The notes beneath the pieces were generated by a model that saw only the letters and a list, made by a program, of their open reading frames with translations, did not search any database and was not told where the DNA came from. From the NCBI GenBank assembly GCA_019155205.2, contig JAHNZQ020000308.1, forward strand, positions 2,928,886 through 2,992,885: a DNA stretch of 64,000 nucleotides, in the 5' to 3' direction. Source of the stretch: Gracilaria vermiculophylla (Eukaryota > Rhodophyta > Florideophyceae > Gracilariales > Gracilariaceae). Positions 1 to 64,000 of this stretch are shown here, in pieces. Position 1 is the first letter of the stretch; every line of letters begins with the position of its first letter. Both the position numbers and the translations under genes were made by a program.

Positions 1-2584
1 TTTCATTGTTGCAAAAAAGAAAGAGTAAAAACGTTGAGTTCGGTGGTCATTCCTCTCTATTACAGTTCATGTGAGGTTATTGCTTATTGTTTTGTTCATC
101 AATGTGCGAAAATTGATACTGTGAGCACTATTCTGACTATTATGATTGACTTGCTTCAAATCCGGTGACCAGATGACTTTGGGTCACTTTAAATCCGCAT
201 TCTCAGATACGACCCTGTTCGTGACTGATAAAAATGTGATAACATCTCTTAAACTCGACAGCTCATCCATACCCTAAAATGCATGCCTCAACTTGAGTCG
301 TTCAAGTCGCAAATTGTTAAGATAAGTAACTTTCTTTAACAAGAACAGATCAAAAATCAATGGAGACCGTTCTTTAATCCGTTGATCTACCTTCAGAAAA
401 AATATTATCATGAGCAAATCTGGAATTATTTGATGTAATCCTATTTCGTACTAACGTAGTTTCACAACGTCCGCTATCTAATGTTTGCATCTCCAACAGC
501 TTTAAGCTGCCTTTCTGGAATTTGCGGCTACTTCATTGTTCACATGTTCCGAAGCGACAATGTCATTCTTACAACTTTAATATTCAGAGCAGTTCTGATT
601 CTCGATCTTACCTTTTGATCCTATATTTTTCACTTCTTTTTCAGGTTTTTGGAGGTCTTCGGTTGACGCCATCGCCACCGCAAGTATCCCCACAGGTTGT
701 ATTTAAATTCAAATCAAATGTCATGCTCGTCTCCATGGCAGCATGCAATGGTTTACGCGTACTTTTTCGAAGCAGTCTGCATCCGAATCTCCAACGATCT
801 TCGCGTTGGCAAAAATATTACCGTTGTTCTTAAGCAGCGATTTGGTTTGCTGTTGATTCAGTATCATGTAATTTATCATTGAAACGGGCAACTTTGTCTT
901 CAACTTAGATTCCTTGCGCGTGTGCGGCAATAATTTGACCCGAAGCTTCAATGCTGGTGAAGCGTACTTCGCTCCTGACAGTCACAGTCACAACTGCCTC
1001 CACAATGTGCAGAAGGGAATCAAAAGTCGTAGACGACTCCACTGCGGTGGGCAGATGGCATCCATAGGGCACCACATCGCTTGGAATGATATTGGTAATC
1101 GTCGTATCTACGATAAAGCTAGACCTATTGCACCGTTCATGTTTTTGACAATCATATTTATACGAGGCTTGACACCGTCTAAGCAAGCATAAACATTCGA
1201 CAAGGTCTTTCAAGCAGCTCTTAGGTGAAGCAGATTGCTAGCATGGCAATGAATCGATGTTTCTCATTCATTCGGACATACCGACAGATTGCGCACCAGA
1301 TAGGGCGGGCACGCTCAGAAAACAGTTCTACAAGGGAAAACAAAGGCATGCCTTAACCTGCGACGAGTATTCGTTTTGTCAATCGCACAGAAAAAGATCC
1401 AAGGCAAGAAGAGAAGAATAATCAAAAACATGTGATGTGCGAGACTCAGTCGGCAGGCATGGAAGCTGGATGGAGTTCTCTGCATGAAACCGATCGAGCG
1501 TCGGGCACATTGTGTCCATGATACCCCCGTTTTTCTCAACTTCTCACCAGAACTACTGAGAAAGATGGGTTTCAATTGATGCTCAGTAGGTCAAAAGCTC
1601 GGGAGATTTTGAGGGTCGTATCTCCGGTGCAGACCTCGTCCGTAACGATTGGTATCAACAGTGGTGCATGGCGATTAAAATTGAAAGCAAACAGCGCTTC
1701 GTCTCGACTTTGATGGGCCTGGCCAGCTCAATTCCAAACTTACAGCCCGTATGAAGCGTATTTTCAATTGCGCGGCAAGATAGAATCACTGAGTTTTACG
1801 AAAGATGCGTCAGATACTGACGGACAGGCATGCTATCACGGCTCATCCCGCTTCAATCCAGGTACCAGAACAGTGACGTTACCCACTTCTTACGTATCTG
1901 GGATTAAGCGGAATAATACAATAAACCGTTCATACCCCCACTGCCCCTTGTAAGACTATGGTAACGTTGCAAATTATTGGGCAATTGTCGCGGACGTTGC
2001 GACCAACCTCTAGACTACAACGTCTCGTTTAACACCACGGTGGAGATGAATTAGGTACTGCAGTTCAAAGCACGTCACGAGCACACCAGTCCTGTCGGTG
2101 CTGCGCAGAAAATCTAAGCTTGGGGTCATGAAAAAGAAGTTAAATGACACTTTTCGCCAAATCGAGATATACACAGATGTCTGTGGTTTCGTGCATCATG
2201 TCGCTGTCGCAGAATATCTCGAGAACATCTTGGGAACGGCGTTGTAATTGTTTGATCGTCAACATTACGTCATGGGGCATCAGACTTTAATTCCGACGGG
2301 GTAGTGACACATGGTTCAGCATGTTGAGCTTGTCGAGACATGTTGTTGGGAAGCAGGCTTTGTATAAAAACTTCCTCACTCAGTCATCGTGCACAAACTC
2401 GTTTTGGTCGCAGCCCCCTGTCACAATCATCCCCTAGCCTGAGTCCGCAGTTCTTGAGGTCTTTTGAGTCTCTGTTTCAGGGGTATCTCTCCAGCACAAT
2501 CCATCGCTTTGGGGACCAAGGGGCTGCCGTTCTCGAGTGATCTCGGATTATTATCGACCACATTCCGCGCCCAAATTATCCAAC
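1..2584. other. No recognisable gene (left edge to first CDS)
   Basis: I see no protein family, RNA gene or repeat in these 2.6 kb. Short open frames exist on both strands (for example 905-1213 on the minus strand, 102 codons), but none carries a motif I know and none is continued by a convincing second exon. A stretch near 1640-1770 (+) has a faint class III nucleotide cyclase look but is broken in several frames; I did not accept it. The region may hold the promoter of the downstream orphan gene. Confidence 0.5.
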
Positions 2585-3796
2585 ATGCCAAACTATAATC
2601 GCAATCAAGCAAACCGAGGCCGCGGTCGCAACACGAGGAGAGACATGCGGTATCCACGCCGTGTTTTCGATCGCCAGCCATGGACGAAAGTCTCCTACGA
2701 CTCAAGTCCGCCTCGTACCTTTTACCGAAACGCAGACCGGCGAAGCGGTGAGGAGCGTTGGGGGGATAACAGACGGGGCCTTGAAAACCGAGAAGGGAGA
2801 AGAAGGTATGGGGAAGAATACTTCTCAGACAGCAGATGGGCCCTTGACAATCGGAACGCTGAAGAAAGACGTCATGGTGGAAGATATGTTCCACACAGAG
2901 ATGAAATCAACCAGAAAGTTAGCCGTAGGCCAATCACCCGAATCGCGGCAGTCGGAAATCTGGAAGAAACGCCGGCGCCAAAGACTTGGGGGTTTAAAAA
3001 TGTGGCTTCCAACTCAAACATAGAAGCCCACGGCCAATTCGTCAACAAAGATAGCCAGGAAAGAAGGTCCATGGATACACGCGGATGTAATCGGAGCGAA
3101 GCCCGTACAAAACCGAAGCAAGAAATAACCACAAACAAGGTTCTTACTTCGAAAGAATCCATGGAAAAGACCCTCAAGCCTTCATTGCCAACAACTACAA
3201 ACGATTTGCGTCACAAGCTCTTGGCGCCAAGTTGTTCGAAAGTTAAAGAATGTAGAAGAACAGAGCAGCTCCCCACTTTACCTGAAAGACCTACATCACC
3301 AAATTCAAGTCGAAAAAGGCTTCGAGAGAACGTGCCTTCTTCAAAAGAAGACAAAGAGAGCAGGCCATCAAAAGTGAAACGAAATGCCCCATATCCGGGC
3401 ATTCTTTCCAGTGGTAAAAAGGGTCAGCAAGAGCCCGAGCGCTCTAAAGGGAAATCTACTGTCGGCGATGCGATCGCAAAACTAAATAAGGCCTCCAAAG
3501 GCCTGGCTTGGATGTACAAAAGCATGAAGGCATGGGAGGAGACGTTTTCAAGTGACGTCCCTTTCCCTTCCAGAGCTGTAATGATTGCGGCGTTTGGTAA
3601 TCGGTTGGAACTGCGAGTGACGCCGGACGTTGCATCAAATCATGCCTCTAGTGCAGTTGTCTCAGTTGGTGCCAATGGGTCGCAGGAGGAAGAAATCGTG
3701 CAGGAGGTCAAGGAACTCCTTGCGGGGCACCTAATGGGCCAGCTTGACTCTGAACTGGCAAAGCTCGGGGACGTGGACCATGAAAGACATGATTGA
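2585..3796 (+). CDS. Orphan basic, Arg-rich low-complexity protein (403 aa)
   Basis: This is an intronless ORF with no family I recognise. An in-frame GTG lies upstream at 2537, but a eukaryotic gene needs ATG; the first is at 2585 in the context CCAACATGC, giving 403 residues. Residues 1 to about 120 are rich in Arg, Tyr, Asn and Asp, with an RGRGRNTRRD stretch and repeated RR and DNRR pairs, as in RNA-binding or RNP-associated disordered proteins. Residues about 150-290 are Lys/Ser/Glu rich with basic clusters (KKR-like) that could be nuclear signals. The last 110 residues look more ordered, with an amphipathic helix around KLNKASKGLAWMYKSM and an acidic C-terminal helix. The gene converges on the ERMP1-like gene, 789 bp away. 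A nuclear or RNA-related role is inference from composition only. The length of the uninterrupted frame among decayed DNA supports it being real. Confidence 0.65.
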   Translation: MPNYNRNQANRGRGRNTRRDMRYPRRVFDRQPWTKVSYDSSPPRTFYRNADRRSGEERWGDNRRGLENREGRRRYGEEYFSDSRWALDNRNAEERRHGGRYVPHRDEINQKVSRRPITRIAAVGNLEETPAPKTWGFKNVASNSNIEAHGQFVNKDSQERRSMDTRGCNRSEARTKPKQEITTNKVLTSKESMEKTLKPSLPTTTNDLRHKLLAPSCSKVKECRRTEQLPTLPERPTSPNSSRKRLRENVPSSKEDKESRPSKVKRNAPYPGILSSGKKGQQEPERSKGKSTVGDAIAKLNKASKGLAWMYKSMKAWEETFSSDVPFPSRAVMIAAFGNRLELRVTPDVASNHASSAVVSVGANGSQEEEIVQEVKELLAGHLMGQLDSELAKLGDVDHERHD

Positions 3797-4585
3797 TGTC
3801 TTTTGAGAGAAGTTGAGGCTTGAAGATGCTGGGTGCAACAAGTGTGCTGAGGTGTTTCACGACTACGAGAAGCGACCCCCAGAGCAGGGCAGCACTGAAC
3901 GAATTTAATGTAAAATAAATATTATGTCCTGGATACAACATAATGTACTTTAAGCGCATTGTGGTCCAAAATATATCTTTCGGTGGCAAAACGGGCATGA
4001 TCGCGATTTCAAGTGGCATTAACGGTAAATGAGGCTCGTGACGGTGAGCGCGCACATATTCGAAGGACAAAAATCATCGTATATTTGTTCGTGTGACTTG
4101 CTTCGAGATTCTGCCGGGCGTGAGGAGACTGGTTATTCAAGTTCCCGCGTCTACTAGCTCACGAATATGATTAGAACTGCTTATTAGTTCACCGCCTAAC
4201 GATCGTTTTCAGACCGGGGCTTCCCAGTCAATCGTAGTGAAAATTTCGAGATAGCGGAGAGGTAGTTCGCGCGAACAACCGATGTGGACGTATTTGCTTC
4301 ATTTCGTAGCCAAATCATAAGTTCTTTAATCAAGGGTGATGAAGTACAATTCCGTTGCGCTGAACTCCAGCTGGCACACAATGGTAGCTAAGTGTTCATA
4401 ATTGTTTATGATCTCACCAGATACCAACTAAAGCGAACCGTCAACTACTTTAAAAAAAGAATGCGCTGTTGGAATGGTTTTCAGGTATCATTCGACACTA
4501 ACATCCAACATTAACAATAAATAAACTAAGCAATCTATCTGACTTGGGTATCACCTTCACCTCGTCTTTACAAGGTGCTTTCGGG
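3797..4585. other. Convergent intergenic spacer
   Basis: This 789-bp spacer separates the 3' ends of two convergent genes. It contains an AATAAA on the plus strand soon after the orphan gene. No gene, repeat or RNA is recognisable. Confidence 0.6.
3914..3919 (+). terminator. Candidate poly(A) signal of the orphan gene
   Basis: AATAAA lies 118 bp after the stop codon of the 403-aa ORF, inside an AT-rich stretch. The hexamer is seen; its use is inferred from position only. Confidence 0.35.
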
Positions 4586-7394
4586 TCAGAGCTCAACTTC
4601 AATTCCAGTCGACACGGTTTTGGTTGGAGATTCCCAGCTCTCGAACTTCAACAGTTTGAGAACCTCCGGGCTTCGCGAGGTTCCTAACCGACAGGAAGTA
4701 ACACTCGCAGGAATCCTGGCTCGTTTCCCCGATCCGTCTGAAGACTCGCCTACAACCATCCAAAACTCCAAATACGGAGAACCCGCGTGATGAATCCATG
4801 AACCTCCTTCTTTATTTTCAAGCTCTACGGCAAAAGACCAAAGCCTCACGGGAGTGTCATTCCCAACCATCATTCTGACCGTAATTCCATGAGAATCTGG
4901 AGCAGCGATGGACACTGTAATATTCCACCCAAGTTCAACTTCGTCCTCTGCAGTCACTGTGACGGCAGGCAGAGCCAAATCTGGGCGTTTCATGGTTTCA
5001 AAGATATGGACTTCCTGCATGAATCCTCGAAATGCACGGAATGATTCAAATGGTGTACTGCCCAAACTTCCCCATTCAGGAACAGGTGATATTTGTTTGT
5101 CAACAGATACCCCTTGGACCTGACTTAGAACCCTATCTAATCTGAGGCTAATCGGGTCCCACGGGGAAAGCCACAGAATGGATTGAGGCTGAAGTTGAGG
5201 GGAATAGAAGTGATGAGCACTAATTCGTTTTGGCGATGTAGTGGAGTATTTGGAATCATGCGAATTAGATATCTTCGTAGAACTTTTGAACACCCACAAT
5301 GTCGTTCCGAGGCAAACCATGAACACTGCGAACCGAAGCCTTCGAAGTGACAAAGCATAATAAGACAAAAGCGGTAAGGCAGCCCAGATAAAATGGATCA
5401 AGGCAAGAACTCCAACAATTATCGACGCGATTAGGTCATGGGGTACAACAGTGCTTCGAATCCTACCAAGAATCGGGAGTGTGCTTGCTAATGAATATTT
5501 GAGCTGCTTTGCCCCGATAAGACCATGCACCAGCATTAGTTGAATGTGTCGCCAGATTGGATGAACAGCGGAACCTTCAATGGCACACAAGTCTGCAGCT
5601 AAAATGAGGGCAATCGGAATGTAGCTGCTCATGATGTTGAACTTCGTGAAAAGCATTGCCAAACAGCCGTAGAGCAAAGTCAGTGCGAATAGCATTTGAT
5701 CAAATCGATGAATCGATAATCGCCGAGGGAGCGTCAGTTGTAAAGCAGCCATAGTACCAAAAAAGGTGGGAGTTGCGTATAAAAGCAATGCTTTCTGCCA
5801 TGACCCATACCAATGCAAACTTGCATCAAGACCTTTGCTGTACACGAGAGCTGCAAAGGAACCACTCGCAAGCGAAGCTGGTATAGTGGCCAACAAAACG
5901 AGCGTCATATGTAAACATCCCAAAAAGCCACGAAAGCCCATTTTTGCAATCTTCACAATCCATACTGTTGCCGTGAAAATCAACACGAGGGTGTTGATTA
6001 TCCTTGCGTCAACTTCATCGTATACAATTGTGAATCTATGCAGAATATCGAAAAAGGTGACTTTGAGATGGGAAGCGTCGACTTCATTCTTAGAAAAATT
6101 CGCCCATTTCTGTACAGGAGACAGCAATCTCTGAAGTCTGGATATCTTCGTTCGCCCTTCCAAGAATGCACCTATGGCGTCATTCTCCCCGGCCAATTCG
6201 AGAGTAAGCTCCCGGAATATGAGACCACCGTGTCGCACCGCGTTGATATCAATGTTATCCACGTTATCAAAGTCTGTATGGTAGATATATCCGTTGTCTA
6301 ACATAACAAAATCGTAGCCTGGAATATTACCAAACTCGTCAAACACCCGGTAGTCAGTTTCAGCGGGTATCATCTGCACAATTGTACGCAAAAAAAAGTC
6401 AGTTACGACAGAAATGCATTCGCTTTGATTGACGTGAATATAAACACGCAGGGTATCTTACTCTTGAACTGAAGATGTCGTTGGCCGTCACAGAAGTCGA
6501 AGGTATTGACACTGCTCTTGCATATGCTTCTGCAAGCCATGGGTTGTTGGGACCTAATCGAAACAAGAAATATGAGTCTCCAGATCCCAAAGACTCTGTA
6601 TTGATGTGTGCTTGTATCGTTGGTGCCCAAGGATGTTGTTTAACGAAACTGTGAGCACCCATTACAATCGTTTCTTCAGCACCATTGAACAGGAAAACCA
6701 CTGGTCTCTTTAACGCATTTACAGACGTTTCCATGCGCGCAAGGCTCCTTATAAGCTCCAGAACAATAGCCACACCAAGAACATTATCGTTTGCACCATA
6801 TGCACCAATTGCAGAGTCAACGTGCGCATTGATCAACAGAGCTTTCTCCGTGATCGAGTCTCCAATACTAGAAGGTCTGAGTCGTGCAACAACGCTGGGG
6901 AGGTCGTCATATGAGTTTATAAAGTAACGGTTGCCAACAGTTGTAGCAAAGCTACCGGGACCGGAACGAAATGTGTGAACTTCAAGTTGCATATCGTTGA
7001 TCTCCGCCATGGATTTCATCTTCACAATCTCTTTTTCAATATATCGCAGAGAATCCTCCAAAGCCTTTGAGCCGACGAATCTGCGTTTCTCGGCAATAAT
7101 TCGAACATGCTCTATAACTTTGTTTGTGTCGGGCAATGAACCGTCATCGTGGACTTGCTTCACACGGTTATTCAGCAACGAGAGGAAGAAGAAAGTGATG
7201 ACCACTCCTACACCGAGTCCACAAAGCAGATATCGAAAATCAGAATGTCGGGGAGCAGAAGTGTTCCTTGACCCAGATGGTTCCTGGCTACATTCTGTTT
7301 GACCCTGCTGTTCAAATGGATCAGATGCGATCGAACTCTCCCCTTGCTTCGGACGTCGTCTTTGTCGCAGAGTTGATTCAGTCAACGAATCCAT
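4586..7394 (-). CDS. ERMP1: Endoplasmic reticulum metallopeptidase 1-like protein (M28, Fxna family), 906 aa
   Basis: Two exons (7394-6462 and 6373-4586) join in phase 0 into 906 codons, close to the animal ERMP1 length of about 900. The N-terminal 50 residues are polar and are followed by a membrane segment at about 54-74 (signal anchor). The lumenal M28 aminopeptidase domain spans about 90-360. The zinc ligands and catalytic residues expected for M28 are all present: His191 (NAHVDS), Asp203 (GANDN), Glu240/Glu241 (NGAEE), Glu267 (INTES) and His343 (YHTDF). Family-typical blocks FLFNGAEE, HPWAPTIQAHIN, NIPGYDF and NGYIYHTDFDN are clear. The rest of the protein carries about eight or nine hydrophobic segments (about 430-690), then a soluble C-terminal domain, as in ERMP1. 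Known family role: membrane peptidase of the ER acting on secretory-pathway proteins; the substrate here is unknown. No frameshift or stop was found. A Tc1-like element begins 91 bp upstream of the start codon. Confidence 0.93.
6374..6461 (-). other. 88-bp spliceosomal intron of the ERMP1-like gene
   Basis: The minus strand reads AAGA/GTAAGATACC at the donor and GTACAATTGTGCAG/ATG at the acceptor. A CTGAC branch-like site followed by nine T residues lies about 30 bases before the acceptor. Removing it restores the conserved block linking FSSR to MIPAETDYRVF in phase 0. Without splicing the frame meets a stop within 21 codons. Confidence 0.9.
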
Positions 7395-7485
7395 TGCAGA
7401 TTAGTGATTCGGCGATTTGTTGCATCGATTCGCATGAGCACGGTGCTGACTAACTAGTTGAATGAGTCGTCGATTCAGAGTAATA

Positions 7486-8379
7486 CACTGCGTTTCAAGT
7501 TCTTATCACGCTTAAAAAACGCGCAGAAGTAAAGAAGTACTGTAGTGCGCCTTTTGCTTAACATAACGTATGAGTAAAAATCGTTTCATAATCATAACAC
7601 TGCATCAAAAACATCCATCATTATGGCTCAAGGATCACCTCTTTTGCGCTCCAAACAGCTTGAAATGATACAACTGAAAGCTAATGGAAAATAATATGCT
7701 AAAATGGACCAAAATTTGAACCCTCATCCGGTCACAATTCTCTCTTTTCTTAAAAATCCAGCAACCTATGGACTAGACAATTCATCTGGGCCCCCAAAAC
7801 TTTTCAGTACTGCAGACAATCGCATTAGAAAATGAAAACAGTGTAGCAAAAACGTTTTATTCAAAACTTTGATAAAACTTTAAACCTCAATGTATGTAAA
7901 TCAACAATATAGCTTGAGATCAATGAAAACAAATTTTGTAATTATAAAAAATAAAGAAAACAGTCGTTCAAAAAAATCATCATAAACGAAAAAGAAGAAC
8001 ATCTTGGTGTGCGAACGTGGAACCCATTGAAAACGTATGTTGTTTACTATCAAAAATGGTTAATGGCCATGGAAGACAGTTTGACAAAAAATATCTTTTA
8101 CAAAAATGTATAAAGAGTTCCTGGATTAGTTTTTTAGTTCCGATGTTTCATGGATACTTATATTTAAAGCCCATACGCTGAATTAGTGTTATTTAGCAAA
8201 ACGTTGGAGAACATACTTACTGAGTCGCCAAAAGAGACATAAAGTTGATAGAGATATTATGATTTTGAAAAGGTTTTTGGACATGTAATTATTTTAAATC
8301 TTGATTTCGTACTCCTACAGTACCACAATCGCGATTGTTTAAATTTATCACCAACATGATATGATTTTGAAACAGATTG
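7486..8379 (+). mobile_element. Internally deleted Tc1/mariner-type element
   Basis: The ends match the fuller Tc1-like copy at 58834-60111. The left end, after a TA at 7484-7485, is CACTGCGTTTCAA. The right end read inward, before a TA at 8380-8381, is CAATCTGTTTCAAAATCAT. Inside, from an ATG at 7623, a broken frame gives a DNA-binding domain with SFLKNPATYGL (TFLRNPTLYGL in the other copy). The far end keeps a C-terminal block IENVCCLLSKMV with NGHGRQF, matching FENVWGLLARMVYAHGRQF. The catalytic core between them is missing, so the element is 894 bp instead of about 1.28 kb and non-autonomous. It carries many stops. Confidence 0.75.
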
Positions 8380-8522
8380 TAGGTGCATGCAGAAACTACG
8401 AATGGGCCTTTTTGTCTCATATGGGCCAATAAATATACGCAAGTCCCTCAAAATTGGCCGGTTGTATTTCAGATTTGACGATCAGAATTGACTCTTCGAG
8501 GATCCATTCTGATCGCCAAACC

Positions 8523-9075
8523 TGTGGTACCGTCAGTTCTCCGTTCAAGGTGGTAGTGCACAACGTCCATTAGGAGTTATTGTTGAGTCCAAAGGTCCAC
8601 GCCCCTAAGGGTGGTCTCTGCTAATCGCTGTCACGATGCGGGGGAATCCTGTAAGGCGATCAGCAAACACCCAGTGGAGGGGGAGGTTCATTGGGCGGAC
8701 AATGCTCCTACAGGCGCTGCTACGAGGCGACCTGGGGATCGGCGGCTTAGAAACCTTAGGATATTCGACGAGAGTCTGCATCCGGAAAAGTAGACGTAGA
8801 CTCAAGTGTGCCTAGTTTACTTCCACAGAAATGGAGCTCGACCGGCATATCAAGTATCACGCCGGGAGCTCGCCTCGGCAGATCTCACAACTGTATTAAT
8901 TACCTGCAACAATTTAATAGAATAAATCTAAATTCTACCATTCCTCAAGGGTACTGTAGCGCACGTGGGCCGAAATATGCACCACGTGGCTCAGTTAATA
9001 AAATACGGTCCCTCCTTAGGAATGTCTCGTCGTAAAGCTATACCAGAATATCACCTTAGAATCCACTGTACTACA
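8523..9075 (-). repeat. 3' LTR of element A (553 bp)
   Basis: The sequence is homologous along its length to LTRs at 23090-23642, 38698-39259, 43019-43571, 51066-51617, 57339-58458 and 62560-63113. In plus orientation it starts TGTGGTACCGTCAG and ends CACTGTACTACA. AAACC precedes it directly. Confidence 0.93.
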
Positions 9076-9087
9076 TACCCTCTTTCC
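9076..9087 (-). promoter_or_regulatory. Polypurine tract of element A
   Basis: On the element strand GGAAAGAGGGTA abuts the 3' LTR. The same position in B (39260-39271), C (51052-51065) and D (63114-63125) reads GGAAAGGCAGTA, GGAAAGGCGGTA and GGAAAGGGGGTA. This position and purine richness define the plus-strand primer and confirm that gag-pol, not the antisense ORF, sets the element direction. Confidence 0.75.
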
Positions 9088-9616
9088 TGAATCGCACCAC
9101 GTCTTCTAGGTGCAATTTTTCACAGCTTGATCCTTAAGCGGCTCCCATCGATGTTGATGTCTGAGCAGCCTCCCGCGATGTGACATCTCCTCTCTCTCAG
9201 GTATTCCTCCATACTTCCCGATTCCCGCGTGGCGTACCGACTGCGGGTCCGCGTGTCTCCTTCGAAGCGTCTTTGGGTCCCTAGCCCTTCGTGACCCAAC
9301 CTCCTCTGCTCCTTCTTGGCGTACCCCGCTTGTGCTACTGCGCCAGTCGGCGGTGTGATTTTCGGCGCAACCCATTTGTCTTCCGTACGGCGTGGGCGTT
9401 CTGCGTATGTGACCGGGACGTGAGTCAGTCTGTCCTGTTCGCCGGTTTCTCCCTGAGGTGCCGTATCGTCACTTCCCTCACGACGCGCGACGCTCCGATT
9501 AACTTGAGCATCCCTCTCCGGAAGCGCACGTGTCGTCGTATCCGTTCGTTCATTCCCATTGGAGGTGTCTTATCTCATATTTTCTTCTTCTGCGCTATCG
9601 TCGGCCTCCGATGGAT

Positions 9617-10540
9617 ATGAACTCGCTGCTTGCCATTTTGCTCCATACCTCGCCTGCATCCCGTCGTCCATCCTATCCGTTAATTCCACGATGGCGTCTT
9701 GACGCGGCTTCCTCCCCGGTCGGGTATACAACCACGAGCCGCTCCCCAAGTGGCGTTCAGTCAACCTCCTCAGGTGCTATGGCGCATTCCGTCGCAATCC
9801 CTCCAATTACGTACACGTTCGGAATGACTTCTCCAGCCCAGGCGCCAACGTCTCCGTCCGATCCTGAGGTGTGTCCCACCTCCACCGGTGCGCCGTTCCG
9901 CCCAGGGCACCACTCCGACCATCTTGCCACGCAGGTCTTCGTGTCCTTCCATGACAGACACGTCAGTCTCCCGTGCCCCTGGTGGAGAGTCTTGTGACTC
10001 GCACGCCTCTTCCGTTACTGGCTCTGTTGCAGGACGTGGCTGCGCCTTCTGAGGTCGGAACGCAGCCTCCAGCCTCGATGTCGAGTCTTCCCGCAGTGGT
10101 TGCTGCGGTGACTTCTAGAGAAGAGGACGAGAATACTCTTATTCGGGCTGCTTACGCTCCGACGGCGCAATCTTGACAGCGGAGCGTCCCGGTGGCGGTT
10201 GTTCAACTTCGCCTGTGGAACGTTCCGGTTCCCGTACCGCCGTCACCTCCGATATCACCTACTCCATCCCTGGCCCGGCCGAACTCCCAGGCGGTTCTTG
10301 CAGAATCCTCTCGGGAGCGCCCTTCCCCAGCCGGTCCGTCGTCTACGACTCCTTACGTGGCCGTTGTTGTTCCGTCGACGGAGGTTGCTGCTTCTGTCTC
10401 ATCCTCGGGCGGGTTTTCCTCTGGGATCTGGGTGCTGTGTTCCAGGAGTTGGTACAGGCGTGCCTGGTGATGGGCCGTCCTGCTCCGACTTCTCCTGTAG
10501 AGACTCTGCGCGAGACTCGCACCTAGGTCCTAGAACTCCA
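9617..10540 (+). pseudogene. Antisense ORF of element A (internally deleted)
   Basis: This is the family-1 antisense ORF, opposite to gag-pol. It opens with MNSLLAILLHTSPASRR and continues through GMTSPAQAPTSPSDPEV and RPGHHSDHLATQVFVSF, clearly the same protein as in B, C and D. At about 9978 the frame jumps from the CP(V)E block directly to VESLVTRTP, so about 1.07 kb (some 360 codons) of the core seen in B is missing; a TGGAG microhomology lies at the junction. The Pro/Ser-rich tail (PSPPISPTPSLARP, VVVPSTEVA) and the final LRE helix follow in shifted frames. The function is unknown. Confidence 0.7.
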
Positions 10541-10789
10541 TAAGGCCCGGGTGGACCGAGCCTCGATGGCGGCAATCAAGGAAAGCCTGGCGGAGTTCTT
10601 CGAAAGCCAAGCGCTAATGGCGAAACCTCGCCTCAAAGCGGAATATGCGACACGGTTCGGTGACCTGAAGGCGGAAGTGACCCCGGTGATGGGAGTAAGT
10701 CCCCATTAGCGGGGGAATAAACGATCCCTGCGTTGGAGCAAAAACTCCGTGAACGGTAGTTGCAATACAAATGGGCCGTGCCCGAGCGC

Positions 10790-12373
10790 TTAGCGACACG
10801 AAGTGCCACCGCGGTGGCGTCTGTCAAGCGGGCAACGGCGTCCTGGAGGCGAAAAAGAGATCTCCAGGGGGGAATTGATAGCGGAGCCAAAAAAAAACTC
10901 CGGTCGGGGGCCCACTCCTACTTTCCTAAACGGAAAGACCTCTGCGGAGATGCCTTTTTGCTCCAGATTGGCTTGGTATATTCTGATGAAGTTCACCGGG
11001 ATGTGTCCTGAAGATTCTTCCTTGTCATCATTTGAGGTGTACCCGTACCAGCGGACGCGGTACAGTATCCCTGGAGGGGTTTGTCCGTGAGAGACGATAT
11101 GGTCTACTGCGTACAGGATATCAACTTGAGGGGTCATGATGGCGTCTAGAGCTTCCACCAATGGTTCACCAAAAGTTGTGATGAGGTTTCCAGTATCCAG
11201 AGGCGTCGTCGCTCCTGAGGTGCGGAGATGAAGAATTTCCGCGCGTGGTCTCTAAGGTGAAGTAGCGGGCATTCCTAAAGGGCTGGGCGTCGAGATTTTC
11301 GGCACCCTATCACAAGAGACAATGTCTCGGAGCCCATTCATTTCAATGCTCAGAGTGTCCCTATGTGTATTCAGGACTTTGTAAGGTACTGAAGTGATCG
11401 GCGCCAACTTGCGCGTGACATCCCGTGGTTCGTCGAATGTCTGCCCAGGTTGGTCGCGGAAAACCTCGTCGCCGTCCTTCAGGTTAGGGCCTTCGTTCAC
11501 CTTCAGCTCGAAATACTGTTTATATATCCTCTGCGAGGCGTTGAGTCTCTCCTTTACGAGGGAGAGTGCGTCTTCATATAGCCTAAAGATGAAGCGTTTT
11601 GCTTGAGCCGCTGTTGGTACCTGTGGCTCATCCGCTGGGTGTGGCGTGGTGCGTACCGCAATGACGGCACTAGGCGGGATGCGCGAGAGCAACAGATTGA
11701 AAGGAGCGATTCCCGTGGAGTGGTGCACCTGCAGGTTGCATGCATACATGAGCAAGCCCATCTATGCGTCCCGATCTTTCGGGGGGTCCGTGAAGTAGTG
11801 TTTCAACCTTAAGGCGATGGCTCTGATAAACCTCTCCGCCTATCCGCAGGTCTGGGGGTGATAGGCAGTCATAAACAACTGCTTCATCCCCAGAATTCCG
11901 GAAATGGCACTTAATAGCTTCGCCGCGAACTGGAGCCCGTTGTTCGTAAGGAGATACAACTGTATTCCATACGGGTACGCCCAGTGATCCAGAAAGGTGT
12001 CGGCAATTACTGCTCCAGTGGTGCTCCAAAGAGGAGTGGTGCGCGTGATCTTCGAGAACCGGTCGGTGACCACTATGATAAATCGGAACCCTCGCTCCGT
12101 CTTGGGGAGAGGGCCCAAATTGTTCATGGCCACGACCTCCAAAGGTCCTGAAAACGGGAACAGAGTAAGGGGCCTCCGGTGTCTGCGGATATTCCCCCTA
12201 TCGGCGGCGCACGAGTGGCACTTTCGCCACCGTTTGGAAGACGTCACTAGCCATGTTCGGCCAATATAAATCCCTCCACCAAGTGCAATACATGCGCAAC
12301 CCAGGGCGTGCCCGGCGAGGCGAAGATAGTGGGATAGATACATCACCCTCGCCCGTATGCTCGCCAGGACCAC
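10790..12373 (-). pseudogene. Integrase and chromodomain of element A
   Basis: In element direction: zinc-binding region with SHYLRLAGH and CHSC, integrase core, linker (SQRIYKQYFELKV), then a chromodomain-like module at 11161-10790 (YAVDHIVSHG, ILYRVRWYGYTSNDD, GHIPVNFIRIY). The core aligns with the element C integrase, but two of three catalytic acids are lost: MDILGP has become MNNLGP and LTDTGPQF has become LTNNGLQF. The third block reads QTCG followed by a stop. The integrase is therefore catalytically dead. The chromodomain places the family among chromoviruses. Confidence 0.85.
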
Positions 12374-12376
12374 CTT

Positions 12377-14794
12377 CTAAAGAGCTCCGTCCGGAGGAGC
12401 GGGGCGTACTATTACACCGTCTCCGTCAACATTGAATGACCATGTTAGAATCCCTATGGTGGTGAGATAAGCCTTGCCGTACGCATCTGTACTCTGCTTT
12501 TTCAGGAACTCCGCTATGGTGATGTGGAGAACTTCTTCCTTCTCCTCAACAAGGACCATCACCTCAGGAAGCCTACTAGAACTGCCTCCAGGTTCATATA
12601 ACTCCAAGCATTCTCCATCGGATCTTTCTTTACTGTCAGCGTCCTTGATGACTAGACACGTAATTTTGTCCTCCAAAGGTGTTATATCTTCTCCTTCGCT
12701 GGAGATTCGCAACAGCGCGTCCGCTGCCTAGTGTTTTATGCCAGGGCGGTGGACGATGTCAAAGCCGAACTCTAGGAGGCGTAGTCTCCACCTCTCCAGG
12801 CGGCCGAAAGCACCCGTCAAAGACAGTATCCACTTCAATGGTGGATGGTCCGTCCTCAAGATGAAACGCGAGTCTTCCAGGTACGGGCATAAAAGCAAAA
12901 CCGCCAATAAGATGGCAAAACATTCGCGCTCCGAGGTGGAATAATTCCGTTTCGTAGGTGAGAGGCTGCGACGCCAATATCCGATAGGTTGAAGTCCACG
13001 TTCAGGTTGTTCCTGTAGGAGGGCACATCCGACCTGGTATTACAGGCGTCTGTGTCCAGCACCATTCGGCCGTTCCGCTTCGAAAGTACCGAGATTGGTG
13101 GCTCTACTAGTCTCCTTTTCAGGGTTTTAAAGGCTTCAAACTCCTCTTCCGTCAAGACAGCCAATTGCGTCGGCTTGTCCTTCTCCAAGAGGCGGTTTAA
13201 CGGCGCCACAATGCGGAAACAATTCGGGATAAACCTAGGAAATACATTACACAACCCCAGGAAGGAGCGGATCTCCGTCTGGTTTATGGGAGGATGAGCT
13301 TTCTTGATGGCTTCTTGAGATATTGTGGAAACCTGCGGGCAGCCCAGTAGCACAACGTGCCTCCAGTAATCCACCGGCAACTTGAAAAAGAAATACTTAT
13401 ACAGCTTCAAAAAGAGTCCAGCATCCTGCAGGAGTTCGAGCCGGTGCTTCACATGCATAAAGTGCTCCTCCACGCTGCAGGAGTATGTAACGACATCCTC
13501 AATATACACCAGGGCGTACTCCCATTTCACCTTTGACAAGATTATTTCCACCGCTCGTTGGAATGTAGCGAGTACATTCTTCACTCCAAATGGCCTCCTT
13601 AGGAATCTGAGAATTCCACAATGCGCGGTGAACATTATCTTATCCTTATGGGAGGCATCTATCTCCATCTGGCAGTAGCCACTGTTGGTATCCAGCGTGA
13701 ATAAAACGGACGCCTCACCTAAGGAGTCAATACATTCATCCATACGAGGAATTGGGTACAAATCGCGCACCGTCATCTCGTTGAGGCGTCTATAGTCAAT
13801 ACTAAACCTGAACGAGGTATCTATTTTCTTTATAAACACCACCAGAGAGGCACATTCGGAATTGAAGGCCTCAATAACGCCCTTGCCCAGCATCCGGTGA
13901 ACGTCATCGCCTTCGAAATCGCGCGCATGTGGTCAGGCTTTCCTCGGGAGTTGGTGTACCGGTTTCACATCAGGGCAGAGCTGAATCCGGTTAATGACCA
14001 GGCTAACCTGACCCAGACAACCAGACGACAGGACCTGATAGGCGGATATCATCTCCACTATCCTATGGCGATACTCTGCAAAATCTTCGCCAATTTGGAG
14101 CTTCTCCTGCCAGGTGGCAAGCTTCTCTTCCTCTGGAGTCTTTGATGTCGCTTCAGCCTCAATGGTGGCAATTGCATCGCGTTCCGCACAATGTTTCGTA
14201 CGAGGAAGAGGAGCCAGTCCTGCAGGGGTGGGTAGTGTCTATCCTACGACAGATCCTTTGTGGAGCTGGAACGGCGACTCCTTCAGGTTGGCAAGCACGA
14301 CCTGGAGGGTAATGTTGGGCACTACTTCCATAACGCCGTCTGCCATCATGGAGTGCTGCTTTTTCTTCAGATGTAAACTCCCCTGTCGGAATGAAAGGCC
14401 AGATGAAAAGGTCTGCAACCGAACCTCGGCATTACTCCTCGCCGGGAATTTGATTCTCTTCACCGCGCGGGGCATATTTGACTGCGTCTCCCTTGAAAGA
14501 TTACCCACGTGGCGCGCATTGCCGTCCTGTTTCAAAGATGCGTACACGATAAATACAGCGGCAGCTTCGTGAAACATTACCTTCCGCAGGCGTGGGTATA
14601 TTGCACGCACATACAGATCCGCAAAGTAAGTACCCAATATGCATTGTGCTGCCCAATTGGTTCCCACCAGATACCATATCTTCATTTGTAAGGATCCCAG
14701 CCTGTGAAAGAACTATAATATTTCGATGACGTTCGATGCTAGACACCACACATCGCACCACGTAGGGAGCTTGCCAGTCCTCAACGAGCCAAAA
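12377..14794 (-). pseudogene. Protease C-terminus, reverse transcriptase and RNase H of element A
   Basis: From the junction with element N inward: end of the retropepsin (GSLRTGKLP, CILGTYFAD), a linker (YPRLRKVMFHEAA, SGLSFRQGSLHLK), then RT with DYRRLNEMTVRDLYPIPRMD, LDTNSGYCQMEID, FGVKNVLATF and the catalytic box VYIEDVV (YxDD changed to YIED). The connection region (LGLCNVFPRFIPN, LNRLLEKDKPTQL) and RNase H (LDTDAC, RPGIKH-like) follow with several stops and frameshifts. Homologous throughout to 46081-48460 in element C. Confidence 0.88.
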
Positions 14795-15136
14795 CGTAGT
14801 GCCCTGAGCTAATTTGCGCAACACATGAGCAAAGGACAATTATCATATGTGACTCAAGTGCGACCCACGAAACGGACTACATTAGGTCAATCACTATGGA
14901 GCCTACCGCGCCGTTCTGTCCTCCAGGACAGCGCACGACGTCCGGCGGCAGCCGCCGCCGGTGAGGCTCTGGCAGCAGCCGGCACGGCAGCAGCCCGCCG
15001 CTACAGTAGTATAAATAGTCCGTCTGGTCTCTCGCTCCGATAAACTCCGGGGCATCGATGATCCTCTGTCGATCAACCCTCTGGCATTTCGGTCAATCTC
15101 AGTCTCTCTGACTCCCTGATCCAGAAGCTCGTCACA
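14795..15136 (+). repeat. 5' LTR of element N
   Basis: It is homologous to 20586-20939. Both contain a GC-rich (GCAGCCGCCGCCGG) block, a TATA box (TATAAATAG at 15010-15018, TATAAATA at 20813-20820) and the downstream block CGATAAACTCCGGGGCATC. The left terminus has decayed from TG to CG; the right end is TCACA. Confidence 0.88.
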
Positions 15137-15448
15137 GTGATGACTGACTGCCGCCTATGGGGAACGGAGTGGCGGTCAACCGTGGCATCCTACAAGACCC
15201 TCCGGGTGGAATGAACGTGCACTCAACCGTAACGCCCGGTACGGCCCATCGGTTGGAACTAGCGTGATAATGACGTCAAAGTACGTCACTTGGGCGGAAC
15301 CATCGTTTATCAAGTCCATTGGGTCTATCGAAGATCTACCTTGGAAGACGACCCAGCCCCCACGGCTACATTGGGCCGAGCACTTTGTCCAAAGGACGTA
15401 CGGCCAAGCGAATGTCCTCGTCAGTGAACTATCCGATACTGACGCAGC

Positions 15449-16318
15449 TTGAGCCTGAAACACTCCGCGTCTTCCTTCCGTTGCTACGAAGCGTACGTCC
15501 GTGGGATGAAGGCTCGCGCAGCACAGCTGGCAGTCGAGAAATCCTCCACTGCGGAGCCCGGCCACCCTGTTGGCCTCTTTTTTTGCGCCAAAGTCGACCA
15601 GTTCGAATTCACAGTGGACTGTGGTTTGATCCCGAATTGCGCGTCGGTCGAGGCCATCTCGGACGAGTCCCTGCAGTCTTTTCTGGACTTTGAAGCCCAG
15701 GTGTCGCAGACCACCGTCACAGACTGCGACCTGGCCACGTTTGTCGAGTCCGTCCTGCACACGGACATGACTTTCAAGTCCGCTATGAGCCCGATGAAGC
15801 CCCTGTTAATGGAATACAAGTCTCTCCTCCGGACCAAACGCCTCAAGTGAATTACTGAAGAAGATCCGAAGGCCCCTATCGGTCACGTCCTCTCCGCCAT
15901 CCGTTCCGCGCAAGTGCGAACGCGTTTATAACAAGAGCTCGGCTTTTCGCATATCGAAGTCAAGGGAAACTTCTAGGGCTCACGACGCACGCCATCGTGG
16001 TGTGAAAGGCCTTCGAGAAAGTAGATAACGGCCCCACACGGTTAAGCAAGTCCGACAGCAAGGGCGAAAAGACCAAGAAGGACACCGCCGGCAGCAGCCG
16101 CGTTGGCGGGTCGTCCAGCCAGGCTAGCACCAGGAAAGACCACAGGCTGGCAAAAGCGCGAAGAGGCCCCCGCCGTCTCTGTGTCCCCTGCCCAAGTGCA
16201 AAGTTAAAACCAAGGCCCACTGGTTCGCCGACTGCTCGGACTATTCGGACGACGAGAAGTGGCTGCACAGGGAGGAGCTTGCCGCCGTGAAGGCCCACGA
16301 CGGTTCGTCTAAGTCCAC
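15449..16318 (+). pseudogene. Gag relic of element N with CCHC-like knuckle
   Basis: An open frame of 133 codons (15449-15850) aligns by position with Gag (Phe-rich central helix, ESVLHTDMTFKSAMSPM). It is followed in broken frames by a Lys/Arg-rich segment and a knuckle at 16182-16235 reading CPLPKCKVKTKAHWFADC, spacing C-X4-C-X6-H-X4-C, wider than the usual C-X2-C-X4-H-X4-C. An acidic tail (SDYSDDEKW) ends it. Stops at several points make it non-functional. Confidence 0.65.
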
Positions 16319-16319
16319 C

Positions 16320-18889
16320 TAGTCATAGTCCGCGTCCACGTTGGTCAGCCGTCTCCAACAGCCGGCGAACGAGGACGCTAAGGACGACGCCAAAACTCCG
16401 TCATGCCGCATGACCGTCAAAGACCTGCGCGCGAGCCTTGACATTATCGGGCGCTGCGACGATGATACCAATGAGACCCTCGCATCCAAAGAGCTAGACG
16501 AGATGGCCGCACTCAAGCGCATTGGAAAGCTTGAGGCTATCGTGACAGTCCACCTCAAGTTCGCCCTCACGAAGAGAGGTGAAGTGGCACTGTTCCCCTT
16601 CTCTCGTGCATAGACGGTACCAAACACCGTCCTCCATCTGCCTGCTGGACGGATAGCGCTCAAGAACATCACTTTTCCCGTCGCAAATGAAGACGGCGCC
16701 ATGACATGTGAGGACCTGCTACTTTACCTACCAGTCTTTCAGTACCTGCCTGTGAACATGTAGACCCTGCTCGAGGCGAACATTTCCTCGCTTCACGGGA
16801 CCCATTGAAGCCTCCCCGACCAAGCACCGTCAAAGATTGGCACATTTCAGTGGCTTATAACCACGCGCCTCAACAGGCAATACAACGACGACACACGCCC
16901 CACGATCAATCGTCCAAGGGTCAACCACCACAATTTCAACTCCGAGGAAGACCCATTCCCGGACCTGACGCTGATGGACCCCATCGACGAAAACCAACAA
17001 AACGACATCTACAAGGCCGTTGCGGACATCGGAATTAAGGCCAAGTAGAACGGCCTAGTGGACACCTACAAGTCTAACCTCAACGGCATCCTGCGCGACC
17101 ACATGTACATCTTCCATACGTCGTTCTCCGCAAATGCAACTGCCAGACTCCCGCCGTTCAAGATCGAGCTGAGGCCAGACGGTAAGCCAGTCAAGGTCCT
17201 ACTGCGCAAGTACTCCAAAGATCATAAAACGCTCATGCGCAAATGTGTTGAAGACCTCGTGGCCTACTGCATGGCGTACTCCAACCAGACCTTCAAATGG
17301 GTATGTGCGGCGCTGCTCGTCCCGAATCCTGGCGCGCTGTACCGCCTCACCGTGGACCTACAGCCGGTCAACATCTTCACGGTTCGGCACCCCTTCTCAA
17401 TGCCAAACCTCGAGAACGAAATCTTTAGCCTGTCGGACCCCGTGTACTTTGAGAATTTCAAAATGTCCAACGGGTATTGGCAGCCGTTGCTCGCTGTGCT
17501 GCCGCAAGAGCACCAGTCCTCTATCATACCAGACGGCATCTTCATATCGACGATGGGTCTCGCACGTAACGACCAGTGTTCGTAATCATTTATAGTCGTC
17601 CCTGGCGGGCATTATCCCGGAAGAGCCGCTGGCCAACATCCTCATCTTACCGGACGAAATCCTCCTTCAAGCCCCTACCGTCGAGAAGTTGCTAGCGTCC
17701 GTCCAATCTTTTTCCGAGTCTTGCGCCAAGTACAGCATCACGCTGCACCAGGTTAAGTGCATCTTCCTCACCAAGGATGTCCGCTGGTGTGATTGCGTCA
17801 AATCCGCCGACGAGATCCGCTACGACCCACATGGAAGCAACTTCCTGCTGTCTATGAAGCTGCACACCACGGGGGCACAACTGCAGTGATTTATCTTCGC
17901 CCTCCAGTAGAACAAGCAGACGATCCCCAATTTCACCGAGTTGGTGGCCCCGCTGCACGAGTTCATGGAGCGTGTCTACGGCCTCACCAACTAGCCGACA
18001 AAGCGCACCGTGAGCCGTGTCCTGTTTTTCTCCTGCGGCTGGGGCATGACCGAGCTGGACGCGTTCGAAGTCTGCATGAAAGCGCTGGCCAACCAGATCA
18101 CGTTCGCGCATCGAGACACTACGCAACATCTCTGCGCGTACAGTCCGATTTAGCCTGTGCTAATATCATCAACCCAGCGCCCATGTCGGACGTCACGGCC
18201 CCTCACAGGGAGCAGTGCCATGCGTCTCAGTCGTTCCTGTCGGGCAGCTTCGAAAAGAAGCAGTTCGGCTGGTCCGTGCTGGATAAAGAGGCTTTTGCGG
18301 TTATGAACACTCTCGACCGCATGCACTGGCTCATCGCCACACCTTCACTTTGGGACCTCTAGACGGAGCACAATAACCTCATCTTCCTCTTTGACGCCTT
18401 TGCCTTCGTCAGTAACATTTCTCAGTCTTTGCTCTGTTAAGTCCTTCATTAGGCTGTGAAGATGAGCGTGTACAGCTATACTTGCCACCACATCAAGGGC
18501 GAAGAGAACGTCTGGACAGATCTCCTGGCCCGTTGGTCCACTGTGCGGGCCCGTGTGCGATGCGTCGTGCGCATCCTGGAGCTCCCCTCGTCGTGCAACG
18601 ATGACTTCGAGTGGCTTACCTCGTCGTGCGACGAGCACTTTGAGTGGCTTACCTCGTCGTGCAACAAAGACTTCGAGTGGCCTACATCGATGGCAATCGC
18701 TTCCATCCATGGGGACAACGCATCTGCCCGACAGAATGACCTGGTCCGCAACGACGTCATCTAGACCTACCCGGACGGCAAGATCTGGGTCCTCGAGGAC
18801 GCCTCCGATTAGCAACTGTGACTGTAAATCGTCGCACACACTGGCCCTGCTGTTCATGGTGATCGCGACGCAATGGAGTGCGCCCTTAG
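16320..18889 (+). pseudogene. Protease, reverse transcriptase and RNase H relic of element N
   Basis: 16341-16613 retains a protease-like stretch (LDIIGRCDDD in place of LDSGAD). RT runs from about 17140: ELRPDGKPVKVLLRKY, KWVCAALLVPNPGALYRLTVDL, FKMSNGYWQPL, QSSIIPDGIF. The catalytic box at 17647-17658 reads LPDE instead of the family YxDD type. RNase H/connection follows (VKCIFLTKDVRWC, FTELVAPLHEFMERV, GWSVLDKEAFAVM), then HIKGEENVWTDLLARW, the canonical end of RNase H in this lineage. Numerous stops and frameshifts are present. Confidence 0.82.
18588..18686 (+). repeat. In-frame 33-bp tandem triplication in element N pol
   Basis: Three adjacent 33-bp units encode SSCNDDFEWLT, SSCDEHFEWLT and SSCNKDFEWPT. 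The pattern is just after the RNase H domain, in the RNase H-integrase linker, where the lineage normally has one such WP-type motif. Confidence 0.85.
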
Positions 18890-20560
18890 CTCCAAGTACA
18901 GCAGGTCGACCATGATGGACGACGTCTGGATCTTTCTGCGTGCATGCATTCACTTTCTATCTACCCTTGAAGGGGAGATGATACCACTCCCATTGTGGCC
19001 AGCAGTGCACGGGACGAAGCCTAACGATCTCGTGCTGGTTAATGGAGGTCAGCGGGGCAAAGGGAAAGTTGAGGGGATGCAAAAGGAAGTTCGCCAGCTC
19101 TGGCTTGGATCTACTTGGAGGTGCCTCGAGGCTACCTTATATAGTGGAAAACGTGCGCCAACTCGATCCGAGTGGAATGTACACTACAATTCAGGGACAA
19201 TCAAGACTACCAATCATATTAAAGCAATTCATAAGTGTCTTACCCACAATGTTACCCACAATTCAATATGGCTGACAACAACAAAGCACAACAAGGCACA
19301 AGTGATGCACAACAAGGCAAAACCTTTACGTACACTCATGAGAGCATGACAGTGCACAAGTTCACGGATCCCGGGTTCACCATAATCCGGTTCCATACAC
19401 AAGGAGCCATATGTGTCAGGAACAGCAATACGCTGCGACAGCAGGGACAGTAGCTCATTCCTTCTAACACTGGTCGACAAAATCGACCTCAAGCCCAGCA
19501 ACAGCGGCTACAAGTACATCTTGATGCTGCGCGAAGACCATTCGGACTACAAATGGTTCCTCTGCTTTCCGAAAATGGACGGAGAGAACGCCGCTCATGC
19601 CATCATCGACTGGTGTGCAGCGAACGGCGTGCCCGCTGGCCTGATTTCCGATTTTCCGACGCATTTCAAGTACGAAACAGTTCGTCTTGAATGCAGAGGT
19701 CTAAGGACACCGCCGCACTTCTCCCTGTCCCATTATCCGTGGACAAACGGTGCTGTGCAACGCCTAGGCCGCGAGCCCCCTCTTGTCTTACGGTTACTCA
19801 TCTCGGAGTTTCAGATGGATCACAAGGAATGGCCCGGTCCCATCCACATTGTCTAGTCGGTCCTCAACACTTCTGCCTCCCCACACATGGGCAAAATCTG
19901 TCCAAGTACGGCCTTCATGGGTTGAGACCCCGCCCCACCGGTATTCACGTTCCTTCGCTCCGCCACGGACACACCAGTCTCCGTCACTGAGTCTCAGTGC
20001 GAGTCTGCATTGAACATTGAGGCGCCGGTGAAACTGTGCGCAGACCGAAACCCACGCGTACAGTCGGACGTGGCCAAGCCCTGGGCGCAGGAGCAAGCCG
20101 CAACGTCCAAAGAGCAGTTGCCGAACTCCACTGGTGACGACTCTGTCCTTGTGGCCCGCTCAGACTTTCACACTGGTGAAAAGCTCTGTCTCCGCTAGCG
20201 CAATCCACGTCAAGTCCGCCAGGCCCTCAGCGACTACGTTTACCAAGTCGAATACCTTTCAAATGGCCAATTGGACTACATTCTGCATCTGGACTCAAGC
20301 TCTTTCGAGACAGCAAGATCGACAAAGTTGCGATCATTTTGCATATCTTGCAGTTCAAAACGGGCATACTCGTCTTTCTACTACTCGGTCTCAAAGATTG
20401 CCACAATATTCTTCACATATGCATCCGCTAGGAGGAAATCGGCGAAGCCGAAAACACCCTGGAGCCCATTGCTCGCGTCTGCGAAGACGTCCTGCACCTC
20501 TTCGACAAGCTGCTCAAGCACGTGTTCACTCCGATCGACCCCGCCACTCGGGCTCATGAC
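18890..20560 (+). pseudogene. Integrase and C-terminal chromodomain relic of element N, split by a solo LTR
   Basis: Joining across the solo LTR (one ACCAG/CTGGT copy removed) restores HGTKPNDLVLVDKIDLKP. Core blocks: LMLREDHSDYKWFL, LISDFPTHFK (second Asp kept), PWTNGAVQRLGRE (expected catalytic Glu is Gln). The tail has SVLNTSASPHMG, then DDSVLVARSDFHTGEKLCLR and LSDYVYQVEYLSNGQLD, and in another frame EEIGEAENTLEPIARVCEDV, a chromodomain-like end typical of this lineage. Confidence 0.82.
19040..19469 (-). mobile_element. Solo LTR of family 3 (430 bp), in element N
   Basis: In minus orientation it runs TGTTAGAAGG...CTCCATTA and is flanked by a perfect 5-bp duplication (CTGGT at 19035-19039 and 19470-19474 on the plus strand). 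It is homologous to the 563-bp copies at 25637-26199 and 57624-58186, sharing GGATCCGTGAACTTGTGC-like, ACTATATAAGG TATA and CACCTCCAAGTAGATCC blocks, but shorter and more diverged, so older. Confidence 0.9.
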
Positions 20561-20585
20561 GATGTCGACCAATGAAAGAGGTAAT

Positions 20586-20939
20586 TGTAGCGTGCTGCGC
20601 TAATTGAACAACATATGTATGAACAACATATATAATGGACATTTACGATATGTGACTCAAGTGCGACCCACGAAGCAGAATACATTCGTTCAACCACTAT
20701 GGAGTCTACCACGCCGTTCTATCCTCCAGGATAGCGCGCGACTTCTAGCGGCAGCCGCCGCCGGCGAGGCCATTGCAGAAGCCGGCATGGCAGCAGCCCG
20801 CCGCTACAGTAGTATAAATAGTCCGTCTGGTCTCTCGCCCCGATAAACTCCGGGGCATCGATGATCCTCTATCGATCAACCCTCTGGCCCTTCGGTCAAT
20901 CTCATCTTCTCTGAATCCCTCATTTCGAGGCACGTAACA
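20586..20939 (+). repeat. 3' LTR of element N with adjacent polypurine tract
   Basis: The LTR starts TGTAGCGTGCTGCG and ends CACGTAACA. A purine run GAAAGAGG just upstream (about 20574-20581) is in place for the polypurine tract. It carries the same GC-rich block and TATA box as the 5' copy. Confidence 0.88.
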
Positions 20940-20944
20940 CGAGA

Positions 20945-23089
20945 GCAGATCGCGGGAGCCCATCGGCACATACCAGATTGGGGCCAGCTCTGGTGTCGAG
21001 GATAGCGCGCACCGTTATAGAGGTGAGCGGGAACAACCTAAAGAGGCAAAAAGCTTGTATTTCTTATGGTGGAGCCGGCAAACAAAGTCCTCAAAGGCGT
21101 CAAATGGGTCCAAAAAGATTAGTGGGCGCGCCGATTTTGCGCCGACCATGCAGACGGCGTCTCCCTCTTTCCTAAAGGCGACCTCGTTGGGGCCAAGGCT
21201 CGATAGTGAGGAACCACGTAGTGCTTCTACGCGTGACCCTAAGGGCTTTCCCGGTTGGAAGTGATCTGAGTTCCAGTAGGGGGCGGCTGCTGCGGTTGGG
21301 CATTTGGATGCAACGTGTTCATTTGAGGTGTAGCCGGTTTGAATGCTGATCTCTGCGCTGACGGCGCAAGTGCCAGTGGAACAGGCAGCACCCCAACGGA
21401 AATGCGGTAGCCGTAGTTTCCCAGAGGGGAGCGGATATCGTGATAGACGTTTTGAAAAACTCCGCTCTCCGTTGCTGTGTCCTTCAGGTTCTGGAAGTGC
21501 TTCTCCTCTTCCTGCAGTATGGCGGCCGTCATTGCCGGGGTGATAGTTGTCCAGTGTACAGGCTCTCGAGGCAAGCAATTCCTGCAAGACCGTAGGTGGC
21601 CTCGAGCATTCGCGAATCAGAAACTTTCGCAAGATACTGCCGAAGCGTATGAGGTAGAAGGCGATGGCGTCCGCGTCCCAGGCAGTGTTCTCTAAGATAA
21701 GATTTATGTGAGAGCAAGGGCTTCTTGATATCTCTCGAGCGTGAGCTCTTCGAGCTCCCCTGAGGTACTGGAGTCCCACGTCAGGGCGGATTCCCAACGG
21801 TTCCAAAAGGCTGTCGGTTTTTCCTGAAATGAAGCGTGTCTGCGGCGAGCGGCACGGTGTGTATCACGATAGGATTCAACGAAACGTGGAACATTTGTAT
21901 ACGTGGTCTTCGAGTGCGTTGTCAAATGAATCCGTACCCTGGCGCCGGTTGAGGGAGGGAGTCCCTCACCAAACAACGATTTCAACCACCGTTCGGAATA
22001 CATTTTCTCGCACTGTAAGGGCTTCTCCTACAGCTTCTGTGAAAACTTGCTTTCGTTCATTCCCGGATTCTACCTATAGGAGGTGGCTTTAGCGTCAGAA
22101 TCATCTTTCAACTCGTCCGTTGCATATAATTTTAGGAGGAGGTTCAGCACCTCTTGGTACGTCATCATGTTCTTTGTTCCAAGATCATCCACAATGGTGC
22201 TCTCTTCCGCGAGGCGCGGCTGCACCAGCGAGTGCGCTTGACTTCTGAGGTTGGACTGAAAGCACCATATGGCGGCACCTTCATGGACACCGTCAGTATT
22301 ACACGCCGAACGGAAGCGTTGGAATAAATCAACACTGAGATGGGGTCTCCACCGAAGAAGGAGTGTTTCTTCATCTGAATAGCCATGCCGCGCTGGATCT
22401 CTTTAAGTCGTTGAGCTGCGGACGTGTCGTAAAGAGTGGAGCAATCATTTAACCTGTAGATGTCATAATCCACCACTTTGGCGATCAGGTCATTAACTGG
22501 GGCGACCTCGATGACCCTTCTGCTTTTCCCCTTAAGATTTATGATGTCCTCCGACCTCGAGCAGTTTACGGACTAAGAGTCTGAGCTTCTCTCTGAGTAG
22601 ATGTTTCGCTTTCTGCATGTCTCCCTCCGTTTCTTTCGGCGTCTTTTCTTTATTTTGTATAGGTGCCTGACTATACCCCACCATTGCGATTCACCCGGAG
22701 AGTTTCTTGTCTTTCTTTCCTTGGGTAAAATACTTCGCGACCGGTATCCTGTCCTCCTCTGTGAGTCCACAGGTCCAGACGATTCACAGCGGTATTCCTG
22801 AGGTGCTCCCGTTTCCTTACGGCAGTATCCTTTTCTCGTCTGGCGTTGGAGGTGGCAGTTTTCTGTCCTTCTCTGCCTGGAATCACCCTAAGCGTTGATT
22901 AAGGGAACCTCTCCTGTACGAAAGAATGACTTTGCAATGCCACTGAAGAGAGCATCTGCTCGGTTTAAGAACGAGCCTCCGCACAGATAACACCTGAGAT
23001 CACCCCTAGGAGGAGTATTGAATCTAGCAAGGCATCCAGATCACGGTAAGCACTCTCCGTTGCGATTTCCTCCGCAATAGAGTGGCAGC
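20945..23089 (-). pseudogene. Gag and protease N-terminus of element A
   Basis: From the 5' LTR inward, frames open in mid-gag with EEIATESAYRDLDALLDS, homologous to residues about 145-165 of the 484-aa element C Gag, so the leader, primer site and first third of gag are missing. Then come the Arg-rich linker (TNSERSS-like), the capsid-like region in broken frames, a knuckle-like tail region, and the retropepsin start FDAFEDFVCRLHHKKYKLF with the DTRAGPNL-type active site, cut by element N. Many stops. Confidence 0.8.
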
Positions 23090-23642
23090 TGTAGTACCGT
23101 CAGTTCTCTTTTAGTGGTCATAGTGCCCAACGTCCGTTAGGAGCTTTTGTTGACTCCAAAGGCGAAAGTTTATAAAGGTGGTCTCCGCTAATCACTGTCA
23201 CGAGCTCGAGTAATTCTGAAGTAGGATCCGCGAACACCATGCGGAGAGGGAGGTTCACTAAGCAGACAATGCTCCTTTAGACGCTGCTACGAGGCGACCC
23301 GGGGATCGGTGGCTTAGAAATCTAAGGATGTTCGACGAGAGTCTTCAACCGGAAAAGTAGATGTAGACCCAAGGGTGCTTGATTTACTTCCACAGAGGTG
23401 GAGCTCGACCGGCAGATCAAGTATCACGCCAGTAGCCCGCCTCGGCAGGTCTCAGTACTGTAGTTGCTACCTGCGATAATTACCTAAAATAAATATAAAT
23501 TCTACCGTTCCTCAAGGGTACTGCAGCATAAGTGGGCCGCATTATGCACCACGTTGCTCAGTTAATAAAATACGAGTCCTTCTTAGAAATACCACGCCAT
23601 AAAGCCACTCTTTAATATCACCTTAGGATCCACTGTACTACA
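23090..23642 (-). repeat. 5' LTR of element A (553 bp)
   Basis: It has the same length as the 3' LTR and begins and ends with TGTAGTAC/GTACTACA. AAACC follows at 23643-23647. It is fused directly to mid-gag with no primer-binding site between. Confidence 0.93.
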
Positions 23643-24428
23643 AAACCGGCCGCTAAACGTCCCCTGAGCGAAACTCAACCATAAATGCACTCAAGTTCTC
23701 GGAAAATAGCGGTAGTGGCTTGTGTCCCTTTTTACTAAAACAAATTGGCCTACTTACACCATTTATTCTTTCGCCGGACCCACAATAACCGTCGACACAA
23801 CGCTTCTAACCATACCCGCCATGGGTATTAATATTGAAATAACCTGCAAGTGAGCAAAGCCCACGATGACGTTCGAATCTTCCTTCGCAGAGGTATTTCG
23901 GCGGTAGAGCCCTCTCGAGGGAAGAAAAAGACAATTTCGGGTGTAAGACCGAGGTTATCCCGGCAGCACTGGGGGGTAGAGGTACAAGAAAGATCCCTAC
24001 TAGGTGGGTGTGTAAATATGCGGTGCTTCCATGGAGGAGAGAGATGTAAAAGAAAGGAAGCGCACGAGTCGCGAGGTCCACACGGAGGAGGGTGTATCAC
24101 CGAGGTGCGAAGAAAGAGAGGTAGCCGTAAGGCAAACAAAGGCAAGCCGTAAAGATCCTTGTACAAGAAGGGGGCACAGAGAGACTATTACTACCTCACG
24201 TATGGATGCTCTCAGCGAACAAGGTCAATGACCAACTGTACGCTATGGGATATCCTTCGTGAGAGGCAAATACAGACGTAGGTGTAAGGCTCAGGGCCAA
24301 ACCTTGGTTACCTTTTACTGAGGGCGGCGGCGGGGATGCCAGCGCCCTTACGTACTCCAGTGTTAGCTAAATAAATAGAGAAATTCCTAAATAAATAAAG
24401 AAATACCCGGCCATTTGGGCCACCACCA
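23643..24428. other. No recognisable gene; purine-rich stretch
   Basis: The stretch follows the element A target duplication. It contains a purine-rich segment at about 24030-24180 and a short AAATAAAT direct repeat at about 24369-24397. I recognise no domain. It may be part of the 3' end of the older element G4. Confidence 0.4.
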
Positions 24429-25631
24429 GTGCACTGTCCCGGGCATTGGTCCAACCAGGGGCTCCCTGTGCCACACGTGTTGGACTTGTACCGCCAGGCA
24501 CTCGCGCTTGACTTAGTCATATCAATCTTCTACCATGAGTTTCTCAGGAAGACCAGGTATGCAGGAGTACCCCAAAAACTGGGCATACACTTCACATCCT
24601 CCCTCTTAGGCAATGGCACCAACTCAAGGTGGGCGTTCCGCAAGCGGCTGAGATGCATACGTTTATGCCCTTTTCTGGTCCGCACAGCAGGTTCGTGCGC
24701 CATTGAGGATGCTGAAGGTCGACAGTGGCCGTCATACGATTCCGTAGTGGAGCTCAGGCCGCTACCGCGAGACTAGGCGATGCATCTCCGGTTCGCACCA
24801 TGGATTCACCCCGCTGCCGTACTGATCACCGATCTCCTGTACCGTTATGTTGATGGGGCTGGCGGCCTTCCGGGGAGTCTCCTCGCCATCACTGTGACAT
24901 CCTGGGATTGTAGTAATCGCGTCGCGGTACCAACGCACCAAGTACCACGAGGCCGTGGAGAATGTACTTCTGCGACGCACGCTGTGCTGGTGCGATTGGG
25001 GTACCAAAGGCAGAGCTGTGACTCGTTTGAGTTGATGATCACGAACGAGCTCCAGTTCTATGTGCGGATTCACAGCATTCGCTAGGAGATTGGCTGATGC
25101 GACCGCCTTGCGGAATTGGAAACTCATGCGTGGCGGAACGTTTCCATTGCGAGGCAGGTGGCTCTCTGTTGGACTCGATCGATCCTCCGGGCCGAGTTCC
25201 CATATTTATCACGGTCATACCAGTCAAACATCGTGCAGAATTGTAACCGTGTTGAACGGAAGGCATGCTCCCCAATGGGATAATCTACTCCGTATGAAAA
25301 CGTAGAAGTCAAAAGAATCGCTCCTGCACACCGAAAATGCTGGTATGACCCTCTACCATCTTGGTAAACTCACATGGAGGCTTTCCTGGGGTGCTACGCT
25401 AAGATCTATCCGGTGTTAACCTATCTGGGGTCATACATCGCGAATGATTTGCATGCAGAGATATGGTCAATGGTGATTATGTATTAGAGTGTCCACCCGA
25501 CGACTTATCTTCTTGCGGAGGCGTACGATCAGTACCAAATGAGTTTCATTAAACCGTAGAAACAGGCTCCCATTAGTTACCTTGACATGCGCGTCTATTT
25601 TTGGGCTTTTGCCTACTGTGCATAAGTTGCG
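24429..25631 (+). pseudogene. Unidentified degraded coding region
   Basis: A plus-strand frame from 24429 runs 115 codons, then continues in the same frame past a TAG into another 101 codons from 24780 to 25085, and with further stops to about 25630 (ACAKIYPVLTYLG-like, ISYLDMRVYFWAFAYC near the end). Four hundred codons with few stops suggests a decayed protein gene. No family is recognisable. It ends exactly at the family-3 solo LTR and may continue beyond it into the antisense region of element G4, of which it could be the N-terminal part. This link is inference. Confidence 0.4.
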
Positions 25632-25636
25632 CGCCT

Positions 25637-26199
25637 TGTTGGATGAAGTGCCTGTGCTGTCACTGACAACTAAATGTTCCGGGGACCATGGGCTGCGTTG
25701 AATGTTAACTCTGTCTGGTACACGTGTGCAGGTGTGCTACTCGGCACGTTGTTCACTACCACATCGTTTCCAGTTGTACACATTGCAAACTCAGCTTAAT
25801 GTACACCGGATATGATTTAGAGTAATGTACCTCGTCATGGTAACTATACACACACATTGCTATATGGACACGAGTGGTGGCGGAATACAGGGAGTGTAAG
25901 GTGGTTGAGTGAATTTGTGCATTGTCATGGTCTCGTGAGTGTACGGAACTGTCATGCCCTGTTGTGCCTTGCTGTTATAAGCATTATTGAATTGTGGCTA
26001 ATACATTTATGTCATGTTACAATATGATTGGTAGTATTGAGTGTCTCGCCTTTGTAGTGTAATTTCTGATGCAACCTAGTCGGAGCGACTGAACCACTAT
26101 ATAAATCGTGGTCGAGGCACCTCCAAGTAAATCCAAGCCAGAGCTGGCGAACATTCTTAATATCCCTCCAACGTTCCCTTGCCCCTCTGACCTCCAATA
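25637..26199 (+). mobile_element. Solo LTR of family 3 (563 bp)
   Basis: Flanked by CGCCT (25632-25636 and 26200-26204). It starts TGTTGGATGAAGTG and ends CCTCCAATA, a TG...TA rather than TG...CA pair. A TATA box (TATATAAA, 26098-26105) lies about 95 bp before the end. It is nearly identical over the full 563 bp to 57624-58186, so both inserted recently. No internal region remains. Confidence 0.92.
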
Positions 26200-26204
26200 C
26201 GCCT

Positions 26205-29194
26205 TCTCTATTTCATCGATTCAGTCCATTGGGTCGAAGCACCGCCGAAACAGAGCGGACGCCACGACGTCAGAAACGGTGGTTCTGGCCTAGGCTTGTG
26301 AAAGAACACCGCGCGAGCGGTATGTTTCATCCACTTCGTCTCAGGGGAAGTCCGGGAGATATGCCGCAAGCAGCCGAGGGAATATCGGGTGGCTACGAGA
26401 AGTATAACATCTGAAAACCCGCCCGGATATGTTAATTACGGTACGTGGCACCGCTTCTACGAGAAAGACGACCCGGTGGTCGATACGAGCCAAAGCCTCG
26501 GGTAGTAGGTGACCTTAAAGAGGACGGTGAAGGAGCGATGGCCGCCACTGACCTGCATGAGCAGAGGCCTAGGGCACCAGTGATAAACTGGCCACCCACT
26601 TCGGTGCAGGACGAAACAGAGGTTTTTCCAGGTAGCCTGGTTTGGCTACTAGTACAAACTCTGCCTGGTAATCCCAGTGGATCTCCTTCTGGAAATGAAG
26701 CCCCCGCGACGAGTGCCAACGAGTCGAATGTCATCGCGAAGTCCTTCTGCGGTGTTGGATTGAGCATACAGGACATCTCTGGGGATTTGTCCGCTATGAA
26801 GAAACTCCTTTTAAAACGGCTTGGTGGGATGCCTCCGCCTCGTAACGGTTAGACGGGGTAGCCTTTTTACAGTTCTCGCCAAAGGGGGTTCTTCCAATAA
26901 ACCCTATGTTTTTTTGTTTTCCCTACTTGCAGGGTTTCTGTTCCGTCCCGCAGATAGTTGTTCACGCGTGGTGGCCTCAAAAATACGCCACCACGATATG
27001 AAATTGACAACGGCATAGCCAGAAATATACGCCATGTTTATGGGGAAATCACTCCTTGTGGTCACGATGATCGTTGACCAGCCAGCTGGATAAAGAAAAG
27101 TAAATCTTGGTAGCCTTAAAAATGTGAAGTGAGGAGTGCAGTGGCGGTTTTTTGGACTACGATTCCCACATTAAGATGTCCGTTCGGCGGTATGGGTGTG
27201 ACTGGTCAAACTGGAACCTAGCGGTGTTCGCCTCGGAGTTCGACTAGCCTCTTCTGATGATCGTGTTCCAAGTCCCGTATGTACTCCATAGTTCTACCGT
27301 TTAGGTTTTCAAGGCTTCTAGGCGATGAGACTGCGAGGGCCGCGCTCTAATCGCGGTCCATTGGAGGCCCTATGCGATACCAGTTGGTCTGCGGATCCTT
27401 ACTCAGTCTGCTGCGCTCGATGCCGAATGGGGCCACTCTTTTTTCCTAATAATGATTCCTTCAGTGTTATCGTCTGACTTCACGGACATTCGAGGTCCTC
27501 ACAAACGGGAGCACTTACGCCGATGAGCTCCGTTGCGGTATCATATACGTTTTTCAAACAGGATCTACGGCTCTATATTCCAGATAATGTGTTTTGACGG
27601 TTCAATGCTAAACAAAAGGGTAATGCATCAGAAGCGCTGGGCGGTAGAAATAGGTGATAAGGCCCAGCGAGACCACTAAAGAGGAAACAGGCAAACTATG
27701 CACGCGTACAAGAATTTCAAATTCTTCTCCCTGAAGGAAGACATTCTTTATTCAATGCAGGTCCCATGCACCGATTGCTTGAGCCACTAAAGTACTCCTG
27801 AACGTGAACGCCTTTATCTCCACGGCCTTGGCGTACTTTTGTAGCTATATCTGTCGATACAATCCATATCCAGCTACCATTTGGTCAGCCGGCATCGAAG
27901 AGTTTGCCACCATGGGTGCTCTATTGTTTCTGCATGTTGCCCAAGAGGGAGTGACGTAGCATACTGATTGACCGGACATACTCTTCCTGGCTAGCTCTTT
28001 GTCTCCAGTTGCTCGCGTCTTCTGCTTGCGGAACAACTTGGGCGCTGTGATCTGCGAGGAATTCAGCTTGCTCAACGTGATTGCAGAAAATCCGTACACG
28101 GCCGCCGAGCCCGAAGCCAAAGTAGACGTGGCGCTTTTTCATGAGTGTAAAAACTGTAAAGAGTGGGTCGTGTGAAATCATAATACCCAGCCAGCTGCTC
28201 CTGAAGCAGCCCGTCAGGTTAGCTGCTATTTGGCTGAAGACGACGATGATAATCAACAGAAATGGAGGCAACATTGACACATACACCACCTTGTGGAATT
28301 CTCAATGGTGTCTGCGTCTCCGACAGTGGACGTGTACCTCGCGTACTGGCTTCAGTTCCCATAATTCCGACGCCACCTACGATCGTGCCACCACCAAGCA
28401 ATTCGGTTCTTCCCACCCGTTGGGCAGTATCCCAGAGCCGTTGTCTTCCAGTCATCTATGTGGATCTTCATATTTCTCCCACTGCTGCCACCAAAGTGTT
28501 GAACCCGTTTTTCGCCTTGCGAATAGTAGCCGACCAGTTCGCTATCGACAAAGCGCTCCGCCGTCTCCATCAAGCTTGTCTCCAATACTTCTGCCGTCCT
28601 GTTCCTGTAGATATCATCTCACCACTTGACACTCTAACTAGTCATCTTCCCGAACTGGCCCGTTTTGCTAGTGTTAATGAAGCCAATTCGAACGCCCCGG
28701 ACTCATTTCAGCGCCAGCCGCCCCATATAGTCACGAAATGCATGCATTCTCTGATGCGCTTGAAAAGGGACGAAAACTCAAGGGGTTTTCGGGCCAACTA
28801 CAACCCGCTTCTTTTGTATCTTGTAGCTCCTTTTGGTGCTTTCGCTTCTACCAGTGCCTCCTTCGTGTAGGAAACCGCTCCACCTGGTGGCACTCCTAGG
28901 CGTCCCCATAAAGCACTGATACTGTTTGGTACCTTTCGCTGGCAAGCGGACATGGACATTTTGCATCTTCGCGCGGCGTCTCCGCAACCTCCGCTTCCTC
29001 TTTTTGGTGGTTTGCCTTTTCAACCTCCTGGCTTGAGTATTATTCCCACCAATGATTCAGCGGCTCCATGTCGGATGGTAGCCCTCATTATCAAGACTAT
29101 TAGCTTCGTAGCGAAGAAGTGTGTTCCTCTCGTCTCGTTCTTGAGTAAAGTTTTTTATCTTCTCTCTTCTTCTGCATTCTTTTTTACTCTGTAG
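26205..29194 (+). pseudogene. Antisense coding relic of element G4, related to the family-1 antisense ORF
   Basis: The stretch lies opposite to and downstream of the G4 pol, as in family 1. Blocks in order: NYGTWHRFYEKDD near 26437 (family 1: FYGWHYTEFND); SAGIEEFATMGALLFLHVAQE near 27890 (IASPELAVDTLMAYLHAVDE, shown in part); LSPVARVFCL with AENPYTAAEPEAKVDVALF near 28000-28130 (FSAPIFRVLCF, NLQVALSATPGLF); and ALRRLHQACLQYFCRPVP with LPELARFASVNEA in the 202-codon frame 28262-28870 (FQELVQACFVTSRPAP, ELQKARADGAS). Frame changes and stops abound, and about 1.2 kb between the first two blocks is extra or unrelated. Homology is judged by eye. The function is unknown. Confidence 0.5.
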
Positions 29195-29329
29195 TCTTCT
29201 TTCTTCAGGATTTTTCGTCTGCATACATTCTGGTTATTTCTACGCTCCGGTTTGCGAATAATATGCTCTGCCAACAATGCCTTTTCCCCCTTCTAAGCGT
29301 GACTGTTCCACAGGGACGCTAAATGCTCT

Positions 29330-31175
29330 ACCTGGTGGGTGCTCATTGCAAGGGCGCCAATACCCCAGGAAGATGTTATGTGGGATATGCCGCGAAGGTT
29401 ATAAATTATGAAGTACTACACCATCTTTATACAACCCTACGCGGTAGGGGATCCCGTTAGTGGTACGCTCATTACCCACAATGTTCTCCACAACCGTCGA
29501 GACGGGTTCCTTTTCCAGTTGGGGACTTGTATTGTTTTCCAAAAGATCTGGTAGTGATGCATGGTTTTCCATATGGTCGGTTTCTGTCGACTAGTTTTGA
29601 GATGAGAGAGCGACCAGTTGGGGATGAGCAGCCTTTGACACTTCGTCAACCGATTTAGTAATGGACAGCCCTCCTTCCCTGATCATAAGTGTGACTCCGC
29701 CATATCGCAACTTCTTTAACGGTCCAGTCGACTCTGGCAGTGACTTTGACTTAATCAGTTCGTCTTCCGATTGATCTACTGGGTCTCCGGCTGGTAATTA
29801 TTTGTCATTATCGGAAAGTACACCCACGTAGAAGTAGTCTTCGGGTTCAATTTGAACTACGCGTCTCATCTATTGGTTGTGATACGCCTTGTACCACTTT
29901 TAGGCGATTTGTATAGATCCGGTAGCAACTCTAAGAGATTTTGAGAGGCGTTGAGCAATCGAACTTTTCACCGATACACATGTTCGTGTCTCTTTTGCCT
30001 GTTCATTTTGCCGACCGATGGCCAGAAGTATCCCGGACGGATGGTCAGTCAGAACCAGGTCGAACGGTTTTGTCCCAGTGGACCTTTGTATTTGTAAATT
30101 GTAGGCGTAAGTTTATGGCTGAACGAAATTCACCAAAACGGTTTGGTGTTTCGCTACATAAATTCGGAGCCTTAATACTAAGGTTTTGTTGAACCGTTTT
30201 ATTCAAGAGCTGGTTTGGGAATGGGAAGCAGTCGTGAGGTAACGCTATAAACCCCATAGGTTAGAAACGTATTGGAAAACCTTCGAGTTCAATTTGAATT
30301 CGTTATCAGTACGGAGTTGTAGAGGCACTCTATATGGATATATCCGGGTACACATTTATGCTTCCGAATAGACGATCGAGGTTGTGCGCTTCAAAAGAAT
30401 GGCTCTGGTCCACCTGGAAACCCTATCTGTTATCATAAGCATGTGCTCATACTCCCATGGTGTTTCAGGTAAAGGTCTCAGTATGTCAATAGCGATGAGC
30501 TCCAATGAGTTGGCAGCAGGAAAAAACTTTAAGTATTTTCGCTGTATGTACACCTCGCTTCGGGTTTTGACAGAAGATGGGCAGCTGGCCAAAAACGGTT
30601 AAACTTCATGTGCCAACACAGACCTGGAGAACTGAAAACGAAATGGTTTTTGGCAATCACCAGCCACATATGCCATATTCATACCATTAAATGCAGTGCA
30701 ATGCCCCAAAGGATAAAGTACACCTGAAGATGTTCGGAACGTTTCTCTCTGAAGGTGGCTGGGAGGCAGAGTCTTCCTCAGACAAGGCACACAAGCCGGG
30801 TGTAGCACCAAGATAAAGCCATCCGAACGGGTGCAGAATGAAGACAAATGGAAACTCCGAGGATGCGGTAAGTCCTATGATTGAGGCAGTTTCCGTTGAT
30901 TCGATAGGATATTCCTGTAATATACCGGACTATCCCGGCATAGCCTGGTAGCAAATTGGGCCACGCGGATGTCGGACAAGCTGCGTTGAGCAGGTGACGG
31001 ACGTAGTCCAGAAAGAGATACACCGGAGGTCCGGTGGGGCTAACCTCGTACGAGGGCAAATCTTACGGAAGGAAATAATAGTCCAGACAACGCTCATTGG
31101 CGTCACGGGTGGTTGACTTCCATAATCCACGGTGCATTTCCCGACGATGGAGCGAGCTACCTGCGTGAGTAGCAA
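29330..31175 (-). pseudogene. Pol relic of gypsy element G4: RNase H end, integrase, chromodomain
   Basis: In minus direction: a possible RNase H tail (about 31175-30900), integrase zinc region in broken frames, core start FFPAANSLELIAIDILRPLPE with MITDRVSRWTRAI (first catalytic Asp kept) at 30590-30356, then decayed sequence, and a chromodomain-like end at about 29520-29330 (VVENIVGN, NGIPYRV, HIPHNIF, YWRP). The spelling differs strongly from family 1 but the architecture is the same. No reverse transcriptase was found, so it is truncated. Confidence 0.65.
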
Positions 31176-31329
31176 GTTCAGGCCAGAGTTCTAGCTTGGT
31201 GCAGTTTACTGGGCGCGGTGGCTGCAGTGACGTCGCGCTAAGTACTGTCGCAATGAAGCCGACATAGCTGAAATAACTGAATAGATAAAAAAAAACTAAA
31301 ATAATCGCGCAAGGCAGGTGCCATGCGGC

Positions 31330-31560
31330 ACCTTTACTGTAGCCAGCGGGCCACGCGCGAATGCCGCACGCATGCTCTGTTTCCTTCCAAAGCGTATACC
31401 ATGTCGCGCGACACACGCCGGGTCTGGTGCTCCGGAATTCTACCAAGCAAACGGACGTGAATAGGGCATGCGATGTTATCAGTTTTCATATACACGGCCG
31501 AACCCGAATTTGGTGAATCGGCAAAGAGCGGAGGAACCCCTCCACGGAACGCGTTGCAGT
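31330..31560. repeat. Dispersed repeat X, copy L (candidate 3' LTR part of element G3)
   Basis: It aligns with 58528-58760 and with the split copy 38510-38697 plus 58459-58505. Shared landmarks are GTAGCCAGC, GGGT(C/T)TGG or GAGTTGGCT, TACACGGCC(G) and GGAGG...CGTTGCA. Because copies bracket element G3 they are likely its LTRs, but I could not fix exact ends or a target duplication. Confidence 0.45.
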
Positions 31561-32849
31561 ATATATCCACCTATTTAAAATAAGGCGCACATCTCGTTGA
31601 GAGAGAACCATGTCGGATAGCGGCAATAAAGGCACCCTCGAGCTGCCGGCTTCCGGAAATCCGTTCCAACGGTGAAAACGCACTGCTAACGTCTTCCAGT
31701 AATAAGCTTTTTGGCCTTCTTTGAGTGCACATGTTTATTCTCTTGTGCGAAGCCCGCGTCGTGTGATAAGAACCGGTACATATCGGATAATTGGCTATCA
31801 TCGATGGAAAAACAGTGCTCATGGTGACTCGCGTTCTGCGATGAGTCGAGCGAGCTGGGTAAAAAGAACCATGATTGTGAAAACGGGTGACAAATTGATA
31901 GAGATGTGAGAGATTGAGGTCGTGTCCCATTGCAGTGTCCAAACTTGCGGGTGGGTGGAGTTTCTTCCGTTGTTGCGGTCTCTTATCCTACTTGAGAGTG
32001 GTTCAGTGTCCTGGGCAGGGGCATCCGTTCCTAACGGTGATATCGTAGAACCGCGGAGCGGGGTAGATGATCGATCGGCTTTGGTGTATCTCAATTCCGG
32101 ACATATTAGTACTAGCGGACTCGGTACTAGACGCTCCCCAGTGCATCCACTTCGTATCTAACAATTTGATCAAGAACGTAGTCTTAAATGTACACCTCCC
32201 GGCGCTGCCGCGATATTTTCATGCCTGTGGCGTTTCGATTCCATTTGTGGAGCCATATATTCTTCAGAAAGGGTTCTATCGAAAGCGTTCACCCGGTTGA
32301 CTGGTCTTCCAGGTCTTTCGGAGGAGTCCCCTGGGTTCTGGTGAGGATCCAGGATGGCGTATTGCTCGCATTCCTGACGGAGCGCTCCGCGTTGCGGTTT
32401 GCGGTTATCCAACAGGTTGTGCCACGGCGTCTTTGATGGCGCCAATTGGCCGCGGCCAGACTAGGGTCTTTGGAAATGCTCGCTCGCAATCCACCTCCAG
32501 GCTTGCTGTATCCAAGGTGTACAGGGTGTGCATACGCATTAGCGAGGATGTAGCATCCGACTCCCTAGATCCGACCGAGACTTTCTCCATGATTGCAGCC
32601 CCAGGCGCTTCCTCTTCCAGGTTTCCGGAACTGCTCCTGTGAGCAGGGGGTGGCGCAACAATGGCCTTCCGTCGCGACGGCGCAAGTAATTTGGATCCGC
32701 AATTGAGAGACCGGCTTCCCCCATTCAGACAGAGCCGTGACCTGTGGGCGCTCAGCCACCATTGGAGGAGAAAACAAGGCAAAGAGAGATGAACAGAGCA
32801 GCGTGAGCCGGGGAGGCAGCATACCCGGGGCAGCCGCCAGTGTTAAAAG
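31561..32849 (-). other. 3' region of element G3, no clear domain
   Basis: It lies between the G3 integrase and repeat X. Minus-strand frames (32782-32405 and 32445-32170) are rich in Pro, Ser and Arg and could be the C-terminal tail of pol. I recognise no chromodomain. Confidence 0.35.
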
Positions 32850-33980
32850 GTCTAAAAGCTCCGGTATGGGGTTTCGAAGCACCAGAGTCTGTAAGAAGGC
32901 GGTATATGGAATGCCAGGTACCGGGACTGATGCGTCGCCGGCCGGAAAGACCTCTTTGAGAGCGGCGGCGCTTGTAATATGCGGTCGCGTGTCAGGTGCT
33001 CCTGTTTCTCGTAGACATCGACTACCATCTTGTAGCGATCGGAAGGTACAACCCTGAAGGGTCCATACATCACGGGCAAGAGCTTACTGCGAATGCCATC
33101 GTTCGTGGTATTGGAAATCTTTGCTGACTAACAAGTAGGCCCCACGGTATAGAGGCTCTCACGAGTGACTGCGCAGGGGCACACCAAAGTTCTGCTTGTA
33201 CACGACTTGAGTGAGCTTCATTGCCTTCCGAGAAGCCAGCACGAGCATAAAAAGTCCATCCTTTCACCTTAGGCGGTATTTGCCTACGGAAGGGAAAGTA
33301 ACCGCTTGCAAATACGGTTCTAGTGCCAAGGGCGAGGACATTTGCGATAAATCCAGCTCAAGCGGAGTAATACCGGTGGTCCGGTATACCTGCGTATTTT
33401 GCTCATATGTAATGGCATCTGTGAAGAGGCCCCATGAGGTGGGGTGATCTGCCACATAAATGCGCAGCGACGCGAGCAATGTGTAGTTGAACTGCTCAAA
33501 ACGCTGGTTTGTTTGCGGGTGATAGGTCGAGGGAAAGAGATTCTTAACATACAGTATGTGAAAAACGCCTTGAAAAAATCGCGACGCGAATTATTTGCTG
33601 TTATCGGATGCTACCTCGATTGGAGGTCCACAAACAAAGACCAAATTTGATACAAATGCTTGAGGACTCACGATGTCGAAGATTGCTTTTTAAGGAGCTG
33701 TTTGAACAACCTTCGAGAAGTGGTTTGTAAACACGAAGAGAAAGGTGTTTCCTTTTTTCCTCTTCAAAAGCGGACCAAAAATATCGATTGCAACAAACTC
33801 GACAGAAGCCCCGGGAGGGAAAAGATTCCACTTGATGGAATGTCTCCGGAGTTTGACCCTGTTTTCTGCGCATTTTGTATACAATGGCACAGCGTCGTAG
33901 CAACTAACAGCCATCGTGGGCCAATGACAGTCCCTGCGAAAGATTTGATAAAGCTTCTTCCTACCCGGATGTTTTTCCAA
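32850..33980 (-). pseudogene. Integrase relic of gypsy element G3
   Basis: Blocks in order: FRRDCHWPTMAVSCY and YTKCAENRV (zinc region), SVEFVAIDIFGPLLKRKKG (first Asp), VASDNSK (second Asp), STYHPQTNQRFEQFN (Glu), LLASLRIYVADHPTSWGLF, YRTTGITPLELDLSQ, then PVMYGPFRVVPSDRYKMVV. All three catalytic acids survive, but at least three frame changes and stops break the gene. Confidence 0.8.
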
Positions 33981-35294
33981 GTTTCAAGTAATGAGAGAAT
34001 CGCAGGACCCGGAGTTGGAAGGAGTGGGGCACCACAATGCTTTGGTGAAACTCCACTTTCCGGACCAGGGGGCCGGTGTCGTTCTCCTCAAAAGATGGGT
34101 TCTCTCCACCGTTCAGACTGGCACGTAGTTCCATACAGAAGGGGTCCTAAAACTGTACTCGGGTGATCTCTACCATGCTGATGGGCCTTCTGTTTCCCCT
34201 GTGGAGCGTGCTCGAAGTCGTATGAGGCGTGAAGCTTGTCGATGTCGCTGGAGCTAACATCACCGGAGGCCTAGTGCAGAGCTTCCGGGGTACTCCTGTC
34301 GGTATCGAAGCAGTGAATCTCGTCTTTGGGGGCGTCGCAAATGGCTTTTCCTTGTGTGGGCCGACGTGAGCGGGTATCGGCTTGCATGTTCTGTGCGCCC
34401 TATTTGTGAACCACGTCAAGTGTGAGTTCTGCTACGCGTGTACTTTACCGCATTAAGCTGTCTGAGGGACCGACATTGTTCATCGGCCCTTTAAAAGAAA
34501 AGTGACACGTGTATACGGCGAAGTGCACCCCACTTCGATTAAAGCGTAGTGTGGAGAGCGCTCACACTACGGCGAGGCACTCCTTCTTCGAAATGTAACA
34601 GCTCCTTTCTGGAACGCTGAGAGTCCTGGACAAATATTCAATTGGTTTGCGCTCCTCTACGGGGTCCTGCTTGAACCAAGGCACCCTCCCCTTGGTGGAG
34701 CCTGGAATCCGTATATACAGAGCATGGGAGGCCCAACATGGTGAGGGACAAAATTGCAGCTGTTATCAGTGCCCTGATCAGGGAATAAAAAGCATGCGAA
34801 GGATCGCTGGTGAATGGCGAAAGCTTCAGCGGCTGCTTTTTTGCAGTACCGCAGTAAGCGGTACGGCGGTATCCGATAAATTCGTCATGAACCGTCGAGA
34901 GACGTTGAATAATCCAAGAAAGAATATCAATTGCGTTCGAGTCCGGGTTTCTTTCTCCCCAGTGAGGGACTTAACCCGAACTCTTTTGATCATAAGCCGT
35001 CCGAGACGGATGATATGACCGAGATACTTTACGATGTGGATAAAGATCTCACATGTTCTGAGCTTCAGGGTGACACCAGGATCACGCAGTATCGTCATCA
35101 CGTCCCAAACATGGGTGAGATTATTGTGAATAGGTGTAGTACAGAGCTTAGGATAGACTTGAATAAGTGCAAAGTTGATTTATCTTGATGACTCGGCTTG
35201 ACTTCTATCATTCATCAAACCTGGTATACAATTGTTCCTTATATACTGTTCTGGTAAGGTTCTATGGCCTTCTAGACCTTCTAACAATTTCTAT

Positions 35295-35394
35295 NNNNNN
35301 NNNNNNNNNNNNNNNNNNNNNNNNNNNNNNNNNNNNNNNNNNNNNNNNNNNNNNNNNNNNNNNNNNNNNNNNNNNNNNNNNNNNNNNNNNNNNN
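35295..35394. other. Assembly gap (100 N)
   Basis: A run of exactly 100 N, a conventional size for unknown length, lies inside the LTR insert. Confidence 0.99.
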
Positions 35395-35577
35395 AGGATA
35401 GACTTGAATAAGTGCAAAGTTGATTTATCTTGATGACTCGGCTTGACTTCTATCATTCATCAAACCTGGTATACAATTGTTCCTTATATACTGTTCTGGT
35501 AAGGTTCTATGGCCTTCTAGATCTTCTAACAATTTCTATCACAAAGCATCTAAAACATTCTCAACAATTCTTCTATA

Positions 35578-35590
35578 GAATATTCTAGAA
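35578..35590. promoter_or_regulatory. Perfect heat-shock-element match in the copia-like LTR
   Basis: GAATATTCTAGAA is three alternating GAA/TTC pentamers with 2-bp spacing, the consensus heat-shock factor site. A second GAAGCTTC pair lies at 35626-35633, and the LTR is dense in TTCTAG motifs. Binding is inferred. Confidence 0.5.
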
Positions 35591-36370
35591 CCATCTGGAC
35601 TTTTCTAGTTTCTAGTTGCTTCTAGGAAGCTTCCAATGGCTTCTACAACAGAGATGATGTTCCAAGTTGTTGGAAAATATGATTATGTCTTCCAGGTACG
35701 CGAGGGAAGTGCGCCATTTCAATCGGTTCATGAGTGCATCAATAGCCCTGTGAAACTTTGCGGGTGAATACTACAGACCAAAAGGCAACCACTTGAAGCG
35801 ATAGGCCCCAGAATCAAATACAAATGCCGTTTTTTCACGGTCTTCCTTCCCGACGGGGACCTGTTAGAAGCCCTGGTTGGCGTCAAGAGACGTGAATACG
35901 GTAGCATCACCAAGTGAGACTATGCACTCATCCATCCGAGGAATCGAGTAGGTATCCCTGATAGTCGTAGCATTGAGCCCACAGTAGTCCACGCGGAACC
36001 TTCATGAACCATCCGCTTTAAGCGCGAGAACCGCGTGGGACGCCCACGGATATTGTGCTGGCTCTGTAACTCCGGCACGGGGCATGCGCTCCACTCGAAA
36101 TTATTCTTCTTCTAGAGCCTTTGGCGCAGCTTTGTATAGGGTTGCGCGACTTGCCGAGTGTTCGGTATCAAATCTATCCGATTTTTGGTACAGTAAATCA
36201 CGCTTAGCGACCCATCCCACATCAAGGAAAATTGCCGCAACACTGCGCGGAGACACCCCCGATGCTAGGCGGGTACATAGGACAAATCCAGTTCTTTGAG
36301 AGCTCTCATGGGGTCCATCCGGTCATAGCTCGTCGGACGCAGAGTTGGCGAGGCCATACGGAACTGGTGG

Positions 36371-37265
36371 TCAGGCTTTCCCGTTAGCGGTACTATCCGA
36401 TAGATCAGTGACTCGGCTGGGGGCGGAGTTCACCTCCACATCGGGCGTATTCCCATCTTCTGCCCTCACGATCCCAAGTACCTGGGCAGCCGTCCCCATT
36501 GTGTGTATCATCGCCAACGGATGCGGCGTGATGGAACCAACCTCTTGGTTTTCGGCCAGATACTGGGGTGTATCGCCCAGATTTGCGACAAAGATCCCAA
36601 ATAGGCAGTTCTGCCCGACGTGCACACTTCCATTTGCCATGACGAGGCGATTTCGCTCATGCAACGAGGCCGAAAATTTAACCACCCTCAAACCGTGGTG
36701 ACAGGAAATGAAGTGAAAAAGGACCCGTGTGGCGGGAATTATCGTCACTGATGCCGCACTGTAGAGCTTTATCGACTGCAAGATTCTTGGCCGCGACTAC
36801 GGCGCGGCAGCCAGAGGTATGTTTTTTCGAATCCCGCCTAAGTTGTAGTCGGATGACGGGTGTTGACGACCCATCCCCCAACTCCTTCTGTTTCAGTTGA
36901 GGGTGGATAAACCTCGCAAGCTGGTCGCATTAGTCGCATGCGAGGACGACCGGCGCGGTCTGAGAACGGCACAGAATCAAAGTAAGCCTGAGCACGGATC
37001 TTCCCCATTGGACAACTATATCAATTGTTCCCACGGTTTGCAATAAATTATTGCTTTCGTTTAAGACGTAGGGTGCCAATCCCGTGCGTATGCAAGACCG
37101 CAAAAGCGGAAGTACAACCGACTCGACAAAGGAATGCGGCCCTGATCCAGTGTCGAGGACTGTTAGAAATCGCACCATATACTGCGTGTGCAGTCCAAGA
37201 TTAGCGTGAACCTTCTTGTTTTGCTTCGCCACCACTAAGAATACATCCAGGGTACTGCTATGCAT
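36371..37265 (-). pseudogene. Protease region relic of element G3
   Basis: A 111-codon frame (37265-36930) carries the retropepsin active site FLTVLDTGSGPHSFVE. A 136-codon frame (36781-36371) follows with the protease-RT linker (RLVMANGSVHVGQNCLFGI, VANLGDTPQYLAENQEVG), the same layout as in family 1. Confidence 0.72.
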
Positions 37266-37426
37266 TATCCGTCTCCGCGGTCGACGGAGAAAACCTTAGT
37301 GCACAAAGTCTGCTTGTTCGGTGTCTCTTCTCGAAAGAAATTTTACTTGAGAGAGAGGCGATGGCGCTTTGGGCGTTGTCAGTCTCATTTTTGAGGACAC
37401 CTCTCCCTGCGGAGTAACTCCCTCAG

Positions 37427-38450
37427 TTAGTTTCCTTGAAAGGGCTTCACTTCGGGCTCTCGCCCTAATTCCTCCACAACGAGTGCTCTATCTCGTTGGG
37501 GGTGCGTGACCGCGTGAGTGACGTAGTTGAGACTCTCATTGGGGTCGGCAAAGGTTCCAGTCGTCCCTGGCGTTAGCTGTTGCAGCACGAGCAGGGTGTG
37601 AGCCATCGCGTTGGGGATCTGCGTTTTTGCACGGAGATACGACGTTATTGGCACCGCTGCCTTCTCTCCGTGAGAAAGGGATTCGTGATTGGCCAAAAGC
37701 TGTGCCATCTCCATTAACAGAAGGAGGCACTGCAGGAAAGTGTTTCCTCAAGGTAGCACAAGTGGTAGACAACTCTAGGCGGAGGAACTCGAAGAGTGGC
37801 GTTCCACTTTTCTGCTGGCCTCCCGGGATTCCGATTATCAACCAAAAAAGGGCGCAGAACACTCATCATCCCAATGAAATACGGCACGGAAGCGGCTGAT
37901 GCCCAGTTATTACTCATGTAGAGGGCCTGTGCCTCCTGCGGAGCTCCCGTTGCTCTACCATACGAGTCTTACGTTGTAGACGGTTATTCCGATTTCAAGA
38001 CTGACCAACTATCATCCAGGAGAAACTGCACACCGTTATGATCCGGTTTGGAAGGTACTGCTCGGCCTCGGGCCACCAGGGAACCCTTCACTCGGACGCC
38101 CGAGATAAACCTCGAACTGAGAGGAATTGGTCTTCAGTGCCTCCCCTTTAGAAGTACGTTACTGCTGAATATGTCTGGACCTCACTCATATTGAGGATAT
38201 CGGGTTCCTCGCCAAAGCGGGCAAAGAAGTCTAGCACCATAAATGGATGATCTCCAGTTGCGTTCTGGGTCCTCATGGAGAGCTGCGTATGTTTGATGCA
38301 GTCCTCCACCTTGCCCATCTCACGGGGTGTCCTGTCTACAGATGGTTCTTCTAACCGATAATATTAGTATGAAACCACCTCCTTATACAGGAAGTTAGTG
38401 GGCTTCAACGAATGAGGCCCGGTGTGATTCCTACCCTTTGTCAGGGATCT
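37427..38450 (-). pseudogene. Gag relic of element G3
   Basis: The frame near 38330-38160 reads EMGKVEDCIKHTQLSM and DHPFMVLDFFARFGEEPDILNMSE, matching the family-1 capsid block MQRRMDIQMKKHSFSGEDP...LKFLMRF in spacing and character. A 95-codon frame (37714-37427) with SLSHGEKAAVPITSYLRAKT continues it. Broken by stops. Confidence 0.55.
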
Positions 38451-38509
38451 AATTGCCCCATAGGTGGCCATTGACCGCTTAGCACGGATACTAAATTAGC
38501 TGTGAAATG

Positions 38510-38697
38510 CAGGCGCCAACCGGCGCCTATACAGCGGCAATCGTGCCATGCGCAGCTGCCACGGGCGTGCCACAACGCGCGACTCACTCCGGGTTGGCTA
38601 CTTCAAAATCCACCGCGGCAGCGGACGCAAATCGCATTCGTGACATTTATTGTTCTCATAAATACGGCCCAACAGGATTTTTGTGACCCGGCAATGG
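38510..38697. repeat. Repeat X, copy R (first part), interrupted by element B
   Basis: It aligns with copies L and S up to TACGGCCCAACAGG...CCCGGC and then stops at the element B terminus. The remaining part (AAATGACC...GGAGGGCGTTG) is found at 58459-58505 on the other side of element B. This is evidence that B inserted into this repeat, which is probably the 5' LTR of G3. Confidence 0.55.
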
Positions 38698-39259
38698 TGT
38701 TATACTGGCAGACCTGCTTTCAAGGGAGTAGAGCTCAACGTTCGTTAGAATTTTATGTTGACTGCAAAGGTGCGTGTTGCTAAAGGTGGTCTCCAGTATC
38801 CGCTGTCGCGAGCCGGGGGAATTCTTAAAAGGTATCCGCAAAAACTACGCGGTGGGGGAGGTCCACTAGGCGGACAATTCTCCTTCAGGCACTGCTGTGA
38901 TGCGACCTGGAGTTCGGCGGCTTAGAAACATGGTGATGATCGACGAGAGTCTCCAACCGCAAAAGCGGTAAACGTAGATGAATGCTCGGGAGTGCTTGTC
39001 TTTACTCCGACAGAGGTGGACCTAAACCGGCAGATTAAGTATCGAGCCGGGAGCCCGCCTCGGCAGGTCTCACTACTGCAATAAATACCTGCATAAAATA
39101 ACTAACATAAATATATATTCTCCCGTCTTTTAAGGATACTGTAGCGCACGAGGGCGACGTTGTGCACCAAGTGGCTCAGTCAATAAAATACGAGCTTTCT
39201 TAGGAATATCATGCCATAAACCCACACCACCATAGTTCTTAAGGAGCCCCTGTACTACA
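38698..39259 (-). repeat. 3' LTR of element B (562 bp)
   Basis: In plus orientation it starts TGTTATACTGGCAG (aligned to TGTGGTACTGTCAG) and ends TGTACTACA; the polypurine tract (39260-39271) follows. Homologous to all family-1 LTRs. Confidence 0.9.
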
Positions 39260-39771
39260 TACTGCCTTTCCTAAATTTCACCTCGTCTTCGAGATGCATC
39301 TTCCGATTCCTCGATCCCCGGGGTGGCTCCTTTTGATGTTGATGCAAGTACGGCATCTGGTGATTGACACATTCTCTCCTTCAGGGGTTCCTTCACATTT
39401 CCATCCTCTTGCGCGACGTACACCCGAGGGCCCGTGTTTTATCCTCTGCGGTGTTCGCGGGCCTTGTTTCTCCTGCAATCGGCTGCATCTGCTTCTTTTT
39501 GCCGTAAGCCGTTGGTGCTGCCGCTCCAGTTGGAGGCGTGAGCTACGGCAAATTCCAGCGCGTCGTGCGCATTGCGGGCGTACAACCTCCGTTGCCGGAG
39601 CGTGGGTCAGTCCAGAGAGGATACTGACGCCCTCAAGGCACTTGACGCTCCGATTCCTTCGAGAATTTGCCTCCCGGAACACCTGATTCATCGCGTCCGT
39701 TCATTCCGTCTCCGAAAAGGTAAATCATCTCATGATCTTCGCCTCCCAGCCCCCTTCGGACTCCACTGGAT

Positions 39772-41760
39772 ATGAATGTACGCCCCGATAGGCTGCTCTA
39801 TAGCTTGTACGCTTCCGGTCGCTTGGTATCCCCGCGAGCTCCACGATGGCGGTTTGACGCGGCTCCCTCCCCTTTCGGGCGTATAACCGCGGGCCGCTGC
39901 CCAAGTGGTGTCAGATAATTCTACTTACGTGGTACAACTCGTTAAAATGCCATCCATCCAGTTTCGTACACTTTCAGCATGTCTTCTCCAGCTCCGGCAC
40001 CTACGTCACCATCCAATCCTGAAGTGTATCGCACCTCGATGGGTGCATCGTTCCGTCCAGCGGAGCAGTTCGACAATCGCGCCACGCGGGTCTTCGTCCC
40101 GTTCCATGAAAGGCGCGTAAGTCTCTCGTGCCCCGTGAAGGATTACATCTACTACTTTGGACCGTACCTCCAGGTGATGCGATTTCGCGCCGTATCGGAG
40201 ATTGCGTGAAATGACCAGTAACGAAACTGCGTGAACGCCTATCGCGCTTACTGGCTCCACAATCCGGTGCACGGTGACAACGCTGCAACTACGGTGAAAC
40301 ACTGCGGTACTCCATATGTGAGGTGCGCCGAGGAACGTGAGGTTCAGGCACGACTCCAGGTACTCCTTCACAAGGAGAGCTCCCACCAAAGCGCAGGACA
40401 ACCCAGAAGCATTGCCGATGGACGCTCTGCCCTCGCGGTGTTGCCCTTCGATCCCCAAAACGATCGCCTCTACTGACTGAACCGAAATTAATGGGGGACG
40501 CCATTTGAGGATGAAACCCGAGTGCGCACCGCCTTCGGATACTTCTATGGTTGGCATTACACGGAATTCAACGACATGCCTTCCGTCCAGCGTCCGAAGT
40601 ACTACGTCAAGGTGAATGACTCTGGAACGGACCACTGGGTATACCCGCACCTCTGCGTGGCGACACTTATCACCTCCGCGTACCACATCTCCGAGGTTCT
40701 AGATCTCCACGACTCCTTTGGGCGTTTCGTTATGTTGATCGCCTCGCCGGAGTTAGCGGTCGACACCCTGATGGCGTATCTACATGCAGTGGACGAGAGC
40801 GTAGCCTCTCATACTCCATTCCGAGACGGTCGCCGTTTCTGGGACTCTTCATATCAGTCGGCCGCTGGACGTTTGCTCCCCTTTTCGGCGCCCATTTTCC
40901 GGGTCCTGTGCTTCTTTGGCATCCAGAACATTATTAAGGGCACCGCATGGAGTGAGTCCGGAGCGGAGACGCTGCTGGATTGCAACCTCCAGGTGGCGTT
41001 AAGCGCCACGCCGGGCCTTTTTTGGTACAACTACGGCGAAGATAAGTTCCACCCCATCGTGAAGAGTCCCACTGGAGACGATGACACGCGAGCCTTTCCG
41101 GCTTTTCACCGTCTGGCGCCTTCCCGGGTTCCTCAGGTGCTACGGCTCCGATTACCCGACTACGAACGCTTGATGGAGAGTCTGGCGCATCATACACCCA
41201 GTCGGTTGCCGGCTCCGTCAGAAGATATGGGTGCGCCTCCTGAGATGCAAAGCCCTGCGGCCCGCGGCAATGCCGGGTTCTCCCACGGTGGTAGCCGCCT
41301 TGTCTCCTATGGAAGAGGACAAGGTTGCTCCCGTTCCGGTAGCTTCGGCCCCTGTGGTGCAACCCGGACTGCGGAGCTTCCCTGCGCCTTTTCCTCAGCC
41401 TCGCCTGCGGAGCGTCCCTGCGCCTGTTCTTCAGCCTCGCCTGCGGCGCGTTCCGGTTCCCGCACCGCCATCACCTACGATGTCACTGACTCCCTCCTTG
41501 GCTCTACCGACCTCCACGACGGAACCTGCCGAGCCCCGTCATGAAGCGTCTGTCCCACCTGGTCAGCCTTCCGTGGCTCCTTCCGTGGCGGTTGTTGCGC
41601 CGTCAACGGAGGTGGTCCCCTGGGGTGCACCGTCTGGCGGATTATCCTCTCGGGCTCTGGGTGCTGCCTTCCAGGAGTTGGTGCAGGCGTGCTTTGTGAC
41701 GAGCCGTCCTGCTCCGTCATCTCCTGTAAAGGCTCTGCGCGAGGCGCTTGCCTGGGTCTA
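39772..41760 (+). pseudogene. Antisense ORF of element B (fullest copy, about 660 codons)
   Basis: It lies opposite to gag-pol between the chromodomain and the 3' LTR. From ATG 39772 one frame runs through PRAPRWRFDAAPS, MSSPAPAPTSPSNPEVY (39979), RATRVFVPFHERRVSLSCPV, DYIYYFGPYLQVMRFRA, and a 340-codon open block from 40522 (FGYFYGWHYTEFNDM, PHLCVATLITSAYH, LAVDTLMAYLHAVDE, RRFWDSSYQSAAGRLLPF, RVLCFFGIQNIIK, LQVALSATPGLFWY). One frameshift near 41240-41290 leads into a Pro-rich tail with a threefold 36-bp repeat (LRSVPAPVLQPR type), VVAPSTEVV, AAFQELVQACF and a C-terminal Ala/Glu/Lys helix; the stop at 41759-41761 is not shared by copy A, so the protein may once have run some 50-60 codons further. 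About six stops and one shift in about 660 codons. No family is recognised. The core looks globular and the tail disordered then helical. Confidence 0.75.
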
Positions 41761-42205
41761 AGAACTCCAAAAGGCCCGGGCGGACGGAGCCTCGATGGTG
41801 GCCATCAAAGAAAGGCTGTCAAAGGTCTTCAAAAGCCAAGCGCGCACAGCGAAAATTCGCCTCGAAGTGGGGTGTACGAGGAGACTCGTTGACCTGTAGG
41901 TAAAAGATCCCCGGGCGAAGGGAGTAAGCTTTCGCTGGCTGCGGAATAAAAGATCCTTCAGTTGAAGCGGGAGATCCGTTAACGGTAGTTGCAATACGAA
42001 TGGGCCGTGCCGGCGCACTCAGCGAGACGAAGTGCCGCCGTGGGGGGGTGCTAAAAGCGAGCAACGGCATCCTGAAGGCGAAACAGAGAACTGCAGGTGG
42101 GGGGAAAACAGCGGAGATGAAAAGCAGCTCTGGTTAGGGGCCCCGTCCCAATTTCGTAAACGGAAGCGCCTGTATGAGAAGGCGTTTCCGCACCAGATTG
42201 GCGGG

Positions 42206-43013
42206 TTATTGCCAAGCAATATTCTCCGGGATGTGTCCCGGAGGTTCTTCCGTGTCGTCCTTTGACGTGTACCCATTACAGCGGACGCGGTACAGCATTC
42301 CTGCAGAGGTTTGTTGGTAGGAGGCGATTTGTTTCACCGCGTAAAGGATGCCACCTTCAGGGGTCATGATGGCGTTCGGGCCTTCCAGCAATAGTTGACC
42401 GAGAGCGGTGTTGCGATTCGCAGTATCCAGCGGTGTCGTCACTCTTGAGGTGCTCGGATGAGGAAGTTACGCGCGTGGTCTCTGGGGTGGGACGGCGAGC
42501 ATTTCTGAGGGGCTGGGCTTCGGTACGTTAGTCACCCTATCATGGAAGACGACGTCTCGGAGCCCATTTGCCTCAACGGCAACAGTGTCCCTACAGGTGG
42601 CCAGTACTTTGTGAGGCCCTGAGGTGGGTGGCTCTCACTTGCATATAACGTCCGGCGGTTCGTCGGATGTTTTCCCAGGTTTGTCGAGGAAAACCCCGTC
42701 ACCTTCCTTCAGGTGAGGGCCTTCCTTCACTTTCCGGTCGAAGTCCTGTTTGTATCTCCTTTGCGAGGCGTTGAGTTTCTCTTTCGCGAAGGAGAGTGCG
42801 TTCTCATACCGTTTTAGGATGGAGCGTTTGGCTTGCGCTGCTGGTGGTGCGTGGGGCCCATCCGCCAGATGCGCCGTGGCGCGTGTCGCAATGACGGCAC
42901 TTGGTGGAATGCGCGAGAGAACCAGGTTGAAAGGAGCGGTCCCCGTGGAGCGGTGCACCTGCAGGTTCTATGCATACATGAGGGGGCCCACATATGCGTC
43001 CCAATCCTTCTAA
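42206..43013 (-). pseudogene. Integrase C-terminus and chromodomain of element B
   Basis: It resumes after element C with KDWDAYVGPL, HRSTGTAPFNLVLSRIPPS, SQRRYKQDFDRKVKEG and LKEGDGVFLDKPG, then, after frame changes, the chromodomain-like end at 42442-42206 (YAVKQIASYQ, MLYRVRCNGYTSKDD, GHIPENI). It matches element A in the same order. Confidence 0.85.
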
Positions 43014-43018
43014 GGGCC

Positions 43019-43571
43019 AGTAGTACAGTGGGTCCTCAGGATATAGGGTGGTTTGGCTTTATGGTATAATATTCCTAAAGAGGGCTCGTATTTTAATAGC
43101 TGGGCCACGTGGTGCATAATCCCGTCCGCGTGCGCTACAGTATCCTTATAGGACGGTAGAATTATTATTTATTTTAGATAGTTTATGCAGGTAATTAGTA
43201 CAGTACCAAGACCTGCCAAGGTGGGCTCCCGGCTTGATACTTCATCTGCCGGTTGAGCTTCACCTCTGGGGAAGTAAAGACAAGCACCCTTGAGTCTTCA
43301 TCTAATTTTCCGGTTGGAGTTTCGCGTCGATCAACGCAGGTTTCTAAGCTGCCGATCCCCAGGTCCCATCATAGCAGCGCCTGTAGGAGCATTGTCCGCC
43401 CAGTGAACCTTCCCCTCCGCTTGGTGTTTGCGGATACCTTTTAAGAATTCCTCCGGCTCGCGACAGCGGATACCGGAGACCACCTTTAGGAACACGCGCC
43501 TTTTGTGTCAACAAAAACTCCTGACGGACGTTGTGCTCTACTACCTCGGAAGGAGGGCTGACATTACCACA
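43019..43571 (+). repeat. 5' LTR of element C
   Basis: It begins AGTAGTACAGTGG (TG decayed to AG) and ends CATTACCACA. A CACGTG-containing GGGCCACGTGGTGCA block about 95 bp in is common to all copies. Confidence 0.92.
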
Positions 43572-43573
43572 AC

Positions 43574-43587
43574 TGGTCTCCTGACTT
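43574..43587 (+). promoter_or_regulatory. Candidate tRNA primer-binding site of element C
   Basis: Two bases after the LTR the sequence reads TGGTCTCCTGACTT. Element B has TGGTGTCCGGACTT at the same place (57336-57323, minus). A TGG start two bases after a ...CA LTR end is the standard geometry for a primer site complementary to a tRNA 3' CCA end. I cannot name the tRNA. Confidence 0.6.
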
Positions 43588-43726
43588 AGAAGGTCCGCTT
43601 TCTAAAGTATTCGCAAAGGCCTCAGTAGAACAGTGTTTCTAGTTTGCAACGACAGGACCTCAACAGTGGAATTCTTCCTTTAGGTGATTCGGAAGTGGAA
43701 GCAAATCACCCCCGACCCACTCCTCT

Positions 43727-45181
43727 ATGGACCCCTCAGAACCCCCAATGGAAACCCTCCGACAGGACCCTCAAGCAACCGGCTCCGTTGGTGGGCGCCG
43801 CACGCGCAGTGCACCCCAGGAGATGGCCGTCAGATTGGAGGACCTTGAAAATCTCCTTCGGAATCCTAGCTCTTCTGTGGAGCGTTTCAGGATTTGCCTT
43901 AGGAGGATGCATGATCGGAGGCAAGCTGAATCCCCCGCAACACCTCTGGAGAACGCCGATGTGGAGGTTGAAGAACCGCACACGGCATTGCAGCCGCCAC
44001 CTCAGGAGCAGCAGGGACGGGAACACCGGGAGGCTAACTCCCTTTTGGAGTCCCTTGCCCCGCGCCTTTCGGATTGGCTCTCCCAGGAGCTGGTCGAAAG
44101 AATACCTGCAGGTGTTGAAGCCCACTTCGGAGCGCGCCACCATGTCCTTGTGGAGGAAATCGCGACGGAGAGTGCTCACCGTGCTGAAGATGCTTTGCTG
44201 GATTCCGATCCCTTCCTTGAGGTGATCTCAGATGTCATCCGTGCGGAGGTTTGCTCCCAAACCACGCATCCACTCCCCGCAGCGGCGTTTCAAAGTTATT
44301 CTTCCGTACAGGAGAGGTTCCCTCTATCAACACTTAAGGTGATCCCGGGAAGAGAAGTACAGGATACTGCCGTAAATAAACGGGACCACCGGAGGAATCT
44401 TGCTATGCACCGTCTGCATCTGACGCCCCGCGGAGGAGGACAGGATACCGGTCGCGACGAAGTCCATCTAAGGAGAGAAGGAAAAGATCCTTCTCGGGTG
44501 GATCGAGATGACGAGGGTATCGTCAGCAATTCAGACCACCTTAAGGAAAAACTACGAAAGAAACGGAGGGAGAAAAAAAGAAAGCGAGAGACCAATTCGG
44601 AGAGAAGCTCATGCTCCGAATCCGTGAACAGCTCCAGCTCGGAGGACAGTGTACCTCCCAAGGAGAAGAACAGAAGGGTCAGGGAGGTCTTCCAGCTTAA
44701 CGACCTCTTCGCCAAATTGGTGGATTATGACACCTACAGGTTGAATGATCGCTCCACACTCTACGACGCGTCAATCACTAAACGATTCACGAAGATGCAG
44801 CGCCGTATGGATATTCAAATGAAGAAGCACTCCTTCTCAGGCGAAGACCCCATATTGGTGTTGAAGTTTCTTATGCGCTTCCGTTCAGCGTGTAACACCA
44901 ATAGTGTCCATGAAGGTGCCGCCGTATGGTGTTTTCAGTTCTACCTCACAGGCCTAGCGCACTCGCTAGGCCAGACACGCCTCACAGGGGAGAGCACCAT
45001 TGTGGATGATTCTGGAACGGAGATCTTGACGACGTACCCGGAGGTAGTCAATTTCCTCCTTAAGAGGTACGACACGGATGAGGTGATAGCCGATGCCGAT
45101 GCTGAAATCACCTCCTACAGGCAGAACACCGGAATGACCGAGACGGAGTTCTCACAGAAGCTGTGGACGAAAGCCCTTTGA
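43727..45181 (+). CDS. Gag polyprotein of element C (484-codon open frame)
   Basis: The ATG at 43727 (MDPSEPPMETLRQDPQ) is conserved in element B (57183, MDPSEPPLET). Residues 1-150 are helical and charged (VEVEEPHTALQPPPQEQQG, LVERIPAGVEAHFG). Residues about 190-300 form a strongly basic/acidic linker (KKRREKKRKRE, SESVNSSSSEDS). Residues about 320-484 are the capsid-like domain (YDTYRLNDRSTLYDAS, MQRRMDIQMKKHSF, VLKFLMRFRSACNT, FQFYLTGLAHSLGQTR). The frame stops at a TGA after LWTKAL; the rest of gag follows in another frame. Gag packages element RNA in cytoplasmic particles (family knowledge). Confidence 0.85.
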   Translation: MDPSEPPMETLRQDPQATGSVGGRRTRSAPQEMAVRLEDLENLLRNPSSSVERFRICLRRMHDRRQAESPATPLENADVEVEEPHTALQPPPQEQQGREHREANSLLESLAPRLSDWLSQELVERIPAGVEAHFGARHHVLVEEIATESAHRAEDALLDSDPFLEVISDVIRAEVCSQTTHPLPAAAFQSYSSVQERFPLSTLKVIPGREVQDTAVNKRDHRRNLAMHRLHLTPRGGGQDTGRDEVHLRREGKDPSRVDRDDEGIVSNSDHLKEKLRKKRREKKRKRETNSERSSCSESVNSSSSEDSVPPKEKNRRVREVFQLNDLFAKLVDYDTYRLNDRSTLYDASITKRFTKMQRRMDIQMKKHSFSGEDPILVLKFLMRFRSACNTNSVHEGAAVWCFQFYLTGLAHSLGQTRLTGESTIVDDSGTEILTTYPEVVNFLLKRYDTDEVIADADAEITSYRQNTGMTETEFSQKLWTKAL

Positions 45182-46080
45182 TGCGGGAACGTGTACTCCG
45201 AACGGCAGTTGTAGTCATTATTTGTCGAGGGACTCCTTCCCTCGATACGCAAGAGGGTGCGTAACCACCTGAAAACGCACTCAAAGACCACCTCCACGGA
45301 GCTAGCGCGTTTCGCGGAAACCTATGGAGATAACCACCGTGCCGCTCGTCGCAGCCATGCTCCACTTTCGGACAAACCGGCGGCCTCAAGGACCCGTCGG
45401 GCATCCGCCCTGACATTGGACTCCAGCACCTCGGAGGAGGTTGAAAAGGTCATGCTCGTAGGAGAGCAAGAGGACCTTGCCCTCACATACGCCTCCTCTC
45501 AGGAAGCACCTTCTAGAACGAGGTCACCCTCGTCTCCCACTTCGTACGCCTCGGCAGGATCCTACAGGAGCATCCGATTTGCGAACCCTCGAGGCTACTC
45601 ACCGCCTTACAGGATTTGCTTTTCACGAGAGCCCGTACACTGCACGACTCTCATTCCGGTAATGAGGGCCGCCATCCTGCAGAAAAGAGAGAAAATCTTC
45701 CAGGACTTGAAAGACACACTAACGGAGAGCGGAAGATATCGAACCGCGTATCGCGACATCCGCCCCCCTTAAGAAAACTACGGTTACTGTGCTCCACCGG
45801 GAATGCAGCCTATACCACTGTCACTGGCACCTACAGCGCAGGTACCGGTATCCCAGCCGGTTGCACCTCAAGTGAACACGTCGCATCGCGATGAACAACC
45901 GCAGAAGCCGTCCCCGCCTGGAACCCAGCCCCTCTCTAACCAGGAAAACCCTCAGAGCCACGCGTAGAGGCTCCGCGTGGCTCTCCAACATCCAGCCTCA
46001 ACTCCACGGAGGTCGCCTGTAGGAAAGGGGGAGAGGCCGTCTGCTCCGTCGATGCAGAATCGTCGGGGCCCCCAATCCCG
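45182..46080 (+). pseudogene. Gag C-terminus of element C (frame-shifted)
   Basis: The frame holding 45257-45772 continues the capsid end (RVRNHLKTHSKTTSTELARF), a Ser/Arg-rich spacer (EAPSRTRSPSSPTS), and a Cys/His segment (PPYRICFSREPVHCTTL in C; PPCRICLSREPVHCTTL in B) that may be a degenerate zinc knuckle with C-X2-C-X6-H-C spacing. A Pro/Gln-rich stretch leads to the protease. Equivalent sequence in B is at 55687-54932. Confidence 0.7.
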
Positions 46081-49000
46081 TTGGACCCATTCGACACCTT
46101 TGATGATTCTGTTTGCACGCTCCGCCGTGAGAATTACAAGATATTCGCCTCTATAGTATGTTCCTCGCTCGCTTTCACTACGGTGCGCGCTATCCTCGAT
46201 ACCGGATCTGGCCCCAACCTGGTGCACACCGACGTGCTCCCGCGGTCTGCTCTTGGTTCCTTGAGGACTGGCAAGCTCCCGACGGTACGCGATGCGTCGC
46301 GACGAGCATTGACCATCCTCGGTGAAATCCCCTTGTACCTCCGATTGGGCTCCTTACAGGTGAAATTGGGGTTCCTCGTGGCGACCACCTTGGCCGCACA
46401 ATGCATATTGGGCACTTCCTTTGTGGATTGATATGTACGTGCAATCTACCCACGCCTGCGGAAGGGGATATTTCATGACGCTGCCCCTGTAGGTATTGTG
46501 TCCGCATCTCCAGGACCGGACGCGAACGCGCGTCAAGTGGGTACCCTTTCGAAGGAGACGCAGTCGAATAAGCTCCGCGTGGTGAAGAGCAATGAAATAC
46601 CCGCGAGGAGTCATGCTGAAGTCTGGGTGCAGACTTCTGCATCTGGCCTTTCATTCCTACAGGGGAGTCCACACCTGACGACAAAGCAGCACTTCATGAC
46701 GACGAAGGGTGTTATGGAAGTAATATTGAACTTCCCCTTTAGGGTTGTGCTCGCTAACCTTAAGGAGTCGCTGTTACGGCTCCAGAAAGGAATCGTCGTC
46801 GGGCTGGCACTGCCCACCCCTTCAGGACTGGCTCATCTTCCACAAGCGGAAGACCTTGCGGACCGCGATGCAATCGCCACCGTGGAGACAGAAGCGACTT
46901 CTTCGGCTCCAGAGGAAGAGAGTCCTGCCACCTGGCAGGAGAAGCTCCAAATTGGCGATGATGTCGAAGAGTATCGCCACAGGATAGTGGAGATGCCATC
47001 CGCCTTCGAGGACATGTGGTCTGGTCGCCTGGGTCAGATCAGATTGGCCAAGCACCGGATCCAGCTCACACCGGATGCGAAACCGGTACATCAACTCCCA
47101 TGGAGAGCCGAACCCCATGCGCGCGATTTTAAGCGCGATGAGGTTCACCGGATGCTGGAGAAGGGCGTTATAGAGACTTCCAATTCCGAATGGGTCTCCC
47201 TGGTGGTGTTTGTCAATAAGAAAAATGGCTCCATAAGGTTCTGTATTGACCACAGGCGCCTCAACGAGGTGAGGGTACGCGATCCGTACCTGATACCCCG
47301 TATGGATAAATATATCGACTCCTTAGGCGATGCGTCCGTTTTATCCACGCTGGATGCAAACAGCGGCTACTGGCAGATTGAGATGGAGGACTCCGATAAG
47401 GATAAGACAACGTTCACCTCGCACTGTGGGATCTTCAGATTCCTAAGGATACCATTTGGATTGAAGAATTCACCCGCTACGTTCCAACGAGCGGTGTACA
47501 TTATCCTGTCAAAGGTGAAGTGGCAGTACGCCTTGGTGTATATCGATGACGTCAACATATACTCCCGCAGCGTGGAGGAGCACTTCATTCATGTGAAGCA
47601 CGGGTTCCAACTCCAAAAGGATGCTGGAGTCACCTTGAAGCTGGAGAAATGTTTCTTTTTCAAGTCGTCGGTGGACTACCTGGGGCACGTTGTGTTTCCG
47701 GGCCGCGTACAGGTTTCCAGGAAAAATCAGGACGTCATCAAGGAAGCTCACCCTCCCACAAACCAGATGGAGCTCCGCTCCTTCCTTGGGTTGTGTAACG
47801 TCTTCCGGAGGTTTGTACCAAATTTCTCCCGTGTAGCGGCGCCGTTAAATCGCCTTTTAGAGAAGGACAAGCCGACGCAATTGGTTATCTTGACGGATGA
47901 GGAGTTTGAAGCCTTTGACACCCTGAAGAGGAGACTAATAGAACCACCAATCTTGGTACTTCCGAAGCTGCACGGCCGAATGATGCTGGACACTGACGCC
48001 TGCAAATACCAGGTCCGATGTGCCCTCCTACAGGAGCAACCGGAAAATGGACTTCAATCCATCGGATACTGGAGTCGCAGCCTCACACCTACGGAACGGA
48101 ATTACTCCACTTCGGAGCGCGAATGTCTCGCCATCGTGTGGGCGGTTTTGCTTATACGCCCATACTTGGAAGGCGCGCGCTTCATCTTGAGGACGGACAA
48201 CGCACCACTGAAGTGGATACTGTCCTTGACGGATGCTTCCGGTCGCCCGAAAAGGTAGAGGTTACGCCTCATGGAGTTCGAGTTTGACATCTTCCACCGT
48301 CCTGGCATAAAACACGAGACAGGGGATGCGCTCTCGCGAATCTCCACTGATGGGGAAGATAAAACACCTTTGGAGGACAACATCCCGTGTCTGGTCATCC
48401 ACGACACCGACGGGAAAGAAGGATCCGATGGAGAATGTTTGGAATGCTGGGAACCTGGATGAAAGTATAGTGGGCTCCCTGAGGTGATTGCTCTTGTTGC
48501 GAAGGAGAAAGAAGTTCTCCCCATCACTGTTGCGAAGTTCCTGAAGAAACAGAGTACGGATGCGTACTACAAGGAGTGCCTCGCCACTGTGGGGAGTTTG
48601 AAATCGTTTTTCGACGTCAGCCGAGACGGCGTGCTTGTACGCCGCGCCCCCATGGATGGATCTCTCCAAAAGGTGGTGCCGACGAAGTTACGGGTGAGAG
48701 TGTTGTACCTCTCGCAGTATCCGCGCCTCGCCGGGCACCCCGGTGGATCTCGGATGTATCGCACCATGCGGAGGGAGTTCTATTGGCTGAACATGGCCAA
48801 CGACGCCTTCCAAACCTTGGGCGATTGCTATTCCTGCGCCGCCGCTAAGGGGAGTATACGGAAATACCGAACGCTGCTCACGCTGTTCCCACCTTCAAGA
48901 CCGTTGGAGTTTGTGGCCATGGACATCTTAGGCCCTCTCCCCAAGACGGAGCGAGGACATCGATTTATCCTTGTGATCACGGATCGCTTTTCTAAGATCA

Positions 49001-49578
49001 CGCGTGCCATCCCCCTTCGGAGCACTACTGCAGCAGTGATTGCCGACTCCTTTTTGGAGCATTGGGTCTATCCCTACGGGATACCGTTGTACTTCCTTAC
49101 AGACACTGGCCCCCAGTTCGCGGCGAAACTCTTCAGCGCCGTCTCGGAAATGCTGGGGATGGAGCAGTTGTTTACAACTGCGTATTACCCCCAGACGGAC
49201 GGCCAGGCAGAAAGGTTCGACAAAACCATCGCCTCGATGCTGATGCACTACGTTGCGGACCACCAGAAGGATTGGGACGCATATGTGGGACCCCTCACGT
49301 ATGCATACAACCTACAGGTGCACCGCTTTACGGGGATCGCTTCTTTTAATCTGGTGCTCTCGCGCATCCCGCCAAGTGCCGTCATCGCGGCACGCGCCAC
49401 GGCGCACCCGGCGGATGGGCCGCAGACACCAACAATGGTGCAAGCCAAACTCTCCATCCTTAGGCGGTAAAAGAACGCACTCTTCCTCGCGAAGGAGAGA
49501 CTCAATGCCTCGCAGAGGAGATACAAACAGGACTTCGACCGAAAGGTTATGGAAGGCCCTCTCCTGAAGGAAGGCGAC
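46081..49578 (+). pseudogene. Protease, reverse transcriptase, RNase H and integrase of element C (one frame, four stops)
   Basis: A single frame, interrupted by TGA (46429), TAG (48256), TGA (48460) and TAA (49468). Retropepsin: VRAILDTGSGPNL and CILGTSFVD. RT: FVNKKNGSIRFCIDHRRLN, STLDANSGYWQIEM, RIPFGLKNSPATFQRA and an intact VYIDDVNIYS box. Connection and RNase H: SFLGLCNVFRRFVPNFSR, MMLDTDACKYQ, STSERECLAIVW, ILRTDNAPLKW, then FHRPGIKHETGDALSR. Integrase: LAGHPGGSRMYRTMRREF, CYSC, VAMDILGPLP, FLTDTGPQF and QTDGQAERF (DDE intact). Two of the stops are C-to-T or G-to-A changes (CGA to TGA, TGG to TAG). The frame enters the gap at LLKEGD. Confidence 0.92.
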
Positions 49579-49678
49579 NNNNNNNNNNNNNNNNNNNNNN
49601 NNNNNNNNNNNNNNNNNNNNNNNNNNNNNNNNNNNNNNNNNNNNNNNNNNNNNNNNNNNNNNNNNNNNNNNNNNNNNN
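49579..49678. other. Assembly gap (100 N) in element C
   Basis: By comparison with element B, sequence from LKEGD (42698) to the Pro-rich antisense tail (about 41665) should occupy about 1.03 kb here, including the chromodomain. The gap is therefore undersized. Confidence 0.99.
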
Positions 49679-50553
49679 CTCCAGAGCCGCAGAGAAGAAT
49701 CCTCCCGACGGTGTACCCAATGCGGCCACCTCTGTTGACGGCGCAACAACCGCCACGGAAGCAGCTGCGGACGGCGGACCAGCTGGGACAGGGGCTTCCT
49801 GACGGGATTCCGCGGGTTCTGCAGTGGAGGTTGGCAATGCCATGGACGGAGTCGGTGACATCGGAGATGACGGCGGTGCGGGAACTGGAACGCTCCGCAG
49901 GCGAGGCTGAGGAATAGGCGCAGGGACCCTTCACAGTCGGAATTGCACCACTGGGGCCGAAGGTACCGGGAAAGGAGCAATCTCGTCCTTTTCCATAAGA
50001 GACACGGCGGCTACCACTGCCATAGGAGACACGGCGGCTATTACTGCGGGATTACTCGGTACCGCGGCCGGCCGCGGAGTTATCACCTCAGGAGGTGCGC
50101 CCATATCCTGAGACAAAGCCGGTAACCGACGAGGCGTATCATGCCCCAGGCCCTCCATCAAGGGGTCTTAGTCGGGCACTCGGAGCCGTAATACTTGAGG
50201 AACCCGGGAAGGCGCCAGAGGGAGAAAGGCAGGGTATGCTCGCCGGACATCGTCTCCATTAGGACTCCTCACAATGGGGTTGAACTTGTCTTCTCGTACA
50301 CCTCAAGATTCGAAGGAAACGTAGGCGCCGGAGTCGGAGAAGACATGCCGAAGGTGTAGGACGCTGAGTGGATGGTAACCGAACGCGTGGTAGCACCTGA
50401 GGAGAGAGATTTGACACCACTTTGGGAACGACCCGCGGTTATATGCACCACCGAGGAGGGAGCCGCGTCAGGCCGCCCTCGTGGAATTCGAGGAAAAGCC
50501 GAGCGACCGGAACCAGGCGAAGTATGGAGCACTATAGCAAGGCGCGCGTTCAT
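49679..50553 (-). pseudogene. Antisense ORF of element C (internally deleted)
   Basis: Starts MNARLAIVLHTSPGSGR at 50553 and runs through IPRGRPDAAPSS, SLSSGATTRSVTIHS and GMSSPTPAPTFPSNLEVY, then jumps with a frame change to EDKFNPIVRSPNGDD, which in B lies about 1 kb further on. The downstream parts SRVPQVLRLRVPD, LMEGLGHDTPRRLPA, DMGAPPEV and the Pro-rich tail (SPTPSMALPTSTAEPAE, VVAPSTEVA) are well kept. The 3' end is lost in the gap. Confidence 0.72.
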
Positions 50554-51051
50554 ATCCAGTAGAGGACGACGTGGATGCAGAGGAAAGGATTATGAGACTA
50601 GTACCTTCATGGAGAATGAAAGAACGGACGCGATGAAGTGGGTGTTTCCTGAAGAGGAATCCTCGAAGGAATCGGAGTAGCAAGCGCCTCATGGGAGTCA
50701 GTGTCCACTCTGGACGGACGCACGCTCCGGCCACGGAAATTGCGCGACTGCACCGCGCACGTCGAATTCGAGTGCGCGGGAGCTCTCGCCACCAACTGTG
50801 GCGGTTGCACAGACCGGATATGCCAAGAAGGAGGAGACGCAGCCGGGGTAAGAAGGAGCAGGGCCAACAAACGCCGCCAGGGATGAAATGTGAGCACGCG
50901 GCAATACGCCGCTCAGGAGTATGGAGAAAGGGAGGAACGCCTGAACGAGAGAACGTGCACACCGCTGGAGGCCGCACTTGCCTCAGCACCGATAGGAGCC
51001 ACCCCGGGGATCATGAAATCGGAAGATGCACCTCGAGGACGTTTTGCAATT

Positions 51052-51065
51052 AAGGAAAGGCGGTA
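51052..51065 (+). promoter_or_regulatory. Polypurine tract of element C
   Basis: AAGGAAAGGCGGTA directly precedes the 3' LTR; conserved in A, B and D. Confidence 0.78.
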
Positions 51066-51617
51066 TGTAGTACAGTGGCTCCTAAGGAAGTAGGGTGGTT
51101 TGGCGTTATGGCATAATATTCCTAAGGAGGGCTCGTATTTTATTAGCTGGGCCACGTGGTGCATTATCCCGCCCGGGTGCGCTACAGTATGCTTAGGGGG
51201 CGGTAGAATTATTATTATTTTAGATACTTTATGCGGGTAATTAGTACAGTAGCGAGACCTGCCGAGGTGGGCTCCCGGCTTGATACTTAATCTGTTGGTT
51301 GAGCTCCACCTCTGGGGAAGTAAAGACAAGCACCCTTGAGTCTTCATCTAGTTTTCCGGTTGGCGTTTTTCGTCGATCAACGCAGGTTTCTAAGCCGCCA
51401 ATCCCCAGTTCGCACCATAGCAGCGCCTGTAGGAGCATTGTCCGCCCAGTGAACCTTCCCCTCCGCTTGGTGTTTGCGGATACCTTTTAAGAATTCCCCC
51501 GACTCGCGACAGCGGATTCCGGAGACCACGTTTAGGAACACGCGCCTTTGGAGGCAACAAAAACTCCTAACGGACGTTGTGCTCTACTACCTCGAGAGGA
51601 GGGCTGACAGTACCACA
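51066..51617 (+). repeat. 3' LTR of element C (552 bp)
   Basis: Starts TGTAGTACAGTGGCTCC and ends TGACAGTACCACA. Element B integrase sequence follows immediately. Confidence 0.93.
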
Positions 51618-52640
51618 GGGTTCACTACGTAGTGCTTCAGCCTTGAGGCGATTGCCTTAGTGATCCTTTCCGCTTGTCCGTTGGTCCGGCGGTGATAAAT
51701 AGTTGTACACAGCTGGTTCATCCCCAGCATTCCGCAGACGGCGCTGAAGAGCTTCGCCGCGAGCTGGAGGCCATTGTCCGTGAGGACATACAATGGTATC
51801 CCATAGAGGTAAACCCAATGTTCCAGAACGGCGTCGGTAATTACTGCTGCAGTGGTGCTCTGGAGGGGGATGGCACGCGTGATCTTAGAAAAACGATTCG
51901 TAATCACGAGGATAAATCGGTGCCCTCGGTCCGTCTTGGGGAGAGGACCCAAGATATCCATGGCCACAAACTCCAACGATCCTGAAAGTGGGACCAACGT
52001 GAGCGGCGTCCGGTATTTCCGTATATTTCCCGTTGCGGCGGCCCAGGAATATCAATCTACCACCATTTGGAAGGCGGCATTAGCCATTTTCAGCCAATAG
52101 AACTCCTTCCGCACGGTACGATACATCTGCGATCCACCGGGGTGCCAGGCGAGGCGAGGATAGTGCGAGAGATACAGGACCCTCGCCCGTAGCTTCGTCG
52201 GGGCCACCTTTTGGAGAGCTCCATCCAGAGGGGCGCGGCGTACAAGTACGCCGTCTCGCTCAACGTCAAATGACGATGGCAAACTCCTTACCATGGCGAG
52301 GCACTCCTCGCGGTACGCATCCGTACTAGGGTTTTTCAGGATCTCCGCTATATTGATGCGGAGAACTTTTTTCTCCTTCTCAACAAGAGCCATTACCTCA
52401 GGAAGCCCACTATACTTTCCTCCAATTTCCCAGCATTCCAAACATTCTCCATCGGATCAATCTTTCTCGTTGGTGTCTTGGATGACCAGACACGGGATGT
52501 TGTCCTCCAAAGGTGTTTTGTCTTCTCCTTCAGTGGTGATTCGCGAGAGCGCGTCCATTGCCTGGTGTTTTATGCCAGGACGATGGAAGATATCAAACTG
52601 GAACTCCAGGAGGCATAGCCTTCACCTTTCCAGGCAACCG
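51618..52640 (-). pseudogene. Integrase (N-terminal and core) of element B
   Basis: In minus direction: HYPRLAWHPGGSQMYRTVRKEF, FVAMDILGPLPKTDRGHRF, VLTDNGLQLAAKLF and TNGQAERITK, so all three catalytic acids are present. The second zinc cysteine pair is spoiled (stop, then YSWA in place of CYSC). It ends at HYVVN, where element C is inserted. Confidence 0.85.
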
Positions 52641-54790
52641 GAAGCATCCGTCAAAGACAGTATCCACTTCAGTGGTGTACGGCCCGTCCTTAAGGTGAAA
52701 CGCCCACCTTCCAGATATGAGCGTACAAGCAAACCCGCCCACACGATGGCAAGACACTCGTGCTCCGAGGTAGAGTAGTTCCGTTCCGTAGGTGTGAGGC
52801 TGCAACTTCAGTAACTAATGGGTTGAAGTCCATCTTCAGACTGCTCGTGTAGGAGTGCACATCCGACCTTTTATTCACAGTCGTCAGTGCTTAGCAACAT
52901 TCAGCCGTGCTGCTTCAGAAGAACCTAGATTGGTGGCACTATTCGTCTCTTCTTTAGGGTTTCAAAGGCTTTACACTCCTCGTCTGTCAAGATAGCCAAT
53001 TGCGTCGGCTTGTCTTTCTCCAGGAGGTGGTTTAACGTCGCTGCAATACGGGATAAATTCGGGACAAACCACCAGAAGACATTACACAGCCCCAGAAAGC
53101 AGCTAGACTCCGTCTGGTTTGAGGAAGGGTGAGCTTCCTTGATGGCGTCCCGAGTTTTGTGGAAACCTGTAAACAGGCTTGGAGCACAACGTGCCCCAGG
53201 TTCTCCACCGAGGACTTCAAAAAGAGAAATTTCTCCAGCTTCAAGGTGCGTCCAGCATCCTTTAGGATTTGGAGCACGTGCTCCACATAAATGAAGTGCT
53301 CCTCCCCGGTCCGGGAGTATATGATGACTTCATCAATATACACTAAGGCGTACTGCCACTTCACCTTTGAAAGGATGATGTCCACCGCTCGTGGGAACGA
53401 ATCGGGTGCATTCTTCAATCCAAATGGCATACTCAGGAATCTGACGATCCCACAGTGCGAGGTGAACGTTATGTTATCCTTATCGGAGTCGTCCATCTCA
53501 ATCTGCCAGTAGCCGCTGCTGGCATCCAGCGTGGAGAAAACGAACGCATCACCTAAGGAGCCGATACATTCATCCATACGGGGTATTGGGTACGAATCGC
53601 GTACCATTACCTCGTTGAGGCGTCTTTAGTCAATATTGAACCTCAAAGAGCCATTTTTCTTTTTCAAAAACACCACCGGGGAATCCCAATCGGAATTGGA
53701 ATGCTTGATAATGCCCTTCCACAGTACTCAGTGCACCTCATCACGTTCGAAATCGCGCGCATGGGGTCTGGCCCTCCTTGGGAGTTGATGAACCAGTTTC
53801 GCATCAGGCGTGAGCTGGATCCTGTGTTTAGCCAGACTGACCTGACTCAGGCGACCAGACCACATTTCCTTAGAGGCGGATAGCATCTCCAGTATCCTAT
53901 GGCGATTCCCTTCGAAATCTTTGCCAACTTGGAGCTCCTTTTGTCAGATGGCAGGGTTCTCTTCCTCTGGAGCCATTGCAGTTGCTTCAGTCTTCATAGT
54001 GGCGATTGCATCGCAGTCCACGAGGTCTTCCAAACGAGGAAGATGAGCCCGTCTTGCAGGGGCGGGTAGTGCAAAGCCAACAACAGTTCTTTTCTGGAGC
54101 CGTAACGGCGACTCCTACAGGTTGGCGAACACAACCCTGAAGGGAATGTTCGGTATTATTTTCATAACGTCGTTCATGACCATGTAGTGCTGTTTCGTCG
54201 TCGGTTGTGGACTCCACTGTAGGCATCAAAGGCTAGATGCAGAGGTCTGCACCCCAACTTCGGCCTGACTCCTCGCGGTTCTTTCGATGCTCTTCACCAC
54301 CCGGAGCTTGTTGGACTGCGTCTTCTTTGAAAGATTATCCACGTGACGTGTGTTGGCGTCCAATTCTGAAGATGCATACACGATACCTACAGGGGCGGCG
54401 TCGTGAAACATCATCTTACGCAGGCGTGAGTAGATTGCACGTACATACCGGTCGACAAAGGAAGTGCCCAATATGCATTGTGCAGCCAAGCTGGTCGCCA
54501 CGAGAAACAACAATTTCATCTGTGAGGAGCCGAACCGGAGGTACAGGTGTATTGCTACGAGGATGTTCAAAGCCCAATGCGACGCATCGCGCACCGTAGG
54601 GAGCTTGCAAGTCCTCAAGGATCCCGGAGCAGACCACTGGAGCACGTCGGCGTGCACCAGATTAGGTCCAGCTCTGGTATCAAGGATAGCGTGCACCGTG
54701 GTGGAGGCGAGCGGGGAATATCTTATAGAAGCAAGCAATTTGTGATTCTAACGGCAGAGCATGCAAACAGAACCCTCAAAGGTGTGTAAT
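52641..54790 (-). pseudogene. Protease, reverse transcriptase and RNase H of element B
   Basis: Protease at 54738-54226 has the active site DTRAG instead of DTGSG. The RT frame 53607-53032 keeps DSYPIPRMDECIGSLGDA, LDASSGYWQIEMDDSDKD and FGLKNAPDSFPRAVD, with the catalytic box VYIDEVIIYS (YIDD changed to YIDE). RNase H blocks (SLTPTERNYSTSEHE, LKWILSLTDASG) follow with stops. Protease and RT are therefore expected inactive. Confidence 0.86.
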
Positions 54791-54931
54791 GGGTGCAGCG
54801 GGATAGGGGGCCCGCCGATTCTGCGTTGCCGAAGAAGACGGCTTCTCTCCCTTTCCTAAAGGCGACCTCCGTGGAGCTGAGGCTCGATGGTAGGGAGTCA
54901 CGTGGAGCCTCTATGCGTGGATCTGAGGGTT

Positions 54932-57183
54932 TTACAGGTTGGAAAGGGGCTGAGGTCCGGCCGGGGACGGCTTCTGCCGTTGTGCATCGAGATGCAACGT
55001 GTTCCCGTGAGTTGCAACAGGCTTGGATATCGGCACCTGCGTTGCAGGTGCAAGTGAGAGTGGAACAAGCTGCACTCCTAGTGGAGCACGGTAACCGTAG
55101 TTTCCTTGAGGGGAGCGGATGTCGCGATACGCAGGTCGATATCTTGCGCTCTCCGTTGGTGTGTCCTTCAGGTCCTGCAAGTTCTTTTCGCGTTCATGCA
55201 AGATGGCGGCCCTCATTACTGGGGTGAGAGTCGTACAGTGTACTGGCTCTCGAGACAAGCAAATCCTGCAAGGCGGTGGGTAGCCTCGCGGGTTCGCAAA
55301 TCGGACACTCCTGAAATATCCTACCGAGGACTCCGAAGTGGGAGACGAGGGTGTCCTCGTCCTAGGCGGTGCTCTTTGAGATGAAGCGTATGTGAGGGCA
55401 AGGGCCTCTTGCTCTCCCACGACCCTGATCTCGTCGACCTTTTCCGCGGTGCTGGAGTCCTATGTCAGAGCGGATGCCCGACGGGTCCTTGAGGCCGCCG
55501 GTTTGTCCGAAAGTGGAGCATGACTGCGACGAGTGGCACGGTGGATATCCCCATAGGATTCCGCGAAACGCGCTTGCTCCGTATAGGTGGACTTTGGGTG
55601 CATTGTCAAGTGATTATGCACTTTCGCGTGCATCGAGGAAAGGAGTCCCTCGACAAACAATGACTTCAACCGCCGTCTGGAGTACAAGTTCCCACATCAT
55701 AGGACCTTCTTTCACAGCTCCTGTGAGAACTCCGTCTCGGTCGTTAACGTGTTCTGCCCATGGGAGGTGACTTCAGCATCAGCATCGGCTATCAACTCGT
55801 CCCTGGCGTACCTTCTTAGGAGGAAATTGACTACCTCCGGGTACGTCGTCAAGATCTCCGTTCTAAGATCATCCACAATGGTGCTCTCCCCCGTGAAGTG
55901 CAGCTGTACCAGCGAGTGCGCTTGTCTTGTGAGGTAGATCTGAAAACAGCATACGGCGGAATCTCCATGGACACCATTGGTATTACACGCTGAACGGAAT
56001 CGTATGAGAAAATTCAACAACGATATGAGCTCTTCGCCTAAGAAGGGATGCATCTTCATATGAATATCCATGCAACGCTGGATCTTCGTGAGTCGTTTAG
56101 CGACTGACGTGTCGTAATGAGTGGAGAGATCATTCAACCTGTAGGTGCCATAATCCACCATTTTGGCGATGAGGTCGTTAACTGGGGCGACCTTGTTGAC
56201 CATTCTGCTTTCATTCTTGGGGGTTATAATGTCCTCCGAGCTGGAACGGTTTACGGATTCAGAGTCTGAGCTTCTCTCCTAGTACATGTCTCGCTTTTTG
56301 CATTTCTCCCTCCGTTTATTTCGGCGTCGTTCAGTTATGTTGTATAGGTGCCTGACTATATCCCGCTATCGTGATTCACCCGGAGAGTTTATTGTCTCTC
56401 TCTCCTTGGGTGAAACACTTTGCGACCGGTACCCTGTCCTCCTCCGTGAGGCAACAAGTCCAAACGATGCACAGCAGTATTCTTGAGGTGCTCTCATTTC
56501 CTTACGGCAGAAACCTATCCTCTTCTGGCGTAGGGGGTGGCAGCATCCTGTACTTCCCTGCCCGGGGTCACCTTAAGTGTTGATAGAGGGAAACTCTCCT
56601 GTACGGAAGAATAACTTGGAAACGCCGCTGCGGGAGCAGCTGCGTGGTTTTGGGACCAAACCTCCCCACGGATAGCATCTGAGGCCACGTCAAGGAAGAG
56701 GTCGGAATCCAGCAAAGCATTCACAGCACGGTGAGCGCTCTCCGTCGCGATTTCCTCCACAAAGACGTGGCGGCGCGCTCCGGAGTGGGTTTCAACATCT
56801 GCAGATATTCTTTCGACCAGCTCTCGTAAGAGCCAATCCGTAGGGCGCGCGGCCAGCGACTCCAGGAGGGAGTTAGCCTCCCGGTGTTGCCGTCCCTGCA
56901 GCTCCTGAGGTGGCGGCTGCGGTGCCGTGTGCGGTTCTTCAATCTCCACATCGGCGTTCTCCAGAGGTGTCGCGGGGAATTCTGAATGCCTTTGATCGTG
57001 CATTCTCCAAAGGCGAATCCTGAAACGTTCTACGGAGAAGCCAGGATTCTGAAGGAAACTTTCAGGGTCCTGCAGTCTGGCGGCCTTCTCCTGCGGAGCA
57101 CTGCGCGTGCTGCGCCCAACGACGAAGTCGGTTGCTTGAGGATCCTGAAGGGAGGTTTCCAATGGGGGTTCTGAGGGGTCCAT
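54932..57183 (-). pseudogene. Gag of element B
   Basis: The start MDPSEPPLETSLQDP at 57183 opens a 222-codon frame, which then breaks. The capsid-like block is at 56203-55712 (DYGTYRLNDLSTHYDTS, NGVHGDSAVCCFQIYL) and the C-terminal Ser/Arg and Cys/His region at 55687-54932. Same order as element C Gag. Confidence 0.85.
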
Positions 57184-57322
57184 AGAGGAGTAGGTCGGGG
57201 GTGATTTGCTTCCACTTCCGAATCACCTTAAGGAAAAATTCCACTGTTGAGATCCTGTCGTTGCAAACTAGAAGCACTGTTCTACTGAGGCCTTTGCGAA
57301 TACTTCAGAAAGCGGACCTTTT

Positions 57323-57336
57323 AAGTCCGGACACCA
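57323..57336 (-). promoter_or_regulatory. Candidate tRNA primer-binding site of element B
   Basis: Minus strand TGGTGTCCGGACTT, two bases inside the 5' LTR end. It differs from element C by two substitutions. Confidence 0.6.
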
Positions 57337-57338
57337 GT

Positions 57339-58458
57339 TGTGGTAATGTCAGCCCTCCTTCCGAGGTAGTAGAGCACAACGTCCGTTAGGAGTTTTTGTT
57401 GACTCTAAAGGTGCGTGTTCCTAAAGGTGGTCTCCAGTATCTACTGTCGCGAGACGGGGGAATTCTGAAAGGGGATCCGAAGACACCAAGCGGAGTGGGA
57501 GTTTCACTGGGTCGAAAATGTTCCTTTAGGCCCTGCCATGATGCGACCTGGGGATCGGTGGCTTAGAAACCTGCGTTGATCGACAAGAGAATCTAACCGA
57601 AACAGTAGATGAAACCTCAAGGGTGTTGGATGAAGTGCCTGTGCTGTCACTGACAACTAAATGTTCCGGGGACCATGGGCTGCGTTGAATGTTGACTCTG
57701 TCTGTTACACGTGTGCAGGTGTGCTACTCGGCACGTTGTTCACTACCATATCGTTTCCAGGTGTACACATTGCAAACTCAGCTTAATGTACACCGGATAT
57801 GGTTTAGTGTAATGTGCCTCGTCATGGTAACTATACACACACATTGCTGTATGGACACGAGTGGTGGCGGAATACAGAGAGTGTAAGGTGGTTGAGTGAA
57901 TTTGTGCATTGTCATGGTCTCGTGAGTGTACGGAAGTGTCATGCCTTGTTGTGCCTTGCTGTTGTAAGCATTATTGAATTGTGGCTAGTACATTTATGTC
58001 ATGTCACAATATGATTGGTAGTATTGAGTGTCTTGCCTTTGTAGTGTAATTTCTGATGCAACCTATTCGGTGCGACTGAACCACTATATAAGTCGTGGTC
58101 GAGGCACCTCCAAGTAAATCCAAGCCAGAGCTGGCGATCATTCTTAATATCCCTCCAACCTTCCCTTGCCCTTCTGACCACCAATAAAGGGTGCTTGTCT
58201 TTACTTCCCCAGAGGTAGAACTCAACCGGCAGATTAAGTATCAAGCAGGGAGCCCGCCTCGGCAGGTCTCACTACTGTAGTAAATACCTGCATAAACTAA
58301 CTAAAATAAATATAAATGCTGCCGCCCCTTAAGGATACTGTAGCGCACGCGGGCGGAGTTATGCACCACGTGGTTTAGTCAATAAAATACGAGCTTTCTT
58401 AGGAATATCACGCCATAAAGCCACACCACCATATTTCCTTAGGAGCCACCGTACTAAA
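57339..58458 (-). repeat. 5' LTR of element B, interrupted by a family-3 solo LTR
   Basis: In plus orientation it starts TGTGGTAATGTCAG and ends CACCGTACTAAA (CA decayed to AA). The interruption at 57624-58186 lies in the block CTCAAGGGTGCTTGTC, which is continuous in the other copies. Confidence 0.9.
57624..58186 (+). mobile_element. Solo LTR of family 3 (563 bp), in element B LTR
   Basis: Perfect AAGGG duplication (57619-57623 and 58187-58191). It runs TGTTGGATGAAG...CACCAATA with a TATA box TATATAAG at 58085-58092. Nearly identical to 25637-26199. Confidence 0.93.
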
Positions 58459-58505
58459 AAATGACCGATAATATACTCTTTGGAGGGCGTTGTATTCTAC
58501 CGCGT
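58459..58505. repeat. Repeat X, copy R (second part)
   Basis: AAATGACC...TTTGGAGGGCGTTG continues, by alignment to copies L and S, the repeat cut at 38697 by element B. Confidence 0.45.
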
Positions 58506-58527
58506 AAAACACGTGCTATCGGGAACC

Positions 58528-58760
58528 CTTACAGTAGCCAGCAAACCGCGCGTGGGGGCCACCTGCACGCTTTGAGTCGTCCAACGCGCGCCTCACGTCA
58601 CGCAAAACGCACCGAGTTGGCTGCTCCGCAGTCCACAGTGGAAACGTACGTAAGTCGTGCTTGTGACGTAGAATATTTCCATACATTTGGCATAACTGGA
58701 ATATGGAGAGTCGGTAAAATGCGAAGAAAAATCTCTAAGGAGGGGGTTGCACTACATTAA
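58528..58760. repeat. Repeat X, copy S
   Basis: Full alignment with copy L: ACCCTTACAGTAGCCAGC, CGAGTTGGCTGCTCC, TTTCCATACATTTGGC, GGAGGGGGTTGCA. It stands directly beside the second part of copy R, so it is either a tandem LTR copy or a separate fragment of the same element family. Confidence 0.5.
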
Positions 58761-58833
58761 TTGAACCTGTGGACAAATGAATGACATTGGTTGGAGATAT
58801 ACCAGTCGGATTTGAGCGTACAATACGCTCATA

Positions 58834-60111
58834 CAATGCGTTTCAAAAACATATTACCCCTCAAAAGTGCGCCAAAACTGTACTGTAGACTAGATTTTGC
58901 ACATACTCTATGTAGAATCGTTTCAAAAAGATATGTACACCGTCTTCTTTCTAGTGAAAATGGCTGGAGGCCCGCCACTTTCCATACAAGAACAACTTCA
59001 AATCGTTAAGTTGAACGCCGAGAAACATTCCAATAGTGCTATCGCTAAAAACATAAAGCGTTCTAGGGTCACAATTGCTACTTTTCTCAGAAACCCGACT
59101 CTATATGGCTTAAAACGATCTCCGGGACGCCCGAAGAAGCTCAGCCCAGCAGACAAAAGAGGAATTAAAAGAGATTTGTGTAAGGAAAAGTATCGTGCAA
59201 ACAAATTGGAAAAAATCTCAATCTCAACGTTTCTAAATCAACTATATGGCGGCAGATAAACAGCACAAATTTATTTAAATATAAAAAAATGAAAAAAACT
59301 TTCTTTCTCCAAAACCATCACAAGCAGAAGAGGGTTGACTGGTGTGCTGGTAAAGCTTACTAGAAAAAAGAATGGGAAAACGTTTTTTTTACTGATGAAA
59401 AAAAGATCAATTTGGACGGACCAGATTGCTACAAATTTTACTGGCTCCATCTTCGTAAGGAACGTCATGAGTTTTATACCAGACATTCAGGTGGAGGCTC
59501 TGTAATGGTTTGGGCTGGCATTTTTAAAAAAGGTCTAACGGAAATTGCCTTCATTGAAACAAACATGAATGCGGAAAAATATCAAAAAGTTCTATACAAT
59601 TATTTGCTATCGTTCGGTTTATGTTTTCATGAATAAAATTTCATTTTTCAACAAGATAATGCGCCTGTACACACTTCATCTTTACTCAAAAATTGGCTTA
59701 GGGAGTCTGAAGTATCTGTTTTAGAGTGGCCGGCGCGCTCACCAGATTTGAACCAATTTGAAAACGTTTGGGGTTTGCTGGCGAGGATGGTTTATGCGCA
59801 TGGAAGGCAATTTCAGACAGTTTTTGAACTCAAAAACTGTATCAAAAAACTGCTGGAAATCTATAACAGTTTCAAGTGTAGAAAAGTACATCAATTCGAT
59901 GCCAGAACGTTGCATTAGCGATATACAGCAAAAAGGATGCAAAATAAACTATTGAGCGTCGCGCAGTAAAGATTTGCTATCGATGATCATATGTTTTTGA
60001 AACGGTTTTTTGACTTTACTTTTTTCTGAAACCTATTTTTGTAGGCGTACAGTGTAAGTTTGGTAGTTTTTTGAGATTTCACAGCATGTCGTATGTTTTT
60101 GAAACAGTCTG
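58834..60111 (+). mobile_element. Tc1-type DNA transposon (DD34E), 1278 bp, nearly complete
   Basis: Flanked by TA (58832-58833 and 60112-60113). Terminal inverted repeats share CA...GTTTCAAAAACATA. Transposase from ATG 58960: helix-turn-helix part (SIQEQLQIVKLNAEKHSNSA, SRVTIATFLRNPTLYG), AT-hook-like SPGRPKKLSPADKR, then after a frameshift near 59260 the catalytic core VFFTDEKKINLDGPD, GGGSVMVWAGIFKKGL, FQQDNAPVHTS and WPARSPDLNQFENVWGLL. The second Asp and the Glu are separated by 34 residues, the Tc1 signature. One frameshift, a few stops between 59260 and 59380 and a TAA at 59634-59636 inactivate it. Confidence 0.93.
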
Positions 60112-60738
60112 TATAATCCAGAGAGAAACATTCATACGTTTTGTATATTCGTGCCTCGTTTTTTCACAGACTTTACAGTGCGCACTTTTCGATTGCTTTG
60201 CTTACAGCTTTTATTGTAAATTACCACTACAGAAGCAAAACAGTTGTCTTATTCCTGCCGAGCTGTTACGAGAAGAGTTTTAGACACCGCATTAGAGGTC
60301 TTACGAGAACTAATATTTCGTGAGAAACGCGGAAACATTACGAACACGTACAACAAGGTGCTTACGTGTTAGAAAATTCAAAAGAGAACGGTAGAGTAAT
60401 TTCGTAAACCTCACCAATCTCACGAAATCAAGAGCACCCCCCTCAAAACCAGAACACAGAGCGCCCCAGTTGCTGTGTTGAGTGCGCGCGGTGAACAGGC
60501 TTTCTTGCGCCCCACGTAAGGTTTTATCTCCGCGTGCGTGAGCCCAAGGCCGAACAAGCTTGCTTGTGTTGCGCCGAGCTCACAATGCGTCTGCGCGCGA
60601 AAGGCACTGCTATACCACCGTAAGCGTGCGTCGGTTATCAACTTTGCTTCACTTTTTGCCCTTGCACTGTGAACGGTACTTTGCCACCGATGGTTCCTCA
60701 ACCAGACCTCATCCATCCGCAACGAATCAAACTCAAGC
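60112..60738. other. No recognisable gene; upstream region of the Myb-like ORF
   Basis: AT-rich at first, then GC-richer from 60420. No domain, TATA box or terminal repeat could be assigned with confidence. Confidence 0.45.
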
Positions 60739-61770
60739 ATGCGTCCAGATCGCGATGCCTCCACCAGCCCTAACAAATCGCCGGACACCGAATCTCCAGA
60801 TCTTTCACCATGTCCTTCCAAACCGTCGCGCTCTCCGCAGAGTAACTTCAGCCAGGCATCTCAAGCTCAACACCTTGATCAAGTTTCAATATGCAACCAG
60901 CATTCGTCTACCAAAATACCGCATGCTACCAAGAAGAAACGAATTCGATTTAACCACGCAAAAGACTACCTTCTTTTCCAAGCTGTGTCTTCAGCACGTG
61001 CACACGTAGCTCCCAACGGGGAGACAGGAAAGCGCTTGGAAGAATCAGCACGCAGTTTTGTAGAAGCTGCTGGTAGGGCACGTTATGACGTGTATCTGCC
61101 ATCAATGAAGACTATACGCGACCGATTTGTGATGATCATTGACAAACGCAAAGCGAATGTCAAGCGCACTGCGGCAGCGTCGGAGATTGTGGAGGAAAGA
61201 GGTGCAAAAGTGGTGCTCATGGACGATATGATTCTGGAAATGGACGAGGACGCGGAGAGGAAAAGGGCAGAAGATGCAGAACGCACTGAGAAAGAAAGGA
61301 AACTAATTGAAGCAGAAGAGCAAATAAGAAAGAAGGCGTTGTCGCGCATGAGTGGTCAGGGTCAGGATGACAAAGACGGAGACACGGAAGGGAGTGCAGT
61401 GGTGGAGCAAACTGAAAGTTTAGGAGTTAACAGAGCTTCCACCGGCAAGCCACGCCGCAGGCGTGGCGCCGTAAGTTTAGATTCCGATACGGAGGAACGT
61501 GAATCTTACATCGTAGAAATGGACCAACGCAAGAACTGCGGCGACAAGCGTATTAAAATCGAAGAAGAGAGACTACAACTGGATAGAATGGGGTGCGAGA
61601 GAGAAGAAGCGCGACAAGATCTGGATGAAAGGCGTGTAGCTGTAGAGAAAAAACGCCTCGAACTAGATGTGCGCAAGTACGAGCTGGAAGATCAAGAACG
61701 TAAAGCGGCGGTAGAAGAACGAAAAAGCATGGTGGAAGTACTTACCGCATTAGCAGAGAAGCTTCAGTGA
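60739..61770 (+). CDS. Myb/SANT- or trihelix-like DNA-binding protein with coiled coils (343 aa)
   Basis: An uninterrupted 343-codon ORF. Residues 1-63 are Ser/Pro rich and disordered. Residues about 66-145 begin with a basic KKKRIRF and contain three predicted helices with aromatic anchors (DYLLFQAVSSARAHV, ESARSFVEAAGRARYDVYL, TIRDRFVMIIDKRK), the layout of Myb/SANT-like or trihelix domains. Residues 150-203 and 262-340 are heptad-rich coiled coils (EEERLQLDRM, RRVAVEKKRLELDVRKYELE), and KPRRRR at 237-242 is a possible nuclear signal. Such SANT plus coiled-coil proteins occur as free-standing nuclear proteins and as accessory proteins of PIF/Harbinger transposons; no Harbinger transposase is visible nearby. 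The domain call is by eye. Confidence 0.65.
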   Translation: MRPDRDASTSPNKSPDTESPDLSPCPSKPSRSPQSNFSQASQAQHLDQVSICNQHSSTKIPHATKKKRIRFNHAKDYLLFQAVSSARAHVAPNGETGKRLEESARSFVEAAGRARYDVYLPSMKTIRDRFVMIIDKRKANVKRTAAASEIVEERGAKVVLMDDMILEMDEDAERKRAEDAERTEKERKLIEAEEQIRKKALSRMSGQGQDDKDGDTEGSAVVEQTESLGVNRASTGKPRRRRGAVSLDSDTEERESYIVEMDQRKNCGDKRIKIEEERLQLDRMGCEREEARQDLDERRVAVEKKRLELDVRKYELEDQERKAAVEERKSMVEVLTALAEKLQ

Positions 61771-62450
61771 TCTATTGATGAGGATATGGGCTAATGCGTA
61801 CATCGCGCAGTAAATAAATTGGGTAATGAGTGCATGGTTTAGTGATTGCATGGACCGGTCATAATCGATACTCTACGAAAAATTGCAAAAATTCGTCTTT
61901 AACGTCTTGATGTAGGTGCGACTTTCAATCTATTGTGGATCGCTTTGGCTTATGTTTAGCGATGGTCTTCATTTTTGGAACCAACGTTAACCTCTGCACC
62001 TGTTGAAAAATTTATTGAGACCTTCTGGCAATGGATTGAGTTACACAGACGGTTTGTTTAAAACTCGTAAGATCAGAGCAAAGGTGGTGTGGACGTTGGC
62101 CTTGCAGTTTAAGTACTGCTTCGTCAAACATTAGATCGAGTTTACATACTGCTGTAAACATGGCGGCCAGGCTAGAAAATACTGAATAACCTGACCACCA
62201 GCGTGAAATCACGTCTTAAACTTGTTAAGTAACGCAGAAGTCTTGTACATTAAAGCAAATGGGGCTTGCTGGACCCGTAAAGAACGATTGCTATCCTGAG
62301 ATTACCACATCTGTTTGATATCTTTATACGACCATTCAACAGTTTCCCGAACGGCACTCATTGCAGTGTTGAAGGCTGCCTGTGCAGGCGTTGCCTTTAA
62401 TGTTGCGAGTCCGACCTATAGCCACGGTCGCAGTGTGTATGCACTATCCC
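61771..62450. other. No recognisable gene
   Basis: These 680 bp after the Myb-like ORF have short frames only. ATAAAT at 61812-61817 could belong to its 3' end. Confidence 0.45.
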
Positions 62451-62484
62451 TGTGGTACTGTCAGCCCTCCTGTCAAGGTAGTAG
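62451..62484 (-). repeat. 34-bp fragment of a family-1 LTR terminus
   Basis: TGTGGTACTGTCAGCCCTCC and the following AAGGTAGTAG match the outer end of family-1 LTRs and then stop. It lies 109 bp outside element D and in the same orientation, so it is the remnant of another insertion or of a rearranged D terminus. Confidence 0.7.
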
Positions 62485-62559
62485 TAAGGTCAAATGATAT
62501 GTCGCTTCAGAGTCCAGCATCACAAAGATAGCTTCTGTAGTTCTCCCAGTCATTACACG

Positions 62560-63113
62560 TGTTGTACTGTCAGCCCTCCTGTCGAGGTAGTAAAGCACAA
62601 CGTCCGTTAGGAGTTTTTGGTGACTCCAAAGGCGCGTATTCCTAAAGGTGGTCTCCGGTATCCGCTGTCGCGAGCCGGGGGAATTCTGAAAGGTATCCGC
62701 AAACACCAAGCGGAGGGGAAGGTTCACTGGGCGGACAATGCTTCTACAGGCGCTGCTATGATGCGACCTGGGGATCGGCGGCTTAGAAACTTGCGTGAAT
62801 AGACAAGAGACTCCAACCGGAAAATGTAGAAGAAGACTCAAGGGTGCTTGTCTTTACTTCCCCAGAGGTGGAGCTCAACCGGCATCTTAAATATCTAGCC
62901 TGGAGCCCGCCTCGGCAGGTCGCACTACTGTGCCAATTACCTGCATAAAATATCTAAAATAAATAATAAATTCTACCGTACTTTAAGGATACTGTAGCGC
63001 ACGCAGGCAAGATTATGCACCACGTGGCCCAGGTAGTAAATTACGAACCCTCCTAAGGAATATTATACCTTAAGGCCAAACCACCATATTTCCGTAGGAG
63101 TCACTGTACTACA
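62560..63113 (-). repeat. 3' LTR of element D (family 1, 554 bp)
   Basis: In plus orientation it starts TGTTGTACTGTCAGCC and ends CACTGTACTACA, followed by the polypurine tract TACCCCCTTTCC (plus strand, 63114-63125). The rest of the element lies beyond the window, so the other target copy (ACACG expected) cannot be checked. Confidence 0.9.
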
Positions 63114-63610
63114 TACCCCCTTTCCTGAATTGCACCTTGTCCTCGAGGTGCATCTTGGGCTTTCTTGATCCCTGGGGTGGCTCCTATCGGTGTTGCGGCA
63201 CGTGCGGCCTCTGGTGGTTCGCCCGTTCTCTCCTTCAGGCGCTCGTTCTCTTCTCCATACTCCCACGCGGCGGGTAGCCGCGGGTTCGCGTTTCACTCCT
63301 TGCGGCGTTCGTGGGCTCCAGCTTCTCTTCACCCGGCGATATCCCCCCCTTCTTGGTGTCACCTTTCGGTGCCGCTGCGCCAATCGGCAGCGAGGTTGTC
63401 CGCATCCTCAGGTGCACCGAGCAGCTTCCGTGGACGGAGCGTGGGCCAGTCCCGTAAGGGTACTGACCCCCTGGAGGCGTTAGCCACTCTGACTCCTCCG
63501 AGGTTACTCCTTTTGGCAACACCCGCGTCGTCGCGTCCGCTCATCTCATCCCCGTGAAGGCGCCGAACTCATAGGTTTCTCGTCAGCATCCCCGTCGTTC
63601 TCCATTGGAT
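63114..63610 (+). other. Leader region between LTR and antisense ORF of element D
   Basis: About 500 bp homologous to 9076-9616 (A), 39260-39771 (B) and 51051-50554 (C). It is long, conserved and GC-rich, but I find no shared uninterrupted frame. It is the natural place for a promoter or untranslated leader of the antisense ORF. Confidence 0.5.
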
Positions 63611-64000
63611 ATGAGCGCGCGCCCCGCGATGGTGCGCCATGACTCGCCCAATGCCGGTCGACCGGCTTCGCCTCAGATTCCACGGTGGCGGCTCGACACG
63701 ACTCCCTCCGCAATGGTGCATATAGCAACTCGATCCCCAATTGGTGTCAGGTCTCTATCCTCAGGTACAACCACGGGTTCTGTCGCTATCCACCCTGATG
63801 CATACGCCTTCGGAATGTCTTCTCCTACTCCGGCGCCGACATCCCCTTCCCAATCCGGAGATGTATTACACCTCAACAGGAGGACCGTTCCGTCCAGGCG
63901 AGCACTTCGATCATCGCGCCACGCGGGTGTTCGTCCGGTTCCATAATAGGCGCGTGAGTCTACTGTGTCCAGTGGAGGATTACATTCACCACTTTGGGCC
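63611..64000 (+). pseudogene. Antisense ORF of element D (cut by the window edge)
   Basis: Starts MSARPAMVRHDSPNAGR, then IPRWRLDTTPSAM, SLSSGTTTGSVAIHPDAYAF and GMSSPTPAPTSPS. One extra C near 63851 shifts the frame; after it FRPGEHFDHRATRVFVRF and VSLLCPVEDYIHHFGP align with element B to the window edge. It shows the same start, order and spacing as A, B and C. Confidence 0.72.

Follow-up and report, generated by a model that had tools for sequence, protein, structure and literature searches.

The Ty3/gypsy chromovirus family of the red alga Gracilaria vermiculophylla carries an antisense gene of about 627 codons, convergent with gag-pol and located between the pol stop and the 3' LTR, and comparison of its genomic copies makes us highly confident that this frame was a working protein-coding gene. 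The central claim of an initial annotation of this DNA, that a conserved antisense protein gene resides within a chromovirus, was corroborated by the constraint on variants shared among copies, by the depletion of stop codons, and by homologous proteins found elsewhere. As a whole, we favor with modest confidence the reading of a coding gene that was under selection while the elements were active and then decayed, and whose product would be a trans-acting nuclear accessory protein.

The analyzed window, a 64-kb stretch of genomic DNA (64,000 nucleotides), contains four elements, A, B, C, and D, as established by mapping on the genomic copy L005 and by self-comparison; D is cut by the window end. 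The mapping agrees with the initial annotation in that each of four related copies carries, next to the 3' LTR, a frame on the strand opposite to gag-pol. The family is a Ty3/gypsy chromovirus, having direct LTRs flanking gag-pol, the corresponding order of pol domains, and a chromodomain. In the frames of copy L007, Pfam searches identified a protease (below its cut-off), reverse transcriptase (RT), RNase H, and then integrase, with the chromodomain PF00385 at residues 446-492 of 502, at the integrase C-terminus (26.3 bits compared to a cut-off of 25.1). The chromodomain was placed via L007; copy C of the window is without this region (alignment gap at L005 3838-4843). Element C is nested in B, which breaks at 43011 and resumes at 51619, and occupies 43020-51617 with RT and integrase on the + strand and the antisense frame on the - strand. 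The LTR pairs are 80.7% identical in A, 78.1% in B (N spacer counted in), and 91.8% in C by self-comparison, and A and B are therefore both older than C. Element A extends from 8522 to 23642 and includes another stretch (14790-20940). The features of the four copies are as follows.

8522-9075, + strand: copy A 3' LTR, 80.7% identical to its own 5' LTR at 23089-23642
9824-10670, + strand: copy A antisense remnant, ~1 kb of the core lost at ~9976-9987, with breakpoints unlike those of C
10943-14790, - strand: copy A pol, interrupted at 14790 and resuming at 20940 towards the 5' LTR at 23089
38703-39259, + strand: copy B 3' LTR (relative to gag-pol on the - strand)
39979-41899, + strand: copy B antisense gene, decayed, from the MSSP Met to the counterpart of the L005 stop
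40048-41188, + strand: copy B conserved core of the antisense protein, mapping to L005 2260-3400
42173-43011, - strand: copy B pol 3' part, stop side, broken at 43011 by element C
43020-43572, + strand: element C 5' LTR, 91.8% identical to its own 3' LTR
46432-49470, + strand: element C pol, with RT-RNase H at 46432-48258 and integrase at 48463-49470 (Pfam)
49679-50346, - strand: copy C antisense remnant, lacking core and end through deletion, with its pieces out of frame
51066-51617, + strand: element C 3' LTR
51619-57337, - strand: copy B rest of the interior (gag-pol); 51619-57625 aligns with element C 43285-49261
57338-58456, - strand: copy B 5' LTR, split by a 563-bp insertion at 57624-58186
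63815-64000, + strand: copy D antisense gene start, cut by the window end; its 3' LTR is at 62560-63113

Several other features were observed in the window. The 14790-20940 stretch inside element A comprises ~6.1 kb of other sequence, probably another insertion. The 563-bp segment that splits the B 5' LTR at 57624-58186 has a 96% identical counterpart at 25637-26199, and perhaps represents a short young mobile element. A host gene with an M28 peptidase match, long hydrophobic stretches, and two overlapping frames is located at 4586-7400 on the - strand, and a charged-rich open frame at 60673-61770 on the + strand had no Pfam matches at E <= 0.001. The gene content of the genome fits a red alga: light-harvesting families gave 10 matches and phycobilisome linker families 11, four and one of these, respectively, on C14, the contig that contains the window (C14:2928886-2992885). 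A fungal host was rejected; Zn_clus, hydrophobin, and Peroxidase_ext gave 0 matches, as did the oomycete elicitin, a weak negative given that none of 14 control genomes matched these four families either.

To obtain a population of copies, the genome (44.8 Mb, 27 contigs) was searched with the 350-aa open piece of copy B, which yielded at least 117 matching places (the best 116 of 917 candidates were scored) with 53-74% identity besides the piece itself. Among the matches listed for this piece, frames of 707-708 codons (stop to stop) occur repeatedly, and two very long frames (3963 and 1800 codons) were listed at loci with thousands of N (L003 and L011). We fetched 39 copies and analyzed them together with the four window copies, 43 in all, in two sets defined by identity to L005: a main set (n=30, 0.81-0.90) and an older set (n=13, 0.73-0.78). 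An open Met-to-stop frame free of frame-changing indels was found in 2 of the 43 (L005 and L006), the test being applied to copies with more than 1700 aligned bases. In the antisense region, the main copies are ~10-19% divergent from L005, most with few indels, and C>T, G>A, and G>T/C>A are numerous among their private changes. Retrieval of the copies relied on similarity to this protein, and conserved ones could thus be favored; a large retrieval bias is disfavored because the private variants are spread evenly over codon positions.

Variants private to one copy and variants shared among copies gave strikingly different patterns in the main set (L005 2188-4071). Private variants were distributed 412/416/431 over the three codon positions, matching the expectation for unconstrained DNA, whereas variants common to at least three copies were distributed 83/63/234 (chi-square P 9e-21, with the relatedness of copies ignored). 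The shared/private ratio of nonsynonymous to synonymous changes (N/S ratio) was 0.24 at >=3 copies (codon bootstrap 95% 0.18-0.30), 0.12 at >=5 copies, and a weaker 0.45 at >=2 copies; for the core, the respective values were 0.16, 0.06, and 0.34. At >=3 copies, the older set gave 0.29 and all 43 copies 0.25, and removal of CpG-context sites left the ratio at 0.21. A selection test across copies, of the kind proposed in the initial annotation, gave strong constraint specific to this frame in shared variants and none visible in private ones. As a control, pol of the main set on the L007 anchor yielded 0.254 for integrase-chromodomain and 0.226 for protease-RT-RNase H, so that constraint on the antisense gene is approximately at the level of pol (0.24 vs. 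0.23-0.25); integrase of the older set gave 0.357 on the same anchor. The pol control on the L005 anchor (0.35 main, 0.57 older) was set aside, since a frame change in L005 diluted the signal. No codon-position pattern was detected in the LTR or in the L005 1471-1947 stretch. Differences fixed between two subfamilies were distributed 15/2/54 by codon position (5/0/38 in the core).

Stop codons were depleted in this frame relative to the other five, a comparison that the initial annotation had called for: the main set contained 3.3 stops per 1000 codons in the antisense frame (65 of 19,598) vs. 18.6-30.2 in the others (L005 1948-4071), and the older set 9.7 vs. 23.0-35.4. The integrase frame had 6.0 stops per 1000 codons. 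The opposite-strand frame that shares third positions showed a ratio of 0.32 as a by-product and contained 591 stops in 19,576 codons (30.2 per 1000). An open frame resulting from composition or from constraint on the opposite strand was rejected, because only this frame is strongly stop-depleted and the gene is located past the pol stop. The stops differ among copies, as had been stated and as the 43-copy alignment on L005 confirmed, and they were gained after insertion, given that constraint is present in shared variants and none is visible in private ones. The combination of shared constraint with unconstrained private variants indicates purifying selection while the elements moved and neutral decay after insertion.

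The gene is separated by ~720 bp from the 3' LTR and by ~250 bp from the pol stop. The spacing from integrase to C-terminal matches has a median of 249 bp (n=56 pairs), with 54 of the 56 falling within 199-310 bp. From the MSSP Met (L005 2191), the protein has 627 residues in both L005 and L006, 708 stop to stop, and not the ancestral frame of at least 660 codons that had been proposed. The MSSP-type Met is found at 39979 in B, 9824 in A, 50346 in C, and 63815 in D. In 150-bp steps, the third-position excess sets in between L005 2101 and 2250 and ends near 4050. Ahead of the MSSP Met, shared variants were distributed 13/10/14 by codon position (L005 1951-2100); over L005 1948-2190, the distribution was 23/17/28 and the N/S ratio 0.48. 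The signal upstream of the MSSP Met is weak or absent, and a short extension there is possible; the Met residues at 39772, 9617, 50553, and 63611, originally taken as starts, are not backed by a clear codon-position signal; the IPRWR.DAAPS motif, regarded as a protein block, sits in the leader upstream of the MSSP Met. The homologous proteins start ~24 residues before (P0001) and ~11 residues after (P0002) this Met. The encoded protein would begin with an N-terminus rich in Pro and Ser, followed by a conserved core (~370 residues), a relaxed linker rich in Pro, and finally a C-terminal segment. The proline-rich stretch around codons 501-600 is relaxed, and constraint is seen in the core and over the final ~100 residues; the C-terminal segment was drawn as helical only by a poor model (mean pLDDT 37).

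The B frame annotated at 39772-41760 follows the family to ~41259 but shifts near 41260, and the homologous stop is at 41899; most of the 117 matches to the 350-aa open piece stop near its residue 256. Read on the L005 anchor, the B gene region has 5 in-frame stops; compared with L005, it also has an excess of 37 bases from insertions. The common block structure reported for the four copies is revised in that A and C are without ~1 kb of the core, lost with different breakpoints. At least 152 matches to the C-terminal piece were found in the genome (the best 150 of 630 candidates were scored), and of these 150 places, 64 were listed with an adjacent core match and 86 without one. Among the integrase places (best 85 of 1720 candidates), a core was listed for 34, a C-terminus without a core for 31, and neither of the two for 20. 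These sequence matches suggest that core-less copies are common among the best candidates listed. If so, the core is not required in cis, which fits trans action and also dispensability. Outside the window, at C1 ~63483-78318, C-terminal and integrase matches occur three times at distances of about 6242-6243 bp, and this array would represent tandem repeats of a unit without a core among the matches listed.

Variation is unevenly distributed along the element. Shared variant sites amounted to 113-167 per kb in seven of nine 300-bp windows of L005 1501-4200 (70 and 97 in the other two), compared to 20-97 per kb in 20 windows of LTR, pol, and gag; the comparison included 16 copies, with coverage decreasing to ~10-12 towards gag, which lowers the shared counts there. 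Overall, shared-variant density in the leader and antisense gene was approximately 2-fold that of LTR, pol, or gag. The density of private variants was mildly uneven (31-46 per 1000 sites and copy). Distance patterns within the LTR-leader-gene block agree with one another (r 0.55-0.74, 14 copies) more closely than with pol; correlation of the block with the nearer pol piece was 0.41-0.62 and with the farther one 0.22-0.53, the latter being noisy with 44 shared sites. These patterns suggest that the variants of the 3' module are older or were exchanged.

A search with the core retrieved P0001 (674 aa, 39% identity over 95% of the core), and P0001 as a query retrieved P0002 (652 aa, 61%), P0004 (523 aa, 46%), P0005 (769 aa, 39%), and P0003. 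The foreign homologues are four (P0001, P0002, P0004, and P0005), of which three look intact and P0004 looks frameshifted. In P0003, the start of a bacterial DnaA is fused to the C-terminal half of the P0001 family, and from its sequence P0003 looks like an assembly artefact, a chimaera. The whole L005 protein as a homologue query gave no match, perhaps swamped by low-complexity words. No Pfam families were detected at E <= 1 for L005, P0001, P0002, P0004, or P0005, no NCBIfam families for P0001, P0002, P0005, or L005, and no PDB matches at E <= 1 with L005; one PDB match at E 2.5 with the profile was taken as chance. Viral contigs gave three pattern matches with no relative among them. The AlphaFold model from four sequences had a mean pLDDT of 37 and was unusable for fold. 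Being absent from Pfam and NCBIfam and having no convincing PDB sequence match, the protein family appears to be new. P0001 and P0002 share a basic RKRPR tail, which is missing at the end of the L005 protein.

We propose that the antisense gene was transcribed from a putative promoter of its own in the 3' LTR/leader region and that its product was a trans-acting accessory protein, probably nuclear, whose most likely targets there are the expression of the element itself or its integration complex. Trans action is favored because 86 of the 150 C-terminal places were listed without a core and 31 of the 85 integrase places with only a C-terminus, and core-deleted elements could then multiply beside full ones. 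A nuclear role is favored because of the RKRPR tails in P0001 and P0002 together with the nuclear or DNA-binding indications for plant analogues (PMC7264820 and PMC11963269).

In place of a regulator of its own cycle, the element might encode an anti-silencing factor that guards it against silencing by host chromatin or small RNAs, an unlikely alternative: the high shared-site density over L005 1501-4200, with only mild private unevenness, might arise under host conflict, but selection on the protein is purifying, not diversifying, and Pfam matches of any kind are lacking. We consider it improbable that the product is structural or env-like, or aids particle assembly or movement. The usual Kyte-Doolittle cut-off is 1.6, and the best 19-residue mean in the core reaches 1.9 in L005 and 1.7 in L006, but only 1.46 in P0001, 1.21 in P0002, and 1.58 in P0005; moreover, the gene is antisense, and thus its product is not made from genomic RNA by splicing. 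Sense genes between pol and the LTR are env-like in some elements, according to PMC7264820. Even less probable is a captured host gene carried as cargo, with which the lack of Pfam similarity to known element proteins would be consistent; however, no closer host-type match was found among the best 66 of 531 candidates for P0001 and the best 58 of 519 for P0005, and the scored genome matches to these two proteins (31-39% identical) are mostly at the same places as those of the B piece. It is barely credible that the antisense RNA is the functional product, with a frame left open by chance or composition, since, although antisense transcripts may regulate some elements (PMC7264820), amino-acid constraint is frame-specific and at the level of pol and the homologues are conserved as proteins; an RNA role beside the protein is possible.

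Beyond the favored reading of a trans-acting accessory protein, the leader and antisense gene might together constitute a self-recognition module, of which several old variants would persist and reassort against a more uniform pol and LTR, with the protein acting in trans on matching elements and core-deleted elements depending on it as satellites. We regard this as a long shot; if true, it would be the counterpart, among retrotransposons, of phage immunity and satellite systems.

The architecture belongs to a known class, that of the plant aORFs and Botrytis brtn, and the protein family is absent from the libraries searched. Zhao et al. (2011) is reportedly the source cited for brtn of Botrytis cinerea. 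PMC7264820 reviews the aORFs that plant elements have between pol and the 3' LTR; it names Boty of Botrytis as a case outside plants and describes the function of these genes as unknown. The plant aORF-3R of Grande (gene23), RIRE2, Retand, and PvRetro13 share with the present gene position, orientation, multi-copy presence, and unknown function, and are conserved like other element proteins (PMC7264820), as reflected here by the N/S ratio of 0.24 vs. 0.23-0.25 for pol. They differ by description in that the present host is a red alga, not a land plant, and the element bears a chromodomain, and the present protein has no Pfam match. Retand encodes antisense TRP28 proteins with predicted DNA binding, as given in PMC11963269; Retand, however, is of a non-chromovirus lineage, and the new protein has no Pfam match of any kind. 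The TRP28 domain (pfam04195, named as in PMC7264820) was accordingly not found in the five proteins tested, with no Pfam families at E <= 1, as far as the library searched includes this model. The brtn gene of Boty-like elements in Botrytis cinerea, likened here by description, is likewise an additional antisense gene of an LTR element outside plants (PMC7264820 and PMC8365987). The HTLV antisense gene, with its promoter in the 3' LTR, provides an analogy, again by description, for a regulator (PMC7264820 and PMC11963269). PMC3248453 shows no antisense gene, and the cases in Sola1 and EnSpm concern DNA transposons and not LTR elements. No antisense gene in an LTR element of a red alga was found in the literature searched, in which subscription papers were largely absent.

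The antisense genes of LTR elements are a puzzle; their position and orientation recur in plants and a fungus (PMC7264820 and PMC11963269). In the present case, the coding claim rests on a population of copies in which selection on active elements can be told apart from the decay that follows insertion. A defined family with foreign homologues makes tests of localization, expression, and partners direct.
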